DNA from: Streptomyces sp. NL15-2K
GTDB taxonomy: Bacteria > Actinomycetota > Actinomycetes > Streptomycetales > Streptomycetaceae
Assembly: GCF_030551255.1 (NCBI RefSeq)
Contig: NZ_CP130630.1
Coordinates: 1,922,001-1,986,000, forward strand
DNA: 64,000 nucleotides
Direction: 5' to 3'
Notes under the pieces: model-generated
Told to the model about the DNA's origin: nothing
The model's database searches: none
What the model saw: the letters and a program-made list of their open reading frames with translations, nothing else
In this document: positions 1 through 64,000 of the stretch, piece by piece
Numbering within the stretch: position 1 is the first letter of the stretch
Layout: the number at the start of each line of letters is the position of its first letter
Program-made: the position numbers and the translations under genes

Positions 1-3000
1 GCGCACCGGGTAGAGGGTGGTGAACCAGCCGAGCGTGCGGCTGACGTCGAGGCCGGGCGCGATGTCCTCGCGGCCGTGCCCCTCGACCATCAGATGCTGC
101 ACCGGCCGGCCGGTCACGTCGGACAGGGCCAGTGTGAACGCGGCGAGCAGGAACTCGTCGACCCCCGTGCCGTGAGCGCGCTGGCAGTCACCGAGGAGCT
201 GTGCGGTGCGGGAGGTGTCGAGCGTGACGTCGGCGTCCACCAGGGCGCCCGTGTCCTGGCGCAGTACAGGGGCCTCGTCGAGGTCGGCGAGGAGGTTCTC
301 CCAGTAGTCCCGCTCCTCCGGCCGCCGGCGGGCGTACTCGGCCACCGCCTGCGACCACTGCCGGTAACTCGTGCCCTTCGCACCCAGCTCACGGCCCTCG
401 TACAGCCCATGCAGATCCTCCGCCAGGATCCGCCAGCTCACCGTGTCCGTGATCAGGTGATGCAGCGCGAAGAAGATCCGCGCACTGCCGTCCCGGTATC
501 CGTGCAGATACCCGAACGCCGCAACAGGACCCTGCTCCAGATCGAAACCGCTCTGCCAGCCGGTCAACCGCTCCCGCAGCGCCCCCTCGAACTCCGGCGA
601 GCCCTCCCCGCCCGCAACCTCACGCACATCCAGCACCCGCAGACCCGGGAACGACGCCTCCACGTCGTAGAACTGCACACCCCCACGGAACCGCAGCCGC
701 AACGCGTCATGCCGCTCCACCAACCCCCGCAACGCCCCCTCCAGACGCCCACGCTCCAACTCCGGCACCCGCACCAGGAACGCCTGGTTCCAGTGCTCCG
801 CACGCACGAACTCCCGCCCGAAGAACCACTCCTGCACCGGCAGCAACGGCACCTCACCCGCCAGCACACCCTGCTCCGCCACCACCGCATCGGCGGCGGC
901 CTCGGTCTCGGTCTCGGCCACCGCGAGGACCCGGTCATGGAACCGCTCGACCGTGCGGTGCTCGAAGACATCCCGGACGCCGGCCCGGATGCCGAACTCC
1001 CGGCGGATCCGGCTGACCAGCCGGATGGCGACGATGCTGTCCATGCCCAGTCGCATCAGGTCCATGGTGATGCCGAGCCGCTCGGCGGGCATGCCGAGCA
1101 CGTCGGCCCACAGGTCACGCAGCCGCCGCTCCCGTTCGCCGCGTGGAGGTACGACCTCTTCGACGGCCGGGACGGGGTCGGGCAGGGCGCCCCGGTCGAG
1201 CTTGCCGTTGGGGCTGAGCGGCAGTTCCGGCAGGTGCACGAAGGTCTCGGGGACCATGTACGCCGGCAGGGCGGCGGCGAGCCGTTCGCCCAGGCGCTCT
1301 GCGTCCAGCGGGGCCGGGGAGACGTAGTAGGCGACGAGAAGCTGGCGGACGGGGCCGCCCTCCGTCTGGTGCTCCTTGACGAGGGCGACGCTCTGGGTGA
1401 TCTCCGGGACGCGGGTCAACGCGCTTTCGATCTCGCCCAGTTCGACGCGGTAGCCGTTGAGTTTGACCTGGAAGTCGTCACGGCCGAGGAACTCGATCCA
1501 CCCCTGCCGCGTCCACCGCCCCAGATCACCCGTGCGATACAACCGCCCCAGCTCAGGATGCTCGAAGAACCGCTCAGCGGTCCGTTCCTCGTCCCTCCAG
1601 TAGCCCAGGGCCACACCCGCTCCCCCGATGTGGATCTCCCCCGCGACACCGACAGGACAATGCTCACCCCGGCCGTTCAGCACATACATCCGCTGACCCG
1701 GCATCGCCGTCCCGTACGGGATACTCGCCCACTCCGGGTCCACCCGCTCGACCTCATGCCAGATCGACCAGATGCTGCCCTCGGTCGCACCACCCAGACT
1801 CATCACCGTCGCCTCAGCGGACAACCGCTTCAGCCGGTCCGGGAGTTGGGTGGGGATCCAGTCACCCGACATCAACACCACACGCAACGGCTCCAGCGAC
1901 GTCTCCCCGGCCTCGTCGGCCAGCAGACCCGCCAGCTGCGGCACGCTGTTCCACACCGTCACCCGGTGCTCACGCACCAACCCCAGCCAGTGCGAGGGGT
2001 TCTTCGTCTCCTCCTGAACCGGGAACACGATCGCACCGCCCGCGGCCAGCACACCGAACAGGTCGTACACCGACAGATCGAAACTCAGCTCCGACAACGC
2101 CAGCACACGATCGTCCGGCCCGACCCCGAAACGGTCGTTGACCGACCGCAGCGTGTTCACCGCACCCCGGTGACTGATCGTCACCCCCTTCGGACGCCCC
2201 GTCGAACCCGACGTGAAGATCACATACGCCACATCATCCGGACCCACCACCGGCAGCCCGCCCTCCGGCGCCTCACCGGCCAGCAGATCCTCCACCACCA
2301 GCACCCGGCACCCAGCACCCGGCCCGGCCACCTCCGGCCGCACCGCCTGCCCCCGCGACACCAGCACCACCCCCGCACCCGCCTGCTCGAGCACGTCCTG
2401 GACGCGGCCCATGGGCCAGTCGACGTGCAGCGGCAGATAGGCGAGGCCGGCCTTCATCACGGCCGTAGTCGCCAGCACCTGGGCGTAGCCCTTCTCCGCG
2501 AGCACGCCGACGAGCCGGCCGTCGGCAGCGTGGTCGCCGAGTGCGCCGCGCAGGCGTCGGGCGAGGCGGGTGCTGTCGTCGTAGAGCTCACCGTAGGTGT
2601 GGCTGCGGCCGGTGCCCGCGTCGATGACGGCCACCGCGGCGCGACGGCTCTCGTCGAGCCCGGCCTCGTACAGGCCGAAGAGGGTGTCGTCGCAGTCCAG
2701 GGCCTCACCGGTGGCGTTGGCCGCCTCGATGAGGGCGCGGTCGGACTCGGCGAGATAGCGGTCGCGGGGCAGTCCGGTCGCCCAGTCGTCGTTCGCGAGG
2801 TGCTCGATGAGGGTGCAGTACAGCCGGTTGAGGTGGTCGATGACAGCGCGGTCGAAGAGCTGGTCGACGTAGAGCCACTTGCTCATGAAGCCGTCGGCGA
2901 CCTCGACGGCTTGCAGATCGATCCACGCCTGGGAGGTCTGGGCGCTCCAGTGGCGCTCGCCGGTCAGTTCGCTGTCGTCGAGGAACTCGCCGCGGTCGGC

Positions 3001-6000
3001 GTCGCGGGTCTCCTGGCCCACCACTCCGGTGAACACGATCGGCGACACGGCGCGGGTCGGGTCCAGGCCGTGCAGGCGGCTCAGCTCGCGCTGTACCTCC
3101 ACGCCCGAGTACAGGGCGTGGCCGATGCTCTCCCACAGCAGGTCGTGGGTGCGTCGGATCAGGGCCTCGGCGTCGGCACCGTGGTCGGTGTGGTGGTGGA
3201 GGACCGTGGAGGTGAAGTTGCCGAGCAGCTCGTCGCTGTCCTCCAACAGCGGCAGACGCTGGGACAGGGTCAGGGTGATGGGCAGTTCGTCGGCGCCGGA
3301 GAAGTAGGAGACGACGCTGCCGAACAGGGCGAGCAGCACTGACGACGTGGACACGCCGCGGCGCCGTGCCTGCTCCTTGAACCGGTGCCACACGTCGGGC
3401 CCGACGCGCAGGGTGTGCTCGGCGAACCGCGGGTGGGTCACCGCGTCGGGCGAGGTGGCGAAAGGCAGGGTGCAGCGCAGCGGGAGGGTGGGGAGCCGGT
3501 CCTGCCAATAGGCGCGGTCCTCCTCGTACCACCGGGAGTGCTTCAGCAGGGCGAGGTAGTCCTGGTAATCCTTGAAACTGGCGCCGGGCAGCGGCGGGCG
3601 CCGGTCGGTGCCCCGGTGGAGGTCGTCGAGGCGTCGCATGACGGCGAGCCTGCTGCGCACGTCGAGCGCGATCAGGTCCCAGCTGATGTGCAGCACGCTG
3701 CGGTCGCGGAACCGGCTCACCTCGAAGGTGAAGAGCGGGAAGCGCTCCGGGTCGTACAAGTGGTGGGACAGCCGCTCCCGCACCTCGCTCGGCCGGGAGG
3801 GGTCGTAGTCTCGGTCGGTGTGGTCGTGGACCGGTATGCGGAAGCGGGGCACCTCGGTGGGGGCCAGGATCCGTTGCCGGAGCCGCTCGTAGGAGAACAC
3901 CGTGCGCAGCACGTCGCACTCGGCGACGAGCCGGTTGACGGACTCCTCCAGGCGGTCGGTGTCCAGATCGCGGTAGTGGTACTCGCTGTAGACATGGTTG
4001 GCGACGTTGCCGATCTCGTAGTTGCCGAGCCGGCCGACGAGGTACGCCTTCTGGATCTCGGTCATGTCGAACCAGGCCCCGGGGTCGGCGCCGATCGACG
4101 GCGGCAGGGCCGGCAGGTCGGCCTCGCCCCGGACGTCCCGGAAGTCGCTGGGCGTGTAGTGGACGCCGGTGCAGGTGACGCAGTGGCCGACGACCTCGGT
4201 GAGGGCTGCTTGGAGCGCGTCGGTCAGCGCCCGGGTGGTGGCGGCGTCCAGCCTGCTGTCCAGGCGGACGTGCAGCCGTCCCCCGCCGACGTGGGCGAGG
4301 ACGGTCAGCAGAGCGCCGGTGGTGTTGCAGGCGGGCATGGTCTCGCCGGGGTCTTCGAGGACGAGCCGCCAGTCGGCGGAGCCGGCCTGCTCCGCGTCGA
4401 GCCGGCCGAGGTAGTTGAACCACACCGGGGGCAGCGGCCGGTCGCCGAGCAGCGGGCCGTGGCCGATGCCGCCCGCGGGAACCGTGCGCAGGCTCTCCTT
4501 GACGGCGCGGATGCTGTCGCCGAGGTCGTCGGCGAGCGGCAGCCGCACCGGGTGGAGGGTGGTGAACCAGCCGAGGGTGCCGCTGACGTCGAGGCCGGGC
4601 GCGATGTCCTCGCGGCCGTGGCCCTCGCGGACCACATGGTGGACGCGGCCGCCCGCCACGCCTTCCAGGGCGCGGGCGAGCGCGGTGAGCAGCAGGTCGT
4701 CGACGCGGGTGTGGTAGGCGCGGTGAGCCGGGCCGAGCAGGTCGCGGGTGGTGTCCTCAGGGAGGGTGAACTCTTCGCTGCGGCCGGTGCCGGTGTCGGT
4801 CCAGCCTCCGACGGCGGGGGCGAGGTCGGCGAGGAGGTTCTCCCAGTAGTCCCGCTCCTCCGGCCGCCGGCGGGCGTACTCGGCCACCGCCTGCGACCAC
4901 TGCCGGTAACTCGTGCCCTTCGCACCCAGCTCACGGCCCTCGTACAGCCCATGCAGATCCTCCGCCAGGATCCGCCAGCTCACCGTGTCCGTGATCAGGT
5001 GATGCAGCGCGAAGAAGATCCGCGCACTGCCGTCCCGGTATCCGTGCAGATACCCGAACGCCGCAACAGGACCCTGCTCCAGATCGAAACCGCTCTGCCA
5101 GCCGGTCAACCGCTCCCGCAGCGCCCCCTCGAACTCCGGCGAGCCCTCCCCGCCCGCAACCTCACGCACATCCAGCACCCGCAGACCCGGGAACGACGCC
5201 TCCACGTCGTAGAACTGCACACCCCCACGGAACCGCAGCCGCAACGCGTCATGCCGCTCCACCAACCCCCGCAACGCCCCCTCCAGACGCCCACGCTCCA
5301 ACTCCGGCACCCGCACCAGGAACGCCTGGTTCCAGTGCTCCGCACGCACGAACTCCCGCCCGAAGAACCACTCCTGCACCGGCAGCAACGGCACCTCACC
5401 CGCCAGCACACCCTGCTCCGCCACCACCGCATCGGCGGCGGCCTCGGTCTCGGTGCCCGCGAGTGCGGCCACCTGTTCGACGGTGGGCAGGGAGAAGATG
5501 TCGCGGACGGCGAGCGTGACGCCCAGTTCCTTGCGCAGCCGGCTCGCCACCCGGATGGCGACGATGCTGTCCATGCCGAGCCGCCTGACGTCGTCGCGGA
5601 CGCCCAGGTCCGCAGGGCGCAGGCCCAGGCAGTCGGCCCACAGGTCGCGCACCCGCTCCTCCAGCGGTGTGCGCGGGGCGAGCCGCTCCTCGGGGGCGTG
5701 GGGCAGGCCGGGGTCGGGCAGGGCGCGCCGGTCGAGCTTGCCGTTGACGGTGACGGGCAGCTCGGCCAGGTGGACCAGGACGCCGGGCACCATGTACGGA
5801 GGCAGCGTCTCGTGCAGGGCGCCTGTGAGGGCGGTCTCGTCGAGGGGGTGGTCGGCGACGTAGTAGCCCGCCAGGTAGGGGTGGTGCGGGTCGGTGTGTC
5901 GCACCAGGGCGACGGCCTGCCGGACGCCGGGGCAGCGGGTGAGCGCGGCCTCGATCTCGCCGAGTTCGATCCGGTAGCCGCGAATCTTGACCTGGAAGTC

Positions 6001-8775
6001 GTCGCGGCCGAGGTACTCGATCGAGCCGTCGCTCCGCTGCCGCACCAGGTCACCGGTGCGGTACAGGCGGCCCTCGCCGAAGGGGTTGGGCACGAAGCGC
6101 TCGGCGGTGAGTTCCGGGCGGTTCAGGTAGCCGCGGGCGAGCTGGACACCGCCGAGGTAGAGCTCGCCGACGGCGTGGGCGGGCAGCGGCCGGCGGGCCG
6201 CGTTCAGCACGTACACCTGGGTGTTGTCGACGGGGGTGCCGATCGGCACGGTGGCCGGGTCGGGATCGGTGCACGGGTGGTGCAGGACGTCGATGGACGC
6301 CTCGGTGGGCCCGTACAGGTTGTGCAGGCGGGCGCCCGGCAGCAGCCGGTGGGCGTCGCGGACCTGGGCGGGCTTCAGCTCCTCACCGCTGCAGAAGACG
6401 AGGCGCAGGCCGGACAGCGCCGTTGGGGCCCCGGCCGCGCCGTCGGCCGCCTCCAGGAAGACGGCGAACATCGACGGCACGAAGTGAACGACGGTGACGC
6501 GCTCCCGCTCGACGATTTCGGTCAGGGCGTACGGGTCCTTGTGGGCACCCGGCTCGGCGAAGACCACGGCCGCGCCGTACCAGACGGCCCACAGCAGCTC
6601 CCACACCGACACGTCGAAGACGTACGGCGTCTTCTGCAGGACCCGGTCGTCGGGGCCGAGCGGGAACATCCGGTTCATCCACTGGATGCGGTTGACCAGA
6701 CCGGCGTGCTCGCACAGCACGCCCTTCGGCCGGCCGGTCGTGCCGGACGTGTAGATCACGTAGGCGAGGTCGGAGCCGGTGAGCGGCAGATCGGGGGCGT
6801 CACAGGGCAGTTCGGCCGCGTCGGAGTCCTCGTCGACGGCGACGACGGGCACTCCGGGGTCCGCCGCCGCGCAGCCCGGCCGGTTGCGGACGTCGGTGAG
6901 CAGCAGCGGGCTCCGCGTGTCGGCGAGGATGAACCGCAGCCGCTCTTGCGGGGCGTCTGTGTCGACGGGGACGTATGCGCACCCCGCCTTCAGCACGCCG
7001 AGCACGGTGACGAGCATGTGCTCACCGCGGTCCAGCCGCAGACAGACCAGGCTGCCCGGCGCCACCTTGTGCCGGTGCAGCAGCAGACGGGCCAGCCGGT
7101 TGGCGCGCTCGTCGAGCTGCCGGTATGTCAGCCGGCGTCCGGCGTGGACGACCGCGGTGGCGTCCGGGGTGCGCCGCGCCTGGAGTTCGAACATCTCGAC
7201 GGCGGTGCGCACCGGCCCGTGGTCCCGTTCGGTGGCGTTCCACTCGGCCAGCCGGTGCAGGGTCTCGGGCGGCACCAGATCCAGCCGGTCGATGCCGGCG
7301 TCCGGCGTGGCCGCCGCCGAGCCCAGCACGGTGAGGTAGGTGTCGCAGAGCGCCTCGATCTGCTCCCGGTCGTAACGTGCCTCGGCGTAGGTGACGGTGA
7401 AGTCGACCCCGTCGTCGCTCTCCTTGGCGATGACGGAGATCCCGAACTTCTCCGCCAGGTCCTCGTACGGCAGGACGCGGTGCCCGAGGGTGGTGGGGGG
7501 TGCCTCCACCGGCGCGTAGTTGTGCAGGGTGAACAACACCTGGAGGGTGTCGGCCAGGTCCGCGGCGCCGCCCGGCAGGGCGTCGGTCAGCATGTCGACG
7601 TTCAGCTGGTGGTGCTGGTTCAGGTCGACGACCGCGTCGTTGACGCGTCGCGCGTTGTCGAGGAACGAGTCGCCGCCGCGGTACTCCGGGATCAGCGGGA
7701 GCGTGTTGACGAACGGGCCGATCGCGGACTGGAAGGCGGGCGGGCGGTTGGCGACGGTGAGGGCGACGGCGAAGTCGTCCTGACCGCCGGTGAAGCTGCT
7801 GAGGGTGTGGTAGAGCCCGGTGAACAGCAGGGCGTACCGGCTGACCCGGTGCCGGGCGGCCAGGTCGGTGAGCGTCCGGTGGGTGTCCGGGTCCAGGGTG
7901 CGCCGCAGGGTGGCCGCCCGGTTGTCGGCGCCCCGTGCGGCGCTGCGCCCGAGGCGCGGTTTGCCGGCGGCGGCGAGGCGGCGCGCGAGCCGGTCGCGGG
8001 CGGCGGCGCACTCGGGGCCGGCCAGCTCGATCCGCTGCTGTGCGACGAGGTCGAAGTAGTCGAGCGCGGGCCCGTCGTCGCCGGGCGCATCGCCGTCGGG
8101 GGTGTCGTGCAGGGTGAGCAGGCGGTGAACGAGGAGCTCGGCCGAGTAGGCGTCGGTGAGCATGTGGTGGTGGGTCAGGCCCACCACGACCGTCCCGGTG
8201 CCGTTCACCTCGACGATTTCGGGGCAGATCAGATGGCCGTCGGACAGCGGGAAGGCGGTGCAGGCACGGTCCTCGAGCAGCGCGTCGAGGCGGTCCGGGG
8301 CGACGCGGGTGCGGGCCACCGTGAACGCGTCGGCGGGCAGCACCTCGTACGACAGGTCCTCCCGCACCCGCATCCGCAGGATCGGCTCGGCCGCCAGCAG
8401 GGCGCGCACGGACCGCTCGGCCGCCTCCGCGTCGGTGCCGGTTAGTTCGAGGAAGAGTGGAATGGTGTAGGTGTGGCCGAGTGCGTCGATACGGCTCTGG
8501 ATGTACATGCCCCGCTGGACGGACAGCAGCGTCCGCTCGTGCGCCGCGTCGGGCAGCTTCCAGTGGGTGGTCCGGCGTGCCCGCTCCTCGCTGTCGACAC
8601 GGTTGAGTTCCAGGATCCGCGACAGCTCCCGCTTGCCGCGGCTCACCCGGTCCTTGAGCGGCTGCGGGAAGCCGGTGTCCTGCGGGAAGGAGAAGCCGAG
8701 GCGGTCCTCGCCCTTGGTCCACAGCAGGACTCCGGCGGAGCGCAGGTCGTTCAGCAGTTCCAGCTCGGGGTTCAC
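1..8775 (-). CDS. Nonribosomal peptide synthetase (Ser-Cys modules), 3' end beyond window
   Basis: Open for 2,925 codons and continues past the left edge. It starts with GTG at 8775, overlapping the upstream NRPS stop by four bases (GTGA). Domains by residue: TubC-type docking helix bundle (1-60); condensation domain with HHMLTDA near 200; A domain (about 530-1000) whose pocket reads D-V-W-H-F-S-L-I-D, close to the serine code; carrier with LGMDSI near 1070; epimerisation domain (HHLITDTVSWRIL near 1260, GHGRED); heterocyclisation domain with DxxxxDxxS near 1700; A domain with the cysteine code D-L-Y-N-L-S-L-I-W; carrier near 2575; second epimerisation domain cut by the window edge. Inferred role: add D-Ser, then a cysteine cyclised to thiazoline and epimerised. 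No oxidase is inserted in this Cys module, so a thiazoline rather than a thiazole is expected. Substrate calls rest on manual alignment to the GrsA pocket. Confidence 0.93.
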   Translation of the reverse strand, partial: MNPELELLNDLRSAGVLLWTKGEDRLGFSFPQDTGFPQPLKDRVSRGKRELSRILELNRVDSEERARRTTHWKLPDAAHERTLLSVQRGMYIQSRIDALGHTYTIPLFLELTGTDAEAAERSVRALLAAEPILRMRVREDLSYEVLPADAFTVARTRVAPDRLDALLEDRACTAFPLSDGHLICPEIVEVNGTGTVVVGLTHHHMLTDAYSAELLVHRLLTLHDTPDGDAPGDDGPALDYFDLVAQQRIELAGPECAAARDRLARRLAAAGKPRLGRSAARGADNRAATLRRTLDPDTHRTLTDLAARHRVSRYALLFTGLYHTLSSFTGGQDDFAVALTVANRPPAFQSAIGPFVNTLPLIPEYRGGDSFLDNARRVNDAVVDLNQHHQLNVDMLTDALPGGAADLADTLQVLFTLHNYAPVEAPPTTLGHRVLPYEDLAEKFGISVIAKESDDGVDFTVTYAEARYDREQIEALCDTYLTVLGSAAATPDAGIDRLDLVPPETLHRLAEWNATERDHGPVRTAVEMFELQARRTPDATAVVHAGRRLTYRQLDERANRLARLLLHRHKVAPGSLVCLRLDRGEHMLVTVLGVLKAGCAYVPVDTDAPQERLRFILADTRSPLLLTDVRNRPGCAAADPGVPVVAVDEDSDAAELPCDAPDLPLTGSDLAYVIYTSGTTGRPKGVLCEHAGLVNRIQWMNRMFPLGPDDRVLQKTPYVFDVSVWELLWAVWYGAAVVFAEPGAHKDPYALTEIVERERVTVVHFVPSMFAVFLEAADGAAGAPTALSGLRLVFCSGEELKPAQVRDAHRLLPGARLHNLYGPTEASIDVLHHPCTDPDPATVPIGTPVDNTQVYVLNAARRPLPAHAVGELYLGGVQLARGYLNRPELTAERFVPNPFGEGRLYRTGDLVRQRSDGSIEYLGRDDFQVKIRGYRIELGEIEAALTRCPGVRQAVALVRHTDPHHPYLAGYYVADHPLDETALTGALHETLPPYMVPGVLVHLAELPVTVNGKLDRRALPDPGLPHAPEERLAPRTPLEERVRDLWADCLGLRPADLGVRDDVRRLGMDSIVAIRVASRLRKELGVTLAVRDIFSLPTVEQVAALAGTETEAAADAVVAEQGVLAGEVPLLPVQEWFFGREFVRAEHWNQAFLVRVPELERGRLEGALRGLVERHDALRLRFRGGVQFYDVEASFPGLRVLDVREVAGGEGSPEFEGALRERLTGWQSGFDLEQGPVAAFGYLHGYRDGSARIFFALHHLITDTVSWRILAEDLHGLYEGRELGAKGTSYRQWSQAVAEYARRRPEERDYWENLLADLAPAVGGWTDTGTGRSEEFTLPEDTTRDLLGPAHRAYHTRVDDLLLTALARALEGVAGGRVHHVVREGHGREDIAPGLDVSGTLGWFTTLHPVRLPLADDLGDSIRAVKESLRTVPAGGIGHGPLLGDRPLPPVWFNYLGRLDAEQAGSADWRLVLEDPGETMPACNTTGALLTVLAHVGGGRLHVRLDSRLDAATTRALTDALQAALTEVVGHCVTCTGVHYTPSDFRDVRGEADLPALPPSIGADPGAWFDMTEIQKAYLVGRLGNYEIGNVANHVYSEYHYRDLDTDRLEESVNRLVAECDVLRTVFSYERLRQRILAPTEVPRFRIPVHDHTDRDYDPSRPSEVRERLSHHLYDPERFPLFTFEVSRFRDRSVLHISWDLIALDVRSRLAVMRRLDDLHRGTDRRPPLPGASFKDYQDYLALLKHSRWYEEDRAYWQDRLPTLPLRCTLPFATSPDAVTHPRFAEHTLRVGPDVWHRFKEQARRRGVSTSSVLLALFGSVVSYFSGADELPITLTLSQRLPLLEDSDELLGNFTSTVLHHHTDHGADAEALIRRTHDLLWESIGHALYSGVEVQRELSRLHGLDPTRAVSPIVFTGVVGQETRDADRGEFLDDSELTGERHWSAQTSQAWIDLQAVEVADGFMSKWLYVDQLFDRAVIDHLNRLYCTLIEHLANDDWATGLPRDRYLAESDRALIEAANATGEALDCDDTLFGLYEAGLDESRRAAVAVIDAGTGRSHTYGELYDDSTRLARRLRGALGDHAADGRLVGVLAEKGYAQVLATTAVMKAGLAYLPLHVDWPMGRVQDVLEQAGAGVVLVSRGQAVRPEVAGPGAGCRVLVVEDLLAGEAPEGGLPVVGPDDVAYVIFTSGSTGRPKGVTISHRGAVNTLRSVNDRFGVGPDDRVLALSELSFDLSVYDLFGVLAAGGAIVFPVQEETKNPSHWLGLVREHRVTVWNSVPQLAGLLADEAGETSLEPLRVVLMSGDWIPTQLPDRLKRLSAEATVMSLGGATEGSIWSIWHEVERVDPEWASIPYGTAMPGQRMYVLNGRGEHCPVGVAGEIHIGGAGVALGYWRDEERTAERFFEHPELGRLYRTGDLGRWTRQGWIEFLGRDDFQVKLNGYRVELGEIESALTRVPEITQSVALVKEHQTEGGPVRQLLVAYYVSPAPLDAERLGERLAAALPAYMVPETFVHLPELPLSPNGKLDRGALPDPVPAVEEVVPPRGERERRLRDLWADVLGMPAERLGITMDLMRLGMDSIVAIRLVSRIRREFGIRAGVRDVFEHRTVERFHDRVLAVAETETEAAADAVVAEQGVLAGEVPLLPVQEWFFGREFVRAEHWNQAFLVRVPELERGRLEGALRGLVERHDALRLRFRGGVQFYDVEASFPGLRVLDVREVAGGEGSPEFEGALRERLTGWQSGFDLEQGPVAAFGYLHGYRDGSARIFFALHHLITDTVSWRILAEDLHGLYEGRELGAKGTSYRQWSQAVAEYARRRPEERDYWENLLADLDEAPVLRQDTGALVDADVTLDTSRTAQLLGDCQRAHGTGVDEFLLAAFTLALSDVTGRPVQHLMVEGHGREDIAPGLDVSRTLGWFTTLYPVR
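279..912 (-). repeat. NRPS epimerisation-domain block, copy 1
   Basis: A 634 bp stretch that matches 4821-5454 at a constant offset of 4,542; I saw no mismatch by eye. It covers the carrier-to-E linker and the first half of the second E domain, including the HHLITDTVSWRIL motif. Identity stops abruptly at both ends, which fits recent duplication or gene conversion. Confidence 0.9.
1439..2391 (-). repeat. Cys adenylation-domain block, copy 1
   Basis: About 953 bp matching 10351-11303 at a constant offset of 8,912. I noticed only two mismatches (near 1653 and near 2322). The block spans A2/A3 to A8 of the cysteine-activating A domain and therefore the entire specificity pocket. Confidence 0.9.
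4821..5454 (-). repeat. NRPS epimerisation-domain block, copy 2
   Basis: Partner of 279-912, lying in the first E domain of the same gene. Outside the block the two E domains clearly differ in sequence. Confidence 0.9.
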
Positions 8776-11700
8776 AGCTCTCCCTCTTCGCGCACGGCGG
8801 CTGCCGGGGCCGTGCCCAGGTGCTCGGCAAGCTTGAGAATCGTGTCGTTGGCGTACAGGTCTCGGAGCTTCAGCTCGCCCCCCAGGTCGCGCTGGAGCAG
8901 GCGCACCAGCTTCATGGCGGCCAGTGAGTTGCCGCCGACGGCGAAGAAGCTGTCGGTCGTGCCGATCGCGCCGGCCGGGCGGTCGAGGACCCGCGCCCAC
9001 ACCTCGGCCAGGGCCCGCTCGGTGTCGGTCGCGGGCGCCACGTAGGTGCCCTGGAACTCCACGGGCGGCAGCCGGTCGGCGACGAGCTTGCCGTTGGGGC
9101 TCAGTGGCAGGGCGTCCAGGACCCGGTAGCCGGTCGGCAGCATGTACTCCGGCAGCACTCGCGCCAGCTCCGCGGTCACCGCCTCCGCGAGGGTGGGCGG
9201 CTCGGCAGGGCTTTCGGGGGCCCGCCGGGCCTCCTCGTCGACCGCGCCGACCGCGAGGGCGTACACGGTGCGGTCGGTGGGCGTCAGGCCCAGCGGGCAG
9301 GCGCCCAGGCCGTCGGCGTCCAGCCGCTCCGCGAGCCGCTGGAAGAGGAACCCGGCCGACAGCAGGTGCTCGGCCGTCGCCTCACCCTCCAGCGTGAGCA
9401 GGCAACGGGCCCGGCTCAGGACGGCGTGGGCATCGCCGGTCCGGTCGAAGACCGGCACCGCGGCCAGGTCGTAGGCGTGGCCTCCTCCGGGTTCGGCGAA
9501 CTCCGTGCCACCGGCCTCCCGGATCCGGCAGACCGACTCCAGCGGCGCGGGGCGGAATCCGCCGGCGGCGCCGAGGAGCACACGGCACACCCCGGTGTGC
9601 TCCGCGTCCAGCGGCCGCTCCTCGGGCACCACCCGGTACGGGATGCCGCTCGCGTTCAGTGCCTCGGTGAGCAGGGCCAGCATGTGCCCTGCCTCCAGCA
9701 GCGCCAGCCGCCGCGAACGGGCCTCGTAGAGCGGGGTGATGGCGGGCCAGTGGACGACGAGCTGCAGCTCGCTGCCGTGGCCGTCCGACCAGGCGGCGAC
9801 CGCGTCCAGGTCGTGGGCCGCCAGTTCCCCGGTCAACGGGTGGAAGTAGAGGTGCCCCTCGGGGGTGTGCAGGAACGTGCGGACCGGGTATGTGCTGCCG
9901 GCCGACGGGTAGCGGTACTTGGGTAGCGCACGGTTGGGGAGGTGCGTTGCGGACAGAACGCCGAGAACGGCGGCGAGGTCTGCTTCACCGAGGGGGGTGG
10001 TGGCGGCTTCTGCGCGGAGGGTGGTGCCGGCTTCTCCGAGTGCCTCCCTGAACCGCTTGCCGATCAGGGCCGGGTCGACGGGCGCGTCCAGGAAGTGCCG
10101 GTAACTCTTGGCGCGTGTGTACGTCGCCGGGTCCTGGCTCAGCTCCAGGGCGAGCCGCGGCTCCGCACCGTCGAGCAGCCCGGGCGCGCTCAGGAGGAAC
10201 TCCTGCCGGTCCACGCCCTTCGCCGCGCCTTCAGTCCCCGGGGCGGGCACCAGATAGGCGACCAGTCGGTCCTGAGTGTCGTCCTTCTGCACCCGGGCGA
10301 CAGCGTTGTCGACACCCGGCAGATGACTCAACTTGGCGGCGATCTCCTCCAGTTCGACGCGGTAGCCGTTGAGTTTGACCTGGAAGTCGTCACGGCCGAG
10401 GAACTCGATCCACCCCTGCCGCGTCCACCGCCCCAGATCACCCGTGCGATACAACCGCCCCAGCTCAGGATGCTCGAAGAACCGCTCAGCGGTCCGTTCC
10501 TCGTCCCTCCAGTAGCCCAGGGCCACACCCGCTCCCCCGATGTGGATCTCCCCCGCGACACCGACCGGACAATGCTCACCCCGGCCGTTCAGCACATACA
10601 TCCGCTGACCCGGCATCGCCGTCCCGTACGGGATACTCGCCCACTCCGGGTCCACCCGCTCGACCTCATGCCAGATCGACCAGATGCTGCCCTCGGTCGC
10701 ACCACCCAGACTCATCACCGTCGCCTCAGCGGACAACCGCTTCAGCCGGTCCGGGAGTTGGGTGGGGATCCAGTCACCCGACATCAACACCACACGCAAC
10801 GGCTCCAGCGACGTCTCCCCGGCCTCGTCGGCCAGCAGACCCGCCAGCTGCGGCACGCTGTTCCACACCGTCACCCGGTGCTCACGCACCAACCCCAGCC
10901 AGTGCGAGGGGTTCTTCGTCTCCTCCTGAACCGGGAACACGATCGCACCGCCCGCGGCCAGCACACCGAACAGGTCGTACACCGACAGATCGAAACTCAG
11001 CTCCGACAACGCCAGCACACGATCGTCCGGCCCGACCCCGAAACGGTCGTTGACCGACCGCAGCGTGTTCACCGCACCCCGGTGACTGATCGTCACCCCC
11101 TTCGGACGCCCCGTCGAACCCGACGTGAAGATCACATACGCCACATCATCCGGACCCACCACCGGCAGCCCGCCCTCCGGCGCCTCACCGGCCAGCAGAT
11201 CCTCCACCACCAGCACCCGGCACCCAGCACCCAGCCCGGCCACCTCCGGCCGCACCGCCTGCCCCCGCGACACCAGCACCACCCCCGCACCCGCCTGCTC
11301 GAGGACCTCGGCGAGTCGTCCGCCGGGCCACTCGACGTTCAGCGGGACGTAGGCGGCAGCGGACTTCATCACGGCGAGGGTGCCGACGACCTGGAGGTAG
11401 CCCTTCTCCGCGAGCACGCCGACGACGCGGGGCTCGTCCGGGAGGGTGCCGGGCGTCGACAGGACGCGGGCGAGGCGCTCAGAGTCGTCGTACAGCTCGC
11501 CGTAGGTGTGGCTGCGACCGGTGCCCGCATCGATGACGGCCACCGCGGCGCGACGGCCTGCGTGCAACCCGGCCTCGTACAGGCCGAAGAGGGTCTCGCC
11601 GGAGTCCAGCGCCTCACCGGTGGCGTTGGCCGCCTCGATGAGGGCGAGGTCGGTCGCGGGCACCGGCAGGGACGGGAACGCGGCGGTCTCCCAGTCGAGT

Positions 11701-14700
11701 TCGGCCAGATCCTCGATGAGCCGGCAGTAGGCGTCGTGCATGGCGTCGAGGACGGCCGGGTCGAAGAGCTGCTCGACGTAGTCCCACTCGGCGACGAAGC
11801 CCTCCTGCGTCTCGTACGCCTTGTTGTCGAGCCACACCTGCGGTGTCTGGGAGATGGAGTGGTCGACACCCTGGTACGTGTCGTTCAACACGAGTTCGAA
11901 CATGCCGGCGTCGGCCGGGGCGCCCAGGGTGCTGGTGAGGACGACCGGGGCCACGATCTTGTTGAGGGGCATGGACTGGCGGGTCTTCAGCAGTCGCTGG
12001 AAGTCGACACCGTCGAAGAGGTTGTGCTCGATGTCGTGGAGCAGGTCGCCGTGGACGCGGCGCAGGGTGTCGGAGATGACGGTGTCGTGTTCGGTGCGGT
12101 GGTCGAAGAGTTCCAGGACGGTGAAGTCGCCGATGACGCCGTTGATGTCGGGGTGCAGGGGCAGCCGGTTGAACAGGGTGAGGTTGACGCACAGCCGGTC
12201 CTGGCCGCTCCAGTGACCGAGCACCCGTCCGAACAGTTCCACGACGAGCGCCGTCGGGCTGATGCCGTGACGGCGACATCGGTCGGTCAGTTTTTCCCAG
12301 ACGGCGGCGGGGACGACCCGGCTCTTGCGCCGGAAAACAGGGGTGTCGACGCTCGACGGGTGGGCCCGCAGCGGCAGCCGGAGGTCGAGCTGGTAGTCGT
12401 CGGCCTTGTCCTCCCAGTACTGCTGGGCCTGGGTCAGCAGGTCGCTGTCGCGGACCTTCTCGTACTGCAGGACGTAGTCGCGGTAGCTGACGCCGAGGTC
12501 GGGCAGACAGCGCTCGGGGTCGGCGTAGAGCTGCGCCCACTCGCCGAAGAGGATCTCGAAGCTCGCCATGTCGATGACAAGGGCGTCGAAGCTGATGTGC
12601 AGCCGGAAGACACCATCGAGGCGGCTCAGCACGATGTCGAACAGGGGGTAGCGCTCCGGGTCGTACAGCTTGTGGGTGTAGCGGCCGCGCAGCTCCTCCA
12701 GTTCGGTCTCGTCGCGCAGGTCGTGGAACGGGACGCGGTGGTACGGGACCTCGCGCAGGAAGCGCTGCTGCCCGTCGGTGAAGACGGTGCGCAGGGCGAG
12801 ATGGCGTCCGATGAGCCGGTTGAACGCGGTCTCCAGCCGTTCGTGGTCGATGCTGCCGTAGCGGAACTCGCTGTAGACGTGCGTCGAGACGTTGCTGAGC
12901 TCGAAGTTGTGGAAGCGGCCCAGGTAGTAGGTCTGCTGGACGTTGGTGAGCGGGAACGGCTCGTAGAGGTGCTCGGTGTCGGTGCCGTCGAGGACATGGT
13001 CGCGGTAGGCGAAGCTCCCGAGGCTCGCGGCGACGAGCGGGGCGAGCCGCCGGACCGTCTTCTCTCGGAAGACGTCGCGGATACGGATGTCGCAGCCCAG
13101 CTCGCTGTTGATGCGGTTGACGAGTTTGATACCCAGGATGCTGTTGCCGCCGGCCTGGAAGAAGTCGTCGGTGACGCCCACGGTCCGGCGGGTCGCGCCG
13201 GTGCCGCCCAGCACCTCGGACCACAGCTCGCACAGGCGGCTCTCCAGCTCGCCGGCGGGGGCGACATACCCCTCGGTGAGGAACTCGCCGGGGTCCGGCA
13301 GCGCCCCGCGGTCGGTCTTGCCGTTGGCGTTCAGCGGCATGCTGTCGAGCGGGACGAACACCGTCGGCATCATGTAGTCGGGCAGCAGCCCGGCCAGATG
13401 GCGCCGCAGGTCCTCCCGGTCGGGCGGTTCGGGGGCCACGTAGTAGACGACGAGATAGCGGGCCTCGTCGGCGGACGGGTCGGTGTCACCGGGTGCGCTG
13501 GGCGGTTGGTGGACGAGGACCAGGCTCTGCTCGACGGCGGGGTGGGCGGTCAGCGCGCTCTCGATCTCGCCGAGTTCGATGCGGTGTCCGCGCAGCTTGA
13601 TCTGGAAGTCGTTGCGGCCGATGAACTCCAGTGCGCCGTCCGGGAGCGCGCTCACCAGGTCACCGGTGCGGTAGAGGCGCTCCTCAGGTACGACGGGGCC
13701 GGTGCCGTCGGTCGCGGGCGGCGGGGTGACGAACCGGCTCGCGGTCAGTTCCGGTGCGTTCAGGTAGCCGCGGGCCAGACCGGTGCCGGCGATGCACAGC
13801 TCGCCCACGACCCCCGGGGGCAGCGGTTGCAGTTCCTCGTCGAGGACGTAGCAGCGGGTGTTGGCGACGGGGGTGCCGATCAGCGGGCGGGGGTCGTCGG
13901 GGGTGAGGAGGCGGCGCGTGGACCATACGGTGGTCTCCGTCGGGCCGTACACGTTCCAGCACTGGTCCACGGTGGCGGCGAGGTCGGCGGCGAGCTGCGG
14001 GGGCAAGGCCTCGCCGCCGCACAGGGCGCGCACGGGCAGCCGTTTGCCGCCGAGGTTCTGGAGGATCAGATGCCACAGGGACGGCGTCGCCTGGACGACG
14101 GAGACGCCGTCCGCGATCAGTTCGACGAGACGGGCGACGTCGAGCAGGTCGGTGCGGCCGGCCAGGACGACGGTGCCGCCGTGCAGGAGCGGCATGTACA
14201 GCTCCAGCGTGGAGATGTCGAAGGCGACGGTGGTCACGGCCAGCATGCGCTCACCGCGTCGGAAGCCGACACTGCGCCCGATGTCCTGGGCGATGTTGAG
14301 GTAGCTGTGGTGCTCCACGGCGACGCCCTTGGGGCGGCCGGTGGTGCCGGAGGTGTAGATGACGTAGGCGAGGTCGGAACCGGTGACCCGTACGTCGAGG
14401 TCGGCTCCGTCGCAGGCGGCCGCCACGGCCTGTACGTCATCGGCGTCGGCGAGGACGACGGGGACGCCCGGGGCGATGTCGTCCAGGCCGGTGTGGTGCG
14501 CGGTGTCACTGAGGATCAGGACGGGCCGGCTGTCGGCGAGGATCGCGGCGGTGCGGCGCGCGGGTGAGCCGAGGTCCAGCGGGACGTAGGCACAGCCCAG
14601 TTTGAGCACGGCCAGCGCGGCGACGAGCAGATGCTCGGTGCGGTCCAGGTACAGCGCGATCAGATCCCCCGGGCGGGGGTCGTGGCGCTCCTGGAGCAGC

Positions 14701-15956
14701 CTGGCGAAACGATTCGCTGCCTCGTTGAACTCCCGGTAGGTCAGGGTCGTACCGCCGTGGACGACGGCGGCCGCGTCGGGCTGCCGCGCGGCCTGCTCCT
14801 CCATCACCCGGTGCAGGGGCCGGTCGTCGTACGGGGCCCTGGTCTCGCGCGCCTGCGCCGCCAGGGCGTGCCGCAGCGTGCCGGGCAGGCACAGCACGTC
14901 GCCGAAAGCGGCGGCGCCTTGCTCGAACCGCTCTAACCGGGCGAGGAAGGCGTCGACGTATTCGCGCAGCACGGCGAGGAACGGCAGCCCTGCCGGAGCC
15001 TCCATCTCCAGCCGGCCACTGCCGACGCAGCGCAGGACCAGGAGGGTGTCCTCGGACTGCGCGGCCCCGTCGGCGTCCACGAGAACCCGCGGCGGACGCG
15101 CCTTTGAAAAGACCTCCCCGAATTCATAGAAGGCATTCTGCGGAGCCCGATACAGCGGATCGTTGAGCTGATCCAGAAGTTCTCGGTGACGCATTCCCCG
15201 ATCGATGTTCAGGTATTTACGTATTCGCCCGGAGGACGTGTGCACGTCGTGGACGTAGATCCCGGACTTCCGGGAGTTCCATACCATCTGCAAGGCCAGG
15301 GAAAGCAATTCGAGACGGTCAGGCGCGAGCGGGACCGAGGTGGCGGACGGAAAGTGCAGGATTTCCCTCTTCCTGGCGGTCTCCGCGATATCGGGACCGA
15401 TGGCCTCGACCAGATCGAAGCGGTCCTCGGCACGGTCGGCGACGCGCGCCCGGGCCGCCAGCGCCTCGGCCGCGTGCTCCATCCGCAACAGCTCGGGGAG
15501 GTCGTCCCGGCACTCATCCACTGACTCGGCCGCAAGGGAGGTGTGGCCTTCACGGGAGAGGCGGATCACCGCGTCGACACAGGCGTCAAGAACCACCCCG
15601 TGCGGATCGCCGACGGCACAGGTCCCGCCCACCAGCACATCTCCGCCGGTCAGCCGCACGGTGCAGCGCGCCTCGGGAAGGGCACCGAAGGCCCGCAGCC
15701 CAGGCGTCAGCACCGGCACATCCGGGCGACGGGCGGCGCCGACGGCGGACCCCACGACATAGTCGAGGCGCCGGTCCACGAGCGTGTCATCGCTGATGAC
15801 GCCCGTGTTGTGGGTCATCCGCGTCCGCCACTCGGTCGGCCCCACCGGGTCGTCGTCCAGCATCCAGACGAAATGCCCGGCGTCCGCCAAGTACTCCGCT
15901 ATTTCCTGCCCGAGCCGGCCGAGTTCCGATCCGACCAGCACGTGAAGAATTTTCAC
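8772..15956 (-). CDS. Nonribosomal peptide synthetase, Gly-Cys with thiazoline oxidase
   Basis: About 2,394 residues from the GTG at 15956, chosen because the encoded VKILHVLVGSELG looks like a folded start; an in-frame codon at 16007 adds only a low-complexity leader. Residues 1-about 400 match no family I can name. Then A1 (A3 motif YVIYTSGTTGRPKG near 530) with pocket D-I-L-Q-L-G-V-V-W, the glycine code; carrier GGNSI near 938; Cy domain with DALVIDMAS (DxxxxDxxS) near 1122; A2 with exact cysteine code D-L-Y-N-L-S-L-I-W near 1747; an FMN-dependent McbC-like oxidase inserted between A8 and A10 (RYPSAGSTYPV near 2014); carrier GGNSL near 2342. Predicted product: glycyl-thiazole passed to the downstream NRPS, whose start codon overlaps this stop. 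It is the first gene of the pair; no thioesterase is present. Confidence 0.95.
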   Translation of the reverse strand: MKILHVLVGSELGRLGQEIAEYLADAGHFVWMLDDDPVGPTEWRTRMTHNTGVISDDTLVDRRLDYVVGSAVGAARRPDVPVLTPGLRAFGALPEARCTVRLTGGDVLVGGTCAVGDPHGVVLDACVDAVIRLSREGHTSLAAESVDECRDDLPELLRMEHAAEALAARARVADRAEDRFDLVEAIGPDIAETARKREILHFPSATSVPLAPDRLELLSLALQMVWNSRKSGIYVHDVHTSSGRIRKYLNIDRGMRHRELLDQLNDPLYRAPQNAFYEFGEVFSKARPPRVLVDADGAAQSEDTLLVLRCVGSGRLEMEAPAGLPFLAVLREYVDAFLARLERFEQGAAAFGDVLCLPGTLRHALAAQARETRAPYDDRPLHRVMEEQAARQPDAAAVVHGGTTLTYREFNEAANRFARLLQERHDPRPGDLIALYLDRTEHLLVAALAVLKLGCAYVPLDLGSPARRTAAILADSRPVLILSDTAHHTGLDDIAPGVPVVLADADDVQAVAAACDGADLDVRVTGSDLAYVIYTSGTTGRPKGVAVEHHSYLNIAQDIGRSVGFRRGERMLAVTTVAFDISTLELYMPLLHGGTVVLAGRTDLLDVARLVELIADGVSVVQATPSLWHLILQNLGGKRLPVRALCGGEALPPQLAADLAATVDQCWNVYGPTETTVWSTRRLLTPDDPRPLIGTPVANTRCYVLDEELQPLPPGVVGELCIAGTGLARGYLNAPELTASRFVTPPPATDGTGPVVPEERLYRTGDLVSALPDGALEFIGRNDFQIKLRGHRIELGEIESALTAHPAVEQSLVLVHQPPSAPGDTDPSADEARYLVVYYVAPEPPDREDLRRHLAGLLPDYMMPTVFVPLDSMPLNANGKTDRGALPDPGEFLTEGYVAPAGELESRLCELWSEVLGGTGATRRTVGVTDDFFQAGGNSILGIKLVNRINSELGCDIRIRDVFREKTVRRLAPLVAASLGSFAYRDHVLDGTDTEHLYEPFPLTNVQQTYYLGRFHNFELSNVSTHVYSEFRYGSIDHERLETAFNRLIGRHLALRTVFTDGQQRFLREVPYHRVPFHDLRDETELEELRGRYTHKLYDPERYPLFDIVLSRLDGVFRLHISFDALVIDMASFEILFGEWAQLYADPERCLPDLGVSYRDYVLQYEKVRDSDLLTQAQQYWEDKADDYQLDLRLPLRAHPSSVDTPVFRRKSRVVPAAVWEKLTDRCRRHGISPTALVVELFGRVLGHWSGQDRLCVNLTLFNRLPLHPDINGVIGDFTVLELFDHRTEHDTVISDTLRRVHGDLLHDIEHNLFDGVDFQRLLKTRQSMPLNKIVAPVVLTSTLGAPADAGMFELVLNDTYQGVDHSISQTPQVWLDNKAYETQEGFVAEWDYVEQLFDPAVLDAMHDAYCRLIEDLAELDWETAAFPSLPVPATDLALIEAANATGEALDSGETLFGLYEAGLHAGRRAAVAVIDAGTGRSHTYGELYDDSERLARVLSTPGTLPDEPRVVGVLAEKGYLQVVGTLAVMKSAAAYVPLNVEWPGGRLAEVLEQAGAGVVLVSRGQAVRPEVAGLGAGCRVLVVEDLLAGEAPEGGLPVVGPDDVAYVIFTSGSTGRPKGVTISHRGAVNTLRSVNDRFGVGPDDRVLALSELSFDLSVYDLFGVLAAGGAIVFPVQEETKNPSHWLGLVREHRVTVWNSVPQLAGLLADEAGETSLEPLRVVLMSGDWIPTQLPDRLKRLSAEATVMSLGGATEGSIWSIWHEVERVDPEWASIPYGTAMPGQRMYVLNGRGEHCPVGVAGEIHIGGAGVALGYWRDEERTAERFFEHPELGRLYRTGDLGRWTRQGWIEFLGRDDFQVKLNGYRVELEEIAAKLSHLPGVDNAVARVQKDDTQDRLVAYLVPAPGTEGAAKGVDRQEFLLSAPGLLDGAEPRLALELSQDPATYTRAKSYRHFLDAPVDPALIGKRFREALGEAGTTLRAEAATTPLGEADLAAVLGVLSATHLPNRALPKYRYPSAGSTYPVRTFLHTPEGHLYFHPLTGELAAHDLDAVAAWSDGHGSELQLVVHWPAITPLYEARSRRLALLEAGHMLALLTEALNASGIPYRVVPEERPLDAEHTGVCRVLLGAAGGFRPAPLESVCRIREAGGTEFAEPGGGHAYDLAAVPVFDRTGDAHAVLSRARCLLTLEGEATAEHLLSAGFLFQRLAERLDADGLGACPLGLTPTDRTVYALAVGAVDEEARRAPESPAEPPTLAEAVTAELARVLPEYMLPTGYRVLDALPLSPNGKLVADRLPPVEFQGTYVAPATDTERALAEVWARVLDRPAGAIGTTDSFFAVGGNSLAAMKLVRLLQRDLGGELKLRDLYANDTILKLAEHLGTAPAAAVREEGEL
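10351..11303 (-). repeat. Cys adenylation-domain block, copy 2
   Basis: Partner of 1439-2391, located in the Cys A domain of the upstream NRPS. Immediately after A8 this copy diverges into the inserted oxidase, whereas the other copy runs on as an ordinary A domain. Confidence 0.9.
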
Positions 15957-16545
15957 CTTGGCCCTGCCCCTGCCTCGACTACAGCAGCACGCAGAGGCCC
16001 AGCACAATGCACCCCCGTGTGCCTTTCAGTAAGCGCAACGCACCTATCCCGGCCGACTGGACGGGTTATCTTTCTCCCCCGCCGTCGAGATACGTGCAAC
16101 AACCATGGAGAGGCTTTCATTGCAATCAATGGCACGTCAAGGAAACGTTTCGGTCAGGCAAACCAGAGAGATCCATAAGATTTGCTTCGAATGCTCATCA
16201 GGATTACTTATGAATAGGTGTGGAGATTGCGCCACCGCCGGGAGGGGTCGTTGAGTCGGCGTCCAGCGGGCCGACCTCGGAATGGCCAGCTCCGAAAGGC
16301 GTCTCGCCTGGCCGACGTGGGCCGACTGAGCCGTCCCGATCAAGCCGTCGGGCTCGGTCGGTCTGAATCGGGCGAGTAGCGCACCGTGAACGTCTGTCAC
16401 GTCTCGAAGTCGTCGGCCGACGGTCCGCCGAGGCGCGCGGCCGTCTCTATCGCTGAGGCGGAGAACAACGCCGCCACCGTTCGTGCGACGGGGCTGTGAC
16501 GTCACCGAGGTGATCAGCCGAGGCGGGCCCAAATCACCGTGACGC
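15957..16545. other. Region upstream of the NRPS operon
   Basis: No gene is supported here. Roughly 16040-16215 is clearly less GC-rich than its surroundings, as expected for the promoter region of the minus-strand NRPS genes. On the minus strand a TTGACG hexamer occurs near 16138, but I cannot place a convincing -10 box, so no promoter is asserted. The open frame at 16137-16532 lacks any recognisable motif. Confidence 0.4.
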
Positions 16546-16821
16546 GCATCCGGTAAGGCGCGGATCCGCGGCCGAACTCACAGACTGCGCGGCATGCTCG
16601 CGGTCTACCCGGTAGGGGGCTGGTGGAAGGCCAACAAGCGCACCGACCGGATCAGTCTGCCGGTCAGCTACGCCCTTCTGGTCTCCTTGCGCACCCCGGG
16701 CGTCTCCACCGACCTGTACACACCCATCGCCACCCAGCTCGGCGTGCCGGTCGATGTAGCGCCCGCCGCCCGGACCGAGGTCGTCGACGGCATCCCTGTC
16801 CAAATGGAGTTCGGCTGGTGA
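16546..16821 (+). pseudogene. C-terminal fragment of a larger protein (possibly an S8-type peptidase)
   Basis: The open frame from just after a TGA at 16540 to the TGA at 16819-16821 encodes a well-folded-looking tail containing LAVYPVGGWWK, then RTDRISLPVSYALLVSLRTP and DLYTPIA. The composition (a tail motif with no start region, no RBS before the internal ATG at 16594) suggests the end of a long protein whose 5' part was lost. The motif reminds me of the C-terminal tails of large subtilisin-like peptidases found in accessory islands, but this is memory-based and weak. It lies beside an integrase relic, supporting a decayed mobile region. Confidence 0.4.
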
Positions 16822-16846
16822 GCCGCCACCAGCTCGTGCGACGAAG

Positions 16847-17728
16847 CTAATCCTCGTCCTGTTCATCAGGCTCGGGCGGCTGGTCGTAGGCGCTCAGGAG
16901 CCCCTCGATGCGCTGGTTGTTGATGGACTGCCGGTCATACAGGCACTTCGCGTACCGGGACAACAGAACCTCGACGCTGTTACCGGCCCGCTGGGCAACC
17001 TCAGCCGGGTCGGCCCCCGCGCACAGCCAGGTGGACAGCGCTGAGTGCCGCAGGTCGTACGGCCGTTTCGTGAGCGGGGTGCTGCCCAGGACGGGCGGCA
17101 GGGCGAGGGCGCGGGTCTCGTGCCAGACCCGGTTGTAGGTGGTGTAAGTGATGATCCGGCCCTGTTCGGTGAAGAACAGCCGGCCGTCGTCAGCCGTGCC
17201 GAACGTGGCGACGTGGTCCCTCCACATCGTCACCAGGTGCGGCGGCAACGGCACCACCCGCGTCTCTCCCCGCGGGCGGTTCTTCAGCCCACGCTCGTCG
17301 TGGAACTTGCCGGTGTCGGTCCACCGCTTGCCCGCCTGCGGCAGCGTGCGATGCAGGACCAGCCGACCCCAACCAGTGCGGGGCAGGTGGCAGTCCGGTA
17401 GCGCCACCGCGACCGCCTCCTCCGGACGCAGACCGGCGTAGTACATGCCGGCGAAGAACCCGACCAGCCGACGGCCACGAGCACGCCGATAGCCGCCCAC
17501 GTAGGAAACGGCGTCCAGCAGATCCCGTGCCTGCTGAGGGTTGGCCACGACCCGCGGGTCCACCGCGATGGCCGGCTTGGGCACCCGCCAGCGGATCTTC
17601 TCCAGCGGATGACTGCCCAGCTCGCCCCGCTCCACGGCGTAGTGAGTCGTCACTCTTTCGGTCAGGTGGATGCGAAAAAGGGCCGCCGACGCAGGCCGAT
17701 GTTCGCTCCACTTCCTCCTGCTGTCCAC
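16847..17728 (-). pseudogene. Tyrosine site-specific recombinase (integrase), 5'-truncated
   Basis: The frame gives up to 293 residues of a phage/ICE-type tyrosine integrase. Visible catalytic elements are GLRPEE (first Arg), YDLRHSALSTWL (box II) and GNSVEVLLSRYAKCL with the Tyr nucleophile near the C-terminus. The part before HYAVERGELGSHPLEKIRW, which should be the SAM-like core-binding domain, is replaced by unrelated sequence, so the N-terminal third is missing. The GTG at 17728 is only the first in-frame start, not the native one. The catalytic domain itself looks intact. A second, shorter relic of a related integrase lies at 21536-21650 in the same orientation. Confidence 0.8.
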
Positions 17729-18043
17729 AGCATGTTTCAGGCCGGGACGGAACTGGAATCCGCAACGGAGGAAGGCTGACGCCGCGGGCTGGCGGGGTCG
17801 ATGGCGGCGTGCGGGCCGCAGTGATCGGGCGTCCTGGCCTGGTCAGCGTGGTTGATGGTTCGCGCCCAGTCCGTCGGGGTGTGTGGTCTGTGCCGCATAA
17901 TCCTCGCGTGTCCGAAACTCCCGTCCCGATACGTCGGGATCCGTTCCGGCGGGTACGCCCGCCTGGTCGTCCGCCGACGCCGTCCAGACCGGTCTCCCGT
18001 CCCGGTCACGGCCTCGCTGGTGTGGAGGTTGGTCATCGGCGGA
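17729..18043. other. Non-coding gap between integrase relic and cadI
   Basis: I see no convincing gene. A minus-strand open frame starts with ATG at 18036, five bases after the cadI stop. It begins MTNLHTSEAV but soon becomes low-complexity Arg/Pro sequence with no family resemblance. It could be the first codons of a lost operon partner. Confidence 0.4.
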
Positions 18044-18514
18044 TCAGCAGCAGCCGCCCGCGACGGCCGGTTCCTTCGCGGCGACGGTGACGGCGGTGTC
18101 GGCCGGGCCGACGCAGCAGGTGCTGCCTTGCTGCTTGGCCAGGGAGTCGGCGTCGGCCTTGACGACGTACACCTCCCAGGGTTCCTGGCCGGGGCCGTGG
18201 ACCCAGACCTTGTCCTGGAGGGCGTAGCAGCAGGTGGTGTCGTCTTCCACGTCGGTGGCCAGGCCGGCCTCGCCCAGGCGGGCGGTGGCGGCGTGGACGG
18301 CCTCGGTGCTCTCGACCTCGACGCCGAGGTGGTCCATGCGGGTCGCCTCGCCCGCCGCGCCTTCGATCAGGACGAGCTTGAGCGGGGGCTCGGTGATGGC
18401 GAAGTTGGCGTAGCCGTCGCGGAGTTTGGCGGGCTCGGTGCCGAACAGCTTGCTGTAGAAGGCGACCGAGGCGTTGAGGTCAGGGACGCGGAGGGCGAGC
18501 TGTACGCGGGACAT
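18044..18514 (-). CDS. cadI: CadI/ArsI-family glyoxalase-fold protein
   Basis: 156 residues of the vicinal-oxygen-chelate fold, closely resembling mycobacterial CadI (cadmium-induced protein) and related to ArsI C-As lyases. Seen: MSRVQLALRV start, GYANFAI, DHLGVEV, the vicinal cysteine pair in DDTTCCYALQDKVWV that binds thiophilic metal(loid)s, and a Cys-rich tail ending GGCC. Residue 5 is Gln where ArsI enzymes carry a metal-ligand His, so lyase activity is doubtful and a CadI-like role is more likely. A perfect AAGGAGG ribosome site precedes the ATG at 18514. It is preceded on the same strand by the broken flavoprotein gene, suggesting a former arsenic/cadmium operon. Confidence 0.88.
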   Translation of the reverse strand: MSRVQLALRVPDLNASVAFYSKLFGTEPAKLRDGYANFAITEPPLKLVLIEGAAGEATRMDHLGVEVESTEAVHAATARLGEAGLATDVEDDTTCCYALQDKVWVHGPGQEPWEVYVVKADADSLAKQQGSTCCVGPADTAVTVAAKEPAVAGGCC

Positions 18515-18542
18515 GACGAACCTCCTTGCGTGAGGGGGGAGT

Positions 18543-19447
18543 TCAGCAGCCGCCGGAGGCGGTGGCCGGGGCGCCGATGCCGATCTGGAGGGTAGCGGGG
18601 GCCGCGCAGCAGCCGCCGCCTTCAGCGCCCTGTGCGGCCTCGGGGTCGTCGAAGAGGCCCGCGCCGCCGCAGACGCCGGTCTCAGGCAGGGTCAGCTCGA
18701 CGCGCTCGGCGGCCTCCTGGTCGCCGGCGATCGCTGCCGCGATGGAGCGGACCTGCTCGTAGCCGGTCATGGCGAGGAACGTGGGGGCGCGGCCGTAGGA
18801 CTTCATGCCGACCAGGTAGACGTCCTGCTCCGGGTGGGAGAGCTCGTTGACGCCGTGCGGGTAGACGGTGCCGCAGGAGTGCTGGTTGGGGTCGATGAGC
18901 GGGGCCAGCACGGTCGGGGCCTGGAGGCGCTCATCGAGGCCGAGGCGGACCTCGGAGAGGAAGGACAGGTCGGGGGCGGAAGCCGGTCAGGACGATGACC
19001 TCGTCGACCGGGTCGAGGCGGCGGCCGTCCTCGCCGACGAGCACCAGCCGGCCGTCGGCGTCGCGCTCGATGGCGTCGGTGCGGAAGCCGGTGACCGCGT
19101 CGGCGTGGCCGTCGTCGACGGCGGCCTTGGCGGCCAGGCCGAGGGCGCCGCGGGCGGGCAGCTGGTCGGCGGCGTCGCGCTCGATGGCGTCGGTGCGGAA
19201 GCCGATGACCGCGTCGGCGTGGCCGTCGTCGACGGCGGCCTTGGCGGCCAGGCCGAGGGCGCCGCGGGCGGGCAGCTGGTCGGCGGTGCCGCCGCCGAAG
19301 GTGGAGCCGGAGATGCCGCGGCGCAGGATCCACACGCCCTTGGTGCCGGTGCCGTCATCGGACGTGGCGAGGTCTGCGAGGTAGGCGAGCGCGGTGAAAG
19401 CGGAGGCCCCGGAGCCGATGACCGCGGTGCGCTTGCCCTGGAGGCAG
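18543..19447 (-). pseudogene. ArsO-like flavoprotein, 5'-truncated and frameshifted
   Basis: Encodes the back two-thirds of an FAD/NAD(P)H-dependent oxidoreductase of the kind found beside cadI/arsC genes. Visible are the second Rossmann motif GSGASAF, DEVIVLTGFRP, then APLIDPNQHSCGTVYPHG and a Cys-rich tail. The first (FAD) Rossmann motif is absent: homology stops at about 19447, exactly where the divergent arsC and its RBS begin. One extra base in a run of five G (18972-18976) shifts the frame between TGFRP and the expected DLSFLSE. It also contains a 114 bp in-frame tandem duplication. Non-functional as read. Confidence 0.75.
19057..19284 (-). repeat. 114 bp tandem duplication inside the flavoprotein gene
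   Basis: Two head-to-tail copies (about 19057-19170 and 19171-19284), almost identical, each encoding 38 residues that begin ADQLPARGALGL. A single I/T difference is visible in the translation. The frame is kept across the duplication. Confidence 0.85.
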
Positions 19448-19449
19448 CG

Positions 19450-20111
19450 ATGACTGAGACCGCGCCCGTCCCGCACCGCAACCTGAGCATCGACCAGCAA
19501 CTCGCCCTGCGTACCGCCGCCACCCATCTGGGCCGCGAGTTCGACGGCACCTTCGGCCAGGAGACGATCGAACGGTTCCAGCACACCAGCTACGACCAGT
19601 TCGCCGGCCGCAGCACCATCCCCAACTTCCTCCCGCTCATGGCCGAACGCTTCGCCCGCCAGCGCCTGCGCGCCCTGGCCAAGGTCGAGGGTCACCGCAC
19701 CGACGGCAAGCCGATCGTGCTGTTCCTCTGTGTCCACAATGCCGGCCGCAGCCAGATGGCCATGGGCTTCTTCCAGCACCTCGCCGGCGACAATGCGGTC
19801 GCCTGGTCGGGTGGCTCCGAACCCGGGAACGAGGTCAACCCGGCGGCCATCGCCGCGATGAGCGAGCGCGGCATCGACATCTCCCGCGAGTTCACCAAGC
19901 CTGGACCGACGAGATCGTCCGCGCCGCCGACGTCGTCGTCAGCATGGGCTGCGGCGACGCCTGCCCCGTTTTCCCCGGCAAGCGCTACCTCGGATGGACC
20001 CTGGACGACCCCGCCGGCCAGTCAGTCGACGACGTCCGCCCCATCCGCGACGACATCGAGCGCCGCGTCCGCGGTCTCCTCGACGACCTCGGCGTCCCGA
20101 CGCAGCACTGA
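19450..20111 (+). pseudogene. arsC: Arsenate reductase with N-terminal helical domain, frameshifted
   Basis: Starts at ATG 19450 after GGAGG. Residues 1-about 80 form the alpha-helical extension usual in actinobacterial ArsC (HRNLSIDQQLALRTAATHL), followed by the low-molecular-weight phosphatase-like core with the P-loop FLCVHNAGRSQMA, whose Cys is the arsenate nucleophile. After EFTKP the frame is lost: one C appears missing near 19902. Re-reading one frame over restores WTDEIVRAADVVVSMGCGD and GKRYLGWTLDDP to a natural stop at 20109-20111. Total length is 3n+2, consistent with a single deletion. Either decay or a base-calling error in CCC. Confidence 0.8.
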
Positions 20112-20507
20112 CCGCGGACATGGGTGCGGCGGCCGGCCCACGGCTCGTCTTCGCCGACGTGCACAGCGACTGAGGCGACCGGGTTCTGTGGCAGGAAGTA
20201 TCGGGCTGCACAGCGCCATGAGCAGTGCACACCGCCCCTCCAGGCTGCCCTGGCCAACGCCGTGATCACGACATCACCCGGCCATGGCCGCGCATGCCTG
20301 CCCGGCCGTCCTGCACGCCCAAGACCCGGACGCGGGCGGAGCAGAAACGGCCGTGGGCTGCGGGGGAAGGGAAGCCCGAAGCCTCCTCGCTGGGTTGGAG
20401 CTGGGCGGCTCGACCTCTGCGGAGGCCGTACCGCCCCTATCGGCCGTACCCTTCGTGGTGTCCACGGCGTCACGTAGCGGGCGCCAAACCACTGGAGGCA
20501 ACACCCC
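20112..20507. other. Gap between arsC and rpoA
   Basis: No gene supported on either strand; the long open frames here are shadows of rpoA. The last 20-30 bases before rpoA (GGAGG at 20494-20498) look like the native rpoA leader, so the rpoA duplication appears to have carried its own ribosome site. I could not identify a promoter. Confidence 0.4.
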
Positions 20508-21524
20508 GTGCTGATCGCTCAGCGTCCGTCCCTGACCGAAGAGGTCGTCGACGAGTTCCGCTCCCGGTTCGTGATCGAGCCGCTGGAGCCAGGATTCGGC
20601 TACACCCTCGGCAACTCCCTCCGCCGCACCCTCCTTTCCTCGATCCCCGGTGCGGCCGTCACCAGCATCCGGATCGACGGTGTCCTGCACGAGTTCACCA
20701 CCGTGCCGGGCGTCAAGGAGGACGTCACCGACCTCATCCTCAACATCAAGCAGCTCGTCGTGAGCAGCGAGCAGGACGAGCCGGTCGTGATGTACCTGCG
20801 CAAGCAGGGTCCGGGTCTGGTCACCGCCGCCGACATCGCGCCCCCGGCCGGTGTCGAGGTCCACAACCCCGACCTCGTCCTCGCCACGCTCAACGGCAAG
20901 GGCAAGCTGGAGATGGAGCTGACCGTCGAGCGCGGCCGCGGTTACGTCTCCGCTGTCCAGAACAAGCAGGTGGGCCAGGAGATCGGCCGTATCCCGGTCG
21001 ACTCGATCTACTCGCCCGTTCTGAAGGTCACGTACAAGGTCGAGGCGACCCGTGTCGAGCAGCGCACCGACTTCGACAAGCTGATCGTCGACGTCGAGAC
21101 CAAGCAGGCCATGCGCCCCCGCGACGCCATGGCGTCCGCCGGCAAGACCCTGGTCGAACTGTTCGGGCTCGCCCGTGAGCTCAACATCGACGCCGAGGGC
21201 ATCGACATGGGCCCGTCCCCGGTGGACGCCGCCCTTGCCGCCGACCTGGCGCTGCCGATCGAGGAGCTGGAGCTCACGGTCCGCTCCTACAACTGCCTCA
21301 AGCGCGAGGGCGTCCACTCCGTGGGCGAGCTCCTGGCGCGCTCCGAGGCCGACCTTATGGACATCCGTAACTTCGGTGCGAAGTCCATCGACGAGGTCAA
21401 GGCGAAGCTCGCCGGCCTGGGTCTGGGCCTCAAGGACAGCCCGCCCGGATTCGACCCGACCGTCGCCGCCATCGGTGCGGACAACGACGCGGACGCGGGT
21501 TTCATGGAGACCGAGCAATACTGA
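20508..21524 (+). CDS. rpoA: RNA polymerase alpha subunit, stand-alone copy
   Basis: 338 residues, full length for Streptomyces RpoA, GTG start with GGAGG nine bases upstream. The N-terminal assembly domain is intact ([40 protein letters not shown]). The C-terminal domain keeps the DNA-contact residues: [12 protein letters not shown] (equivalent of E. coli R265 and N268) and [14 protein letters not shown] (G296, K298, S299, E302). It ends in the acidic tail GFMETEQY. The standard neighbours (rpsM, rpsK, rpsD before, rplQ after) are absent; instead it sits between frameshifted arsC and an integrase relic. It is either a second, mobile rpoA or a relocated sole copy; an extra copy seems more likely. 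No internal stop or frameshift, in contrast to its decayed neighbours, suggesting selection or recent arrival. Confidence 0.97.
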
Positions 21525-21535
21525 ACGCTGGGCTG

Positions 21536-21650
21536 CGTCGGCCGTAGAGACACTTCGCGTACGGGGACAGGAGAACCTCCACGCAGTTCTCTGCCCGCCG
21601 GGCGGTCCCGGCCGGGTCCGCGCCCGCGCACACACCCGGGCGAAGACGGC
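21536..21650 (-). pseudogene. Second integrase relic (C-terminal scrap)
   Basis: About 95 bp aligns with the 3' end of the integrase at 16.9-17.0 kb. On the minus strand it reads CAGADPAGTARRAENCVEVLLSPYAKCLYG, compared with CAGADPAEVAQRAGNSVEVLLSRYAKCLYD, split here as: first half CAGADPAGTARRA, second half ENCVEVLLSPYAKCLYG. The catalytic Tyr context survives but nothing upstream does. The relic has diverged from the other copy, so this is a homologous integrase rather than a recent duplicate. Confidence 0.7.
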
Positions 21651-21799
21651 CGGCGGCAAAGCGGCGCGGCTCCGGCGCTTCACGTACAACCCGCCGCTCG
21701 GCCAGCCGACGTAGGCCGGCCATCGGCCGGAATGTCTCAGCGCGGCCACGGGTGACACCCTTACCCTGAGCCGCCGCAATCGCACTGATGTCGACATCG

Positions 21800-22130
21800 A
21801 GATCAGGTTCCGCCGCTGAGGGCAAGAACGGCAACGGTGACCATCTGGAGGTCTGGCGCGTCGACTTGATCGTCGGGCAGGTCACCGGCGCGAACTCCCA
21901 CCTCGACTCCGACACCAACCCCACCACGAAGGTCGTGGCGCGGTTCGGCCCCCGCGACGGGCGGGAGCAGGGACACGAGTACGTCATCACGTACACCCTG
22001 CGCAACGTCGGACCGACCTGTACGCGCGAGTGCGCGGCACGAGCACCGACGAGGCCGAGCCGCTTGCCGACGGGCTCGAGAGCCCGTGGGACGACCTGTG
22101 GTTCTACTCGAACCGGTGTTCGTCCAGGTC
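21800..22130 (+). pseudogene. Frameshifted C-terminal remnant, possibly a PHP-type phosphoesterase
   Basis: Recognisable protein-like segments are spread over different frames: EVWRVDLIVGQVTGANSHLD and DSDTNPTTKVVARFGPRD in one frame, then RVRGTSTDEAEPLADG and SPWDDLWFYSN in another, then VFVQVRQ in a third. At least two frameshifts (near 22015 and 22116) are required to join them. The LWFYSNP-type ending recalls the tail of secreted PHP-domain phosphoesterases; the family assignment is tentative. No start region is present. Confidence 0.45.
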
Positions 22131-22322
22131 CGCCAGTACCTCCAGCAGCGACTCGATATCAGCGCTGGATTGCCAACAGATCGCCGGCAAGGAGCTGACC
22201 TGCGAAAGCGCCTGGGAGCCGTCTGGCATTTTGGCTTGCTGCGTTGTGTCCCAGCATGGATGGGCGCGAGGGGGCCGGGCCGCTGCTCCAGTTGCCCGGC
22301 CACGTCACGGCACCGGGCCCCT

Positions 22323-22955
22323 CTACGGTTTGGTGTGCGTCGTGCATGCGTGCTGTCGTCCGACGCCGGGTACGAAGCGGCCCGCCGTTGCCGCGTAGGC
22401 GGCATAGTCCGGACCGTGCACCGCCCTGAGGTAAGGCTCCTCGACCACACGCACCTGCAGTTCAATGGCGATGACCAGGGCGGCGAGGGAGGCGAGGGCG
22501 AGGATGTTCGTCACCATCAGGGTGAGCCCGAGGCCGGTGACGGCCATGGTGGTGAAGATCGGGTTGCGTACGCGGGCGAAGGGGCCGTTGCTGATGAGTG
22601 CGGTGCGTTCTTCCTGGTCCACGCCCACGCGCCAGGACGCTCCCATGGCCCGCTGGGCGATCAGGGTGCCGGCGATGCCGAGCGCGGTGATCGCCGTACC
22701 GGCCCAGCGCACGGCCAGGGTGTCGCCCCCGGCGACCGGCAGGCCCGCCAGTGTGGCGACGGGCGCGGCGGCGGCGCCCAGCAGGGCGGCGATGAACAGC
22801 ACTCCGGCCCACCAGGAGGCCGAGCCGGGGGCGCCCGACAGTCCGCGGAAGCCCGAGTCGCCGGTGCGCCGGCGCTGGATGAGCGTGCGCAGTCCGAAGG
22901 CGATCAGCAGCCAGAACCCGTACAGCGCCAGTGCCGCCCACGCCCAGCCGGTCAT
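22323..22955 (-). CDS. Isoprenylcysteine carboxyl methyltransferase (ICMT/PEMT)-family membrane protein
   Basis: 210 residues with about five hydrophobic segments and the family's C-terminal signature: GPFARVRNPIFT, then EEPYLRAVHGPDYAAYAATAGRFVPG. The fold binds S-adenosylmethionine at the membrane and methylates a small-molecule or lipidated substrate; the bacterial substrate is unknown. Its ATG overlaps the stop of the CDF transporter by four bases (ATGA), so it is the third gene of the cmtR-CDF-ICMT operon. The context suggests a link to heavy-metal handling, though no mechanism is visible in the sequence. Confidence 0.85.
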   Translation of the reverse strand: MTGWAWAALALYGFWLLIAFGLRTLIQRRRTGDSGFRGLSGAPGSASWWAGVLFIAALLGAAAAPVATLAGLPVAGGDTLAVRWAGTAITALGIAGTLIAQRAMGASWRVGVDQEERTALISNGPFARVRNPIFTTMAVTGLGLTLMVTNILALASLAALVIAIELQVRVVEEPYLRAVHGPDYAAYAATAGRFVPGVGRQHACTTHTKP

Positions 22956-23680
22956 CGGGCCTCCCCCTTGGCCGGGGTGCAGCAGGCGCAGTCCGGAGCG
23001 CAGCCGCAGCCGTCCGGTTCCGCCGCTTCGGCGAATCCCCCCATGGGAACGGCGCAGCAGTTGTCACCGCGCCATGCCTCGCGGCCTTCCTTGACCGCGA
23101 CGGCGGCGATCACCAGGGCCGCGATGGGGTCGGCCCAGCTCCAGCCGAGCAGGGAGTTGGCGAGCAGGCCGACGAGGAGGACGGCGGAGAGGTAGGTGCA
23201 CAGCAGGGTCTGCTTCGAGTCCGCCACAGCTGAGGCGGAGCCGAGTTCCCGTCCGGCGCGGCGCTGGGCGGCGGACAGGAACGGCATGACCGCCAGGGAG
23301 AGGGCGGCCAGCACGATGCCGGGCGTGGAGTGCTCCGCTTCGCCGGTGCCGGTCAGGGCCCGGACCGAATCGACGATGACGTAGGCGGCGAGGGCGAAGA
23401 AGGACAACGCGATGATGCGCAGCGCGGTCTTCTCCCTCGCCTCGCGAACGGCGTGGTCGGCGGCGGAGAACTGCCAGGCGACGGCTGCGGCGGAGGAGAC
23501 CTCGACGACCGAGTCCAGGCCGAAGCCGATGAGCGCGGTCGAGGAGGCGAGAGTGCCGGCGGTGATCGCGACGATCGCCTCGATGACGTTGTAGGTGATC
23601 GTGGCGGCGACCAGCAGACGTATACGGCGAGCCAGCTGGGAACGACGGGTCGGCGTGGGTCCGAGGGATATGGACGCCAT
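22952..23680 (-). CDS. Cation diffusion facilitator family heavy-metal transporter
   Basis: 242 residues from ATG 23680. Six hydrophobic segments are visible; the typical CDF helix appears as STALIGFGLDSVVEVSSA, with Asp in the metal-site position. The C-terminus is unusual: instead of the long cytosolic ferredoxin-like domain it ends in a short Cys-rich tail (NCCAVPMGG, then CGCAPDCACCTP), a probable metal-binding strap. The start codon overlaps the cmtR stop (TGATG), indicating translational coupling. Probable role is proton-driven export of Cd/Pb/Zn under CmtR control. Confidence 0.88.
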   Translation of the reverse strand: MASISLGPTPTRRSQLARRIRLLVAATITYNVIEAIVAITAGTLASSTALIGFGLDSVVEVSSAAAVAWQFSAADHAVREAREKTALRIIALSFFALAAYVIVDSVRALTGTGEAEHSTPGIVLAALSLAVMPFLSAAQRRAGRELGSASAVADSKQTLLCTYLSAVLLVGLLANSLLGWSWADPIAALVIAAVAVKEGREAWRGDNCCAVPMGGFAEAAEPDGCGCAPDCACCTPAKGEAR

Positions 23681-24015
23681 CAGCAGCAGCCCTTCTCTTC
23701 GGCGTCCGGGCAGGTGCGGTCGGCCTCGACAGCGAGGACCGCGCCACGCAGGTCGTCCAGGGCATGGCCGAGACGGGCGTCGGCCAGTTCGTAGCGCACG
23801 CGACGGCCTTCGGGGACGGCGACGACGATGCCGCAGTCCCGCAGACAGGCGAGGTGGTTCGACAGTCGGGTCCGGGAGATCTCCAGCTGGTCGGCCAGGT
23901 CGGCGGGGTGCGCCGGCGCCTTGCGCAGGGCGAGCAGGATGCGGCAGCGGATCGGGTCGGCGAGGGCACGGCCGAAGCGGGCCAGGGCGTCGATGTCGGA
24001 GGCGATCGTCAGCAC
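23680..24015 (-). CDS. cmtR: CmtR-type ArsR/SmtB metal-sensing repressor
   Basis: 111 residues from GTG 24015. Winged-helix ArsR fold with ALADPIRCRILLAL at the start and recognition region ISRTRLSNHLACLRDCG. The Cys-x3-Cys pair in that helix (LACLRDC), plus a Cys in the tail (EADRTCP), matches the three-cysteine Cd/Pb site described for mycobacterial CmtR. An extra CC ends the protein. It heads an operon with the CDF exporter and an ICMT-like methyltransferase. A 32 bp inverted repeat begins 12 bases upstream of the start, as expected for autoregulation. Confidence 0.88.
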   Translation of the reverse strand: MLTIASDIDALARFGRALADPIRCRILLALRKAPAHPADLADQLEISRTRLSNHLACLRDCGIVVAVPEGRRVRYELADARLGHALDDLRGAVLAVEADRTCPDAEEKGCC

Positions 24016-24026
24016 GCCCTCGACGG

Positions 24027-24058
24027 TACACGGAAACCTGAATTCAGGGAACCGTGTA
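24027..24058. promoter_or_regulatory. Probable CmtR operator
   Basis: Imperfect inverted repeat: TACACGG at 24027-24033 pairs with CCGTGTA at 24052-24058, around a perfect 12 bp palindrome CCTGAATTCAGG (24037-24048). Thirteen of 16 positions pair. It lies directly upstream of cmtR and downstream of the second CDF gene. Confidence 0.75.
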
Positions 24059-24083
24059 TCGTCGTCGGGCGTCGGCCCGAAGG

Positions 24084-25106
24084 TCAGTGCTGGTGCGGCC
24101 CGTCCCGGTGGATGGGGCCGTGCGGGTCCTCGCAGTGCGCGGCGTCGCCTGTTCCTTCGCCGGCCAGGGCAACCTGCAGGACCTGTTCCGGCGTGTGATC
24201 GACCTGGAGCGTGGTGTGGGTGATGCCGTAGTCGCACGGGAGGAGTTCCTCCAGGTCGCGGCGGACGGCGTGGCAGTCGCCGCCGGGCTCGACCAGGACG
24301 TGCGCGGAGAGGGCGGACTGGCCGGACGTGATCTGCCAGACATGCAGGTCGTGCACCTCGACGACGGTCGGCTGGGCGACGAGATTGTCGCCCAGCGCGT
24401 CCGGATCGACATCCGCGGGGGCGGCCTCCAGGAAGATCCGGCCGGACTCGCGCAGCAGCCCGTACCCGGCCTTGAACATCAGGGCGACCACCACGAGCGT
24501 GGCGATGGCGTCAGCGCGGGCGAACCCGGTGAGCAGCACGATCAGACCGGCCACCGCGGTGCCGATGAACGCGAACAGGTCGTTGAGGATGTGCTGGTAG
24601 GCACCCTCGACGTTGAGGGAGGAGCGGTTGGCCTTGGAGATGCACCAGGCGGCCGCGATGTTCACCACGATCCCGGCGAGGGCTGTGACGAACACCAGCC
24701 CGCCTTCCACCTCGGGCGGGTCGATCAGGCGGTGCACGGCCTCGTACGCGAGCCACGCGCCGAGCAGGAGCAGGGTCAGGCCGTTGGCTTGGGCGGACAG
24801 TATCTCGGCGCGCTTGAGCCCGTACGTGAAGCCGCCGCGGGCCGGGCGGGCGGCCAGCCGCATGGCGATCAGCGCGAGCACGATCGACACGGCGTCGGTC
24901 AGCATGTGCGCCGCGTCCGAGATCAGGGCGAGGGACTGGGCCACGATGCCGATGACGACCTCGCCCGCCATGAACACGGTGATCAGGCCGAGCGCGATGC
25001 CCAGCCAGCGGCGGTCGGCGTCCGCCGAGACGCCGTGAGAGTGCCCGGCGTGTCCTCCCCCTCCGTGCTCGCGTCCCGGACCGTGCACGTGAGTGTGATC
25101 GCCCAT
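24084..25106 (-). CDS. czcD: CDF-family cation efflux transporter (CzcD/ZitB type)
   Basis: 340 residues from ATG 25106 (GAGGGG upstream). His-rich N-terminus (HTHVHGPGREHGGGGHAGHSHG), six TM segments with the paired metal-site motifs SLALISDAAHMLTD and NVEGAYQHILNDLFAFIG (HxxxD in TM2 and TM5), and a cytosolic C-terminal domain with EVHDLHVWQITSGQ. This is the canonical Zn/Cd/Co exporter. It lies upstream of cmtR on the same strand, 69 bp away, so may be read through into that operon but has its own leader. Confidence 0.93.
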   Translation of the reverse strand: MGDHTHVHGPGREHGGGGHAGHSHGVSADADRRWLGIALGLITVFMAGEVVIGIVAQSLALISDAAHMLTDAVSIVLALIAMRLAARPARGGFTYGLKRAEILSAQANGLTLLLLGAWLAYEAVHRLIDPPEVEGGLVFVTALAGIVVNIAAAWCISKANRSSLNVEGAYQHILNDLFAFIGTAVAGLIVLLTGFARADAIATLVVVALMFKAGYGLLRESGRIFLEAAPADVDPDALGDNLVAQPTVVEVHDLHVWQITSGQSALSAHVLVEPGGDCHAVRRDLEELLPCDYGITHTTLQVDHTPEQVLQVALAGEGTGDAAHCEDPHGPIHRDGPHQH

Positions 25107-25432
25107 GGTGTACGTCTTCCCCCTCGCAGCGGATGCCTTGCCCGCAGTGAAACGCACGCATACGCGAATCGCCAAAGGCTGCATCGGTGACCGTTGTCAT
25201 GTCGGTTAACAAGCCCTTGACCTGCGGAAACTTGCCGACTGGCGGAAGCGCCCGGGCGGCGGCGTCGTGAGGTCCCCCCCTGTCGTGAACCCGCGGGGTG
25301 GGTGGTCGGTACGCTTCCAGGACGTACGGGCCATGCGGTCCCTTCACCCGCCGTTCCGTCCGCTCCGTCCGCTCCGTCCGCTCCGTCCGCTCCGTCCGCT
25401 CCGGCGACGGACTCCCCGAAGGCCACACCCTG
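25107..25432. other. Intergenic region with 9 bp tandem repeats
   Basis: Divergent promoter region between czcD (minus) and the copper-linked membrane gene (plus). From about 25352 to 25405 a 9-base unit (CGCTCCGTC) is repeated about five times, the first and last degenerate. No gene supported; an in-frame extension of the next gene through the repeat would encode SVRSVRSVRS and looks non-natural. Confidence 0.6.
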
Positions 25433-26104
25433 ATGCGTACGCACTGCTCGCGAGGACCCGGCTCGCCGGCGTCCGGCGTGCTGCGCGGGCTCCGGGCGGG
25501 GGTGCTAGCGGTGCTGTGCGTGCTGCTGCCGCTGGCCGGGCACGTGCTGTCGCAGTGCCACGCGCCCCGGTGGATCATCGTGGCCGCGACGGCGGCCGTC
25601 GCGCTGCCGGGCGCGGTCGTGCTGACGCGGCATCGGCTGACGGACACCCAGCTGCTGGGCGTGCTCGCCCTCGCGCAGTTCGCCTACCACGTCGCCTACT
25701 CGCTGCCCGGCGCCTGCGCCGCGGTGACCGGGCAGGACAGTTCCCTCGGCGGCCTGGGCCGGCTGATCGAGCACGACGCGGCCGCCGGGCCGCCGCCCGG
25801 TGTGCTGCTCGCCGGCCATCTGGTCACCTTGCTGCTCGTCGCCCGCCTGCTGGGCGTTTCGGAGCGGCTGCTGTGGCAGAGCCGGTCCCTCCTGTTGGTC
25901 GTACGGCGTCTGCTGCTGTTCTTGTGGCCGCTGCTCGGCGGCCGTCACGGCACCGGCCCGCAGGCTGCCTTCCCCGAGAGCACCTCGCCGCTGATGTCGG
26001 CCCTGCTGGTGCGGCTGCACGACGGCCGGGCGCCACCGCGCCACGGGCACGGTCCGTTCGCCCTTCTCCGGCCGACGCCGATCGGCGCGCTCCGCCTGCC
26101 CTGA
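25433..26104 (+). CDS. Integral membrane protein of the copper cluster, unknown function
   Basis: 223 residues from ATG 25433; earlier in-frame starts would include the tandem repeat. Four to five hydrophobic helices, e.g. AGVLAVLCVLLPLAGHVL and VLLAGHLVTLLLVARLL, with GH motifs near the start of two helices. I do not recognise a named domain. It shares its layout with the protein at 30636-31331 (RAG-L-AVL start, GH after the first helix, H-xx-A-xx-VA-x-LL helix later), so the two are probably paralogues. It precedes copC by 85 bp on the same strand, which suggests a role in copper trafficking. Confidence 0.7.
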   Translation: MRTHCSRGPGSPASGVLRGLRAGVLAVLCVLLPLAGHVLSQCHAPRWIIVAATAAVALPGAVVLTRHRLTDTQLLGVLALAQFAYHVAYSLPGACAAVTGQDSSLGGLGRLIEHDAAAGPPPGVLLAGHLVTLLLVARLLGVSERLLWQSRSLLLVVRRLLLFLWPLLGGRHGTGPQAAFPESTSPLMSALLVRLHDGRAPPRHGHGPFALLRPTPIGALRLP

Positions 26105-26189
26105 CGGGTATGACGCGAGGGCCGCCCGGCGGGCCGGTCCCTCCCGTCCCGGCGGCCTGGCTGCCGGGGGTCACAGAGAGTTCCGCGTC

Positions 26190-26783
26190 ATGTACGTCAC
26201 CGACCGGCGGGCCGTCCGCACGGCGGCACGCGCCCTTGTCGTACCGGCCGCCCTGGCGGCCTTGGCCGTCGCCGCCCCGCAGGCAGCGGCCCACACCGAG
26301 CTCGACATCAGCAGCCCCGCGGCGAACGCCGAACTCGCCGGGCTTCCCCCGCGCGTCACACTGACCTTCAGCGACGCAATGACCCAGAAGTACGCCAAGG
26401 TCGCCGTCACCTCACCGGACGGCACGTCGGCCGCCTCCGGCGAGCCGCAGGTCTCCGGCAAGACGCTCACCCTCACCCTCGAACCCACCTCGGGCGCCGG
26501 GCAGTACACGGTGGGCTACCGGGTCGTCTCCGCCGACGGGCACCCCGTCGCCGGTTCGTACACCTTCACCGTCGCCGAGGCCAACAGCCCCAGTCCGTCG
26601 CCTCGCGCCGAGGAGTCGGCCGGTGCGGCGGCTCCCCCCGCCGCCCAGGAGTCCGCGCCGGACAAGACCGACGAGGAGTCCTCCGGCACGACCGTCCCCG
26701 TCCTCGCGGGTGCCGGGGCGCTGGCCGTGGCAGCCGCGGGCGGGTACGCCGTACGACGGAGGCGAGCCGGTCATGGCCACTGA
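26190..26783 (+). CDS. copC: CopC-domain copper-binding protein
   Basis: 197 residues. Signal peptide (RTAARALVVPAALAALAVAA) cleaved before HTELDISSPA, placing a His at the mature N-terminus as in CopC/LPMO-like copper sites. The beta-sandwich follows, with a second ligand candidate in SADGHPVAGSYTFTV, then a Pro/Ser/Glu-rich linker and a C-terminal TM helix (VPVLAGAGALAVAAAGGYAV) with Arg anchor. It is thus an extracytoplasmic, membrane-anchored copper carrier. The stop overlaps the copD start by 11 bases. Confidence 0.93.
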   Translation: MYVTDRRAVRTAARALVVPAALAALAVAAPQAAAHTELDISSPAANAELAGLPPRVTLTFSDAMTQKYAKVAVTSPDGTSAASGEPQVSGKTLTLTLEPTSGAGQYTVGYRVVSADGHPVAGSYTFTVAEANSPSPSPRAEESAGAAAPPAAQESAPDKTDEESSGTTVPVLAGAGALAVAAAGGYAVRRRRAGHGH

Positions 26784-28821
26784 GACCACCTCCAGGGCCA
26801 GGCGGCTGCCGCAGCTGCCCTTCGTGCTGGCCGGATCGGTCGGCCTGGCCGTCGCCGTCACAGCCCTCGCGGTGTGGGCCGGTGGCGGGGCCGCGGTCGA
26901 GATCCCCGGGGTTCCGGATGCGGGCGCGCTGACTGCGTGGGGCCTGCCGGTTGCCCGTACCCTCGCGGACGCGGCCGCCGTGGCGCCCGTGGGTGCGCTG
27001 TTGCTGGTCGTCGTGCTGTTGCCGGGCGGCAAGAAGCTCAGTCGGACCCAGCTGCGCTACCTCGACTGGGCTGCCGCCGCTGCCGCGTTGTGGGCCGTGG
27101 CGGCGGTCGCCGCGCTGGTGTTCACGCTGTCGGACCTGTTCGCCCAGCCGGTCGGCGAGATCGTGTCTCCCGCGGTGGTGGCGGACTTCGTCGCCACGGA
27201 CGCCCAGGGACGCTCGTACGCGCTGATGGCGGGCGCCGCGGGCCTGATCGCAACGCTGTGCGTGGGCATCGGCACGGCCCGCTGGGCCCGTCTGTCGCTC
27301 GTCCTCGCGCTGGCCGGGATGCTCCCGCCCGCCTTCACCGGGCATTCCTCGGCAGCGGGCAACCACGACGCCGCCGTCACCAGCCTCGCCCTGCACCTGG
27401 CCGGTGTCGCGGTGTGGGTCGGCGGGCTGGTCTTCGTCCTGATCGTCGCCGCACGCCGGGAGGAGCAGGCGGCGGACGCCGTCCGGCGCTTCAGCCCGCT
27501 CGCCGCGTGGGCGCTGCTCGCGGTCACGGCCAGCGGCGTCGTGAACGCCGCGGTCCGATTCCCCTCCCTGAGTGAGGTGTTCACCAGCCGGTACGGGCTG
27601 ATGGTGCTCACCAAGGCCGCGGCGCTCGCCGCACTGGGCGGCATCGGATGGTGGCACCGCCGCCGCACGCTGCCCGCCCTCAAGGACAGCAGGTGGCGGG
27701 GGTTCGTACGGCTCGCCGCCGGCGAACTCCTGCTCATGGCCGCGGCCATCGGTCTCGCCGTCGGCTTGTCGCGCACTCCCGCCCCCGGCGCCGGTGACGC
27801 CTCGCTCTCACCCACCGAGGAACTGCTGGGCTTCGCCATGCCGCCGCCGCTCGGCGACTTCCCGTGGACGCCGCTGTTCACCCAGTGGCACTTCGACCCG
27901 CTGTTCGCCTTCGGTACGGCCGCCGCCGCGCTGCTGTATCTGGCGGGCGTACGGAAGTTGCGCGCCCGGGGCGACGAGTGGCCCGTCGGACGGACGATCT
28001 CGTGGCTGCTGGGCCTGGCGGTGACCGTCCTCGCCACCATGAGCGGGCTCAACACGTACGGCAAGGTCCTGTTCAGCGTGCACATGGGCCAGCACATGAT
28101 CCTCGCGATGACGGTGCCGATCCTGCTCGTGCTGGGCGCGCCCGCCACCCTCGCCCTGCGGGCCCTGCCCGCCGCCCCGAAGGGAGAGCCGGACGGGCCG
28201 CGCGAGATGCTGATGAAGCTGCTGCACAGCCGGTATGTGAAGGTCATCTCGCATCCGGTGGTGGCGAGCGTGCTGTTCATCGGCAGCGCCTTCGTCGTCT
28301 ACTACAGCTCGCTCTTCGAGACCCTGATGAGCAGCCACCTCGGCCACATGTTCATGCTGGTGCACTTCCTGGCCGTGGGCCTGCTGTTCTTCTGGGTCGT
28401 CATCGGCATCGACCCCGGCCCGCGCCGCCCACCCCACCTGGGCCGGCTGTTCGTGCTGATCCTGACGATGCCGTTCCACTCCTGGTTCAGCATCTCGCTG
28501 ATGAGCTCCACCGCGCTGATCGGCGAGGGCTGGTGGTCGCTGCTCGACCGGCCGTGGGTCGAGCAGCCCATGGACGACCAGTACGACGCCGGCGCCATCG
28601 CCTGGGCCACCGGCGACATCCCCGTACTGATCACCACGATCATCCTGGCCATCCAGTGGGTCCGCTCCGACCAGCGCGAGGCCCGCCGCGTCGACCGCCA
28701 GATCGACCGCGGCGACCACAACGACCCGCTCGCCGCCTACAACGCCTACCTGGCGAGCCTGCACGCCCGCGACCAGCGACCCGCCCGCCCCTCCACACCC
28801 ACCCCCACCGAGGAACCATGA
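26773..28821 (+). CDS. copD: CopD-CtaG fusion copper transport/cytochrome oxidase assembly protein
   Basis: 682 residues from ATG 26773, chosen because the overlapping copC ends at 26783. The N-terminal half is a CopD membrane domain (GHSSAAGNHDAAVTSLALHL, YGLMVLTKAAALAALGGIGW). The C-terminal half is the Caa3-type CtaG domain (FTQWHFDPLFAF, HMGQHMILAMTVPILLVLGA, MPFHSWFSISLMS). Many conserved His/Met lie in TM helices and are likely copper ligands. The combination suggests moving copper across the membrane and supplying cytochrome c oxidase assembly. The stop overlaps the next start (ATGA). Confidence 0.93.
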   Translation: MATETTSRARRLPQLPFVLAGSVGLAVAVTALAVWAGGGAAVEIPGVPDAGALTAWGLPVARTLADAAAVAPVGALLLVVVLLPGGKKLSRTQLRYLDWAAAAAALWAVAAVAALVFTLSDLFAQPVGEIVSPAVVADFVATDAQGRSYALMAGAAGLIATLCVGIGTARWARLSLVLALAGMLPPAFTGHSSAAGNHDAAVTSLALHLAGVAVWVGGLVFVLIVAARREEQAADAVRRFSPLAAWALLAVTASGVVNAAVRFPSLSEVFTSRYGLMVLTKAAALAALGGIGWWHRRRTLPALKDSRWRGFVRLAAGELLLMAAAIGLAVGLSRTPAPGAGDASLSPTEELLGFAMPPPLGDFPWTPLFTQWHFDPLFAFGTAAAALLYLAGVRKLRARGDEWPVGRTISWLLGLAVTVLATMSGLNTYGKVLFSVHMGQHMILAMTVPILLVLGAPATLALRALPAAPKGEPDGPREMLMKLLHSRYVKVISHPVVASVLFIGSAFVVYYSSLFETLMSSHLGHMFMLVHFLAVGLLFFWVVIGIDPGPRRPPHLGRLFVLILTMPFHSWFSISLMSSTALIGEGWWSLLDRPWVEQPMDDQYDAGAIAWATGDIPVLITTIILAIQWVRSDQREARRVDRQIDRGDHNDPLAAYNAYLASLHARDQRPARPSTPTPTEEP

Positions 28822-29486
28822 GCAAGCTGAAGAAGAACCTGATCGCAGCCGCCGTCCTCATGGCCGGCTTCGCCCTCGCCATCGGCTCCTACCTCCTGCT
28901 CGCCCCGGACAACCCGAACAGCGGCGGCCTTGATGTACAACCGGCCGCCGAGGCGCTGCCCGTCCGCGACAACAGCCACCGCCTCACCGAGCCCAAGAAG
29001 AGCGAACTCACGCTCGTGGAGTTCCTGGACTTCGAGTGCGAATCGTGCGGGGCGTACTACCCGGCCGTGGAGCAGCTGCGCGAGGAATACGGCGACCGGG
29101 TCACCTTCGTCGCCCGCTACTTCCCCATGCCCGGCCACCGCAACGGCGAACTGGCCGCCCGCACCGCCGAAGCCGCCGCCCGGCAGGGCAAGTTCGAGGA
29201 GATGTACACCAAGCTCTTCACCACTCAGAAGGAGTGGGGCGAGTCGCAGGACTCGAAGGAGTCCGTCTTCCGCGGCTACGCGAAGGAACTCGGCCTGGAC
29301 ATGGACCGGTTCGACGCCGATCTCTCCGATCCGGAAGTGGCCGGACGCGTCCAGGACGACCAGCGCGACGGCCTCGGACTGGGAGTCCAGGGCACCCCGT
29401 CCTTTTTCCTCGACGGAGAACGGATCACCAACCCCGCATCCTACGAGGCGTTCAAGGCGCTCATCGATGCCCGGCTGTCCGACTGA
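28818..29486 (+). CDS. DsbA-family thioredoxin-fold protein, membrane-anchored
   Basis: 222 residues. N-terminal anchor (KKNLIAAAVLMAGFALAIGSYLLL), then thioredoxin fold with active-site CESC in LDFECESCGAYYP, an alpha-helical insertion, and the cis-Pro loop GVQGTPSFFLDG. The family oxidises or reduces exported thiols. Coupled to copD-ctaG by an ATGA overlap, it is likely to keep cysteines of copper or oxidase-assembly proteins in the right redox state. Confidence 0.9.
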   Translation: MSKLKKNLIAAAVLMAGFALAIGSYLLLAPDNPNSGGLDVQPAAEALPVRDNSHRLTEPKKSELTLVEFLDFECESCGAYYPAVEQLREEYGDRVTFVARYFPMPGHRNGELAARTAEAAARQGKFEEMYTKLFTTQKEWGESQDSKESVFRGYAKELGLDMDRFDADLSDPEVAGRVQDDQRDGLGLGVQGTPSFFLDGERITNPASYEAFKALIDARLSD

Positions 29487-29506
29487 CGGCGCGGGGAGAG
29501 CACACC

Positions 29507-30074
29507 ATGCAGTATCTGATCGACCAGGTGCGTGTCTTCCGCGCCCGCGCGGCAGCCCACACCCTGCACCTGGCCGGCTCTCACCCGGCACCACCGGCCA
29601 CGGGCAATGCTCATCTCGTGTTCCGACGCCCGCGTCGTGCCCGCCCGGGGCGCCCGCGTGCGGGTCGGAGACCTCTTCGAACTGCGCACGTACGCAGGGG
29701 TGATACCGCCCTACGACGCGATGACGCCGACCGGCGAGTCCAGGACGGTCGAGTACGCGGTCGACGAGCTGAAGGTCTCGGACATCATCGTCTGCGGCCA
29801 CTCGGACTGCGGCGTCGTCACCGCGCCGATGCACGACAGCCTGGCGGCCTCCGGCATCACGGAGTCCGACGACGATCCGGCACCGCTGACCGGAGACGTC
29901 ACCGCCGCCGCGCACTGGCACGTGCTCAAGCAGCTCGACGTGCTCAGCAACTATCCGTGCGTCGTGCCCCGGCCGGCCGACCGGTCGCTGCACCTGCACG
30001 CCTGGTTCCACGAGATCGACACCGGTGCGACCCTGGCCCACCACACCCGCGCCAGCAGCTTCCTGACCCTGTGA
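29507..30074 (+). pseudogene. Beta-carbonic anhydrase with indels near the N-terminus
   Basis: ATG 29507 starts MQYLIDQVRVFRARAAAH, the normal beginning of an actinobacterial beta-carbonic anhydrase, but the catalytic part is in another frame: AMLISCSDARVV and VCGHSDCGVV supply the Cys-His-Cys zinc ligands. Two one-base deletions near 29573 and 29587 (both in GC runs) would reconcile the frames as LARLSPGHHRPRAMLIS. The length, 3n+1, agrees. A GTG at 29532 could start the catalytic frame, but its first residues are unlike the family. Follows the copper operon by 20 bp. Confidence 0.65.
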
Positions 30075-30116
30075 ACAGCCCCACCCGAACTGACGTATAG
30101 GACAAGGTGAACGCCC

Positions 30117-30572
30117 GTGACCCCCACCAGCCGGCTCGTCTACGACGAACGCCTGACCGCCCCCAAAGCCTGGTGGGCCATCGCCGTCCTCTTCGGCCTC
30201 TCCCTGGCCCTGATCTTCCTTCCCTACGGGACCATCGCCGCGCTCATCACCCTGAGCATCGGTACCTGCCTGGCCGGGATGTACGTCAGCGCGCAGGGAT
30301 CGGCACGTATCCGGGTCACCGGCGACACGCTGTTCGTGACGGACGCCCGCATCCCGCTGACCGCGCTGGGGCAGCCGAAGGTCCTCGACGGCGAGGAGGC
30401 GCGGGCCTGGCGGACGTACAAGGTCGATCTGCGGGCGTTCATGGTGATGCGCAGCTTCATCACCACCGCGGTGCGCGTCGAGATCGTCGACCCCGACGAC
30501 CCCACCCCCTACCTCTACCTCTCCACACGGACGCCGGACCGGCTCGCCGAGGCGATCGGTACGCGAGCCTGA
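30117..30572 (+). CDS. DUF3093-family membrane protein
   Basis: 151 residues from GTG 30117. Two TM helices near the N-terminus (WWAIAVLFGLSLALIFLPYG and the following segment), then a soluble domain with RIRVTGDTLFVTDARIPL and TPYLYLSTRTPDRLAEAI. This is the widely conserved actinobacterial family DUF3093, whose function is unknown to me. It sits in the run of plus-strand genes from copC to ycnI. Confidence 0.82.
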   Translation: MTPTSRLVYDERLTAPKAWWAIAVLFGLSLALIFLPYGTIAALITLSIGTCLAGMYVSAQGSARIRVTGDTLFVTDARIPLTALGQPKVLDGEEARAWRTYKVDLRAFMVMRSFITTAVRVEIVDPDDPTPYLYLSTRTPDRLAEAIGTRA

Positions 30573-30635
30573 CCGAGCGGCGCCGTACGGCCGTTTCCAG
30601 GACGGACGCCGACCGGTAGGGAATGATGAGCGACC

Positions 30636-31331
30636 GTGCCACGTGATCACGTGACCGGGCACGAGATGCGTGCCCCCGCAGGCGGGGCCGAGCGCGCGGG
30701 AACCTGCGCGCGGGCCGGCCTGTTCGCCGTGCTCGGCACCGTGCTCGCGGCCTTCGGCCATCACACGATCGCCGAAGGCACGGTGCCCTGGCGGCTGGCG
30801 GGCGTGTCGATCCTGGCCCAGTTCGCGGCAGTATGGCCGCTGGCACGCCGCCACTACACGCCGACCGCGACCATCGTGTTCACCCTGGCCATGCAGGGCG
30901 CGCTGCATCTCGCGCTGTCCTACGCGGACGAGGACACGCAGACGGTGGTGGCGGGGCACGCGATGCACGCCGGGCACGGCACGGCCGCGGTCGGGGACAG
31001 TCACGCCTGGCATCACGCCGGGGCCGCGATGACGACCGTGCACGTGGTCGCCGCACTGGTCGTTGCCTGGCTGCTGCACCGGGCGGACGCACGGATGACG
31101 GCCGCCCTCGGCACACTGGGCACCCTGGCGAGGGCGGCCGTTGCGGCCCTGGCCCAGATGCTGCCGCGACCGGTCCACGACACCGGCCGCATGGTGTTCA
31201 CGCTGCCCGACCGGCGGCCGGGGGCCCTCTTCGAGGTGGCGGCGCACGCATGGGATGACGTACTGGAGCACGCGGTGGTGCGCAGGGGACCACCGCGGCG
31301 GGAGCGTCTCCAGTCCCTCACCGGTCCCTGA
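30636..31331 (+). CDS. His-rich integral membrane protein of the copper cluster
   Basis: 231 residues from GTG 30636. Four to five TM helices; a His-rich loop GHAMHAGHGTAAVGDSHAWH between helices could bind metal. No named domain recognised. It resembles the protein at 25433-26104 in helix order and in the GH and H-x-x-A positions, and the pair brackets copC, copD, dsbA and the genes between. The soluble C-terminal 60 residues contain MVFTLPDRRPGALFEVAAH. Possible copper permease or chaperone partner, by context only. Confidence 0.7.
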   Translation: MPRDHVTGHEMRAPAGGAERAGTCARAGLFAVLGTVLAAFGHHTIAEGTVPWRLAGVSILAQFAAVWPLARRHYTPTATIVFTLAMQGALHLALSYADEDTQTVVAGHAMHAGHGTAAVGDSHAWHHAGAAMTTVHVVAALVVAWLLHRADARMTAALGTLGTLARAAVAALAQMLPRPVHDTGRMVFTLPDRRPGALFEVAAHAWDDVLEHAVVRRGPPRRERLQSLTGP

Positions 31332-31375
31332 CGTCTGCGGGGCCGGCTCTTCCCGTTGCAGCAAGGAGTCCCCCC

Positions 31376-32128
31376 GTGTCCATGTCCATCCCCCGTCTGC
31401 CGTCCCATGCCGGCCGCCGTATCGCACTCGCCGGTGCCGCCGCACTGACGGCCACCCTCGCCCTGGCCGCACCGGCCGCCGCACACGCGGAGGTCGAAGC
31501 CGACAAAGCCCAGGCCCTGGCCGAGAACGTCACCCTCAGCTTCGTCTCCGAGGCCGAGTCCGCCTCGGCGGGCTTCACCGAGCTGCGCGTCGTGCTGCCC
31601 CAGGGCATCGCTCCCGGTGACGTGACGCTCGACGAGGCCCCCAAAGGCTGGAAGCTGAAGGCGATGAACGATGGATATGCCGTCAGCGGCCCAGCTCTGA
31701 AGGCCGGCGTCGACGCCGAACACAAGATCAAGGTCCGGCAGCTGCCGGACGCGAAGGAGATCGCGTTCAAGACGATCGAGACCTACAGCGACGGCGAAGT
31801 CTCCCGATGGATCGAACTGCCCACCGGCGGCGCGGAACCGGAACAGCCCGCGCCGGTACTGCAGTTGAAGGCTGCGGCCCCGGGCGCCAAGCCCGTGAGT
31901 CCCAGCCCCAGCGCCAGCCCCAGGGAGAGCGCCACACCCACCCCGACCCCTTCGGCCACCGAGTCGGACGTCGCCGCCGCGGGCTCCGAAACCGACACCA
32001 CGGCGACAGATGAGGACGAGGGCGGCTCGACGGGCCTGGTCATCGGCGGAGTGGTCGTGGCGCTGCTCGTCCTGAGCAGCGGTGCGTGGTGGATGGTGAA
32101 GCGGCGCACGACCTCTTCGCAGAGCTGA
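31376..32128 (+). CDS. ycnI: YcnI-like (DUF1775) copper-binding protein
   Basis: About 250 residues; GTG 31376 follows AAGGAG. Signal peptide ends AAPAAAHAEVEADKAQ, leaving an N-terminal His that in this family forms the copper site. The beta-sandwich carries GFTELRVVLPQGIAPGDV, GWKLKAMNDGY and FKTIETYSDGEVSRWIELP. A long Ser/Pro/Thr linker leads to a C-terminal TM helix (LVIGGVVVALLVLSSGAWWM) and an Arg/Lys stop-transfer. It is probably the last gene of the copper run, since a strong terminator follows 20 bp later. Confidence 0.9.
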   Translation: MSMSIPRLPSHAGRRIALAGAAALTATLALAAPAAAHAEVEADKAQALAENVTLSFVSEAESASAGFTELRVVLPQGIAPGDVTLDEAPKGWKLKAMNDGYAVSGPALKAGVDAEHKIKVRQLPDAKEIAFKTIETYSDGEVSRWIELPTGGAEPEQPAPVLQLKAAAPGAKPVSPSPSASPRESATPTPTPSATESDVAAAGSETDTTATDEDEGGSTGLVIGGVVVALLVLSSGAWWMVKRRTTSSQS

Positions 32129-32147
32129 CCGCCGTCTGACGTGTCGT

Positions 32148-32177
32148 CTGTGGGGCGGAACCGCTTCCGCCCCACAG
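32148..32177 (+). terminator. Intrinsic terminator after ycnI
   Basis: Perfect 13 bp stem (CTGTGGGGCGGAA with TTCCGCCCCACAG) around a 4-base loop, 20 bp after the ycnI stop. No U-tract, as is usual in Streptomyces. Confidence 0.88.
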
Positions 32178-32498
32178 GCCGAACGCGCCACCCTCGATGA
32201 GGATCAGCAAACCGATCGCGACGAGCACAGACGCCGATGTTGTCGCCGCCGTCGGCAAAGGTGACCGTTCGCCGCCGCCGCGAGTTCACCTCGCCACGCG
32301 CCTTGCCTGGCTTCAAGGTCAGGAGTCCTGTGACCAGTGGTGTTGCTTGGCAGTTGCGGATGGATGGCCATGCGGCTGCTGTCGTGATTGTGACGGCAAG
32401 TCACCTGCACGGTGGTCGACAACCTGCGATGTGTGCCCCACCGAACGTTCCCGGGCTGAGCGGCGTCATAGAGACAGCCGTTTGAGAAAGGGGCCACC
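32178..32498 (-). pseudogene. CadD-type cadmium transporter remnant in an otherwise empty gap
   Basis: On the minus strand 32233-32278 reads RRTVTFADGGDNIGV, the hallmark of CadD-family transporters. In the adjacent frame 32180-32245 reads VLVAIGLLILIEGGAFGL, like the last TM helix of that family. The roughly 100 residues that should lie between are gone, so this is an internally deleted, frameshifted scrap. The rest of the gap to 32498 shows nothing I can name. Confidence 0.5.
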
Positions 32499-32981
32499 AT
32501 GACTGCCGTACGCTGCCGTCCCCGTTCTGCGCTGTCCGCCGTTGCGCTGATCGGAGGGGTGGTGTGGGCGACTGCCGCATGTGGCGCCGAGAAGGGCGCC
32601 ACCGTGGAGAACGCGACCGGCTGGCAGGAGCCTGCCTCGTATGCCTACACGCTGGCGTCGAGTGAGGGGGAACGGTCGCTGCTCGGGGCTTTCCGGGTGA
32701 CGGTCCGTGACGGCAAGGTGGTGAACTCGGTCGGCCTCGACGACAGCGGTCGACGGGTGGTGCAGCAGGTCCCCGGTGAAGTGCCCACGCTTGCCGAGCT
32801 GTTGGAGCAGCTGGATCAGGCTCGGCGCGACAGGGCGGACACCGTGGAGGCGGAGTACGCCGCCGACGGTCACCCCATGCGGATCTTCCTGGACTGGGAG
32901 AAGAACGCGATCGACGACGAGGCCCTGTACGTCATCAGCGCCTACGAACCGGCTGTCGGCCAGGAGAAGGCAAATCGATGA
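32499..32981 (+). CDS. Secreted lipoprotein, DUF6174-like
   Basis: 160 residues with a lipoprotein signal (ALIGGVVWATAACGAEKG; modified Cys at about residue 28). The mature domain contains QEPASYAYTLASSEGERSL, FRVTVRDGKVVNS and HPMRIFLDWEKNAIDDEALY, a pattern of small actinobacterial lipoproteins I associate with DUF6174. Function unknown. The stop overlaps the next start (ATGA), so the two lipoproteins are co-translated. Confidence 0.75.
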   Translation: MTAVRCRPRSALSAVALIGGVVWATAACGAEKGATVENATGWQEPASYAYTLASSEGERSLLGAFRVTVRDGKVVNSVGLDDSGRRVVQQVPGEVPTLAELLEQLDQARRDRADTVEAEYAADGHPMRIFLDWEKNAIDDEALYVISAYEPAVGQEKANR

Positions 32982-33385
32982 AAGCCATACACCCGATCGG
33001 CAGGACCGGAATGGTGTGGACGCTGCTGGGAGCAGTCCTGGGCACGATGTCCGTCGCCTGCACCTCGTCGAGCGATGACGGCGAGTCCGCGTCGTCCTGC
33101 GCATACCTGGTCGAGTACCAGGACCGTACGTACGCGGGCGCAGAGACCAGGGACTTCACCATCGGGGACGAGTTCGGTACCGCTACCCTTCCGCCGTGCG
33201 ACGACACGCCGAGCGATGACAGCGACGGTCAAACGACGTCGACCCCGACAACCGCCTACGCGATCGAGGGAGTGGATCCCAGCATGGCCATCGCGTTGGA
33301 ACAGGCGTCGGATGACGTCATCTTCGTCAATGTCGACTCCGACAAGACGCTGCCCGAGATCAAGCAACTGATCCATAGCTCTTGA
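32978..33385 (+). CDS. Secreted lipoprotein, DUF6281-like
   Basis: 135 residues. Lipobox-like SVAC at residues 24-27, a short Ser/Asp-rich linker, then SCAYLVEYQDRTYAG and IGDEFGTATLPPCDDTP with two Cys that could pair. The second half (AIEGVDPSMAIALEQ, DVIFVNVDSDKTLPEIKQL) is well ordered. It resembles the DUF6281 family that commonly follows DUF6174 proteins in Streptomyces. Function unknown. Confidence 0.72.
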   Translation: MKAIHPIGRTGMVWTLLGAVLGTMSVACTSSSDDGESASSCAYLVEYQDRTYAGAETRDFTIGDEFGTATLPPCDDTPSDDSDGQTTSTPTTAYAIEGVDPSMAIALEQASDDVIFVNVDSDKTLPEIKQLIHSS

Positions 33386-33509
33386 TGCGCGCTGCAGTGC
33401 CCGCGGTCCCGGCGCCTTACCGGGCTCTGACATGCCTGAGTGCCCGTCTCGGCCCGCGGTTGCAACCGCCTGGATCACAATCGCGGCCCGCGCACATTCC
33501 TGGAGGGGC

Positions 33510-34082
33510 TCACAGGGAATGACCGGCGACGGCACCCATCCGCAGATTCCAGCGGCCGTCCCGGCCAGTGAGCTGGACGGTGGACAGGGGCGGAACGTCG
33601 ACGTTCCAGAACGACCGGTGCGGCGCGTCCAGCACGCGGACCACCGCGGCACGCGCCACAGCCTGCTCGACCACGGCCAGTACCCGCCCGGCATCACCCG
33701 ACAGCCCGTCCAGCCAGTTGGAGACACGCTCGCACACCTCGGCCACGGACTCGCCGCCGTGCGGCGCCGCTCCCGGATCCGACATCCAGGCGACGAGGCC
33801 GGGCCCGTCACTCGCCGCGACCTCGTCCAATGTCCGGCCGTGCCACGAGCCCATGTCGATGTCCCGCAGCGCCGGTTCCACAGTGACGGCGTCCCACCCC
33901 AGGGCCTGAGCCGTCTGCCGGCACCGCTGCGACGGCGCCGTGTACAAGGTGGCCGCCGTGGGCAGGGTTCCGGCGACCGCCCTCGCCTGCCGCAGCGCCC
34001 GTTCGTCGAGGGGCACGTCGGCGAAGCGCACGTCTCGCTCCGCGCGGGCGGCGGCGCACAGCAGGGTGAGCCGGACGGTCAT
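33510..34082 (-). CDS. Histidine-phosphatase superfamily protein lacking the RHG motif
   Basis: 190 residues with the overall pattern of CobC/phosphoglycerate-mutase-like phosphatases: APSQRCRQTAQAL, DIDMGSWHGRTLDEV, HGGESVAEVCERV. The catalytic RHG near the N-terminus is replaced by CAAA (TLLCAAARAE), and the second catalytic His segment (usually SHGGVIRA) reads VVEQAVARAAV, so phosphatase activity as usually defined is doubtful. It is divergent from the cobalamin riboswitch and cbtBA, which points to a corrinoid or cobalt link, perhaps a regulator or binding protein derived from CobC. Confidence 0.75.
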   Translation of the reverse strand: MTVRLTLLCAAARAERDVRFADVPLDERALRQARAVAGTLPTAATLYTAPSQRCRQTAQALGWDAVTVEPALRDIDMGSWHGRTLDEVAASDGPGLVAWMSDPGAAPHGGESVAEVCERVSNWLDGLSGDAGRVLAVVEQAVARAAVVRVLDAPHRSFWNVDVPPLSTVQLTGRDGRWNLRMGAVAGHSL

Positions 34083-34164
34083 AAGGGCCCTTTTCGCCGG
34101 GTGGCTGAGGTCGGGTTCATCGTAGGTGGCCTACGCCATGTTGGCCGAAGCCCCTATTGCCCCT

Positions 34165-34290
34165 ACGCTCTGGGGCGACAGGACGACGGCGCCACGGAAG
34201 TCCGGTGCAAGCCCGGCACGGTCGCGCCACTGTGTGCCACTGCCTCCCCGGAGGTGGTGGTGAGTCAGACCCAACGCCGTCGTCGCGTGC
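34165..34290 (+). ncRNA. Cobalamin riboswitch
   Basis: Conserved AdoCbl aptamer elements in order: GCCACGGAAGTCCGGTG, then GCAAGCCCGGCACGGTCGC, the B12-box-like GCGCCACTGTG, a hairpin around CCTCCCCGGAGG and the closing GAGTCAGACC. It lies in the leader of cbtB, ending about 40 bases before its ATG. Predicted to reduce cbtBA expression when cobalamin is plentiful. Confidence 0.92.
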
Positions 34291-34332
34291 TCCACACGAT
34301 GCGGGACGCGATGTTCCCGAGGAGGTCTCGCC

Positions 34333-34557
34333 ATGGCGCAGTCCACTGCCGCCCCCACCCCCACCCCCACCCCCCAGACCCTCACGCCGCTGCCGCTGCG
34401 GACGATCGCCCCCTGGGCGGTCTTCTTCGGCGTCCTGATGCTGGTCCTGCTGTACTTCGTCGGCGCCGAACAGGGCGCCACCGCCGTGGTCTCCGGTGAG
34501 GGCGTGCACGAGTGGGTGCACGACGCCCGCCACCTCCTCGGCTTCCCCTGCCACTGA
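34333..34557 (+). CDS. cbtB: CbtB cobalt transporter subunit
   Basis: 74 residues with one TM helix (WAVFFGVLMLVLLYFVGAEQ) and the diagnostic His/Cys-rich extracytoplasmic end VHEWVHDARHLLGFPCH. Family members are single-helix partners of CbtA proposed to take up cobalt for vitamin B12 synthesis. It follows a cobalamin riboswitch and AGGAGG, and precedes cbtA by 10 bp. Confidence 0.93.
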   Translation: MAQSTAAPTPTPTPQTLTPLPLRTIAPWAVFFGVLMLVLLYFVGAEQGATAVVSGEGVHEWVHDARHLLGFPCH

Positions 34558-34567
34558 CGGGGCCCCA

Positions 34568-35314
34568 ATGAACTCCGTCACCGTACGCACCCTGCTGGTG
34601 CGCGGCATGCTCGCCGGCATCGGCGCCGGCATGCTCGCCTTCGTCTTCGCCTACCTGGTCGGAGAAGGCCCCGTCGACGCGGCCATCGCGTTCGAAGAGG
34701 CCAACTCCCATGAACACGGCGGTGAGGAACTCGTCAGCCGTTCCGTGCAGTCGACGGCCGGCCTGGCCACGGGAGTCCTCGTCTTCGGCGTCGCCATCGG
34801 CGGCATCGCGGCGCTGGCGTTCTGTTTCGCGCTGGGCCGGATCGGCCGGTTCGGGGCACGGGCGACGGCGGCACTCACCGGGCTCGCCGGGTTCCTCCTG
34901 GTCTACCTGGTGCCAATCCTGAAGTACCCGGCGAACCCGCCCGCCGTCGGCGACCCCGACACGCTCGACAAGCGCACCGTCCTGTTCGTCCTGATGATCG
35001 CGCTGAGCCTTCTGCTGGGCATCGGCGCCATCCTGCTGGGCCGTCGCCTGGCACCGGCGTGGGGCAACTGGAATGCCTCCATCGCCGCCTGCGGGGCTTT
35101 CGTCGCGGCAGTGGCCGTCGCCATGGTCGTCCTGCCGTCCGGCGAGAACACCCCGAGGGGCTTCCCCGCCACCGACCTGTGGGAGTTCCGCCTGGCCTCC
35201 ATCGGCGTTCAGGCTGTGCTATGGGCGGCGTTCGGGCTCCTGTTCGGTTACCTGGCCGAACGCGTCCTCGAACCGAAACCGGCCCGCGGCCGGGTCTCCA
35301 CCCTGGCTGCCTGA
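34568..35314 (+). CDS. cbtA: CbtA cobalt transporter subunit
   Basis: 248 residues from ATG 34568. Five or six TM helices with the family's early His-rich loop EEANSHEHGGEELVSRSVQS, then YLVPILKYPANPPAVGDPDT, another CbtA signature. Together with CbtB it forms the membrane cobalt importer regulated by the upstream riboswitch. A strong hairpin terminator follows. Confidence 0.93.
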   Translation: MNSVTVRTLLVRGMLAGIGAGMLAFVFAYLVGEGPVDAAIAFEEANSHEHGGEELVSRSVQSTAGLATGVLVFGVAIGGIAALAFCFALGRIGRFGARATAALTGLAGFLLVYLVPILKYPANPPAVGDPDTLDKRTVLFVLMIALSLLLGIGAILLGRRLAPAWGNWNASIAACGAFVAAVAVAMVVLPSGENTPRGFPATDLWEFRLASIGVQAVLWAAFGLLFGYLAERVLEPKPARGRVSTLAA

Positions 35315-35331
35315 GCCATCGGGCACATGCG

Positions 35332-35367
35332 GCGGGATCTGCCGGGGGCGCGCCCGGCAGATCCCGC
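35332..35367 (+). terminator. Terminator after cbtA
   Basis: Perfect 15 bp stem (GCGGGATCTGCCGGG with its complement) and a 6-base loop, 17 bp after the cbtA stop. Confidence 0.88.
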
Positions 35368-35553
35368 TGTGTTCTGCGTACTGCGTCGACGCACTGCGGC
35401 CCTTCGCGTCGCGTGGGCCCTGGACCGGTGGGCTACAAGGTCACAACGAGGGCGCACCGTATGGGTGGCGACGCTGCGGCTCGACGCGCATCGTCTCTAC
35501 CATCCGAGGTGCAGAGGGGGTACCGGCAGCGACCTCCCCGGACAGGAGGCTCG

Positions 35554-36084
35554 ATGCGGTCGAACGTTTCACGGCCGGCGTTCCGGCGCGTGGTCGGCAT
35601 CGTCGCGGCCGGTCTGGCAGTGACCTCGAGCACTGGGTGCACCGTTCCCGTCGATGCGGTCGCCGGCATCTCCGTGTCCGACGATGGCCATCTGCTCGGC
35701 GTCATGAGGGTCTGCGGGCATCGGATCGACGGCGCGACTGTCTACGTGGACAGCGAGAACGTCAACAGTCAAAGGACTGTCGGTTCATGGACCGCTGACC
35801 GTCCTCTCACAGCAGGTCTCGCCACCTGGACTCTCCAGTCTCCATCCCCCGGCTGGGCCGTGAGCAGATCCCTCACCCGCCTCACCCCGAAGACCACCTA
35901 TGTCCTCTACGGCTGGACCAAGGACAACTCGTGGTCATCGAGGAGCGTCTCCTTCGACCTGACCGACCTCGGCCGGATCAGCCCGGGAACGGTCCGCTAC
36001 GACGACATCTCCGCAAACGGCGACGAGTCCCCCATCACCGTCCCCCTGGCGGAGTTCAAAGCCACGGCCTGTAAGGACAGGTAA
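35554..36084 (+). CDS. Putative secreted lipoprotein, unknown function
   Basis: 176 residues from ATG 35554 (GGACAGGAGG upstream). Signal VVGIVAAGLAVTSSTGC suggests lipid attachment at the Cys, although the lipobox is weak. The mature part has GISVSDDGHLLGVMRVCGH, YVDSENVNSQRTVGSW, LTPKTTYVLYGWTKDNSW and a C-terminal Cys that could pair with CGH. Similar small secreted proteins are common in Streptomyces; no function known to me. Confidence 0.75.
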   Translation: MRSNVSRPAFRRVVGIVAAGLAVTSSTGCTVPVDAVAGISVSDDGHLLGVMRVCGHRIDGATVYVDSENVNSQRTVGSWTADRPLTAGLATWTLQSPSPGWAVSRSLTRLTPKTTYVLYGWTKDNSWSSRSVSFDLTDLGRISPGTVRYDDISANGDESPITVPLAEFKATACKDR

Positions 36085-36132
36085 CGCCCCGCGCCGGACG
36101 GGCCCACGGTTCGCTACCCCTGATCGTGTTCG

Positions 36133-38102
36133 TCAGTTCGGTGGTGGCCTGATGGTCACGTTCTTGGAGACGGTGACCTGGTCGATGTCCGTGACGCGTA
36201 CGGTGACCCGCAGGTTCCATGTGCCGGGCAACGGCAGCCGCACGCGGTCGGTGGACCAGTAGCCGCCCCGGTCGGCGAGTTTCGCGTCCAGCGGCCCGAT
36301 CCGCTGGGCCTGCTGAGTGAGCGTGAGCCGGAGTTCGGGGACCGCGGTGACGCCGCCGTCGGCCCCGTACACCAGAGCCTCCACGGTGTTGTCGCCGACG
36401 CGCCCGGACAGGAAGGTGATCTGTACCGTGCCGTAGCCGTTCGGCGTGCCGGTGTCGAACGGGACCGTCACCACCCGCGCAGTGGGCTCCTGGGCCGCAG
36501 CGGTCGCGGCGGCGCTCTGGACGGCGGCGCGGCTGGGCTGGGTTCCGGTGAGCAGCGTAGTGATCGCCAGGACCACGACACCGAGGACGGCCTCGGCGGC
36601 GACCGACCGGCGCAGACCGCGCCGGTGGCCGTCACCGTCGGAGGGGGACGGCGAGCCGGAGGGATCGGGCCGTCCGGCAGATCGCGCGAGGCGGTTGGCC
36701 CGTCGGGGCTGTCCGTTCCCTCGGCTGTGTCGCTGCCTGAGGATGCGCCGACGCCGACGGTCTGCGCCACGCGCACGCGTTCGGGCGCGGCTGCCGGGAC
36801 GGTTTCCGCTGGCTGCTCCTGGGTAAGCTGCGCGGTCCACTGGCGGGAGAACCACGCTGCGGTCAGCACCACGGCCACCGCGCCGGCCTTGAGGGTGAGG
36901 AGCCTGCCGTACTCGGTGGTGGACAGGGCCTCCAAGGAGCCGACCTGCCTCCACGACTGGTACAGGCCGGTGGTGACCAGGACGACGACCGAGGTGAAGG
37001 CCAGCCGGGAGAAGCGCGCGACCGCCGCTGCCGGGATCACCGTGTCGGCTGGTGCCCGGAACAGGGCGACGGCCAGCGCGACCAGACCGCCCAGCCACAC
37101 CGCCATGGCGAGCAGGTGCAGCACGGAGACGGGGATCGCCAGCGGCACCTGGAGCCCGGCGGAGGCGTGCTCGGCGGCGGCCCAGGTCAGGGCCAGGCCC
37201 ACGGCGAACAGCACGCCCATGACGCGTACGCCGATGCCGAACCACGGTTCCCCAGCGGGCTGATCGGCTGGCGGCTCGGCGACCGGATCGCGCAGTGTTC
37301 TGTCCGACTCGCGGCGGAGCCGGGTCGCAAGCAGCCCCAGGAGGATTCCCGCCGCCGCGAGCAGCACCAGCCGCGCCCCCAGGGCCAGCCCGGCCCTGCC
37401 CGTGATGGTCTTGCCAAGGAGCGACAGGTCGAACATCGCGGTGAGACCCTTGCCGGTCTCGTACGGGCCGCGCAGCAGCAACAGGACGACGGTGGAGGCG
37501 AACAGTGCCGCCCAGCCGGCAAGCAGCAGCCTGCGCAGCGGGCGCAGGTTCGCGCCCGCCGGCCAGCAGACGAGGGTGAACAGGGCGACGCCGATGAGCA
37601 GGGCGAGGCCGCCGTAGGCGACGTAGCGGAAGAAGCCGTAGGGACGGGAGGTGGAGGTGTCGGCCGCGGATTCGGTCGGTACTGCGGCGGTGGTGGTGGA
37701 GGGCTGGCCGATGGAGAAGGTGAACGCGCCGGAGACCGGGTGGCTGTCGGCGGAGATGACCCGCCAGGACACCGTGTAGGTGCCCTCGGGCAGCTTGCCC
37801 GCCAGCATCACCCGTGCCGTGTCCATTTTCCCGCCGGCGTGCGTGACCGGCCCGCGGTCGACCCGCAGATTCTTCGGGGACAGGACCCGCAGTGAGGCGC
37901 CGGAGAAGCTGACGGATTCGCTGAAGGCGAGCGTGATCTGCTTCGGGGCGGTTTTGAGGACGGAGACGTCAGCCGGGTCGGACCTGGTCAGGATGGCGTG
38001 GGCGGAGGCGGGTCCGGCGCCGCCGAACAGGAGGGCGAGCACGGCGCCGACCAGGAGCAGGGCGGTCAGCGGGGTCCTGGTCCGGCGCGGTGCCGTGGGC
38101 AT
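36133..38102 (-). pseudogene. CopC-CopD copper transport fusion with extra C-terminal domain, frameshifted
   Basis: Starts at ATG 38102 after GGAGG. Signal peptide, then CopC domain beginning AHAILTRSDPADVSVLKTAP and ISADSHPVSGAFTFSIG, then an eight-helix CopD domain (AEHASAGLQVPLAIPVSVLH; TEYGRLLTLKAGAVAVVLTA). Near 36640-36720 the frame changes; the continuation LRRSVAAEAVLGVVVLAITT plus a FixH-like soluble domain (PFDTGTPNGYGTVQITFL, GTWNLRVTVRVTDIDQV) ends at 36133. This three-part order is standard for actinobacterial YcnJ-like proteins, so one indel is likely (length 3n+2). If real, the product loses only the last TM helix and the FixH-like domain. Confidence 0.8.
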
Positions 38103-38182
38103 GAAGCAGCCTCCGGGTGGTTGAGCCGTATGTGCGGTCGTGGGCCGTGTGGGCTGTGCTGTGGTGGGGGATGCGGCTGCGG

Positions 38183-38707
38183 CTACGACGCGCTCGGGCC
38201 CGGTGTCGGGCCGATGCCCCGTAGTTGCTGAATGGTGCCGCCGAGCTTGGCCCGGAAGCCCTCCAGCATCTCTGGCTCTTTCGCGCTGACGATCCAGCGG
38301 GAGCCGACGAGGTACTTGCCACCGTAGATGGCCGCGCTGTCCAGCCAAGTCTGCTTGTACTTCTCCTCGGGGAAGGTGGTGATGAGGTAGTCGACCTTCT
38401 TCGTGTGGCACAGGCCCTGGCGCAGTTCGTCCGCCTCGATACGGATCTTGGCCTTGCAGCCGGTCAGGGAGGCGATCACCTCGACCTTGGCCGGAGCCAC
38501 GACACCGGCCGCGGGGGCGGCAGACATTTCCGACGGCTTGCTGCCGGCCGACGCATCGCCGTCACCACCACTGCTGCAGGCCGTGGCCAGGGGGAGAAAC
38601 GCGAGGCTTGCAGCCAGTGCGGTGCCGCGTATGAGGCGGACGGTGGGCAGAGCACGGCCGGCGCGTCCTCGCTGTGACTGTTCTGGCTGCTCGGGATGCT
38701 GTGGCAC
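38183..38707 (-). CDS. Secreted lipoprotein, unknown function
   Basis: 174 residues from GTG 38707, chosen because GGAGAGG sits seven bases upstream. Lipoprotein signal RLIRGTALAASLAFLPLATAC. The mature domain reads VEVIASLTGCKAKIRIEADE, LRQGLCHTKKVDYLITTFPE, DSAAIYGGKYLVGSRWIVSA; two Cys may pair. The pattern is found in small Streptomyces lipoproteins; the adjacent copper gene on the same strand hints at an envelope or metal role, but none is demonstrated. Confidence 0.75.
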   Translation of the reverse strand: MPQHPEQPEQSQRGRAGRALPTVRLIRGTALAASLAFLPLATACSSGGDGDASAGSKPSEMSAAPAAGVVAPAKVEVIASLTGCKAKIRIEADELRQGLCHTKKVDYLITTFPEEKYKQTWLDSAAIYGGKYLVGSRWIVSAKEPEMLEGFRAKLGGTIQQLRGIGPTPGPSAS

Positions 38708-38853
38708 GTGCCTCTCCGAATCAGGGTTGTTCCTGCCCGCACCAGCGGCCAGGTGTACGACAAGGGGTACGGGTGAACGCTGAGCCCTGTTCACCCCGTA
38801 TGTCACCGTGAACCCGTGGAGCGGCCGGAACACCGCCCCACGGACCCGGTGAC

Positions 38854-40332
38854 TCACGCCGAGACGCGGGTGCGCTCAGGCTGAACGGTGTGCGCGTTGT
38901 GCTGGTCCGCCCAGTGCTGCAGGGCGCTCATGCAGGCGTGGTCGAGGTGCCGCAGCCCGGCGAGGTTGAGCTCGATGGGCCGTTCGGCGGGCAGTTGCTC
39001 CAGGGCATCGAGGATGCGGGGCAGGCGCAGAAAGGTGGCGTGGCCCCGGATCCGTACCCGTACCGGGCCACTGCCCGAGTCGGCGTCGTCGACGTCGATG
39101 TGGACGTGCGAGGTCTCCCAGGCCGTCTTGACCACCGCCAGCAGCAGCCCGATCAACACGCCCTCGAACATGTTGGTGACCAGGATCGCCCCCGCCGTGA
39201 TCACCAACACCACCGCCTCGCCCCGGTGTTCACGCCACAGCGGCCCCAGCTCCTTGACGGGCAGGAGCTTGAAGCCCGAATGGATGAGCACACCGGCGAG
39301 CGCGGCGGTCGGGATCATGCCGAGGGCGCCGGGCAGCAGCGCGGCGAACAGCAGCAGCCACACGCCGTGCAGGACGCGGGAGACCTTGGTCTTGGCGCCC
39401 GCCTGGACGTTGGCGGCGCTGCGCACGATCACCGCGGTCATCGGCAGCGCGCCGAGCAGCCCGCACAGGGTGTTGCCCGCGCCCTGGGCCATCAGCTCCT
39501 TGTCGTAGTCGGTCTTCGGGCCGTTGTGCAGCCGGTCCACGGCGGCGGCACTGAAGAGCGACTCGGCGGAGGCGATCAGGGTGAACGCGACGATGGTGGT
39601 CAGCAGTCCGACTTCGGCCAGCTGGCCGAAGTCACCGAGGGCGGGCGGCTGGATCGCCTCCGCCAGGCCGCTGACCTCGACGCGGGCGATGGGCAGGTCG
39701 AAGGCGGCGGTGGCCAGGGTCGCCGCGCCGACCGCGACCAGCGGACCGGGCAGTAGTTGTGTCTTGCCAGGCAGCTTCTTCCACAGCGTCATGACGGCGA
39801 CGGTTCCCGCCCCGATGCCGACGGCGGTCAGGGCCGAGTCCGAGAACAGGACGTCGACGACGAGGTCGGGCAGTCCGGCGATGTTCGCGGTGCCGGTGCC
39901 CGGGGCCTTGCGGTCGGCGAGCGCGTAGATCTGTCCGAGGATCAGTACGAGGCCGATGCCGGCGAGCATGCCGTGGACGACGGACAGTGAAATCGCGCGG
40001 AAGAAGCGGCCCAACCGCAGTACCCCGAGAGCCAGTTGGAGCAGTCCGGAGGCGAGGACGATCACGCCGAGGGCGGAAAGACCGTAGTCCTGTACGGCGG
40101 TGAGGACGAGCACGGTCAAGCCGGCGGCGGGCCCGCTGACCTGGAGGCTGCTGCCGGGCAGCAGCCCGGTGACCAGGCCGCCGACGATACCGGTGATCAG
40201 GCCGAGTTCGGCCGGCACGCCGGAGGCGACGGCGACACCCACGCACAGCGGCAGGGCGACGAGGAAGACGACCAGGGAGGAGGTGAAGTCGGTGCGCAGG
40301 GCGGACCGGAGGGAGGAGAAGGGTGAGGTCAT
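38854..40332 (-). CDS. SulP-family anion (bicarbonate/sulfate) transporter with STAS domain
   Basis: 492 residues from ATG 40332. SulP signature near the start (FLVALPLCVGVAVASGVPAE), TM3 motif GPAAGLTVLVLTAVQ, and FTLIASAESLFSAAAVDRLH. The C-terminal STAS domain includes IRGHATFLRLPRILDALEQL and NLAGLRHLDHACMSAL. The beta-carbonic anhydrase 84 bp upstream on the same strand makes bicarbonate the most likely substrate: the enzyme would interconvert CO2 and HCO3- on the inside. Confidence 0.92.
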   Translation of the reverse strand: MTSPFSSLRSALRTDFTSSLVVFLVALPLCVGVAVASGVPAELGLITGIVGGLVTGLLPGSSLQVSGPAAGLTVLVLTAVQDYGLSALGVIVLASGLLQLALGVLRLGRFFRAISLSVVHGMLAGIGLVLILGQIYALADRKAPGTGTANIAGLPDLVVDVLFSDSALTAVGIGAGTVAVMTLWKKLPGKTQLLPGPLVAVGAATLATAAFDLPIARVEVSGLAEAIQPPALGDFGQLAEVGLLTTIVAFTLIASAESLFSAAAVDRLHNGPKTDYDKELMAQGAGNTLCGLLGALPMTAVIVRSAANVQAGAKTKVSRVLHGVWLLLFAALLPGALGMIPTAALAGVLIHSGFKLLPVKELGPLWREHRGEAVVLVITAGAILVTNMFEGVLIGLLLAVVKTAWETSHVHIDVDDADSGSGPVRVRIRGHATFLRLPRILDALEQLPAERPIELNLAGLRHLDHACMSALQHWADQHNAHTVQPERTRVSA

Positions 40333-40415
40333 GGCGTTCTCTCTGTGGGGAAAGGAACGTCGCGTGGGGAGCGACCGGAGGAAACGGGTGTGTGCGGGGC
40401 CGTGGTCCGGTCGGT

Positions 40416-41024
40416 TCACAGGGGCTTGAAGGCGCGGGTGCCGGGCACGGCGAAGAGGACTTCGCCGGTCTCGACGGTGTAGTACCAGCCGTGCAGCCAC
40501 AGCCGTCCCGACGACAGGCGCCGCGCGATGAAGGGGTAGCTGCGCAGGTGGTCGAGCTGGGTGAGCACGTGCTGCTGGGTCACGGCGACGGGGTCATCGC
40601 CCAGGCCCTGGGTCTGAAACGGCTCGTCGGCCGGGGTGCGGTGTCCGGCCCGGGAGAGCCAGCGCCGTACGAGCGGCATCGTCTGGACGTTCTGCTCGCG
40701 CATCAGCCCTTGTACGGCGCCGCAGTGCGAGTGGCCGCACACGATGATGTCGGGCACCTGCAGGGCCCGCACGGCGAATTCGAGTGATCCGGCGACACCG
40801 CAGGCGGCCTGCCCGCGATAGGGAGGAACGATGTTGCCCGCGGTGCGCAGCTCGAAGAGGTCACCGGGGCGGGCGCCGGTGAACATCGAGAGGATGACGC
40901 GGGAGTCGGAGCAGGAGATGAACAGGGCCTGGGGCTGCTGGCCCCGGGCCAGCTGTGCGAACTCCTCCTGCTGGTCGGCGATCTTCGCGGGGAATGCACG
41001 GGCGTGCTCGATGAGGGTGTGCAT
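40416..41024 (-). CDS. Beta-class carbonic anhydrase
   Basis: 202 residues, intact. Zinc ligands are visible as Cys in SCSDSRV, then His and Cys in VCGHSHCGAVQG; the catalytic Asp-Arg dyad is in CSDSR. GARPGDLFELRTAGNIVPPY is the family hallmark. It hydrates CO2 to bicarbonate in the cytosol. Paired with the SulP transporter downstream. It is clearly a different gene from the frameshifted anhydrase at 29.5 kb. Confidence 0.95.
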   Translation of the reverse strand: MHTLIEHARAFPAKIADQQEEFAQLARGQQPQALFISCSDSRVILSMFTGARPGDLFELRTAGNIVPPYRGQAACGVAGSLEFAVRALQVPDIIVCGHSHCGAVQGLMREQNVQTMPLVRRWLSRAGHRTPADEPFQTQGLGDDPVAVTQQHVLTQLDHLRSYPFIARRLSSGRLWLHGWYYTVETGEVLFAVPGTRAFKPL

Positions 41025-41213
41025 GGGAATCGGCCTCGTAACTCTTCGTGGGGCTCTCAGTGCGAAAGGGTGCGAAGAGTGCGTGCTGCGCGCGTCCGGG
41101 TAGGCGTCACCGAGCCGTGGCGGGCGATCGGGTGGACGCTCGCACCGCGGCGGCGGTGGTGATGGTGTTGGGGAGTCTCGGACGATGGACCACTGCGGGC
41201 AGCACGCTGCCGG

Positions 41214-41606
41214 TCAGCAGCGGAATGTCTGCAGGCTGCTGGGGGTGGGCGCTACTCCGGAGGCCGGGTTGCAGGCGTCTCTTGCCGTATGTGGCAGGGC
41301 CGGGCCGGAGCCGGCGGACACGATGGCGGTGTCTCCCGCGGCCTTGTCCAGCGGTGCGGGCTCGGAGACGGGCTGGCTCGCTCGGGGTAGCCACGCCGGA
41401 GCGTCGGCGGCCTCTCCATGGTGCTCCGAGCTCTTGTGCGAGTGTGCCAGCACGGACGTGGGTCCGTACGGCTTCCTGGACTCCGGTTCGACGGCCGGGG
41501 CCGTGGCGGGCACCGCCACGGGAGCGGCGGCGGAATGGTGAGGCGTGACGACGTGCAGCAGGAGGGCGGCAGCCAGCAGCACGACCGCTGCCGCCATACG
41601 CCGCAT
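41214..41606 (-). CDS. Small His-containing exported protein, unknown
   Basis: 130 residues from ATG 41606; a second ATG three codons in is also possible. The N-terminus is a signal or anchor (MAAAVVLLAAALLLHVVTPHH), followed by an Ala/Pro/Ser-rich stretch with SVLAHSHKSSEHHGE that might bind metal, and a short C-terminal Cys. No family recognised. It lies upstream of the carbonic anhydrase on the same strand. Composition is consistent with a real secreted protein, but homology is not evident. Confidence 0.5.
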   Translation of the reverse strand: MRRMAAAVVLLAAALLLHVVTPHHSAAAPVAVPATAPAVEPESRKPYGPTSVLAHSHKSSEHHGEAADAPAWLPRASQPVSEPAPLDKAAGDTAIVSAGSGPALPHTARDACNPASGVAPTPSSLQTFRC

Positions 41607-42339
41607 CACCACTGGACCCCCGATGTCTTGCTCCTGCCGACGCCGAAACGTTACCGGCCCCGCGCTCCCGGGCAGAGCCACCTCCCGGGTAAGGAGGGTG
41701 ACATGAGCAACACTGGCATGCTGATTGCAGGAGCAATCACCCGGTTCGGTGAACCTTGCCGGATGCAGGGAGGCGGTCAGGGGCGAGGGACCCTAGGCGC
41801 TGCACTCACGCCTACGGCACCTCCAGCGCATGGGCCATGGCCGAGTTCGTCACCACCAGGCCGACCGTGGACGGTCTCCAGTTCCCCGACGACCGGAACC
41901 GGATCAGCTCGGCCAGTGACACACCGCCAGGGGCAGACGAGCCGAAGCGATGCGCAAGCGAGCTGACGCCTGCCCCCGAACCGGCATCCGCAGAGCGGCA
42001 GGGACCGGCAACGGTGCTGAGCAGGGCCCGTAAGCACAGCGCCTACACGTGTCAGGTCATCACTGGGTTCACTCTTCCGGGACAACTGTGCACGCCAGAG
42101 CGGGCCGACGAAGCGCTCAGCCCAACAGTCACTCAGCGTGCCTACGGCCACGATGGTTTTCCACTCGCCACTCCACGTGCCCACGGCCCTCACTGGGGAG
42201 AATCTGGGGAGTATCGGTCCCGTTGGGGAGCGCGTGGGGAGAATCGGCCGCATAAGACGGCACGCCCGTGAAAGACGCTGAAAGACTCATCTGCCCAGGT
42301 CAGCCACGGGTGTAGGTGAATCACCGCAGGTCCACGCCA
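41607..42339. other. Long gap without a supported gene
   Basis: Open frames occur on both strands (e.g. plus 41756-42271, minus 41777-42253) but translate to unstructured sequence with no motif. Around 42196-42250 GGGGAG occurs five times at irregular spacing (GGGGAGAATC, GGGGAGTATC, GGGGAGCGCG, GGGGAGAATC). In my experience such clusters accompany former integration sites. Probably a decayed element remnant. Confidence 0.45.
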
Positions 42340-42456
42340 CTAGCTGGACAACTTCATGACGTACGTCCCGTGGTCGTCGGCCTCGACGAGCCCCGGCAGC
42401 GAGCCGCCCTCACGCAGGGGCGTGATGTAGCGGGTCGCGGTGACTTCCTTGAGCAT
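42340..42456 (-). pseudogene. N-terminal scrap of a HipA-like kinase
   Basis: 38 codons from ATG 42456 to a TAG at 42340-42342: MLKEVTATRYITPLREGGSL then PGLVEADDHGTYVMK. This is the characteristic start of the HipA-like kinase family in Streptomyces. The sequence breaks off after YVMK, where the kinase should continue for about 220 residues. Only this fragment remains beside the gene-poor gap. Confidence 0.6.
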
Positions 42457-42657
42457 CGCCCCAGGCTACTGGGGGGTGCCGGCGCAGGCCGGCGGCGCCC
42501 CGTGGGGCCGTGCCGCATACCGACAGCGGATCGATAGCTGTGATTTACCCACGTCCGCCCTCGAACAGGTTTAGATCTCGACACGGTCTGAACAGGCCAG
42601 GCCTGCGGACCGTACCTCCCACCGGATCACGAAAACCTCCCTGAAGGGAACGCCAGC

Positions 42658-43143
42658 ATGACCAGCGCATCGTTCAAGCCCACATCGGGACCTGCCCGTC
42701 GAACCGTCGTGGCGGCCGCCGGAGCCGCGGGGCTCGCCGTCGCGCTGACCGCGTGCGGAGACTCCGACGACTCCTCCTCCTCGTCCGGCAGCACCGAGGC
42801 CGGCAGCGACGCGAGCAGCGGCGGTTCGGGAGCCTCCGAGAGCGCCGGGGCCGGTGGCGCCGCGCTCGCCGCGACCGCCGACATCCCCGAGGGCGGCGGA
42901 AAGGTCTTCGCGGACAAGAAGGTGGTGGTCACCCAGCCGACGGCGGGCGAGTTCAAGGCGTTCTCGGCCACGTGCACCCATCAGGGCTGTGCCGTGAAGG
43001 GCATATCCGACGGCCTGATCAACTGCCCCTGTCACAACAGCAACTTCTCCATCACGGACGGCAGCGTCAAGAGCGGTCCGGCGAAGCAACCGCTGCCCGC
43101 CGTGCAGATCACCGTCAGCGGGGACTCGATCACGCTGGCGTGA
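42658..43143 (+). CDS. Rieske 2Fe-2S lipoprotein (Tat-exported)
   Basis: 161 residues. Twin-Arg signal (ARRTVVAAAGAAGLAVAL) ending in lipobox LTAC, a Ser/Gly linker, then a Rieske domain with both cluster motifs: CTHQGC (near residue 105) and CPCHNSNF (near residue 123), ligands Cys-His and Cys-His. Family role is electron transfer in the cell envelope; the partner is not visible here. Export by Tat fits cofactor insertion before translocation. It ends four bases before the convergent gene's stop. Confidence 0.93.
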   Translation: MTSASFKPTSGPARRTVVAAAGAAGLAVALTACGDSDDSSSSSGSTEAGSDASSGGSGASESAGAGGAALAATADIPEGGGKVFADKKVVVTQPTAGEFKAFSATCTHQGCAVKGISDGLINCPCHNSNFSITDGSVKSGPAKQPLPAVQITVSGDSITLA

Positions 43144-43146
43144 CAC

Positions 43147-43797
43147 TCACGCCCGTCCTGTGCGGCGGGGCCGCTTGAAGCAAGCCAGCACCTCGTCCGT
43201 GGTCGCGACCGTGGCGACCAATGCGAGGGTGTGGCGGACCATCGCGGGGGTGTAGTCGGAGGGCACCCCCGCGATGGCGTCCGTCGGTACGAGGGCGGTG
43301 TAGCCGCGGTTGACGGCGTCGAAGACGGCGTTGGGGATCGCCACGTTGGCGGAGACGCCGGTCACGACCAGCGTGCGGCAGCCCAGGTTGCGCAGCAGCG
43401 CGTCGACCTCGGTGCCCTGGATCGGGGACAGCCCGTGCAGCCGTCGTACGACCAGGTCCTCCTCGGCGACCTCGATCGGGGCCGCCACGCGGACCGCGGT
43501 GGTGCCCGACAGCTGCTGGACGGGCAGCCGCTCGGCGGCGCGGAAGAGCCGGGCGTTACGGCTCGCGCCCCGGCCGTCCGGGCGGCGCTCGGCGATCGCG
43601 TGGATCACCTGGACGCCGTTCTCGTGTGCGGCGGCGACCAGCCGGGCGACGTTGGCGAGGGCGCCGCGGGAGCGTGCCTCCTCGGCGAGCTCGGGCAGGG
43701 CGCCGTCCGCTCCGACGACGCCCTGCTGGCACTCGACGGTGAGCAGGACGGTGGTGGCGGGATCGAGAAGCTCGCTGAGGCGTTCGTACGACGGCAT
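43147..43797 (-). CDS. Isochorismatase-fold (cysteine hydrolase family) protein
   Basis: 216 residues from ATG 43797 (GAGGGGG upstream). Isochorismatase-like Rossmann fold: LLTVECQQGVVGADGALPEL, VQVIHAIAERRPDGRG, FRAAERLPVQQLSG, LGCRTLVVTGVSANVAIPNA. The usual first catalytic Asp is Glu (VECQQ), and the position of the nucleophilic Cys is Ala (NVAIPNA), so it is not a standard cysteine hydrolase. Function unassigned. Divergent from the PPOX gene with a palindrome between them. Confidence 0.85.
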   Translation of the reverse strand: MPSYERLSELLDPATTVLLTVECQQGVVGADGALPELAEEARSRGALANVARLVAAAHENGVQVIHAIAERRPDGRGASRNARLFRAAERLPVQQLSGTTAVRVAAPIEVAEEDLVVRRLHGLSPIQGTEVDALLRNLGCRTLVVTGVSANVAIPNAVFDAVNRGYTALVPTDAIAGVPSDYTPAMVRHTLALVATVATTDEVLACFKRPRRTGRA

Positions 43798-43886
43798 GGT
43801 TCCCCCTCGTCGCCGACGGCGTGGAGCGGGCGAGACTAGCCACCATTGCGCGGGGACGGAAGACGACCCATCCTTTTCTGACGTGA

Positions 43887-43908
43887 TGTCAGAGGATCTC
43901 CTCTGACA
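43887..43908. promoter_or_regulatory. Inverted repeat in divergent promoter
   Basis: TGTCAGAGGA (43887-43896) and TCCTCTGACA (43899-43908) form a perfect 10+10 bp palindrome with a 2 bp centre, between the divergent isochorismatase-like and PPOX genes. Likely a dimeric repressor site; the regulator is not identifiable. Confidence 0.65.
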
Positions 43909-43933
43909 CGACGTGAGAGAAAGAGGGGGCCGC

Positions 43934-44401
43934 ATGACCGTCACTCAGCGCCGAGGCCGGAAGATCATGATGACGCCCGGTGAGCTGGACGAGTTCCTCA
44001 CCAGTCAGCGCACCTGCCGGGTCGCCACCGTGTCGCCCGACGGCGCCCCGCACGTGAGCACGCTCTGGTTCGCCTGGGACGGCACCTCCCTGTGGCTCTA
44101 CTCCGTGGTGCGCAGCAAGCGGTGGGCCGATCTGCGCCGCGATCCGCGGGTCGCGATCGTGGTGGACACGGGTGAGGAGTACGACGAACTGCGGGGCGTC
44201 GAGCTGTCCGGGACCGTGGAGTTCGTGGGTGAGATCCCGCGCACCGGGGAGCTGTGCGCGGAACTCGACCTGCCCGAGACCCTGTTCGCCCGTAAGAACT
44301 TCCGGCTGGACGAGGTGCCGCACGACGGCCGGCACGCCTGGGTGCGGCTGACACCGGAGAAGATCGTCTCCTGGGACTTCCGCAAGCTGGGCCCGATGTA
44401 G
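43934..44401 (+). CDS. PPOX-class flavin/F420-dependent protein
   Basis: 155 residues from ATG 43934 (GAGGGGG upstream). Split-barrel flavin-binding fold: LTSQRTCRVATVSPDGAPHV, STLWFAWDGTSLWLYSVVRS, RWADLRRDPRVAIVVDTGEE, and a late VRLTPEKIVSWDFRKLG. Such proteins bind FMN or F420 and reduce small molecules, or act as flavin sequesterers. The exact cofactor cannot be decided by eye. The gene is convergent with the LysR gene, with two bases between stops. Confidence 0.85.
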   Translation: MTVTQRRGRKIMMTPGELDEFLTSQRTCRVATVSPDGAPHVSTLWFAWDGTSLWLYSVVRSKRWADLRRDPRVAIVVDTGEEYDELRGVELSGTVEFVGEIPRTGELCAELDLPETLFARKNFRLDEVPHDGRHAWVRLTPEKIVSWDFRKLGPM

Positions 44402-44402
44402 C

Positions 44403-45305
44403 TCAGCCCACTTTCTCGGCCGCCGCCTGCAGGGCCCGCACCGCCGCCCGGATCGACGGGCGGCGGTCGGCGTCCGCGCGCCAGACTACGTACACATGGC
44501 GGCGCACCCGCTGCCGGAGCGGGACGGTGACGACCTCGGCGGGCATCGGGTGGCGGCCCAGCAGGGGCGCGATGCACACCCCCAACCCTGCGGCGACGAG
44601 ACCGAGTTGGGTGTGGGTCTCGGCGGCGCGGTGGCCGACGTTCGGCTCGATGCCCTTGGAGCGCAGCGTGAACATCAGCCACTCGTGGCAGAACTCGCCC
44701 TGGCCCCAGGTGATCCACTCGTCCTCGGCGAACTCGGCGAGGTCCACCTCGTCGCGCCCCGCGAGCCGGTGATCGGCCGACATCGCCACGTCGGCGGGGT
44801 CGTCCAGGATCGGCGCCTTGACCAGGCCGTCGGGCAACGGCATCGGCTTGTTGTACCAGTCGAGCACGACCGCGAGGTCGAGGTCGCCGCGGATGACGCC
44901 GGAGATGCCCTGTTCCGGTTCCAGCTCGCTCGAGCGCACGCGCAGGGCCGGGTGCCGCGCGCGCAGGGCCGCGAGCGCCGTGGGGAACAGTCCGCGCGCG
45001 GCCGTCGGGAACGCGGACAGTCTGAGCTCGCCGACGACCTGTCCGCGCTGCGCCTCCAGGTCGGACTGGGCGAGTTCGACCTGCGAGAGGATGCGCGCCG
45101 CGTGCTCGGCCAGCAGCCGGCCCGCGTCCGTGAGCCGCACGCCCCGCCCGTTCTTGGCGAGGAGCTGCTGCCCCACCTCCCGCTCCAGCTTGGCCATCTG
45201 CTGCGAGACGGCCGACGTCGTGACATGCAACCCCTCGGCCGCGCCGCTGACCGAGCCGTGCCGGGCGAGGGCGTCGAGGGTGCGCAGGCGCTCCAGGTTC
45301 AACAT
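44403..45305 (-). CDS. LysR-family transcriptional regulator
   Basis: 300 residues. N-terminal winged helix (LRTLDALARHGSVSGAAEGL, VTTSAVSQQMAKLEREVGQQ), then two periplasmic-binding-like lobes (GELRLSAFPTAARGLFPTAL; DLDLAVVLDWYN; GLGVCIAPLLGRHPMP). Divergent from an EamA exporter gene 74 bp away, with symmetrical sequence in between, which is the standard LysR layout: it probably activates the exporter in response to the exported compound and represses itself. Confidence 0.93.
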   Translation of the reverse strand: MLNLERLRTLDALARHGSVSGAAEGLHVTTSAVSQQMAKLEREVGQQLLAKNGRGVRLTDAGRLLAEHAARILSQVELAQSDLEAQRGQVVGELRLSAFPTAARGLFPTALAALRARHPALRVRSSELEPEQGISGVIRGDLDLAVVLDWYNKPMPLPDGLVKAPILDDPADVAMSADHRLAGRDEVDLAEFAEDEWITWGQGEFCHEWLMFTLRSKGIEPNVGHRAAETHTQLGLVAAGLGVCIAPLLGRHPMPAEVVTVPLRQRVRRHVYVVWRADADRRPSIRAAVRALQAAAEKVG

Positions 45306-45316
45306 GTAAGCAATAC

Positions 45317-45358
45317 TACGAGATTCTGGGTACGAAATTTCGATTGTGCTACGAGATT
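45317..45358. promoter_or_regulatory. LysR binding region between lysR and eamA genes
   Basis: CTACGAGATT occurs at 45317-45326 and again at 45349-45358 (32 bp apart), flanking the perfect palindrome CGAAATTTCG (45333-45342). Position and symmetry fit recall and activation sites for the divergent LysR protein. Confidence 0.65.
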
Positions 45359-45379
45359 GTGCGCACCATCGTGGTCCGC

Positions 45380-46411
45380 ATGAGTTCCGTCACCGCCTCC
45401 CCGACCGCCACCCGGACCGGCTCCCGCTCCCGCCCCACCCTCGACTGGCGTCTGCGCTTCGGCGTCCTGGCGCTGATCTGGGGCTTCAGCTTCCTGCTCA
45501 TCAAGGTGGGCACCGAGGGCTACGCCCCCTTCCAAGTCACGCTCGGACGCCTGGCGTTCGGCACGGCGGTGCTCGCGGCGGCGATGGCCGTCAAGCGCGA
45601 ACGCCTCCCGCGCGGGGCGCGCACCTGGGTGCATCTGACGGTCGCCGCGTTCTTCCTCAACGCGCTGCCCTTCTCCCTCTTCGCCTACGCCGAGTTGACG
45701 ATTCCGTCCACGCTCGCGGGCATCTGCAACGCGACCTCGCCGCTGTGGGGCATGGCACTGTCCCTCGTCGCCCTCTCCGAGGACCGGCCGACCCGGGTCA
45801 GGGTCGCGGGGCTCGGCCTCGGCTTCCTCGGCGTGCTGACGGTCCTGGGCGCCTGGCAGGGCTTCGACGGCCTGGACGCCACGGGCACGGCGATGGCCCT
45901 GCTGGCCTCGCTCAGCTACCCCATCGGCTGGATCTACGTCCGCCGCACCCTGGCCGGCACCGGCCACTCGCACCTGTCACTGACCAGGGCCCAGTTGCTC
46001 CTCGCCACCCTCCAACTGGCCGTGGTCACACCACTCTTCACCACCCTCCCGACCCACCTCCCCGCCGTGCCCCTGCTCGCGATCGTCGCCCTGGGCGCCC
46101 TCGGCACGGGCGTCGCCATGCTCGTCCAGTACGGCATCGTCGCCGAGGTCGGCCCGACCACGGCCCAGATGGTCACCTACTTCATCCCGGTCATCGCCAC
46201 GGCCGCCGGCGTCGCGATCCTCGGCGAGTCCATGACCTGGTCGACCCCGGTGGGCGCGGCGATCGTGCTGGCGGGAGCGGCACTGACCCAGGCGAGGCCC
46301 CGGCGGGAGCGCCGACCCGGCGGGACCGACTCGGACTCCGCGCCGGCAGCCGGGGGCGGTGGCGCCGGGGCCACGTCTGTGCCCGGGGGTCGGGAGGGGG
46401 CCGGCGTTTGA
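45380..46411 (+). CDS. EamA-family (DMT) metabolite exporter
   Basis: 343 residues from ATG 45380. Ten TM helices in two EamA halves, the first starting LRFGVLALIWGFSFLLIKVG, with FSLFAYAELTIPSTLAGICN and later LVQYGIVAEVGPTTAQMVTY. An unusual hydrophilic Pro/Gly tail of about 40 residues follows the last helix. Family members export amino acids or nucleosides. Divergent LysR gene is the probable regulator. Confidence 0.9.
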   Translation: MSSVTASPTATRTGSRSRPTLDWRLRFGVLALIWGFSFLLIKVGTEGYAPFQVTLGRLAFGTAVLAAAMAVKRERLPRGARTWVHLTVAAFFLNALPFSLFAYAELTIPSTLAGICNATSPLWGMALSLVALSEDRPTRVRVAGLGLGFLGVLTVLGAWQGFDGLDATGTAMALLASLSYPIGWIYVRRTLAGTGHSHLSLTRAQLLLATLQLAVVTPLFTTLPTHLPAVPLLAIVALGALGTGVAMLVQYGIVAEVGPTTAQMVTYFIPVIATAAGVAILGESMTWSTPVGAAIVLAGAALTQARPRRERRPGGTDSDSAPAAGGGGAGATSVPGGREGAGV

Positions 46412-46472
46412 GAGGGCCGACGCCCGGGAGGGAAGCGGGGCCCAGGACAGGACCGGGCCGGACAGGCCTGGG

Positions 46473-46711
46473 CTAGGGCCTGTTGCGAAAGTGGCGTCGT
46501 TCGCCCGAAGGGCGGACCGCGCGGCGTCCGGTGCGTGCTCTGGGGGTCCCCCGGCCGAAGGCTGGGGGGACTGCCGCCCGGAAGTCCTCGTACTGGGCGT
46601 ACTCGGGCTTTCGGGCGGTGCGGCGAGTGGGGGCACCTCCCACGCCCTAAAGGCAGTGGGGGAGCGTGCCGGGCGTCGCGCGGCAGGCGCCACTTTCGCG
46701 ACAGGCCCTAG
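46473..46711. repeat. CTAG-bounded palindromic repeat, copy 1 (239 bp)
   Basis: Terminal inverted repeats of about 24 bp starting CTAGGGCCTGTTGCG, with one mismatch (TTG/TCG). Internal sequence is also strongly self-complementary. It lies between the 3' ends of the eamA and araC genes. The terminal CTAG supplies the TAG stop of the araC gene (46708-46710 on the minus strand). Likely acts as a two-way terminator. Confidence 0.88.
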
Positions 46712-47679
46712 GCCTGGGCGTCATCCCGGATCTGCCGTACGAGGTGGGTCTTCGACGCCCGGCGGGAGCGGAAGTCGCCGGGGGTCATGTCGAACTCCTT
46801 GCGGAACGCGAGGTGGAATCCGACCTGGCTGCGGTAGCCGATGCGTTGCGCGATGTCGTGCTGCGGCACGGAGGTGTCCGCCAGCAGTCGTCTGGCCTCC
46901 TGCAGGCGGCGCACCGTCAGATGCCGCATGGGCGGCTCGCCCACCAGTTCCCGGAACATCTGCGAGAACGTCGAGCGGGACATGCCTGCCTCACGGGACA
47001 GGGACTCCACCGTCCAGGGCTCGGCGTAGGAGCCGTGGATCGCCATCAGCGCCTTGCTGATGCCCGGGTGGTGCAGCGCGCTCAGCGCGGGTGACTCCTC
47101 CGCCAGTTGCTCCATGGCGATCCGCAGGGAGAGCACGAACACGGTCTCGAAGGCCCGCAGTGTCACGAGCCGGGAGCCGGGAGCCGTACGCCCGATCTCG
47201 GAGGGCAGGGAGTCCAGGGTGCGCAGCAGCAGTGGCTCGTCCTCCAGCATGTGGCGCCGCAGGACGATGATCCGGGGCAGGGCGTTGTAGAGCCCCGGTT
47301 CGCCGATGGCGCTGTAGTGCAGGCTCGCGCAGAGCATGCGTGTGCGGTACGGCGGTGTCCCGACCCTGACGACGCCGGACTCGCCGGGGCGGCAGTGCGG
47401 CACCAGGGCGGACAGCGGTGTCGCCTGTACGCCGTGCTCGGCGGCGAAGGTGCGGGCGGTGCCGTGCGGGAAGATCGCCAGGTCGCCCTCGTGCAGTTCC
47501 ACGGGTTTGGGATCGTCGCCGAAGGTTATGGCACAGGAGTTGTTGAGCATGTAATGAACAATTGCGCAATTGTCGTCGTGGCCCTTGACTCCCCAGGTTC
47601 CACCTGCCTCCCACATGCTGTGAAAGATGTCGGTGAGCCACAGCGGGCGCAGCAGCTCGCTCAGCACGTCGTCATGCAC
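46708..47679 (-). CDS. AraC-family regulator with cupin sensor domain
   Basis: 323 residues. N-terminal cupin (LSELLRPLWLTDIFHSMWEA, CAITFGDDPKPVELHEGDLA), of the AraC-binding type, and a C-terminal double helix-turn-helix (WTVESLSREAGMSRSTFSQM; AQRIGYRSQVGFHLAFRKEF). It is divergent from the flavin monooxygenase across 125 bp that are comparatively AT-rich (GATTAATTGATCG near 47708), so it probably controls the aromatic-metabolism genes. Its stop codon lies in the end of the CTAG-bounded repeat. Confidence 0.92.
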   Translation of the reverse strand: MHDDVLSELLRPLWLTDIFHSMWEAGGTWGVKGHDDNCAIVHYMLNNSCAITFGDDPKPVELHEGDLAIFPHGTARTFAAEHGVQATPLSALVPHCRPGESGVVRVGTPPYRTRMLCASLHYSAIGEPGLYNALPRIIVLRRHMLEDEPLLLRTLDSLPSEIGRTAPGSRLVTLRAFETVFVLSLRIAMEQLAEESPALSALHHPGISKALMAIHGSYAEPWTVESLSREAGMSRSTFSQMFRELVGEPPMRHLTVRRLQEARRLLADTSVPQHDIAQRIGYRSQVGFHLAFRKEFDMTPGDFRSRRASKTHLVRQIRDDAQA

Positions 47680-47804
47680 GGACGATCCTTAAAGCGATTC
47701 GGCTCATGATTAATTGATCGTAGCCATCGCTCCCAGAACGATGAGAGGCGAAGCCGGGCTCATTGGCCGGTTTACGGGGTTGAAGTTCTGGGGGGACGCG
47801 TTCC

Positions 47805-49103
47805 ATGAGGTTTCTGATTGCCGGTGCCGGCATCGGCGGCCTGACCGCCGCGCTGAGTCTTCATTCCGTCGGAATGCGCGACGTGCGAGTCCTGGAGGCC
47901 GTGCCGGAGATTCGCCCTCTGGGAGCCGGGGTGAATCTGCTGCCCAACGCGGTGCGCGAGCTGGCCGCCCTGGAACTGACCGAAAACCTCGCCGACCTGG
48001 GTGCCGATCTGACCGAACTCGGCTACTACAACCACCTCGGACAGGAGATCTGGCGCGAACCCCGCGGCCGGGCGAGCGGCTCCCGGTGGCCTCAACTGGC
48101 GCTGCACCGCGGTGCCCTGCAGACGGCCCTGGCCGACAGCGTCCGCGCCCGCCTGGGGAACACGGCGATCACCACCGACGCGCGTGTCACCGGCTTCACG
48201 CCCCTGCCCGGCGGGGGCGTCGAGGTGAGTGTGGCTCACCGCGCCGGCGATCGGCCGACGGAGCGGATCCGGGCGGACGTGCTGGTCGGGGCCGACGGGC
48301 TGCGGTCCGCCGTACGGCAGGCCCTGTATCCGCAGGAAGGGGAGCCGCGCTTCAACGGCACCGCCGTGTGGCGGGGAATGACGCGCAGCGCGCCCTTTCA
48401 CGGCGGTCGCGCGATGGTCGTCATGAGGGACGGCCGCTGGAAGGCGGTCGTCTACCCGCTGGCCGTACGCCCGGATGCGGAGGGCCTGGTTCCGGTGAAC
48501 TGGGCGGTATCCCGCGCCGTACCGGAGGAACCCCTGTCCCTGGACGCCGCGCCCGTTGACGCCGACGACGGCTTCCCCGCGGCGGTGGCCGGCTGGCGGT
48601 GCGGGGATCTGCGGATGGCCGCTCTCGTGGCGGACTCCGAAGCGGTCGCGTCCTTCCCCATGCTCGACCGGGACCCCGTGCCCCGCTGGTCGTTCGGCGC
48701 CGTGACCCTGCTCGGGGACGCCGCGCACGCCATGGCCCCGATGGGTTCCAACGCGACGACCCAGGCGGTGCTGGACGCACGTAGCCTCGCCCATGCCCTG
48801 GCCACCCACGACGACCCGGTCGCGGCCCTCGCGGCGTACGACCGGGACCGCCGACCCCGGATGAACCGGCTGCAGCTGCTCAACCGGGCCAAGGGGCCGG
48901 AGGTCGTGATCGATCTGGTCCACGAGCGGGCCCCGGAGGGCTTCGGACGGGTGGAGGACGTGGTCCCCACCGACCGGCTGGCCCAGGTGGCCCGCGCCTA
49001 TGCCCGCGCCGCCGGCTTCGACGTCGCGTCCGTCAACGCCCCATCGCCGTACGGCCGTCCGATCCGGCCGCACCGGCCGCGCCCCGCCGTGCGCGAGCGC
49101 TGA
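47805..49103 (+). CDS. FAD-dependent aromatic monooxygenase (PHBH fold)
   Basis: 432 residues. Class A flavoprotein monooxygenase motifs: GAGIGGL (FAD), [19 protein letters not shown] (DG motif), [15 protein letters not shown] (GD motif). [17 protein letters not shown] and [12 protein letters not shown] point to the PhzS-like subgroup. Catalyses NAD(P)H- and O2-dependent hydroxylation, often decarboxylating, of aromatic acids. First gene of a plus-strand run (47.8-53.1 kb) with an HpaB-type enzyme, exporter and reductase; probably regulated by the divergent AraC protein. Confidence 0.92.
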
Positions 49104-49197
49104 GGCGAACCGCCCGAGCGGACCCGCTCGGCGCCGGCCCGCCCCCTCCGTTCCACTTCCCACCGCCCATCAACAGCACCCTGTGTCAGGAGAGAGC

Positions 49198-50696
49198 ATG
49201 ACCCGCAGCGGCCAGGAATACCTCGAATCACTACGCGACGGCCGTGCCGTCTGGCTCGACGGTGAGCTGGTCAAGGACGTCACGGAGCACCCCGCCTTCC
49301 GCAACACGGCCCGCTCGATGCGCACCTCTACGACATGGCGCGGGACGCGGAGCTGCGGGACGTGCTGACGGTGCGCCCCGAGGGGCAGGACCGGGCGGTG
49401 CTGCGTGCCTACCACGTGCCGCGCACGCAGGCCGAACTGGTCGAGCGGCGCAAGGCGTTCAAGACCTGGTCCGAGGCCAGCTTCGGCTTCCTGGGCAGGT
49501 CGCCCGACTACATGGCCGCGGGCATCGCGGGCTTCGTCTCGACGCCGGAGATCTTCGCCGGGGAGACCTTCGACGGGCGCGACAACCTGGCCGCGTACTA
49601 CCGGCGCATGACGGAGGGCGACCTCTACCAGTCGTTCACCATCACCAACCCCCAGATCGACCGCACCAGGGCGGCCGGCGAGCAGGAGGAGGACGACCTG
49701 TACGTGCGGGTCGTCAAGGAGCGCGACGACGGCATCGTGGTGCGCGGCGCCAAGATGATCGGCACCGGCGCGGTGTTCGGTGACGAGATCATCGTCGGCA
49801 CCATCGAGCCGTTGCAGCGCCAGGACGTCGAGTACGCGCTGTGCTTCTCCGTGCCCCTCGACACCCCGGGGCTGAAGTTCATCTCCCGGACCTCCTACGA
49901 AGGCCAGGCGCGCAGCGTCTTCGACAACCCGTTGTCCGCCCGCTTCGACGAGAACGACGCGCTGCTCGTCTGCGACGACGTCTTCGTGCCCTGGGAGCGG
50001 GTGCTGACCTACCGGGACGTCGACACCACCTTCCGGATGTGGTGGTTCACGCCCGCCTACAACAACTTCGTCCACCAGGCGGCCACCCGCTTCTGGACCA
50101 AGCTGGAGTTCCTCACCGGGCTCGCGATCCTGGTCACCCGGGCGAACAACACCTATGACCTGCCGCCCGTTCAGATGCAGATCGGCCGGCTCATCGGGTG
50201 GCTCAACATCGCCAAGTCGATGGTGCTGGCGGCCGAGACGACGTACGAGCGGGTGGGAGGCGAGGGCGGTGCCGTGCACATCAACCGGGAGATCGCCTCG
50301 GCGCACCGGGCCATGGCCGGTGACCTCTATCCGAAGGTGCTCGCCGAGATCAAGATGCTGGCGGGCGGCGGTCTCATCCAGCTCCCGGCCTCCGGCTACG
50401 ACCTGAAGCACCCCGAACTCGGTCCGCTGGTGGCCAAGTACGTGCGCTCGCCCGGCACCCCGGCGGAGCAGCGGATCAAGCTGCTCAAGCTCGCCTGGGA
50501 CGCGCTGGGTTCGGAGTTCGCCGCACGGCACGAGCAGTACGAGCGCTTCTACCACGGCGCTCCCCACGTCTACCTGCCCGGCATCGTGCGCGACGGCAAC
50601 CCGGACCTGCTGGCCGCCTTCACCCAGTCGTGCCTGGACGGGTACCAGCTGGACGAGCTGCCGGGCGGTACGGGGGGTTTCGATGGCGGGCGCTGA
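49198..50696 (+). pseudogene. HpaB-family FADH2-dependent phenol hydroxylase, frameshifted near the start
   Basis: Begins at ATG 49198 (AGGAGAGAGC upstream) as [34 protein letters not shown], the normal HpaB start. At about 49320 the frame changes; the neighbouring frame resumes [18 protein letters not shown] and then runs intact to 50696. A four-base deletion within TCGATCGATG or one-base loss would explain it (length 3n+2). The rest is complete: GRSPDYMAAGIAGFVSTPEI, IVRGAKMIGTGAVFGDEI, and a C-terminal four-helix bundle. Family: two-component 4-hydroxyphenylacetate 3-hydroxylase-like oxygenase acting on phenols. Confidence 0.8.
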
Positions 50697-52122
50697 CCGC
50701 CGGCGAGCGCTGGCCCTGCTCGCCTGCACCCAGTTCGTCCTGATCCTCGACACCTCGATCATCAACGTGGCGGCGCCGTCCATCGGCGAGAGCCTGGACA
50801 TCTCGCCCGCCGCACTGTCCTGGGTGGCCAACGCCTACCTCGTCTCCTTCGGCGGGCTGCTGCTGCTCAGCGGTCGTGCCGCCGATCTGCTGGGGCAGCG
50901 CAGGGTGTTCGTGGCCGGTCTGGGCGTCCTCGCGGCCGCATCCCTGCTGGGTGCCCTCTCCGACAGTGCCGCCCTGCTGATCACCGCCCGCGCGGTGCAG
51001 GGCGTCGGGGCGGCCATGGCCGCGGCGGCGGCGTTCGCCCTGATCCTCACGCTGTTCGAGGACGGCCCGGAACGGCACCGGGCGCTGGGCGTGTTCGCCG
51101 CGATGGCCGGTGCCGGTGGCGCCGCGGGCACGGTGCTCGGCGGCGTGCTCACCAGCTGGCTGGGCTGGGAGTCGACCTTCGCGCTGAACGTGGTGGCCGG
51201 TATCGCCCTGGTCCTGCCCGTGCCGCGGCTGCTGCCGCCCGGGACGTCCGGCGGGCGCGAGCGCGGCTTCGACGTGCCCGGCGCGGTGGCGGTCACCGCC
51301 GGTCTGGGGCTGCTGGCCTACGCCGTGGTCAACGCGGGCGAGGCCGGCTGGAGTTCCACGCCGACGCTGGTCACCGGGGCCGCCGCCGTCGTACTGCTCG
51401 CGGCGTTCGTCCTGGTCGAACGCAGGGTGGCGCACCCACTGGTCCCGCTCGCCGTGCTGGGCAGGCCGACGCTGCGGCTGGCCAACATCCTGGCCGCGCT
51501 GTGGCAGATGTCGCTGTTCCCGATGTTCTTCCTGGTGAGCCTGTACCTGCAGGCGGTGCTCGGGTACGAACCGGTGCTCGGCGGCCTCGCCCTGCTGCCG
51601 CTGTGTCTGGTCGTCATCACGGTCGCCTCCACCGCGGACCGGCTGATCGGCCGGTTCGGCCTGCGCGCGGTGATGGGCGCCGGGTTCTTGCTGGTGGCCG
51701 TCGGCATGGGCTGGCAGTCGCTGCTTTCGGCCGACGGCTCCTTCGTGGCGGACGTCCTGCCGCCGAGCCTCGTGCTGGGCGTCGCGCTGCCGCTGGTCTC
51801 CATCACGGCGAACGTCGCGGCCACTCTCGACACCCGCGAGGAGGAGGCCGGCCTCGCCTCCGGACTGGTCAACACCAGCTTGCAGTTCGGCTCCGTCCTC
51901 GGTCTCGCCGTCCTGTCCGGAGTGGCCGCCGCACGCACCGACGCCTCCTCCGCGGCGCGCGACGTGGCGCTCACCGACGGCTTCAGCACGGCCTTCCTGG
52001 TCGGGGCCGTGCCGGCCCTGGTCGCGCTGCTGCTCACCCCCCGGCTGCGGCTGCCCGCACCGGACGCCCCGGCACCGCCGGAGGCGAGCACCGCCGTCGA
52101 GCACCGGCGCGCCGTGCCCTGA
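50683..52122 (+). CDS. MFS drug exporter, DHA2 (14-TM) family
   Basis: 479 residues; starts inside the last codons of the hydroxylase gene (14-base overlap). Motifs LDTSIINVAAPSIG (DHA2 motif D1), GRAADLLGQRRVFVAGLG (motif A), ITARAVQGVGAAMAAAAAFA, and GAGGAAGTVLGGVLTSWLGW (motif C, antiporter). Proton-driven efflux, most likely of the aromatic product of this gene set. Confidence 0.92.
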   Translation: MAGADRRRALALLACTQFVLILDTSIINVAAPSIGESLDISPAALSWVANAYLVSFGGLLLLSGRAADLLGQRRVFVAGLGVLAAASLLGALSDSAALLITARAVQGVGAAMAAAAAFALILTLFEDGPERHRALGVFAAMAGAGGAAGTVLGGVLTSWLGWESTFALNVVAGIALVLPVPRLLPPGTSGGRERGFDVPGAVAVTAGLGLLAYAVVNAGEAGWSSTPTLVTGAAAVVLLAAFVLVERRVAHPLVPLAVLGRPTLRLANILAALWQMSLFPMFFLVSLYLQAVLGYEPVLGGLALLPLCLVVITVASTADRLIGRFGLRAVMGAGFLLVAVGMGWQSLLSADGSFVADVLPPSLVLGVALPLVSITANVAATLDTREEEAGLASGLVNTSLQFGSVLGLAVLSGVAAARTDASSAARDVALTDGFSTAFLVGAVPALVALLLTPRLRLPAPDAPAPPEASTAVEHRRAVP

Positions 52123-52194
52123 TCGCGCCCGCCCGGCCCGCCCGGTCCGGGGACCGTGCGCCCACTGAATGAACACCACGAAGAAAGGCACGAC

Positions 52195-53115
52195 ATGACA
52201 CAAGATCACCGCAAGCACGTCCTCGTGACCGGAGCCAACGGTTTCCAGGGCGGTGCGGTGGCCCGGCTGCTGGCCGGCCAGGGGCACGAGGTCCGCGGCC
52301 TCGTCCGGGACGAGGCGAAGGCCGCGTCGGCCTCAGCGGCCGGGGTCACGCCGGTGCGCGGCGACCTGGGCAGCATCGAGGACCTGCGCGCCGCCTTCCG
52401 GGGCGTCACGCACGCGGTCGTCGTGATGCCTCTGGAGTACGACCCCGAGACGGTGGCCGGGTACGCCCGCAACATCGCCGAGGCGGCCCGTGAGGCCGGG
52501 GTGCGACGGCTGGTCTACAACGTCAACACCCCGGTTCCCGACGAGACCACGCCGTACGCCGGTTTCGAGACGCGCCGCCTGGCGGAGGAGGTGCTGCGGG
52601 CCGGTGAGGTGCCCGTGGTCGTGGTCAGGCCGCCGGTCTACCTGGAAAACCTTTTCAGCCCCTGGAACGGACCCGCGATCGTCGACGACGGTGTCCTCGC
52701 CTACCCGCTGCCCGCCGAGCAGCGCGTGGCCTGGATGTCGCACGACGACCTCGCGCGTGTGGTGTCCCGGGCCCTGGACGACGACGTGCCGGCCGGGCAG
52801 GTACTGAACGTCGGCGGCGCCGACGTGCTCACCGGTCCGGAGCTGGCGGCCGCGTTCGGGCAGGCCCTGGGCCGTGAGATCCGGTATGTCCCGCTGGAGG
52901 TCACGCAGTTCGAGCAGGGGCTCGCCCAGATGCTCGGCACCGAGGCCGCGGCCGGTGTCGCGGGGATCTACCACTACGCCGGCACGGGCCGGGCGGGCGA
53001 CCTGCTCGCTCCGTCGCCCGCCGCCGTGGAGAGCGCTCTGGGTGTACGGCTCACGCCGGTGATCGAGTGGGTCAAGGCACAGCCCTGGGAACACTGGGCC
53101 CGGTCCGCCGGGTGA
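52195..53115 (+). CDS. NmrA-like NAD(P)-binding oxidoreductase
   Basis: 306 residues from ATG 52195 (AAGAAAGG upstream). Atypical short-chain dehydrogenase: VLVTGANGFQGGAVARLLAG (GxxGxxG), VRGDLGSIEDLRAAFRGVTH, and RPPVYLENLFSPWNGP. The NmrA group lacks the standard YxxxK and often acts as an isoflavone/quinone reductase or redox sensor. Co-directional with the monooxygenase genes; a terminator follows. Confidence 0.88.
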   Translation: MTQDHRKHVLVTGANGFQGGAVARLLAGQGHEVRGLVRDEAKAASASAAGVTPVRGDLGSIEDLRAAFRGVTHAVVVMPLEYDPETVAGYARNIAEAAREAGVRRLVYNVNTPVPDETTPYAGFETRRLAEEVLRAGEVPVVVVRPPVYLENLFSPWNGPAIVDDGVLAYPLPAEQRVAWMSHDDLARVVSRALDDDVPAGQVLNVGGADVLTGPELAAAFGQALGREIRYVPLEVTQFEQGLAQMLGTEAAAGVAGIYHYAGTGRAGDLLAPSPAAVESALGVRLTPVIEWVKAQPWEHWARSAG

Positions 53116-53128
53116 CCCACGGCCGTGA

Positions 53129-53160
53129 CCGGGGCGCGCGCTGACAGGGCCGCGCCCCGG
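53129..53160 (+). terminator. Hairpin terminator after the NmrA-like gene
   Basis: 10 bp stem (CCGGGGCGCG with CGCGCCCCGG), 12-base loop, 14 bp downstream of the stop. It also marks the broken end of the convergent trpE-like remnant. Confidence 0.75.
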
Positions 53161-53194
53161 CAGGCGGCACGTCGGTCGGACAACGTACGGGGGG

Positions 53195-54223
53195 GAAGAG
53201 ACGCGCTGCGGGTTCTCCTCGTCGTCCGAGCCGCGCGGGGTGGTACCCGCGATGGGGCGCATGGTGATCTCGCCGTCCTCGATGCGGAAGAACAGCTCGG
53301 GGCTCGCTCCGATCAGCAAGGTGTCGCCGCGCGGCGCGAGTACATGTACGGCGACGGGTTGCGGGCCCGCAGCCGCCGGTACACGGCCTCGGGCGCCAGC
53401 TCGGTGCGGACGTCTACGCGGTGACCGATCTGGATCTGGTAGATGTCCCCGACCCGGATGTGCTCCAGGCACCGGTCCGCCCAGCGCAGAAACGTCGCCC
53501 GGTCCACGCTGTCGTGCACCGACCGCGGCCGGGGCGCCTCGGGCACGGGTGCCACGTCCTCCCGCCCGGCCGCCCGCCGGGCGATCTCCAGCAGCCCGGG
53601 ATCGTGCCGTGCGACGAACTCCGCGCTGTCGGCGCGCAGTTCACTGACCGTGCCGTCGGTGCGGTCGTACCAAACGGTGTGCCGGAAGACGGTGAGCGTG
53701 ATGTCGGGGCCCCGCGGCGGCTTGGTCCGCTCGCCCAGGTCCTCCATGTGCCAGTTCGACTCGTAGGCCAGGCTGGTCAGGAACCCGAAGGACCAGCTCT
53801 GGGGGGACAGGTCCGTCCGCACCTCGAACAGGTCGCTCCGGGCTGCTTCCAGGAGCGCCCACAACTGCTCCGGCCGCTCGGCGCTCAGCTCGGCGAGGAG
53901 CCTCGGCTCCCGGTCGGCGCGGGGGTGGCCGCCCGGCGCAGTCCGAGGTCCTCGGCGTGTCCCAGCAGGGCTCGGACGAGCGCCGGTTCGCCCGTGAGGC
54001 GGACGGTCACCCCGCGCGTGCCCGCGATGACCCGGATGTCCAGCAGGCGCCCGCAGCCGACGACCGCCCGGTCGGGATCCCGTCCGGTGCCGGAGGCGTT
54101 CTCAAGGAGGAAGACGTCGTCGACCGGGTGGGTGCGGCGCAGCTCTTCGTAGAGGTCGAGCGGGTCGTGCGCCGGCAGCCCGGACGCCGTGACGCGTACG
54201 TGGATCGGTGCGCTGCGCGCCAT
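53195..54223 (-). pseudogene. Chorismate-binding enzyme (anthranilate/ADIC synthase type), truncated and frameshifted
   Basis: ATG 54223 (GAGGGG upstream) starts MARSAPIHVRVTASGLPAHD. Homology then passes through three frames: LGHAEDLGL, then LAELSAERPEQLWALLEAA and VGDIYQIQIGHRV, then VLAPRGDTLLIGASPELFFR and PIAGTTPRGSDDEENPQRV. Indels fall near 53920 and 53350. The sequence stops at about 53200, in the middle of the conserved chorismate-binding domain, so the catalytic C-terminal 150 or more residues are absent. It was presumably a TrpE/PhzE-like amination enzyme feeding chorismate into the local pathway; it is divergent from the DAHP synthase gene. Confidence 0.8.
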
Positions 54224-54491
54224 CGTGTGATTCCCCTCGGTTCTCGCACGGTTCACAATTCCTCGCCGGCTCCGCCGAATTGGGTTCGGCGGCCGTGCCG
54301 GGGAGGTACCGATGGACAGCGAATCAGAGGCGACACGAGAGCGGCCAGACCAATTCGGGTGCGCGGAGCCGGCCCAATTCCGTAAGAGCTTGACGGCAAA
54401 AGGGCTGAGGAATTGGAGTGAGATGCCATGGCTGAGGGAGGGCGATGTGGAACGCTCCGGAATTGACCGAAGCGCCGTCGGAGGAGCCGGA

Positions 54492-55847
54492 ATGACGTCG
54501 GAAAGCGCACCCCGTTCGCACGAGGCCCAGGGGGGCGGCCCGGCGCCGGCCGACCAGCAGCCGGACTGGCCCGACCCGGTCCGGCTGCGCGACGTCACCG
54601 ACCAACTGGCGCAGGCGGCACCCCTGGTGTTCGCCGCGGAGTGCGACGCGCTGCGCTCCCGGCTCGCCGCGGTGGCGAAGGGGGAGGCGCTGCTGCTGCA
54701 GGGCGGCGACTGCGCGGAGACGTTCGCCGGTGCCACGCAGGAGTCCGTCGACGGCAAGCTGCGCACGCTGTTGCAGATGGCGGTCGTTCTGACACACGGG
54801 GCGTCGATGCCGGTCGTCAAGGTGGGCCGGATGGCGGGCCAGTTCGCCAAGCCACGCTCCCAGCCGTTCGAGCGGCGGGGCGACACGACACTGCCGGTGT
54901 ACCGGGGGGGGGACGCGGTGAACGGCCCGGGATTCACGGTGCGGGAGCGCACCCCCGATCCGGACCGGCTGCTGCGCATGTACGAGGCGTCGGCGACGAC
55001 GCTGAACCTGGTGCGGGCGCTGACCGCCGGGGGCTTCGCCGACCTGGCCCGGGTGCACGAGTGGAACCGGGCCTTCGTCGCCGCCTCGCCCAGCGGCCGG
55101 CGCTACGAGCGGCTGGCCGACGAGATCGAGCGGGCGCCGGCCTTTCTGCGCGCGTGCGGGGGCCGGACCGGCGCGCTGACCACCGCCGAGTTCTTCGTGA
55201 GCCACGAGGGCCTGTTGCTCGACTACGAGCGGGCATTGACGCGCACCGATGCGGCGACCGGGAGGACGTACGCCACCAGCGGCCATCTGCTGTGGATCGG
55301 CGAGCGGACCCGTCGGCCGGACGGGCCGCACGTCGAGTACTTCGCCAAGATCAGCAACCCCCTCGCCGTCAAGCTGGGGCCCGGTGCGACCGCGGACACC
55401 GTACTGCGGTACGTGGACCTCCTCGACCCCGACCGCGAGCCCGGGCGGCTCACGTTCGTCGTGCGGATGGGGGCGGAGCGGGTCCGCGACCTGCTGCCCC
55501 TGCTGGTGGAGAAGGTCGCTTCGGAGGAGGCACCCGTCTGCTGGGTCAGCGACCCGATGCACGGGAACACCTTCGTCACCGAGAGCGGCCACAAGACCCG
55601 GCACTTCGACGCCGTCGCCGAAGAACTGCGGGGCTTCGTGGAGGTGCACCGCGCCCTGGGCACGCACCCCGGGGGCGTCCACCTGGAGCTCACCGGCGAC
55701 GACGTCACGGAGTGCCTGGGCGGGAGCAGTGCCGTGGCCAGGGAAACGCTGCCGCAACGCTACGAAACGGCGTGCGACCCGCGCCTGAACCACTCCCAGG
55801 CCCTTGACCTGGCGTTCCTGCTCGCCGAGTGGTACCGGAACCACTAG
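54492..55847 (+). CDS. Class II 3-deoxy-7-phosphoheptulonate (DAHP) synthase
   Basis: 451 residues from ATG 54492, preferred to an in-frame ATG at 54312 because of the GGAGGAG seven bases upstream. Family marks: LLLQGGDCAETF (Mn site Cys), VVKVGRMAGQFAKPRSQP, RNFVS-like HEWNRAFVAASP, WIGERTRRPDGPHVEYFAKI, VCWVSDPMHGNT, and THPGGVHLELTGDDVTECLG. It commits erythrose-4-phosphate and PEP to the shikimate route. A second, pathway-specific DAHP synthase is common in phenazine- and aminobenzoate-derived clusters. Its TAG stop is made by the end of the second palindromic repeat. Confidence 0.95.
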   Translation: MTSESAPRSHEAQGGGPAPADQQPDWPDPVRLRDVTDQLAQAAPLVFAAECDALRSRLAAVAKGEALLLQGGDCAETFAGATQESVDGKLRTLLQMAVVLTHGASMPVVKVGRMAGQFAKPRSQPFERRGDTTLPVYRGGDAVNGPGFTVRERTPDPDRLLRMYEASATTLNLVRALTAGGFADLARVHEWNRAFVAASPSGRRYERLADEIERAPAFLRACGGRTGALTTAEFFVSHEGLLLDYERALTRTDAATGRTYATSGHLLWIGERTRRPDGPHVEYFAKISNPLAVKLGPGATADTVLRYVDLLDPDREPGRLTFVVRMGAERVRDLLPLLVEKVASEEAPVCWVSDPMHGNTFVTESGHKTRHFDAVAEELRGFVEVHRALGTHPGGVHLELTGDDVTECLGGSSAVARETLPQRYETACDPRLNHSQALDLAFLLAEWYRNH

Positions 55848-55992
55848 GGCCTGTGTCGAAAGTGGCGCCTGCCGGGCGGCGCCCGGCACGAACTCTCGCC
55901 GCACCGGGCGAAAGCCCAAGTAGATCCAGTACGAGGGCTTCCGCCCGGCCCGCCCTTCGGGCGGACGACGCCACTTTCGACGCAGGCCCTAG
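55844..55992. repeat. CTAG-bounded palindromic repeat, copy 2 (149 bp)
   Basis: Same terminal inverted repeats (CTAGGGCCTG...CAGGCCCTAG) as copies 1 and 3, with interior in the reverse orientation. Left CTAG provides the DAHP synthase stop; the right CTAG was the target of IS insertion and, before it, would have provided the MocR stop on the other strand. Confidence 0.88.
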
Positions 55993-57063
55993 ATGTTCTG
56001 TCCACGGAGGTTGGTGACAGCGATCACTGACGTGTGGTCTTGAAATGGGTGAGGGCCTTCTGGCTCGGTGTGGATTGCGACATCTACGCCGGACGACAGA
56101 AAGGCCCTCGTGCCCCACCGTAATGCACCCCTGACCGAGACCGGACGCCTGCGCCTGGCCCGCTGCGTGGTCGAGGACGGCTGGACCCTGCGCCGGGCCG
56201 CTGAGCGATTCCAAGTCTCGCCAACCACCGCACAGCGATGGGCCGACCGCTACCGCCGGCTCGGCGAGCCTGGCATGGCCGACCACTCCAGCCGCCCCCG
56301 CACCAGCCCGCGACGGACCCCGACCCGTACCGAGCGCAGGATCATCAAAGTCCGCGTACTGCGCAGGTGGGGGCCAGCACGGATCGCAGGCCTGCTCCGC
56401 CTGGTGCCGTCCACCGTGCACCGGGTGCTGACCCGCTACGGCCTGGCCCGCCTGACCCACCTCGACCGGGCCACTGGGCGCGTCATCCGTCGCTACGAAC
56501 GTGCCAAGCCCGGCGAACTGGTCCACGTCGACATCAAGAAGCTCGGCAACATCCCCGACGGCGGCGGCCACAAGACCCTCGGACGCCAGGCGGGCCGCAA
56601 GACCCGGTCCGGCGCCGGCTACAGCTACCTCCACAACGCCGTCGACGACCACTCCCGCCTGGCCTACAGCGAGATCCACGCAGACGAGAAGAAGGAGACC
56701 GCTGTCGGCTTCTGGAGTCGCGCCCAGGCGTACTTCGCCACCTGCGGGATCACCGTCGAACGCGTCCTGACCGACAACGGCTCCTGCTACAAATCCCACC
56801 TGTGGCGAGACGCCCTGGCAGCAGCCGGGATCACGCACAAGCGAACCCGCGCCTACCGGCCGCAGACGAACGGCAAGGTCGAACGCTTCAACCGCACCCT
56901 GCTCGACGAATGGGCCTACGCCCGCCCCTACCGATCAGAGCAGGAACGACGCGACGCCTTCCCCAGCTGGCTGCACACCTACAATCACCACCGCGGACAC
57001 ACCGCGCTCAAGGGCCAACCACCCGCCAGCCGCGTCCCTAACCTCTCAGGGCAATACACCTAG
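55989..57063 (+). mobile_element. IS481-family insertion sequence
   Basis: Body 55993-57059 (1,067 bp) flanked by CTAG at both sides (55989-55992 and 57060-57063), read as a 4 bp target duplication. Imperfect terminal inverted repeats: left ATGTTCTGTCCACGGAGGTT, right (reversed) GTGTATTGCCCTGAGAGGTT. One transposase gene. The transposase is undamaged and its target duplication perfect, so insertion looks recent. Confidence 0.88.
56110..57063 (+). CDS. IS481-family transposase
   Basis: 317 residues from GTG 56110. N-terminal helix-turn-helix (WTLRRAAERFQVSPTTAQRW), second HTH (WGPARIAGLLRLVPSTVHRV), and a DDE catalytic core: Asp in VHVDIKKLG, Asp in VLTDNGSCY, Glu in QTNGKVERFNRTL. C-terminal HTALKGQPPASR motif is standard for the family. 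The stop codon TAG is formed by the target CTAG, which also carries the stop of the MocR gene on the other strand. Confidence 0.95.
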   Translation: MPHRNAPLTETGRLRLARCVVEDGWTLRRAAERFQVSPTTAQRWADRYRRLGEPGMADHSSRPRTSPRRTPTRTERRIIKVRVLRRWGPARIAGLLRLVPSTVHRVLTRYGLARLTHLDRATGRVIRRYERAKPGELVHVDIKKLGNIPDGGGHKTLGRQAGRKTRSGAGYSYLHNAVDDHSRLAYSEIHADEKKETAVGFWSRAQAYFATCGITVERVLTDNGSCYKSHLWRDALAAAGITHKRTRAYRPQTNGKVERFNRTLLDEWAYARPYRSEQERRDAFPSWLHTYNHHRGHTALKGQPPASRVPNLSGQYT

Positions 57064-58391
57064 ACGTAGCTGCGAACCGGCGCCGGCCCCACCGCGGAGG
57101 CGATCGCGTCCGCCAGCGGGCCCGTCTCCTGCGCCGTCAGCGTCGAGACCGTGATCCGGATCCCGGGCGGTGCGCTCATCCGGAAGCGGGCGCCGGGGGC
57201 GACGGCCCAGCCGGCGTGCAGGAGCCGGGCGACGGCTCCGGTCTCGTCGGGTACCGGGATCCACACGTTCAGGCCCGAGCGCCCGTGGGCCTCGATGTCC
57301 CGTTCCGCGAGCGCGTCGATGAGCAGGTCCCGGCGCTCGCGGTACGCGGCGGCCACCGCCGGCGAGTCCAGCGCGCCGTCGGCCCACAGTCGTAGCACGG
57401 CCCGCTGGGTGATCCGGCTGACCCAGCCGGGCCCGAGCCGCTGCCGCCCACGTACCCGGTCGACGGTGACGGCGTCCCCGGTGAGCACGCCCAGCCGCAG
57501 GTCGGGCCCGTAGCCCTTGGCGACCGAACGCACGAAGGCCCAGGTACGGGTCTCGCCGGCCAGGGGGCGCAGGGGCAGGTCGACGATCGCGTGGCCGTGG
57601 TCGTCCTCGATCAGCAGGGTCTGCGGATGTTCTCGCAGCACGGACCGCAGGGCACGCGCGCGCGTGGCGCTCACCACGGCGCCGGTCGGGTTCTGCGCCC
57701 GGTCGGTGACGATCAGGGCGCGGGCCCCGGCCGCCAGGGCCCGCCGTACGTCGTCGGGGAGCGGCCCCTCGTCGTCGACGCGTACGGAAGCCGTGCGCAG
57801 CCCGAGCGCCGGGACGAGATCGAGGAGGCTGCCCCAGCCGGGGTCCTCCAGGGCGACCGTGTCCCCCGGTTTGAGGTGGGCCGTGAGGACCCGCTCGATC
57901 GCGTCGAGCGACCCGGAGACGACGGCGAGGGGCCCGTCCGGCACCCCGTCGGCACGCAGCTCCGCCCGGGCGATCCGCGCCAACTCCGGTTCCACGGGCG
58001 CGTCTCCGTACAGGACCGGCTCCCGGTCGCTCTGCTCGGCCGCCGCGGCGAACGCCTTCGCCAGGGGCGGCAGCAGCGCCGGATCCGGATTGCCGTTGGA
58101 CACGTCCCGCACCCCCTCGGGCACGTCCACCCGGATGTGCTCGCGCCCGGTGGTGGCCGGCTTGGGCCGCACCCGGCTGCCCCGGCGTCCGGCGGTCTCG
58201 ATGACCCCGCGCTCGCGCAGCGTGCGATAGGCGGCCGCGACGGTATTGGGATTCACGCCCAACTCGGCGGCCAACTCCCGCATGGGCGGCAGCAGTTGAC
58301 CGGGCAGCAGCTCCCCCGCCCCCACCGCCTGTTCGATGCTCGCCGAAATCTCCGCTGCGCGTCGGCCGACGATTCGATACTCTCCTAGCAC
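57060..58391 (-). CDS. MocR-family PLP-dependent regulator (GntR + aminotransferase fold)
   Basis: 443 residues. N-terminal GntR winged helix (GQLLPPMRELAAELGVNPNT, VAAAYRTLRERG), then a class I aminotransferase-like domain with VSGSLDAIERVLTAHL, DRAQNPTGAVVSATRA, and the PLP lysine in SVAKGYGPDLRLG. MocR proteins sense PLP or amino compounds. It is divergent from a pyridoxamine-oxidase-like gene with a palindrome between, so it probably regulates that gene. Its last codons abut the CTAG of the IS insertion without loss of sequence. Confidence 0.93.
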   Translation of the reverse strand: MLGEYRIVGRRAAEISASIEQAVGAGELLPGQLLPPMRELAAELGVNPNTVAAAYRTLRERGVIETAGRRGSRVRPKPATTGREHIRVDVPEGVRDVSNGNPDPALLPPLAKAFAAAAEQSDREPVLYGDAPVEPELARIARAELRADGVPDGPLAVVSGSLDAIERVLTAHLKPGDTVALEDPGWGSLLDLVPALGLRTASVRVDDEGPLPDDVRRALAAGARALIVTDRAQNPTGAVVSATRARALRSVLREHPQTLLIEDDHGHAIVDLPLRPLAGETRTWAFVRSVAKGYGPDLRLGVLTGDAVTVDRVRGRQRLGPGWVSRITQRAVLRLWADGALDSPAVAAAYRERRDLLIDALAERDIEAHGRSGLNVWIPVPDETGAVARLLHAGWAVAPGARFRMSAPPGIRITVSTLTAQETGPLADAIASAVGPAPVRSYV

Positions 58392-58402
58392 AAACCCAAT
58401 TA

Positions 58403-58414
58403 TGCACTAGTGCA
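58403..58414. promoter_or_regulatory. Probable MocR operator
   Basis: Perfect 12 bp palindrome TGCACTAGTGCA in the 36 bp between the divergent MocR and PPOX starts, in an AT-richer context (CCCAATTATGCACTAGTGCA). Likely overlaps both promoters. Confidence 0.7.
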
Positions 58415-58427
58415 ATGGAGAACGCCA

Positions 58428-59108
58428 ATGCAGGGGCCCCAGCAGACGACGACGCCCGCCGCCTACACCCCCACCGACCGCACCGTGCCCACACGCTCCC
58501 CGAACCGTGCCTCGTACGACAAGGAACTGGTGCACGCGATACTCGACGAGGGCTACGTCTGCCACCTCGGCTTCGTCCGCGACGGCGCGCCGATCGTGCT
58601 GCCCACGCTCTACGGCCGGGTCGGCGAGCGGCTCTACGTGCACGGCTCGACGGGTTCGCGCCCGCTGCGGATGACGGGTCAGGCCGACCCGGGGCTCCCG
58701 GTCTGCCTGACGGTCACCCATGTCGACGCGCTGATCCTGGCCCGCTCGGCCTTCCACCACTCGATCAACTACCGGTCCGTGGTGGTGCACGGCGTCGCCC
58801 ACGACGTGACGGACCCCGAGGAGAAGCTGGCCGCTCTGGACGCGCTGGTCGACCACGTCGTACCGGGCCGCGCCCGCGACTCCCGGCCGGCCGACAAGAA
58901 GGAGCTGGCTGCCACCGCCGTGATCCGCCTCGATCTCGACGAGGTCTCCGCCAAGGCCCGCACCGGCGGCGTCAACGACGAGCCCGAGGACCTCGCCCTC
59001 CCGCACTGGGCCGGCGTCGTCCCGCTGCGCAAGGGCTACGAGACCCCCGTCGCGGACGCCGGCTTGGCCCCCGGCACGGAGGTCCCCGACTACCTCGCGG
59101 TTCTGTGA
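58428..59108 (+). CDS. Pyridoxamine-5'-phosphate-oxidase-family flavoprotein
   Basis: 226 residues from ATG 58428 (TGGAGAACGCC upstream). Split-barrel fold: ELVHAILDEGYVCHLGFVRD, PTLYGRVGERLYVHGSTGSR, LTVTHVDALILARSAFHHSI, NYRSVVVHGVAHDVTDPEEK and VIRLDLDEVSAKARTGGV. The family binds FMN; an actual vitamin B6 role is suggested by the divergent MocR regulator. Stop and next start overlap (TGATG). Confidence 0.88.
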   Translation: MQGPQQTTTPAAYTPTDRTVPTRSPNRASYDKELVHAILDEGYVCHLGFVRDGAPIVLPTLYGRVGERLYVHGSTGSRPLRMTGQADPGLPVCLTVTHVDALILARSAFHHSINYRSVVVHGVAHDVTDPEEKLAALDALVDHVVPGRARDSRPADKKELAATAVIRLDLDEVSAKARTGGVNDEPEDLALPHWAGVVPLRKGYETPVADAGLAPGTEVPDYLAVL

Positions 59109-59740
59109 TGCTGATCCATCCCTGGGACGCGCCGCACGACGACGCCGAGTGGCAAAGCTGGCTGGCCGCCCACGACTTCGGACAGCTCGCCGTCAACGGC
59201 CGGCCGGGCGAGCCGCCGTACGTCCAGCCCCTGCATTTCACCTATGACGCCGAGCACGGCGAGGTCGTCACACATCTGGCCCGACCGAACCCTCTGTGGC
59301 ACGCACTGGAGGCGAATCCGGACGTCCTGCTGAGTGTGGTCGACGACTACGTGTACGTCCCCGGCCCCTGGCAGGCCTCGCCCGACGGCCCGTCCGAACA
59401 CGGCACGCCCACGAGCCTCTACGCGGCCGTCCAACTCCGCTGCCGGGCCCGCCTCGTGGACGACCCGGCCGGGAAAGCCTCGCTTCTCAACCGACAAGTG
59501 GGCCATTTCCAGCCGGAGGGCGGCTCCGCGCGGGTGGCGGTGGGCGCGGAGCCGTACGGGCGGATGCTGTCCGGAATCCGCGGGCTACGGCTCGAAGTGG
59601 TCACGGTCCGGGCGAAGTTCAAGTACGCCAGTCACCGTCCCGAGGAGGTCCAGGACCGGATCGCGGCCGGGCTGGCGGACCGGAGCGGTCCGCGCGACGC
59701 GGCGGCACGCGAGCACCTGCTGCGCCGGCGCGGAACGTGA
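59108..59740 (+). CDS. PaiB-like FMN-binding protein
   Basis: 210 residues, translationally coupled to the preceding PPOX gene. FMN-binding split barrel of the PaiB type: FGQLAVNGRPGEPPYVQPLH, VTHLARPNPLWHALEANPDV, VDDYVYVPGPW, then GIRGLRLEVVTVRAKFKYAS. Known members are called negative transcriptional regulators or flavin-binding proteins; the enzymatic role is unclear. A palindromic repeat follows directly. Confidence 0.85.
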   Translation: MLIHPWDAPHDDAEWQSWLAAHDFGQLAVNGRPGEPPYVQPLHFTYDAEHGEVVTHLARPNPLWHALEANPDVLLSVVDDYVYVPGPWQASPDGPSEHGTPTSLYAAVQLRCRARLVDDPAGKASLLNRQVGHFQPEGGSARVAVGAEPYGRMLSGIRGLRLEVVTVRAKFKYASHRPEEVQDRIAAGLADRSGPRDAAAREHLLRRRGT

Positions 59741-59742
59741 GG

Positions 59743-59920
59743 TAGGGCCTGTTGCGAAAGTGGCGTCGTCGCCCGAAGGGCGGCCGCGCGGCGTCCGGTG
59801 CGGGCTCTCGGCGTGCCGCCCGGAAGCCCTCGTACTGGGCGTACTCGGGCTTTCGGGTGGTGCGGCGAGAGCCCGTGCCGGGCGTCGCGCGGCAGGCGCC
59901 ACTTTCGCAACAGGCCCTAG
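59743..59920. repeat. CTAG-bounded palindromic repeat, copy 3 (178 bp)
   Basis: Starts TAGGGCCTGTTGCGAAAG two bases after the PaiB-like stop and ends CAACAGGCCCTAG. Same orientation and internal sequence as copy 1 but about 60 bp shorter. Lies between convergent genes, 32 bp before the stop of the eamA gene on the minus strand. Confidence 0.88.
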
Positions 59921-59952
59921 GGGCCCGTCGCTCGCAGAAGGGCCCTTCTCCG

Positions 59953-60906
59953 TCACACGAGCACCGGTTCCCCCTCCGGCTCCGCCGCGCCCCGCGCTTC
60001 CGCCACCGCGAGCCCCGCGACCGAGCCGAGCAGGAGCAAGGTGCCGACCACCGTGGCCGGGGTGAGCCGCTCACCGAGCACGGCGACGGCCAGCACCGCC
60101 GCGCTCACCGGTTCCAGCAGCATGATGACGGACACCGTGGCCGACCGGACGACGGCCGCGCCCGCGAAGTAGAGGCCGTAGGCGAGGGCCGTGGGGACGG
60201 CCGCGATGTAGGCCAGCAGCCACAGGAGGCGGGCCGGTTCGGCGGTGTGCGGCACCAGCCCCTCGGCCAGGGCGAGCGGCAGCAGGCACAGGCTGGTGAC
60301 CGCGAACGCCCCCACGGACGTACTGGCGGTGTCCACCCCGCCATCGCGGCCCCACCGGCGGGTGAGCAGGGTCATCACGCTGTACCCGGCCGCCGACAGC
60401 AGCGCGAGCAGGACGCCCCACGGGCGTACGGCCGCGTCCTCGCCGCCGAGCGTCAGCACCCCCAGTCCGGCGAGCGCCCCGACGACGGCGACGATCCCGC
60501 CGTTCCCGAGCCGCTCCCCCAGGGTCAGCCGCGCGCCGAGCGTGATGAGGACGGGCCCGGCGCCGAGCGTGACGACGGTGGCCACGGCGAGTCCGGTGGA
60601 CCGCACGGCCGCGAAGTAGGCCGTCTGGAACACGGCCAGTCCGACACCTGTGACACCGACCCGCAGCGCCTTGCGACGCAGCGGTTCCCGTACGGCGGTC
60701 CGGGCGCCGCCCGGACGCAGGAGACGGGCGGCGAGCAGCAGCACGAGCCCGGCCGCGCAGCGCCAGAAGGACAGGGCGACGGGCCCGATGTCACTGGCCC
60801 GGTAGGCCAGGGAGGCGGCCGCGCCCGCGGTGCCCCAGGCGACACCGGCGACGATCAGATAGAGGAGGCCTCGCCCGATGGGCAGGCCGGAAGCAGTATG
60901 CGACAC
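59953..60906 (-). CDS. EamA-family (DMT) transporter
   Basis: 317 residues, ten TM helices. First repeat [20 protein letters not shown] and second repeat [20 protein letters not shown], with the EamA end motif [21 protein letters not shown]. Similar to RhaT/YdcZ-type metabolite exporters. Substrate unknown. No regulator adjacent; another EamA gene lies 213 bp upstream on the same strand. Confidence 0.9.
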
Positions 60907-61119
60907 GTGTTCTCTCCGCAGATGCGCACGATGCGCCGAAGTTCAGGGAGGACGCCCGCTCGGCGGGGTCCACGGACTTCTTCTGCGGGCAGCACCGTCC
61001 GCCCGGCGGCATGCCGGGCTCAGCCCAGGGGGTCTCAGGACCGCCCCTGGTGTCCGGAGGCCCGCCTCAGGCGGCCGGAGGCGGAAGAACGAGTGCGTTC
61101 GTATGCATGATCCGGCAGC

Positions 61120-62112
61120 CTATGGGGCGGTCCCGCGCGCCGACAACTCCCTTTCGGTGCCGCCCCTGGCGACCGGCTCCGGGGAGCTCTTGGCGGGCGC
61201 CGACGACTGCGCGATGAACGCGCCGGCCAGGACGACGGCTCCGCCGATGATCTGCGGTGCCGAGAGGTGCTCGCCGAGCAGGAACCAGGCGAGGACGGTC
61301 GCGATGACCGCTTCGAGGCACGCCACGACACCGGCCACCTGCGGGGAGAGCCGGCGCACCGAGAGCACGCCGGTGGCATAGGCGACAACCGTGGTGACTA
61401 GCACGATCCAGGTCAGCAGCAGACCGGCCGCGACCGGGCTGCCGTCCATGTCCACGGTGCGGGCGAGCACGGACCATTCCATGGTCCAGGGGCGGGCGAC
61501 GGCGGTCAGGACGGCCGTGCCGACGAGGAGGCCGTACGCGATGACCCCGAGCGGGTCGGGTGCCTGGTCGCCCGAGGCGCTGCCGTGGTCGGCGAGGACG
61601 AAGTAGCCGGCCTGGCAGCAGGCGGCGCCGAGGGCCAGGAGCAGACCGAGGGCGTCGAAGCTCAGGCCCGACCAGACCTCCACGACGCAGGCGAGCCCGC
61701 CGACCGCGAGGACCACGCCGAGTGCGGCGGCCCGCGTCACCGGCCGCCGCTGCACGAACCGCACCCAGCCGAGCACGAAGGCGGGGCCGAGGTACTCGAC
61801 GAGCAGGGCGACTCCGACGGGGATCCGGGAGATCGCGGCGAAGTAGCAGGCCTGGACGCCGGCCACGGCGAGCAGACCGAACCCGGCGAGCAGGGCGGGG
61901 CGGCGGCGCGGCAGCGCGCGGTGGCGCCAGGCGACCGGCAGCATCACCAGGGCCGCGGCCACGACGCGCAGCCACACCACGTGGAGCGGGTCGAGCCCCG
62001 CCTCGATCAGTGGTTTGGCCGCGACCCCGGATCCGCCGAAGGCGAGCGCGGACGCCAGTGCGAGACCGAGCCCGACGCTCTTTCCCCGGCTGCCGTGACT
62101 GCTCTCAGACAT
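61120..62112 (-). CDS. EamA-family (DMT) transporter, second in tandem
   Basis: 330 residues from ATG 62112 (an in-frame ATG at 62124 is also possible). Ten TM helices: VGLGLALASALAFGGSGVAA, FAAISRIPVGVALLVEYLGP, and VVACLEAVIATVLAWFLLGE. The cytosolic tail ends in a polar segment (SSAPAKSSPEPVARG). Similar in size to its neighbour but not closely related in sequence. Substrate unknown. Confidence 0.9.
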   Translation of the reverse strand: MSESSHGSRGKSVGLGLALASALAFGGSGVAAKPLIEAGLDPLHVVWLRVVAAALVMLPVAWRHRALPRRRPALLAGFGLLAVAGVQACYFAAISRIPVGVALLVEYLGPAFVLGWVRFVQRRPVTRAAALGVVLAVGGLACVVEVWSGLSFDALGLLLALGAACCQAGYFVLADHGSASGDQAPDPLGVIAYGLLVGTAVLTAVARPWTMEWSVLARTVDMDGSPVAAGLLLTWIVLVTTVVAYATGVLSVRRLSPQVAGVVACLEAVIATVLAWFLLGEHLSAPQIIGGAVVLAGAFIAQSSAPAKSSPEPVARGGTERELSARGTAP

Positions 62113-62205
62113 ATGCACCGGCACATGATGACAGGCGATGACATGAGCGTCATCCCTGTTGACACCTGTCTCAACGGCTGGACGGCACTACCCCGAGGGC
62201 GCTCA

Positions 62206-62748
62206 TCAGGCGCGATCCGTCTCCAGGCGGCTGTCGACCCGTGCGAACACCTCACGCGCGTCGATCCCCGCACGGTCCAGCACCTCGACGGCCCGCGCCT
62301 GCGGGTCCACGACGATCGCCGCGAGCAGGTCGACGCCGTGGGCCGGCCCACCGCCGCGCCGTTCGGCCCGCGCGCGGGCGTACTCCATCGCGCCCGCGGC
62401 CAGCGGCGAGTAACCCTCGGCCTGCGTCACCACGGGTACGGCGCCGGAGTCCTCGACGCTGCCCTGCCAGCGCAGGCCGTAGCCGATGCTGCGCTGGACG
62501 AGGTAGCCGAGCAGGCGGGCGAACTGCGGTTCCCCGTCGAAGACGGCCCGCACCTCGGGGTCGGACTCCAGCAGTGAATGCAGCAGATGGGCCGTGTCGA
62601 CCTGCCGGTCCCCGTCCCTGAGCGCCCGTCGCCGGGCACCGGAGACCACCGCTGCCAGTTCGGCACTGAGCCTGGCATCGTCGTCCGTGTGGGCCGGGCG
62701 CCGACCGGCGGGCTCGTGGGCCGCCTGCCGGGGGATACGGGGTTGCAC
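62206..62748 (-). CDS. Clp N-terminal (Clp-R) domain protein without ATPase
   Basis: 180 residues from GTG 62748. Two Clp-N repeats: VVSGARRRALRDGDRQVDTA, HLLHSLLESDPEVRAVF, and YARARAERRGGGPAHGVDLL, AAIVVDPQARAVEVLDRAG. Such stand-alone domains lack the AAA+ module of ClpA/ClpC and may act as adaptors that bind substrates or antibiotics. No partner gene adjacent. Confidence 0.85.
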   Translation of the reverse strand: MQPRIPRQAAHEPAGRRPAHTDDDARLSAELAAVVSGARRRALRDGDRQVDTAHLLHSLLESDPEVRAVFDGEPQFARLLGYLVQRSIGYGLRWQGSVEDSGAVPVVTQAEGYSPLAAGAMEYARARAERRGGGPAHGVDLLAAIVVDPQARAVEVLDRAGIDAREVFARVDSRLETDRA

Positions 62749-62927
62749 ACCCCCTACCCCATCAGTCCCGCCGGCCTTGCGTCATCCACGGGAGGAAGCA
62801 TTTTGACGTCCCACGGGAAGGGGACACGGCGCGACGTATCTCCTCCTTGCGGATGAGATCACGCTGTTTTCCCCGAAGGGCGCGCGCCGCCTTGCGCCAC
62901 GCCCTCTCGCCCACGTTTCGCACGGAC

Positions 62928-62978
62928 GCATACGTCTCGCCCGGATGCATACGTCTCGCCCGGATGCATACGTCTCGC
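62928..62978. repeat. 19 bp iterated sequence upstream of the SRPBCC gene
   Basis: GCATACGTCTCGC occurs three times (62928-62940, 62947-62959, 62966-62978) with CCGGAT spacers, giving a 19 bp period, and a degenerate related stretch (CACGTTTCGCACGGAC) just before. The remaining bases of the 326 bp gap (62749-63074) contain no gene I can support. Could be a regulator array for the plus-strand gene. Confidence 0.7.
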
Positions 62979-63074
62979 ACAGACGAAGAGATCTGACGGT
63001 TCATCAGTATTGAATGTTCCGGGCTGCGCGGCTACGTTCCGCGACACCGTAGCCCGACACGAAGAGGTGGTCGC

Positions 63075-63503
63075 ATGGCCGAAGTCAGCGCGGAGGCACG
63101 GATCGGGGCACCCGCGGAGAAGGTCTGGGACCGGCTGACCGACTGGTCCTCGTACGGCGAGTGGAACGCGACCCACACCAGCTTCCCCAAGGGCGGCCCC
63201 GAGTCCCTCGCCGTGGGCGGGACGTTCCAGGAGAACATGAAGCTCATGGGGTTCCCGGCCGAGGTCGAGTGGACCATCGAGGAGCTGGAGCCGGCCCGGG
63301 TGTTCGCGATCCGCGGCAAGGGCCCGATGGCCGTGACCGTCGCCACGCGCTACACCCTCACGCCCGACGGCGACGCCACGTCGGTCCGCATCGACGGCGA
63401 GTTCACCGGCGCGGCCGTCTCGCTGATGGCGGGCAAGCTCAAGGACTCGGCGACGGCCGCCCTGAACGAGTCGCTGCGCAAGCTGGCCGGACTGGTGAGC
63501 TGA
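63075..63503 (+). CDS. SRPBCC-family (polyketide cyclase/START-like) protein
   Basis: 142 residues from ATG 63075 (AAGAGGTGG upstream). Helix-grip fold: SAEARIGAPAEKVWDRLTDW, SSYGEWNATHTSFPKGGP, VEWTIEELEPARVFAIRGKG, and a long C-terminal helix (LKDSATAALNESLRKLAGL). These bind hydrophobic ligands; many are of unknown function. It is followed by a terminator and by a convergent PadR gene, its possible regulator. Confidence 0.88.
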   Translation: MAEVSAEARIGAPAEKVWDRLTDWSSYGEWNATHTSFPKGGPESLAVGGTFQENMKLMGFPAEVEWTIEELEPARVFAIRGKGPMAVTVATRYTLTPDGDATSVRIDGEFTGAAVSLMAGKLKDSATAALNESLRKLAGLVS

Positions 63504-63518
63504 CGGCCGCACGCAGCA

Positions 63519-63550
63519 AGGCGCCCCGCGGATCGCTCCACGGGGCGCCT
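63519..63550. terminator. Terminator between the SRPBCC and PadR genes
   Basis: 10 bp stem AGGCGCCCCG/CGGGGCGCCT with a 12-base loop, 16 bp after the SRPBCC stop, between convergent genes, so probably bidirectional. Confidence 0.8.
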
Positions 63551-63602
63551 GCCGCACTACGGACGGTCCGGCCGTACGACCGGCTGTCCGGCCGCCGGGC
63601 CA

Positions 63603-64000
63603 TCAGTCCTCGTCGGCGAGGATCAGGTACAGCTTCTTGCGGGTGTCGTTGATGACAGCGAGCGCCTTCTCGCGCTGCTCCTTGCTGCCGGTCTTCCAGA
63701 CCTGCCCGAAGGCCTCCATCAGACCGAAGCCGGCCTGCCGGATCTCGCCAAGGGCCTCCCAGTCGACACCGCGCGAGGCTTCCTCCCACGGCGCGTCGGG
63801 CCCCTCGTCGGCCGCGGTACGGCCGGCGTCGGTGAGCGAGAACAGATTCTTGCCGCCCTCACTCTCGCTGGTGATCAGCCCCTCGTCCTCCAGCAGCTGG
63901 AGGGTGGGGTACACCGAACCAGGGCTGGGCTTCCACGCCCCGCCGCTGCGCTCGGCGATCTCCTGGATCATCTCGTAACCGTGCATGGGCCGGTCCTTCA
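63603..64000 (-). CDS. PadR-family transcriptional regulator, 5' end beyond window
   Basis: At least 132 residues in the window; the frame continues through the right edge (KDRPMHGYEM at 63984-64000), and the usual 15-20 residue start is outside. Winged helix: HGYEMIQEIAERSGGAWKPS, PGSVYPTLQLLEDEGLITSE; then GGKNLFSLTDAGRTAADEG and a C-terminal dimerisation helix (KEQREKALAVINDTRKKLYL). Typical PadR subfamily 2 repressor, which often responds to a toxic compound. The gene it controls cannot be seen unless it is the convergent SRPBCC gene. Confidence 0.9.
   Translation of the reverse strand, partial: KDRPMHGYEMIQEIAERSGGAWKPSPGSVYPTLQLLEDEGLITSESEGGKNLFSLTDAGRTAADEGPDAPWEEASRGVDWEALGEIRQAGFGLMEAFGQVWKTGSKEQREKALAVINDTRKKLYLILADED

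Follow-up and report, generated by a model that had tools for sequence, protein, structure and literature searches.

Sequence comparisons indicate that the rpoA gene analyzed here probably belongs to a mobile family of lone rpoA paralogues present in Streptomyces and its relatives, and that it is probably functional. The occurrence of the same roaming rpoA on the chromosomes and plasmids of many Streptomyces suggests that a housekeeping subunit has turned mobile and exchanges sequence with the resident gene. The core subunits of RNA polymerase are as a rule regarded as encoded by single genes that are inherited vertically. The gene is situated in the window, i.e. the whole stretch of 64,000 nucleotides that was analyzed (C1:1922001–1986000), within the 12.3-Mb contig of a 12.4-Mb genome of three contigs. 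Three rpoA genes were detected in this genome, at 1.94 Mb (the window copy), 6.92 Mb and 7.90 Mb. The 6.92-Mb gene is the canonical one, flanked by genes reading as S11 and L17, and the window rpoA is thus not a relocated sole copy. The 7.90-Mb gene is a second solo gene about 6 Mb from the window copy, and by eye its surroundings include carbohydrate genes, a VapC-like ORF and an integrase-like ORF. The original prediction had regarded the window gene as the second of two alpha subunit genes; it is instead one of three.

The description of the gene as coding for a full-length, intact alpha subunit was borne out. The protein of 338 aa matched RNA_pol_A_bac, RNA_pol_A_CTD and RNA_pol_L above the Pfam cut-offs, and these three domains together in one protein were used to define RpoA. 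The best solved relative, 7vpd_A (340 aa), aligned over residues 1–338, covering the whole length. Also the DNA-contact residues of the C-terminal domain (CTD) were all present as had been claimed: in the alignment the protein keeps the residues corresponding to R265, N268, C269, G296, K298, S299 and E302 of E. coli, which we take to be the contact positions. Neither S13 or S11 upstream nor L17 downstream was found around the gene in the ORF list and the Pfam matches of the window neighbours, in agreement with its being called stand-alone. For comparison, the canonical rpoA of L004 has genes read as S13 and S11 upstream and a gene read as L17 downstream. The leader looks native as proposed, including the GGAGG motif, and its sequence (...CACTGGAGGCAACACC) is common to solo copies of other species. 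The protein is 97% identical to the canonical RpoA of the same genome, the alignment having 13 differing positions of which two are gaps: H89Q, T239V, I269V, V276L, L284M, M304L, A307G and six in the tail. Within residues 1–238 the only difference is H89Q.

Table 1. Features of the window in and around the solo rpoA gene.
Feature	Position	Strand	Remarks
Integrase-family ORF, probably degenerate	16850..17728	-	Pfam Phage_integrase match below cut-off
Glyoxalase-fold ORF	18044-18514		Domain present (Pfam)
arsC-like (low-molecular-weight phosphatase) gene, frameshifted	19507..20111	+	Pfam LMWPc
Candidate GC-rich inverted repeat 5' of leader	20403..20436	+	Other leaders similar by eye
Leader hairpin	20466..20485	+	GGCG stem, 12-nt loop 20470-20481, CGCC; weakened actinomycete rpoA leader hairpin
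Ribosome-binding site GGAGG	20494..20498	+	9 nt before GTG
Solo rpoA, RNA polymerase alpha subunit	20508..21524	+	GTG start, 338 aa, TGA stop; ORF list, Pfam
Tyrosine-integrase C-terminal remnant	21532..21654	-	Convergent with rpoA, starts 8 bp past rpoA stop
Methyltransferase-type ORF	22323-22955		Domain present (Pfam)
Cation-efflux ORFs	22952-24031 and 24084-25184		Domains present
ArsR-type regulator	23680-24237		Domain present
CopC	26190-26783		Domain present
CopD/CtaG	26623-28821		Domain present

The frameshift in the upstream arsC-like gene was confirmed, as the LMWPc match in the ORF included only profile positions 1–67 of 144 and the remainder lies in another frame up to 20111. Also the integrase relic beside rpoA was found as predicted. 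The claim that every neighbour is broken did not hold, since the glyoxalase-fold, methyltransferase-type, cation-efflux, ArsR-type, CopC and CopD/CtaG ORFs keep their domains. Other features observed in the window were a 114-bp tandem duplication 5' of the arsC-like gene (19045–19286; 2.1 copies, 96% matches), a 9-bp repeat CCGCTCCGT in 5.9 copies (25351–25403), and an ORF of 2411 aa on the reverse strand (8772–16007) that by eye resembles a non-ribosomal peptide synthetase.

RpoA was found in all the 393 genomes of the same-genus sample, the own genome included. At least two RpoA matches were present in 86 of these (counted by hand from the list), some of the second matches being fragments; in G023, G057, G072 and G224 they consisted only of short fragments or distant CTD-like stretches. 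In some genomes (e.g. G305, G320) the matches seemed split or were multiple and weak; the cause proved to be a gap of 25 Ns or the end of a contig, and they were set aside. The solo leader and start were also searched for as a 22-base pattern, with the reversed pattern as a control. Allowing up to two mismatches, the pattern was found in 86 of the 393 genomes, while the reversed pattern gave three hits. With at most one mismatch it was found in 65 genomes, of which 63 also had at least two RpoA matches; G147 and G029 had a single RpoA match each. A spare alpha subunit of the solo family is accordingly present in about one of six sampled Streptomyces species (63/393), and others carry copies in plasmid records. 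In other genera of the family, at least two RpoA matches were found in eight of 51 genomes, three of these only in pieces. The scan of named genomes produced 76 stretches matching the leader pattern exactly (not checked singly), of which 73 were titled Streptomyces, one of them a MAG, two were titled 'Actinobacteria bacterium OV320' and one was a MAG titled Gemmatimonas. The last, L254 (JAABRL010000057.1), is a MAG contig with the solo leader pattern and represents either contamination or transfer.

RpoA matches were found in 87 plasmid records, 21 of them from Streptomyces. Twelve of the 21 were inspected, including four larger than 1 Mb that may be secondary chromosomes. The rpoA genes of all twelve grouped in the solo clade and ten had the solo leader signature, and no ribosomal-protein neighbour was seen within the stretches fetched at the eight annotated loci. 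The examples include a linear plasmid of 130 kb with a MOBF relaxase, ssb upstream of rpoA and a terminal-protein gene downstream, linear plasmids of 217 kb (ssb upstream) and 158 kb, and a circular one of 79 kb. In the linear plasmids L385 and L386 ssb lies upstream of rpoA with one small ORF between them. A Tsukamurella 'plasmid' match turned out to be a canonical operon and was excluded from all solo counts. RpoA matches were found in 20 of 50,697 phage records, 19 of the 20 with less than 60% identity, and several of the 15 matches listed would by our reading be host DNA.

A FastTree tree was constructed of the leader and codons 240–340, including 105 canonical genes and the 92 of 102 extra copies with at least 320 aa (ten short ones were dropped). 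It placed 88 of the 92 extra copies, the window copy (L001) among them, in one clade with an SH-like support of 0.90. The remaining four (L146, L180, L362 and L363) show that independent duplications occur too. The single origin rests on the leader and the C-terminus jointly, since each was insufficient alone: codons 240–340 divided the extra copies into 25 clades, and the leader grouped 61 of 62 with an SH value of 0.293. In the tree of codons 60–239, the 92 extra copies formed 57 separate clades among the 105 canonical genes. The pattern-found copies had been picked by their leader, and the other 37 (17 of the same genus, eight of the family and 12 from plasmids) had not. A leader signature resembling TCTACGGCGT was present in 60 of the 65 pattern-found copies and 19 of the 37 others, and in none of the 105 canonical genes. 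The window copy has both this signature and a position in the leader and C-terminal clade, the two characters delimiting the solo family.

In pairwise BLASTN comparisons of the solo rpoA regions, the alignments had their median start 72 bp before the start codon and their median end 6 bp beyond position 1020. The copies have little in common beyond the leader, the ORF and about 10 bp, and in the subgroup of the window copy the common stretch can reach some 1.7 kb; between the window and L104 it measures 1731 bp (-504 to +1204). Longer stretches were shared by L097 and L100 (10.5 kb), L094 and L095 (9.3 kb), L065 and L091 (6.8 kb), and L074 and the 7.90-Mb copy of the own genome (4.1 kb). Such longer stretches in a few related pairs are as expected for inheritance in place. 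ORFs collected from 62 solo loci with a simple picker were clustered; rpoA came up in 58 loci, whereas each of the other families was confined to six loci or fewer. The idea of a functional gene neighbourhood was therefore dropped, and the counts lend no support to the metal genes as an explanation of the gene either. Although a few loci have an ArsR-type regulator nearby, no linkage to it was assumed. Of the check proposed originally, for rpoA beside integrase or ars genes in other Streptomyces, the integrase part was borne out by relics behind the rpoA stop in several species.

Integrase similarity was detected in 11 of the 62 solo loci and in none of the other 51 within the stretch examined. 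The convergent C-terminal integrase remnant is present 8 bp past the rpoA stop also in L113, L066 and L105, and similar DNA is found in the same position in L104 and L107. This recurrence of the junction indicates that it is ancestral for the subgroup and no accident of the window. In the own genome the integrase family of the window was matched nine times, and four of these matches lie no more than 4 kb from one or the other solo rpoA. In 48 other genomes (41 with a match), eight of 124 integrase matches, representing six loci and picked out by hand, were situated at most 10 kb from a solo rpoA; the rough expectation was 0.26, but related loci are not independent. No intact integrative element was seen at the solo loci examined.

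The scatter of the mid-gene part into 57 clades, against the single leader and C-terminal clade, is characteristic of gene conversion involving the resident rpoA. At the third positions of codons 61–240 the solo genes had an identity of 0.936 to their own canonical gene and of 0.864 to shuffled partners (at most 0.878 in 2000 shuffles), and 33 of 49 solo genes matched their own canonical gene best. The corresponding identities were 0.839 and 0.788 for codons 241–316 (best match in 11 of 49) and 0.855 and 0.792 for codons 1–60 (20 of 49). As the excess was found also in the first and last parts, the mid-gene contrast is a matter of degree: the signal extends along the whole gene and is strongest mid-gene, and relatedness may add to it. 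In G094 the solo gene and its own canonical gene are identical over 770 bp without interruption, compared to at most 266 bp for any other canonical gene. The window copy departs from this pattern: for codons 1–240 the canonical gene of its genome ranks 37th of 46. The comparisons show indirectly that recurrent conversion would overwrite mainly the mid-gene part, while the leader and the C-terminal part stay more distinct.

A hairpin with a stem of 5–6 bp and the loop TCA[AT]AT[AGT]G[CT]GG[GAT] was found in the leaders of canonical rpoA genes; the loop ends about 20–30 nt upstream of the start codon, and in one leader 65 nt upstream of it. Of the 119 leaders scored, 67 came from the same genus (the extra copy L146 included), 30 from the family and 22 from other families; four further loci were unscorable. 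All 119 matched the loop in at least 11 of 12 positions and 116 had a stem of five or six pairs, while among 6000 random stretches of 150 nt, 17 passed the loop and one both loop and stem. In 40 distinct sequences, 91.7% of the cells paired (69.9% when shuffled) and the covariation score was 0.597 (0.221 when shuffled), neither value being reached in 500 shuffles. Less striking were the pairs changed on both sides (6 vs 4.2; 19 of 500 shuffles) and the further pair types (14 vs 12; 68 of 500). Sliding the partner abolished the pairing. The hairpin may not be universal: the 22 leaders of other families belong to those members of the class sample that matched best, and the model found nothing at the rpoA of G446, a genome of the same class. 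The best match of the hairpin model R1 in the own genome was at the canonical rpoA (E 5e-6), the other matches looked at not being convincing gene leaders. At the phylum level R1 had a match at E ≤ 0.1 in 18 of 80 genomes; all those at ≤ 2.6e-4 belonged to the same class, and one match (E 0.001) came from another class.

The Rfam 15 scan of five loci (E up to 1) gave no match at the rpoA leader hairpin. It detected the L17 leader RF03132 behind the canonical rpoA in L002, L024 and L026; in L003 two matches below the threshold lay at other sites. The L17-Actino-Proteobacteria leader is likewise a cis-regulatory RNA of the actinomycete alpha operon, but it sits behind rpoA and the present hairpin before it. 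Among the 62 solo leaders the loop passed in 55, only four of the six pairs were present in 43 and at least five in 16, and 25 of 34 distinct forms had C as the fourth loop base. The window leader showed no unusual folding stability (z -0.13), compared to -1.96 for the canonical one. A covarying hairpin before rpoA, widespread in actinomycetes and weakened in the solo copies, is thus a candidate cis-regulatory RNA, for which feedback control of rpoA is predicted. Such a conserved hairpin would provide a handle on the control of alpha supply in actinomycetes.

A full-length ORF was present in 54 of the 62 solo loci. Four others ran off the contig, two had an N gap, and two (L072, L087) lacked the 3' part, in L072 perhaps because of misassembly. 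In G336 (L072, L173), a single contig, no complete rpoA was found, both copies being cut mid-gene with no Ns at the break, and the genome was probably misassembled between near-identical rpoA copies. The extra copy of G232 has an internal stop. The mean Nei–Gojobori dN/dS was 0.027 between canonical genes and 0.095 between solo genes, the roughly threefold ratio indicating relaxed constraint; in the tail the values were 0.013 and 0.29, respectively. The comparison between the window gene and its own canonical gene (dN 0.027, dS 0.31) shows, as the original prediction would have it, an extra alpha subunit that is intact and selected. On these ratios the solo genes are under purifying selection that is relaxed in comparison to the canonical genes, most of all at the C-terminal end.

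According to the preferred reading, the unit of leader and ORF, found at mostly unrelated sites of chromosomes and plasmid records, would have moved with plasmids and integrative elements as the likely vehicles, its mid-gene part being repeatedly overwritten by conversion with the resident canonical rpoA. The solo alpha would dimerise through its near-canonical N-terminal domain and join RNA polymerase beside the canonical alpha, raising or buffering the alpha supply, and the altered leader hairpin may put it under different expression control. If the solo alpha is made, cells would hold mixed polymerases. A more far-reaching scenario, in which the mobile second alpha is spread by plasmids or integrative elements, the hairpin is altered to escape the control of the resident rpoA, conversion keeps the protein compatible with the host polymerase and alpha alleles pass between species, is speculative and, taken as a whole, unlikely. 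A specialized alpha, with a divergent CTD and tail shifting promoter or activator preference and the N-terminal domain remaining canonical, is somewhat unlikely. The substitutions are indeed concentrated in residues 239–340 (I269V in 48, V276L in 29 and A307G in 30 of 54 solo copies) and the dN/dS of the linker and CTD was 0.088 in the solo genes and 0.015 in the canonical ones, a difference that also fits relaxed constraint. The commonest CTD changes, however, swap similar residues, and the DNA-contact residues are unchanged in all the 54 solo copies, as also in the 47 sequences of the canonical set (which includes the extra copy of G371). No pointer to the suggested resistance to an alpha-targeting factor was found in the sequence.

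The small unit with almost no shared neighbours, the plasmid carriage, the integrase relics and the conversion would also be consistent with an rpoA captured by elements, of no benefit to the host and kept alive by gene conversion alone. This is distinctly unlikely, as the window copy has not been recently converted and has yet remained intact at the divergence given above. If movement and conversion are all that happens to the solo rpoA, they would affect phylogenies built on core genes as well as assemblies. Some broken genes in the flanks, and canonical-like leaders on a few extra copies elsewhere (L146, L362, L363), might point to a recent local duplication of the canonical rpoA heading for decay. 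Such an origin is very improbable and, for the window copy, already contradicted by the leader and start codon, which differ from the canonical ones and are common to other species; also the synonymous divergence of 0.31 and the intact reading frame argue against it. Assemblies do break at rpoA where two copies exist, but a misjoin is extremely improbable in a window inside a 12.3-Mb contig, with the junction of leader, rpoA and integrase recurring in other species.

Duplicated rpoB genes in some actinomycetes are drug-resistance alleles of the beta subunit. They resemble the solo rpoA in being extra RNA polymerase subunit genes of actinomycetes, but no comparable target change was seen in the solo alpha. 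In Francisella, two rpoA genes resulting from a genus-wide duplication encode alpha1 and alpha2, which mainly form a heterodimer (PMC3294249). The systems are alike in having two non-identical alphas in one genome, whereas the extra Streptomyces copy is patchy, mobile and partly plasmid-borne, with a nearly canonical N-terminal domain; N-terminal divergence of the Francisella type is absent from the window pair. A duplicate alpha is thus already known from Francisella (PMC3294249), while a search of titles and abstract openings, covering few subscription journals, found no account of an extra, mobile or converting rpoA in Streptomyces.

The canonical Streptomyces rpoA also stands close, with its nearly identical protein and homologous leader hairpin, and the solo copy differs from it in the lack of ribosomal-protein neighbours and of RF03132 behind it, the GTG start and the altered leader. 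Some canonical leaders hold ACTGGAGGCAA like the solo copies (L181 of G147, can_G066, L267 and L284), which gives a hint of the source lineage of the solo leader.
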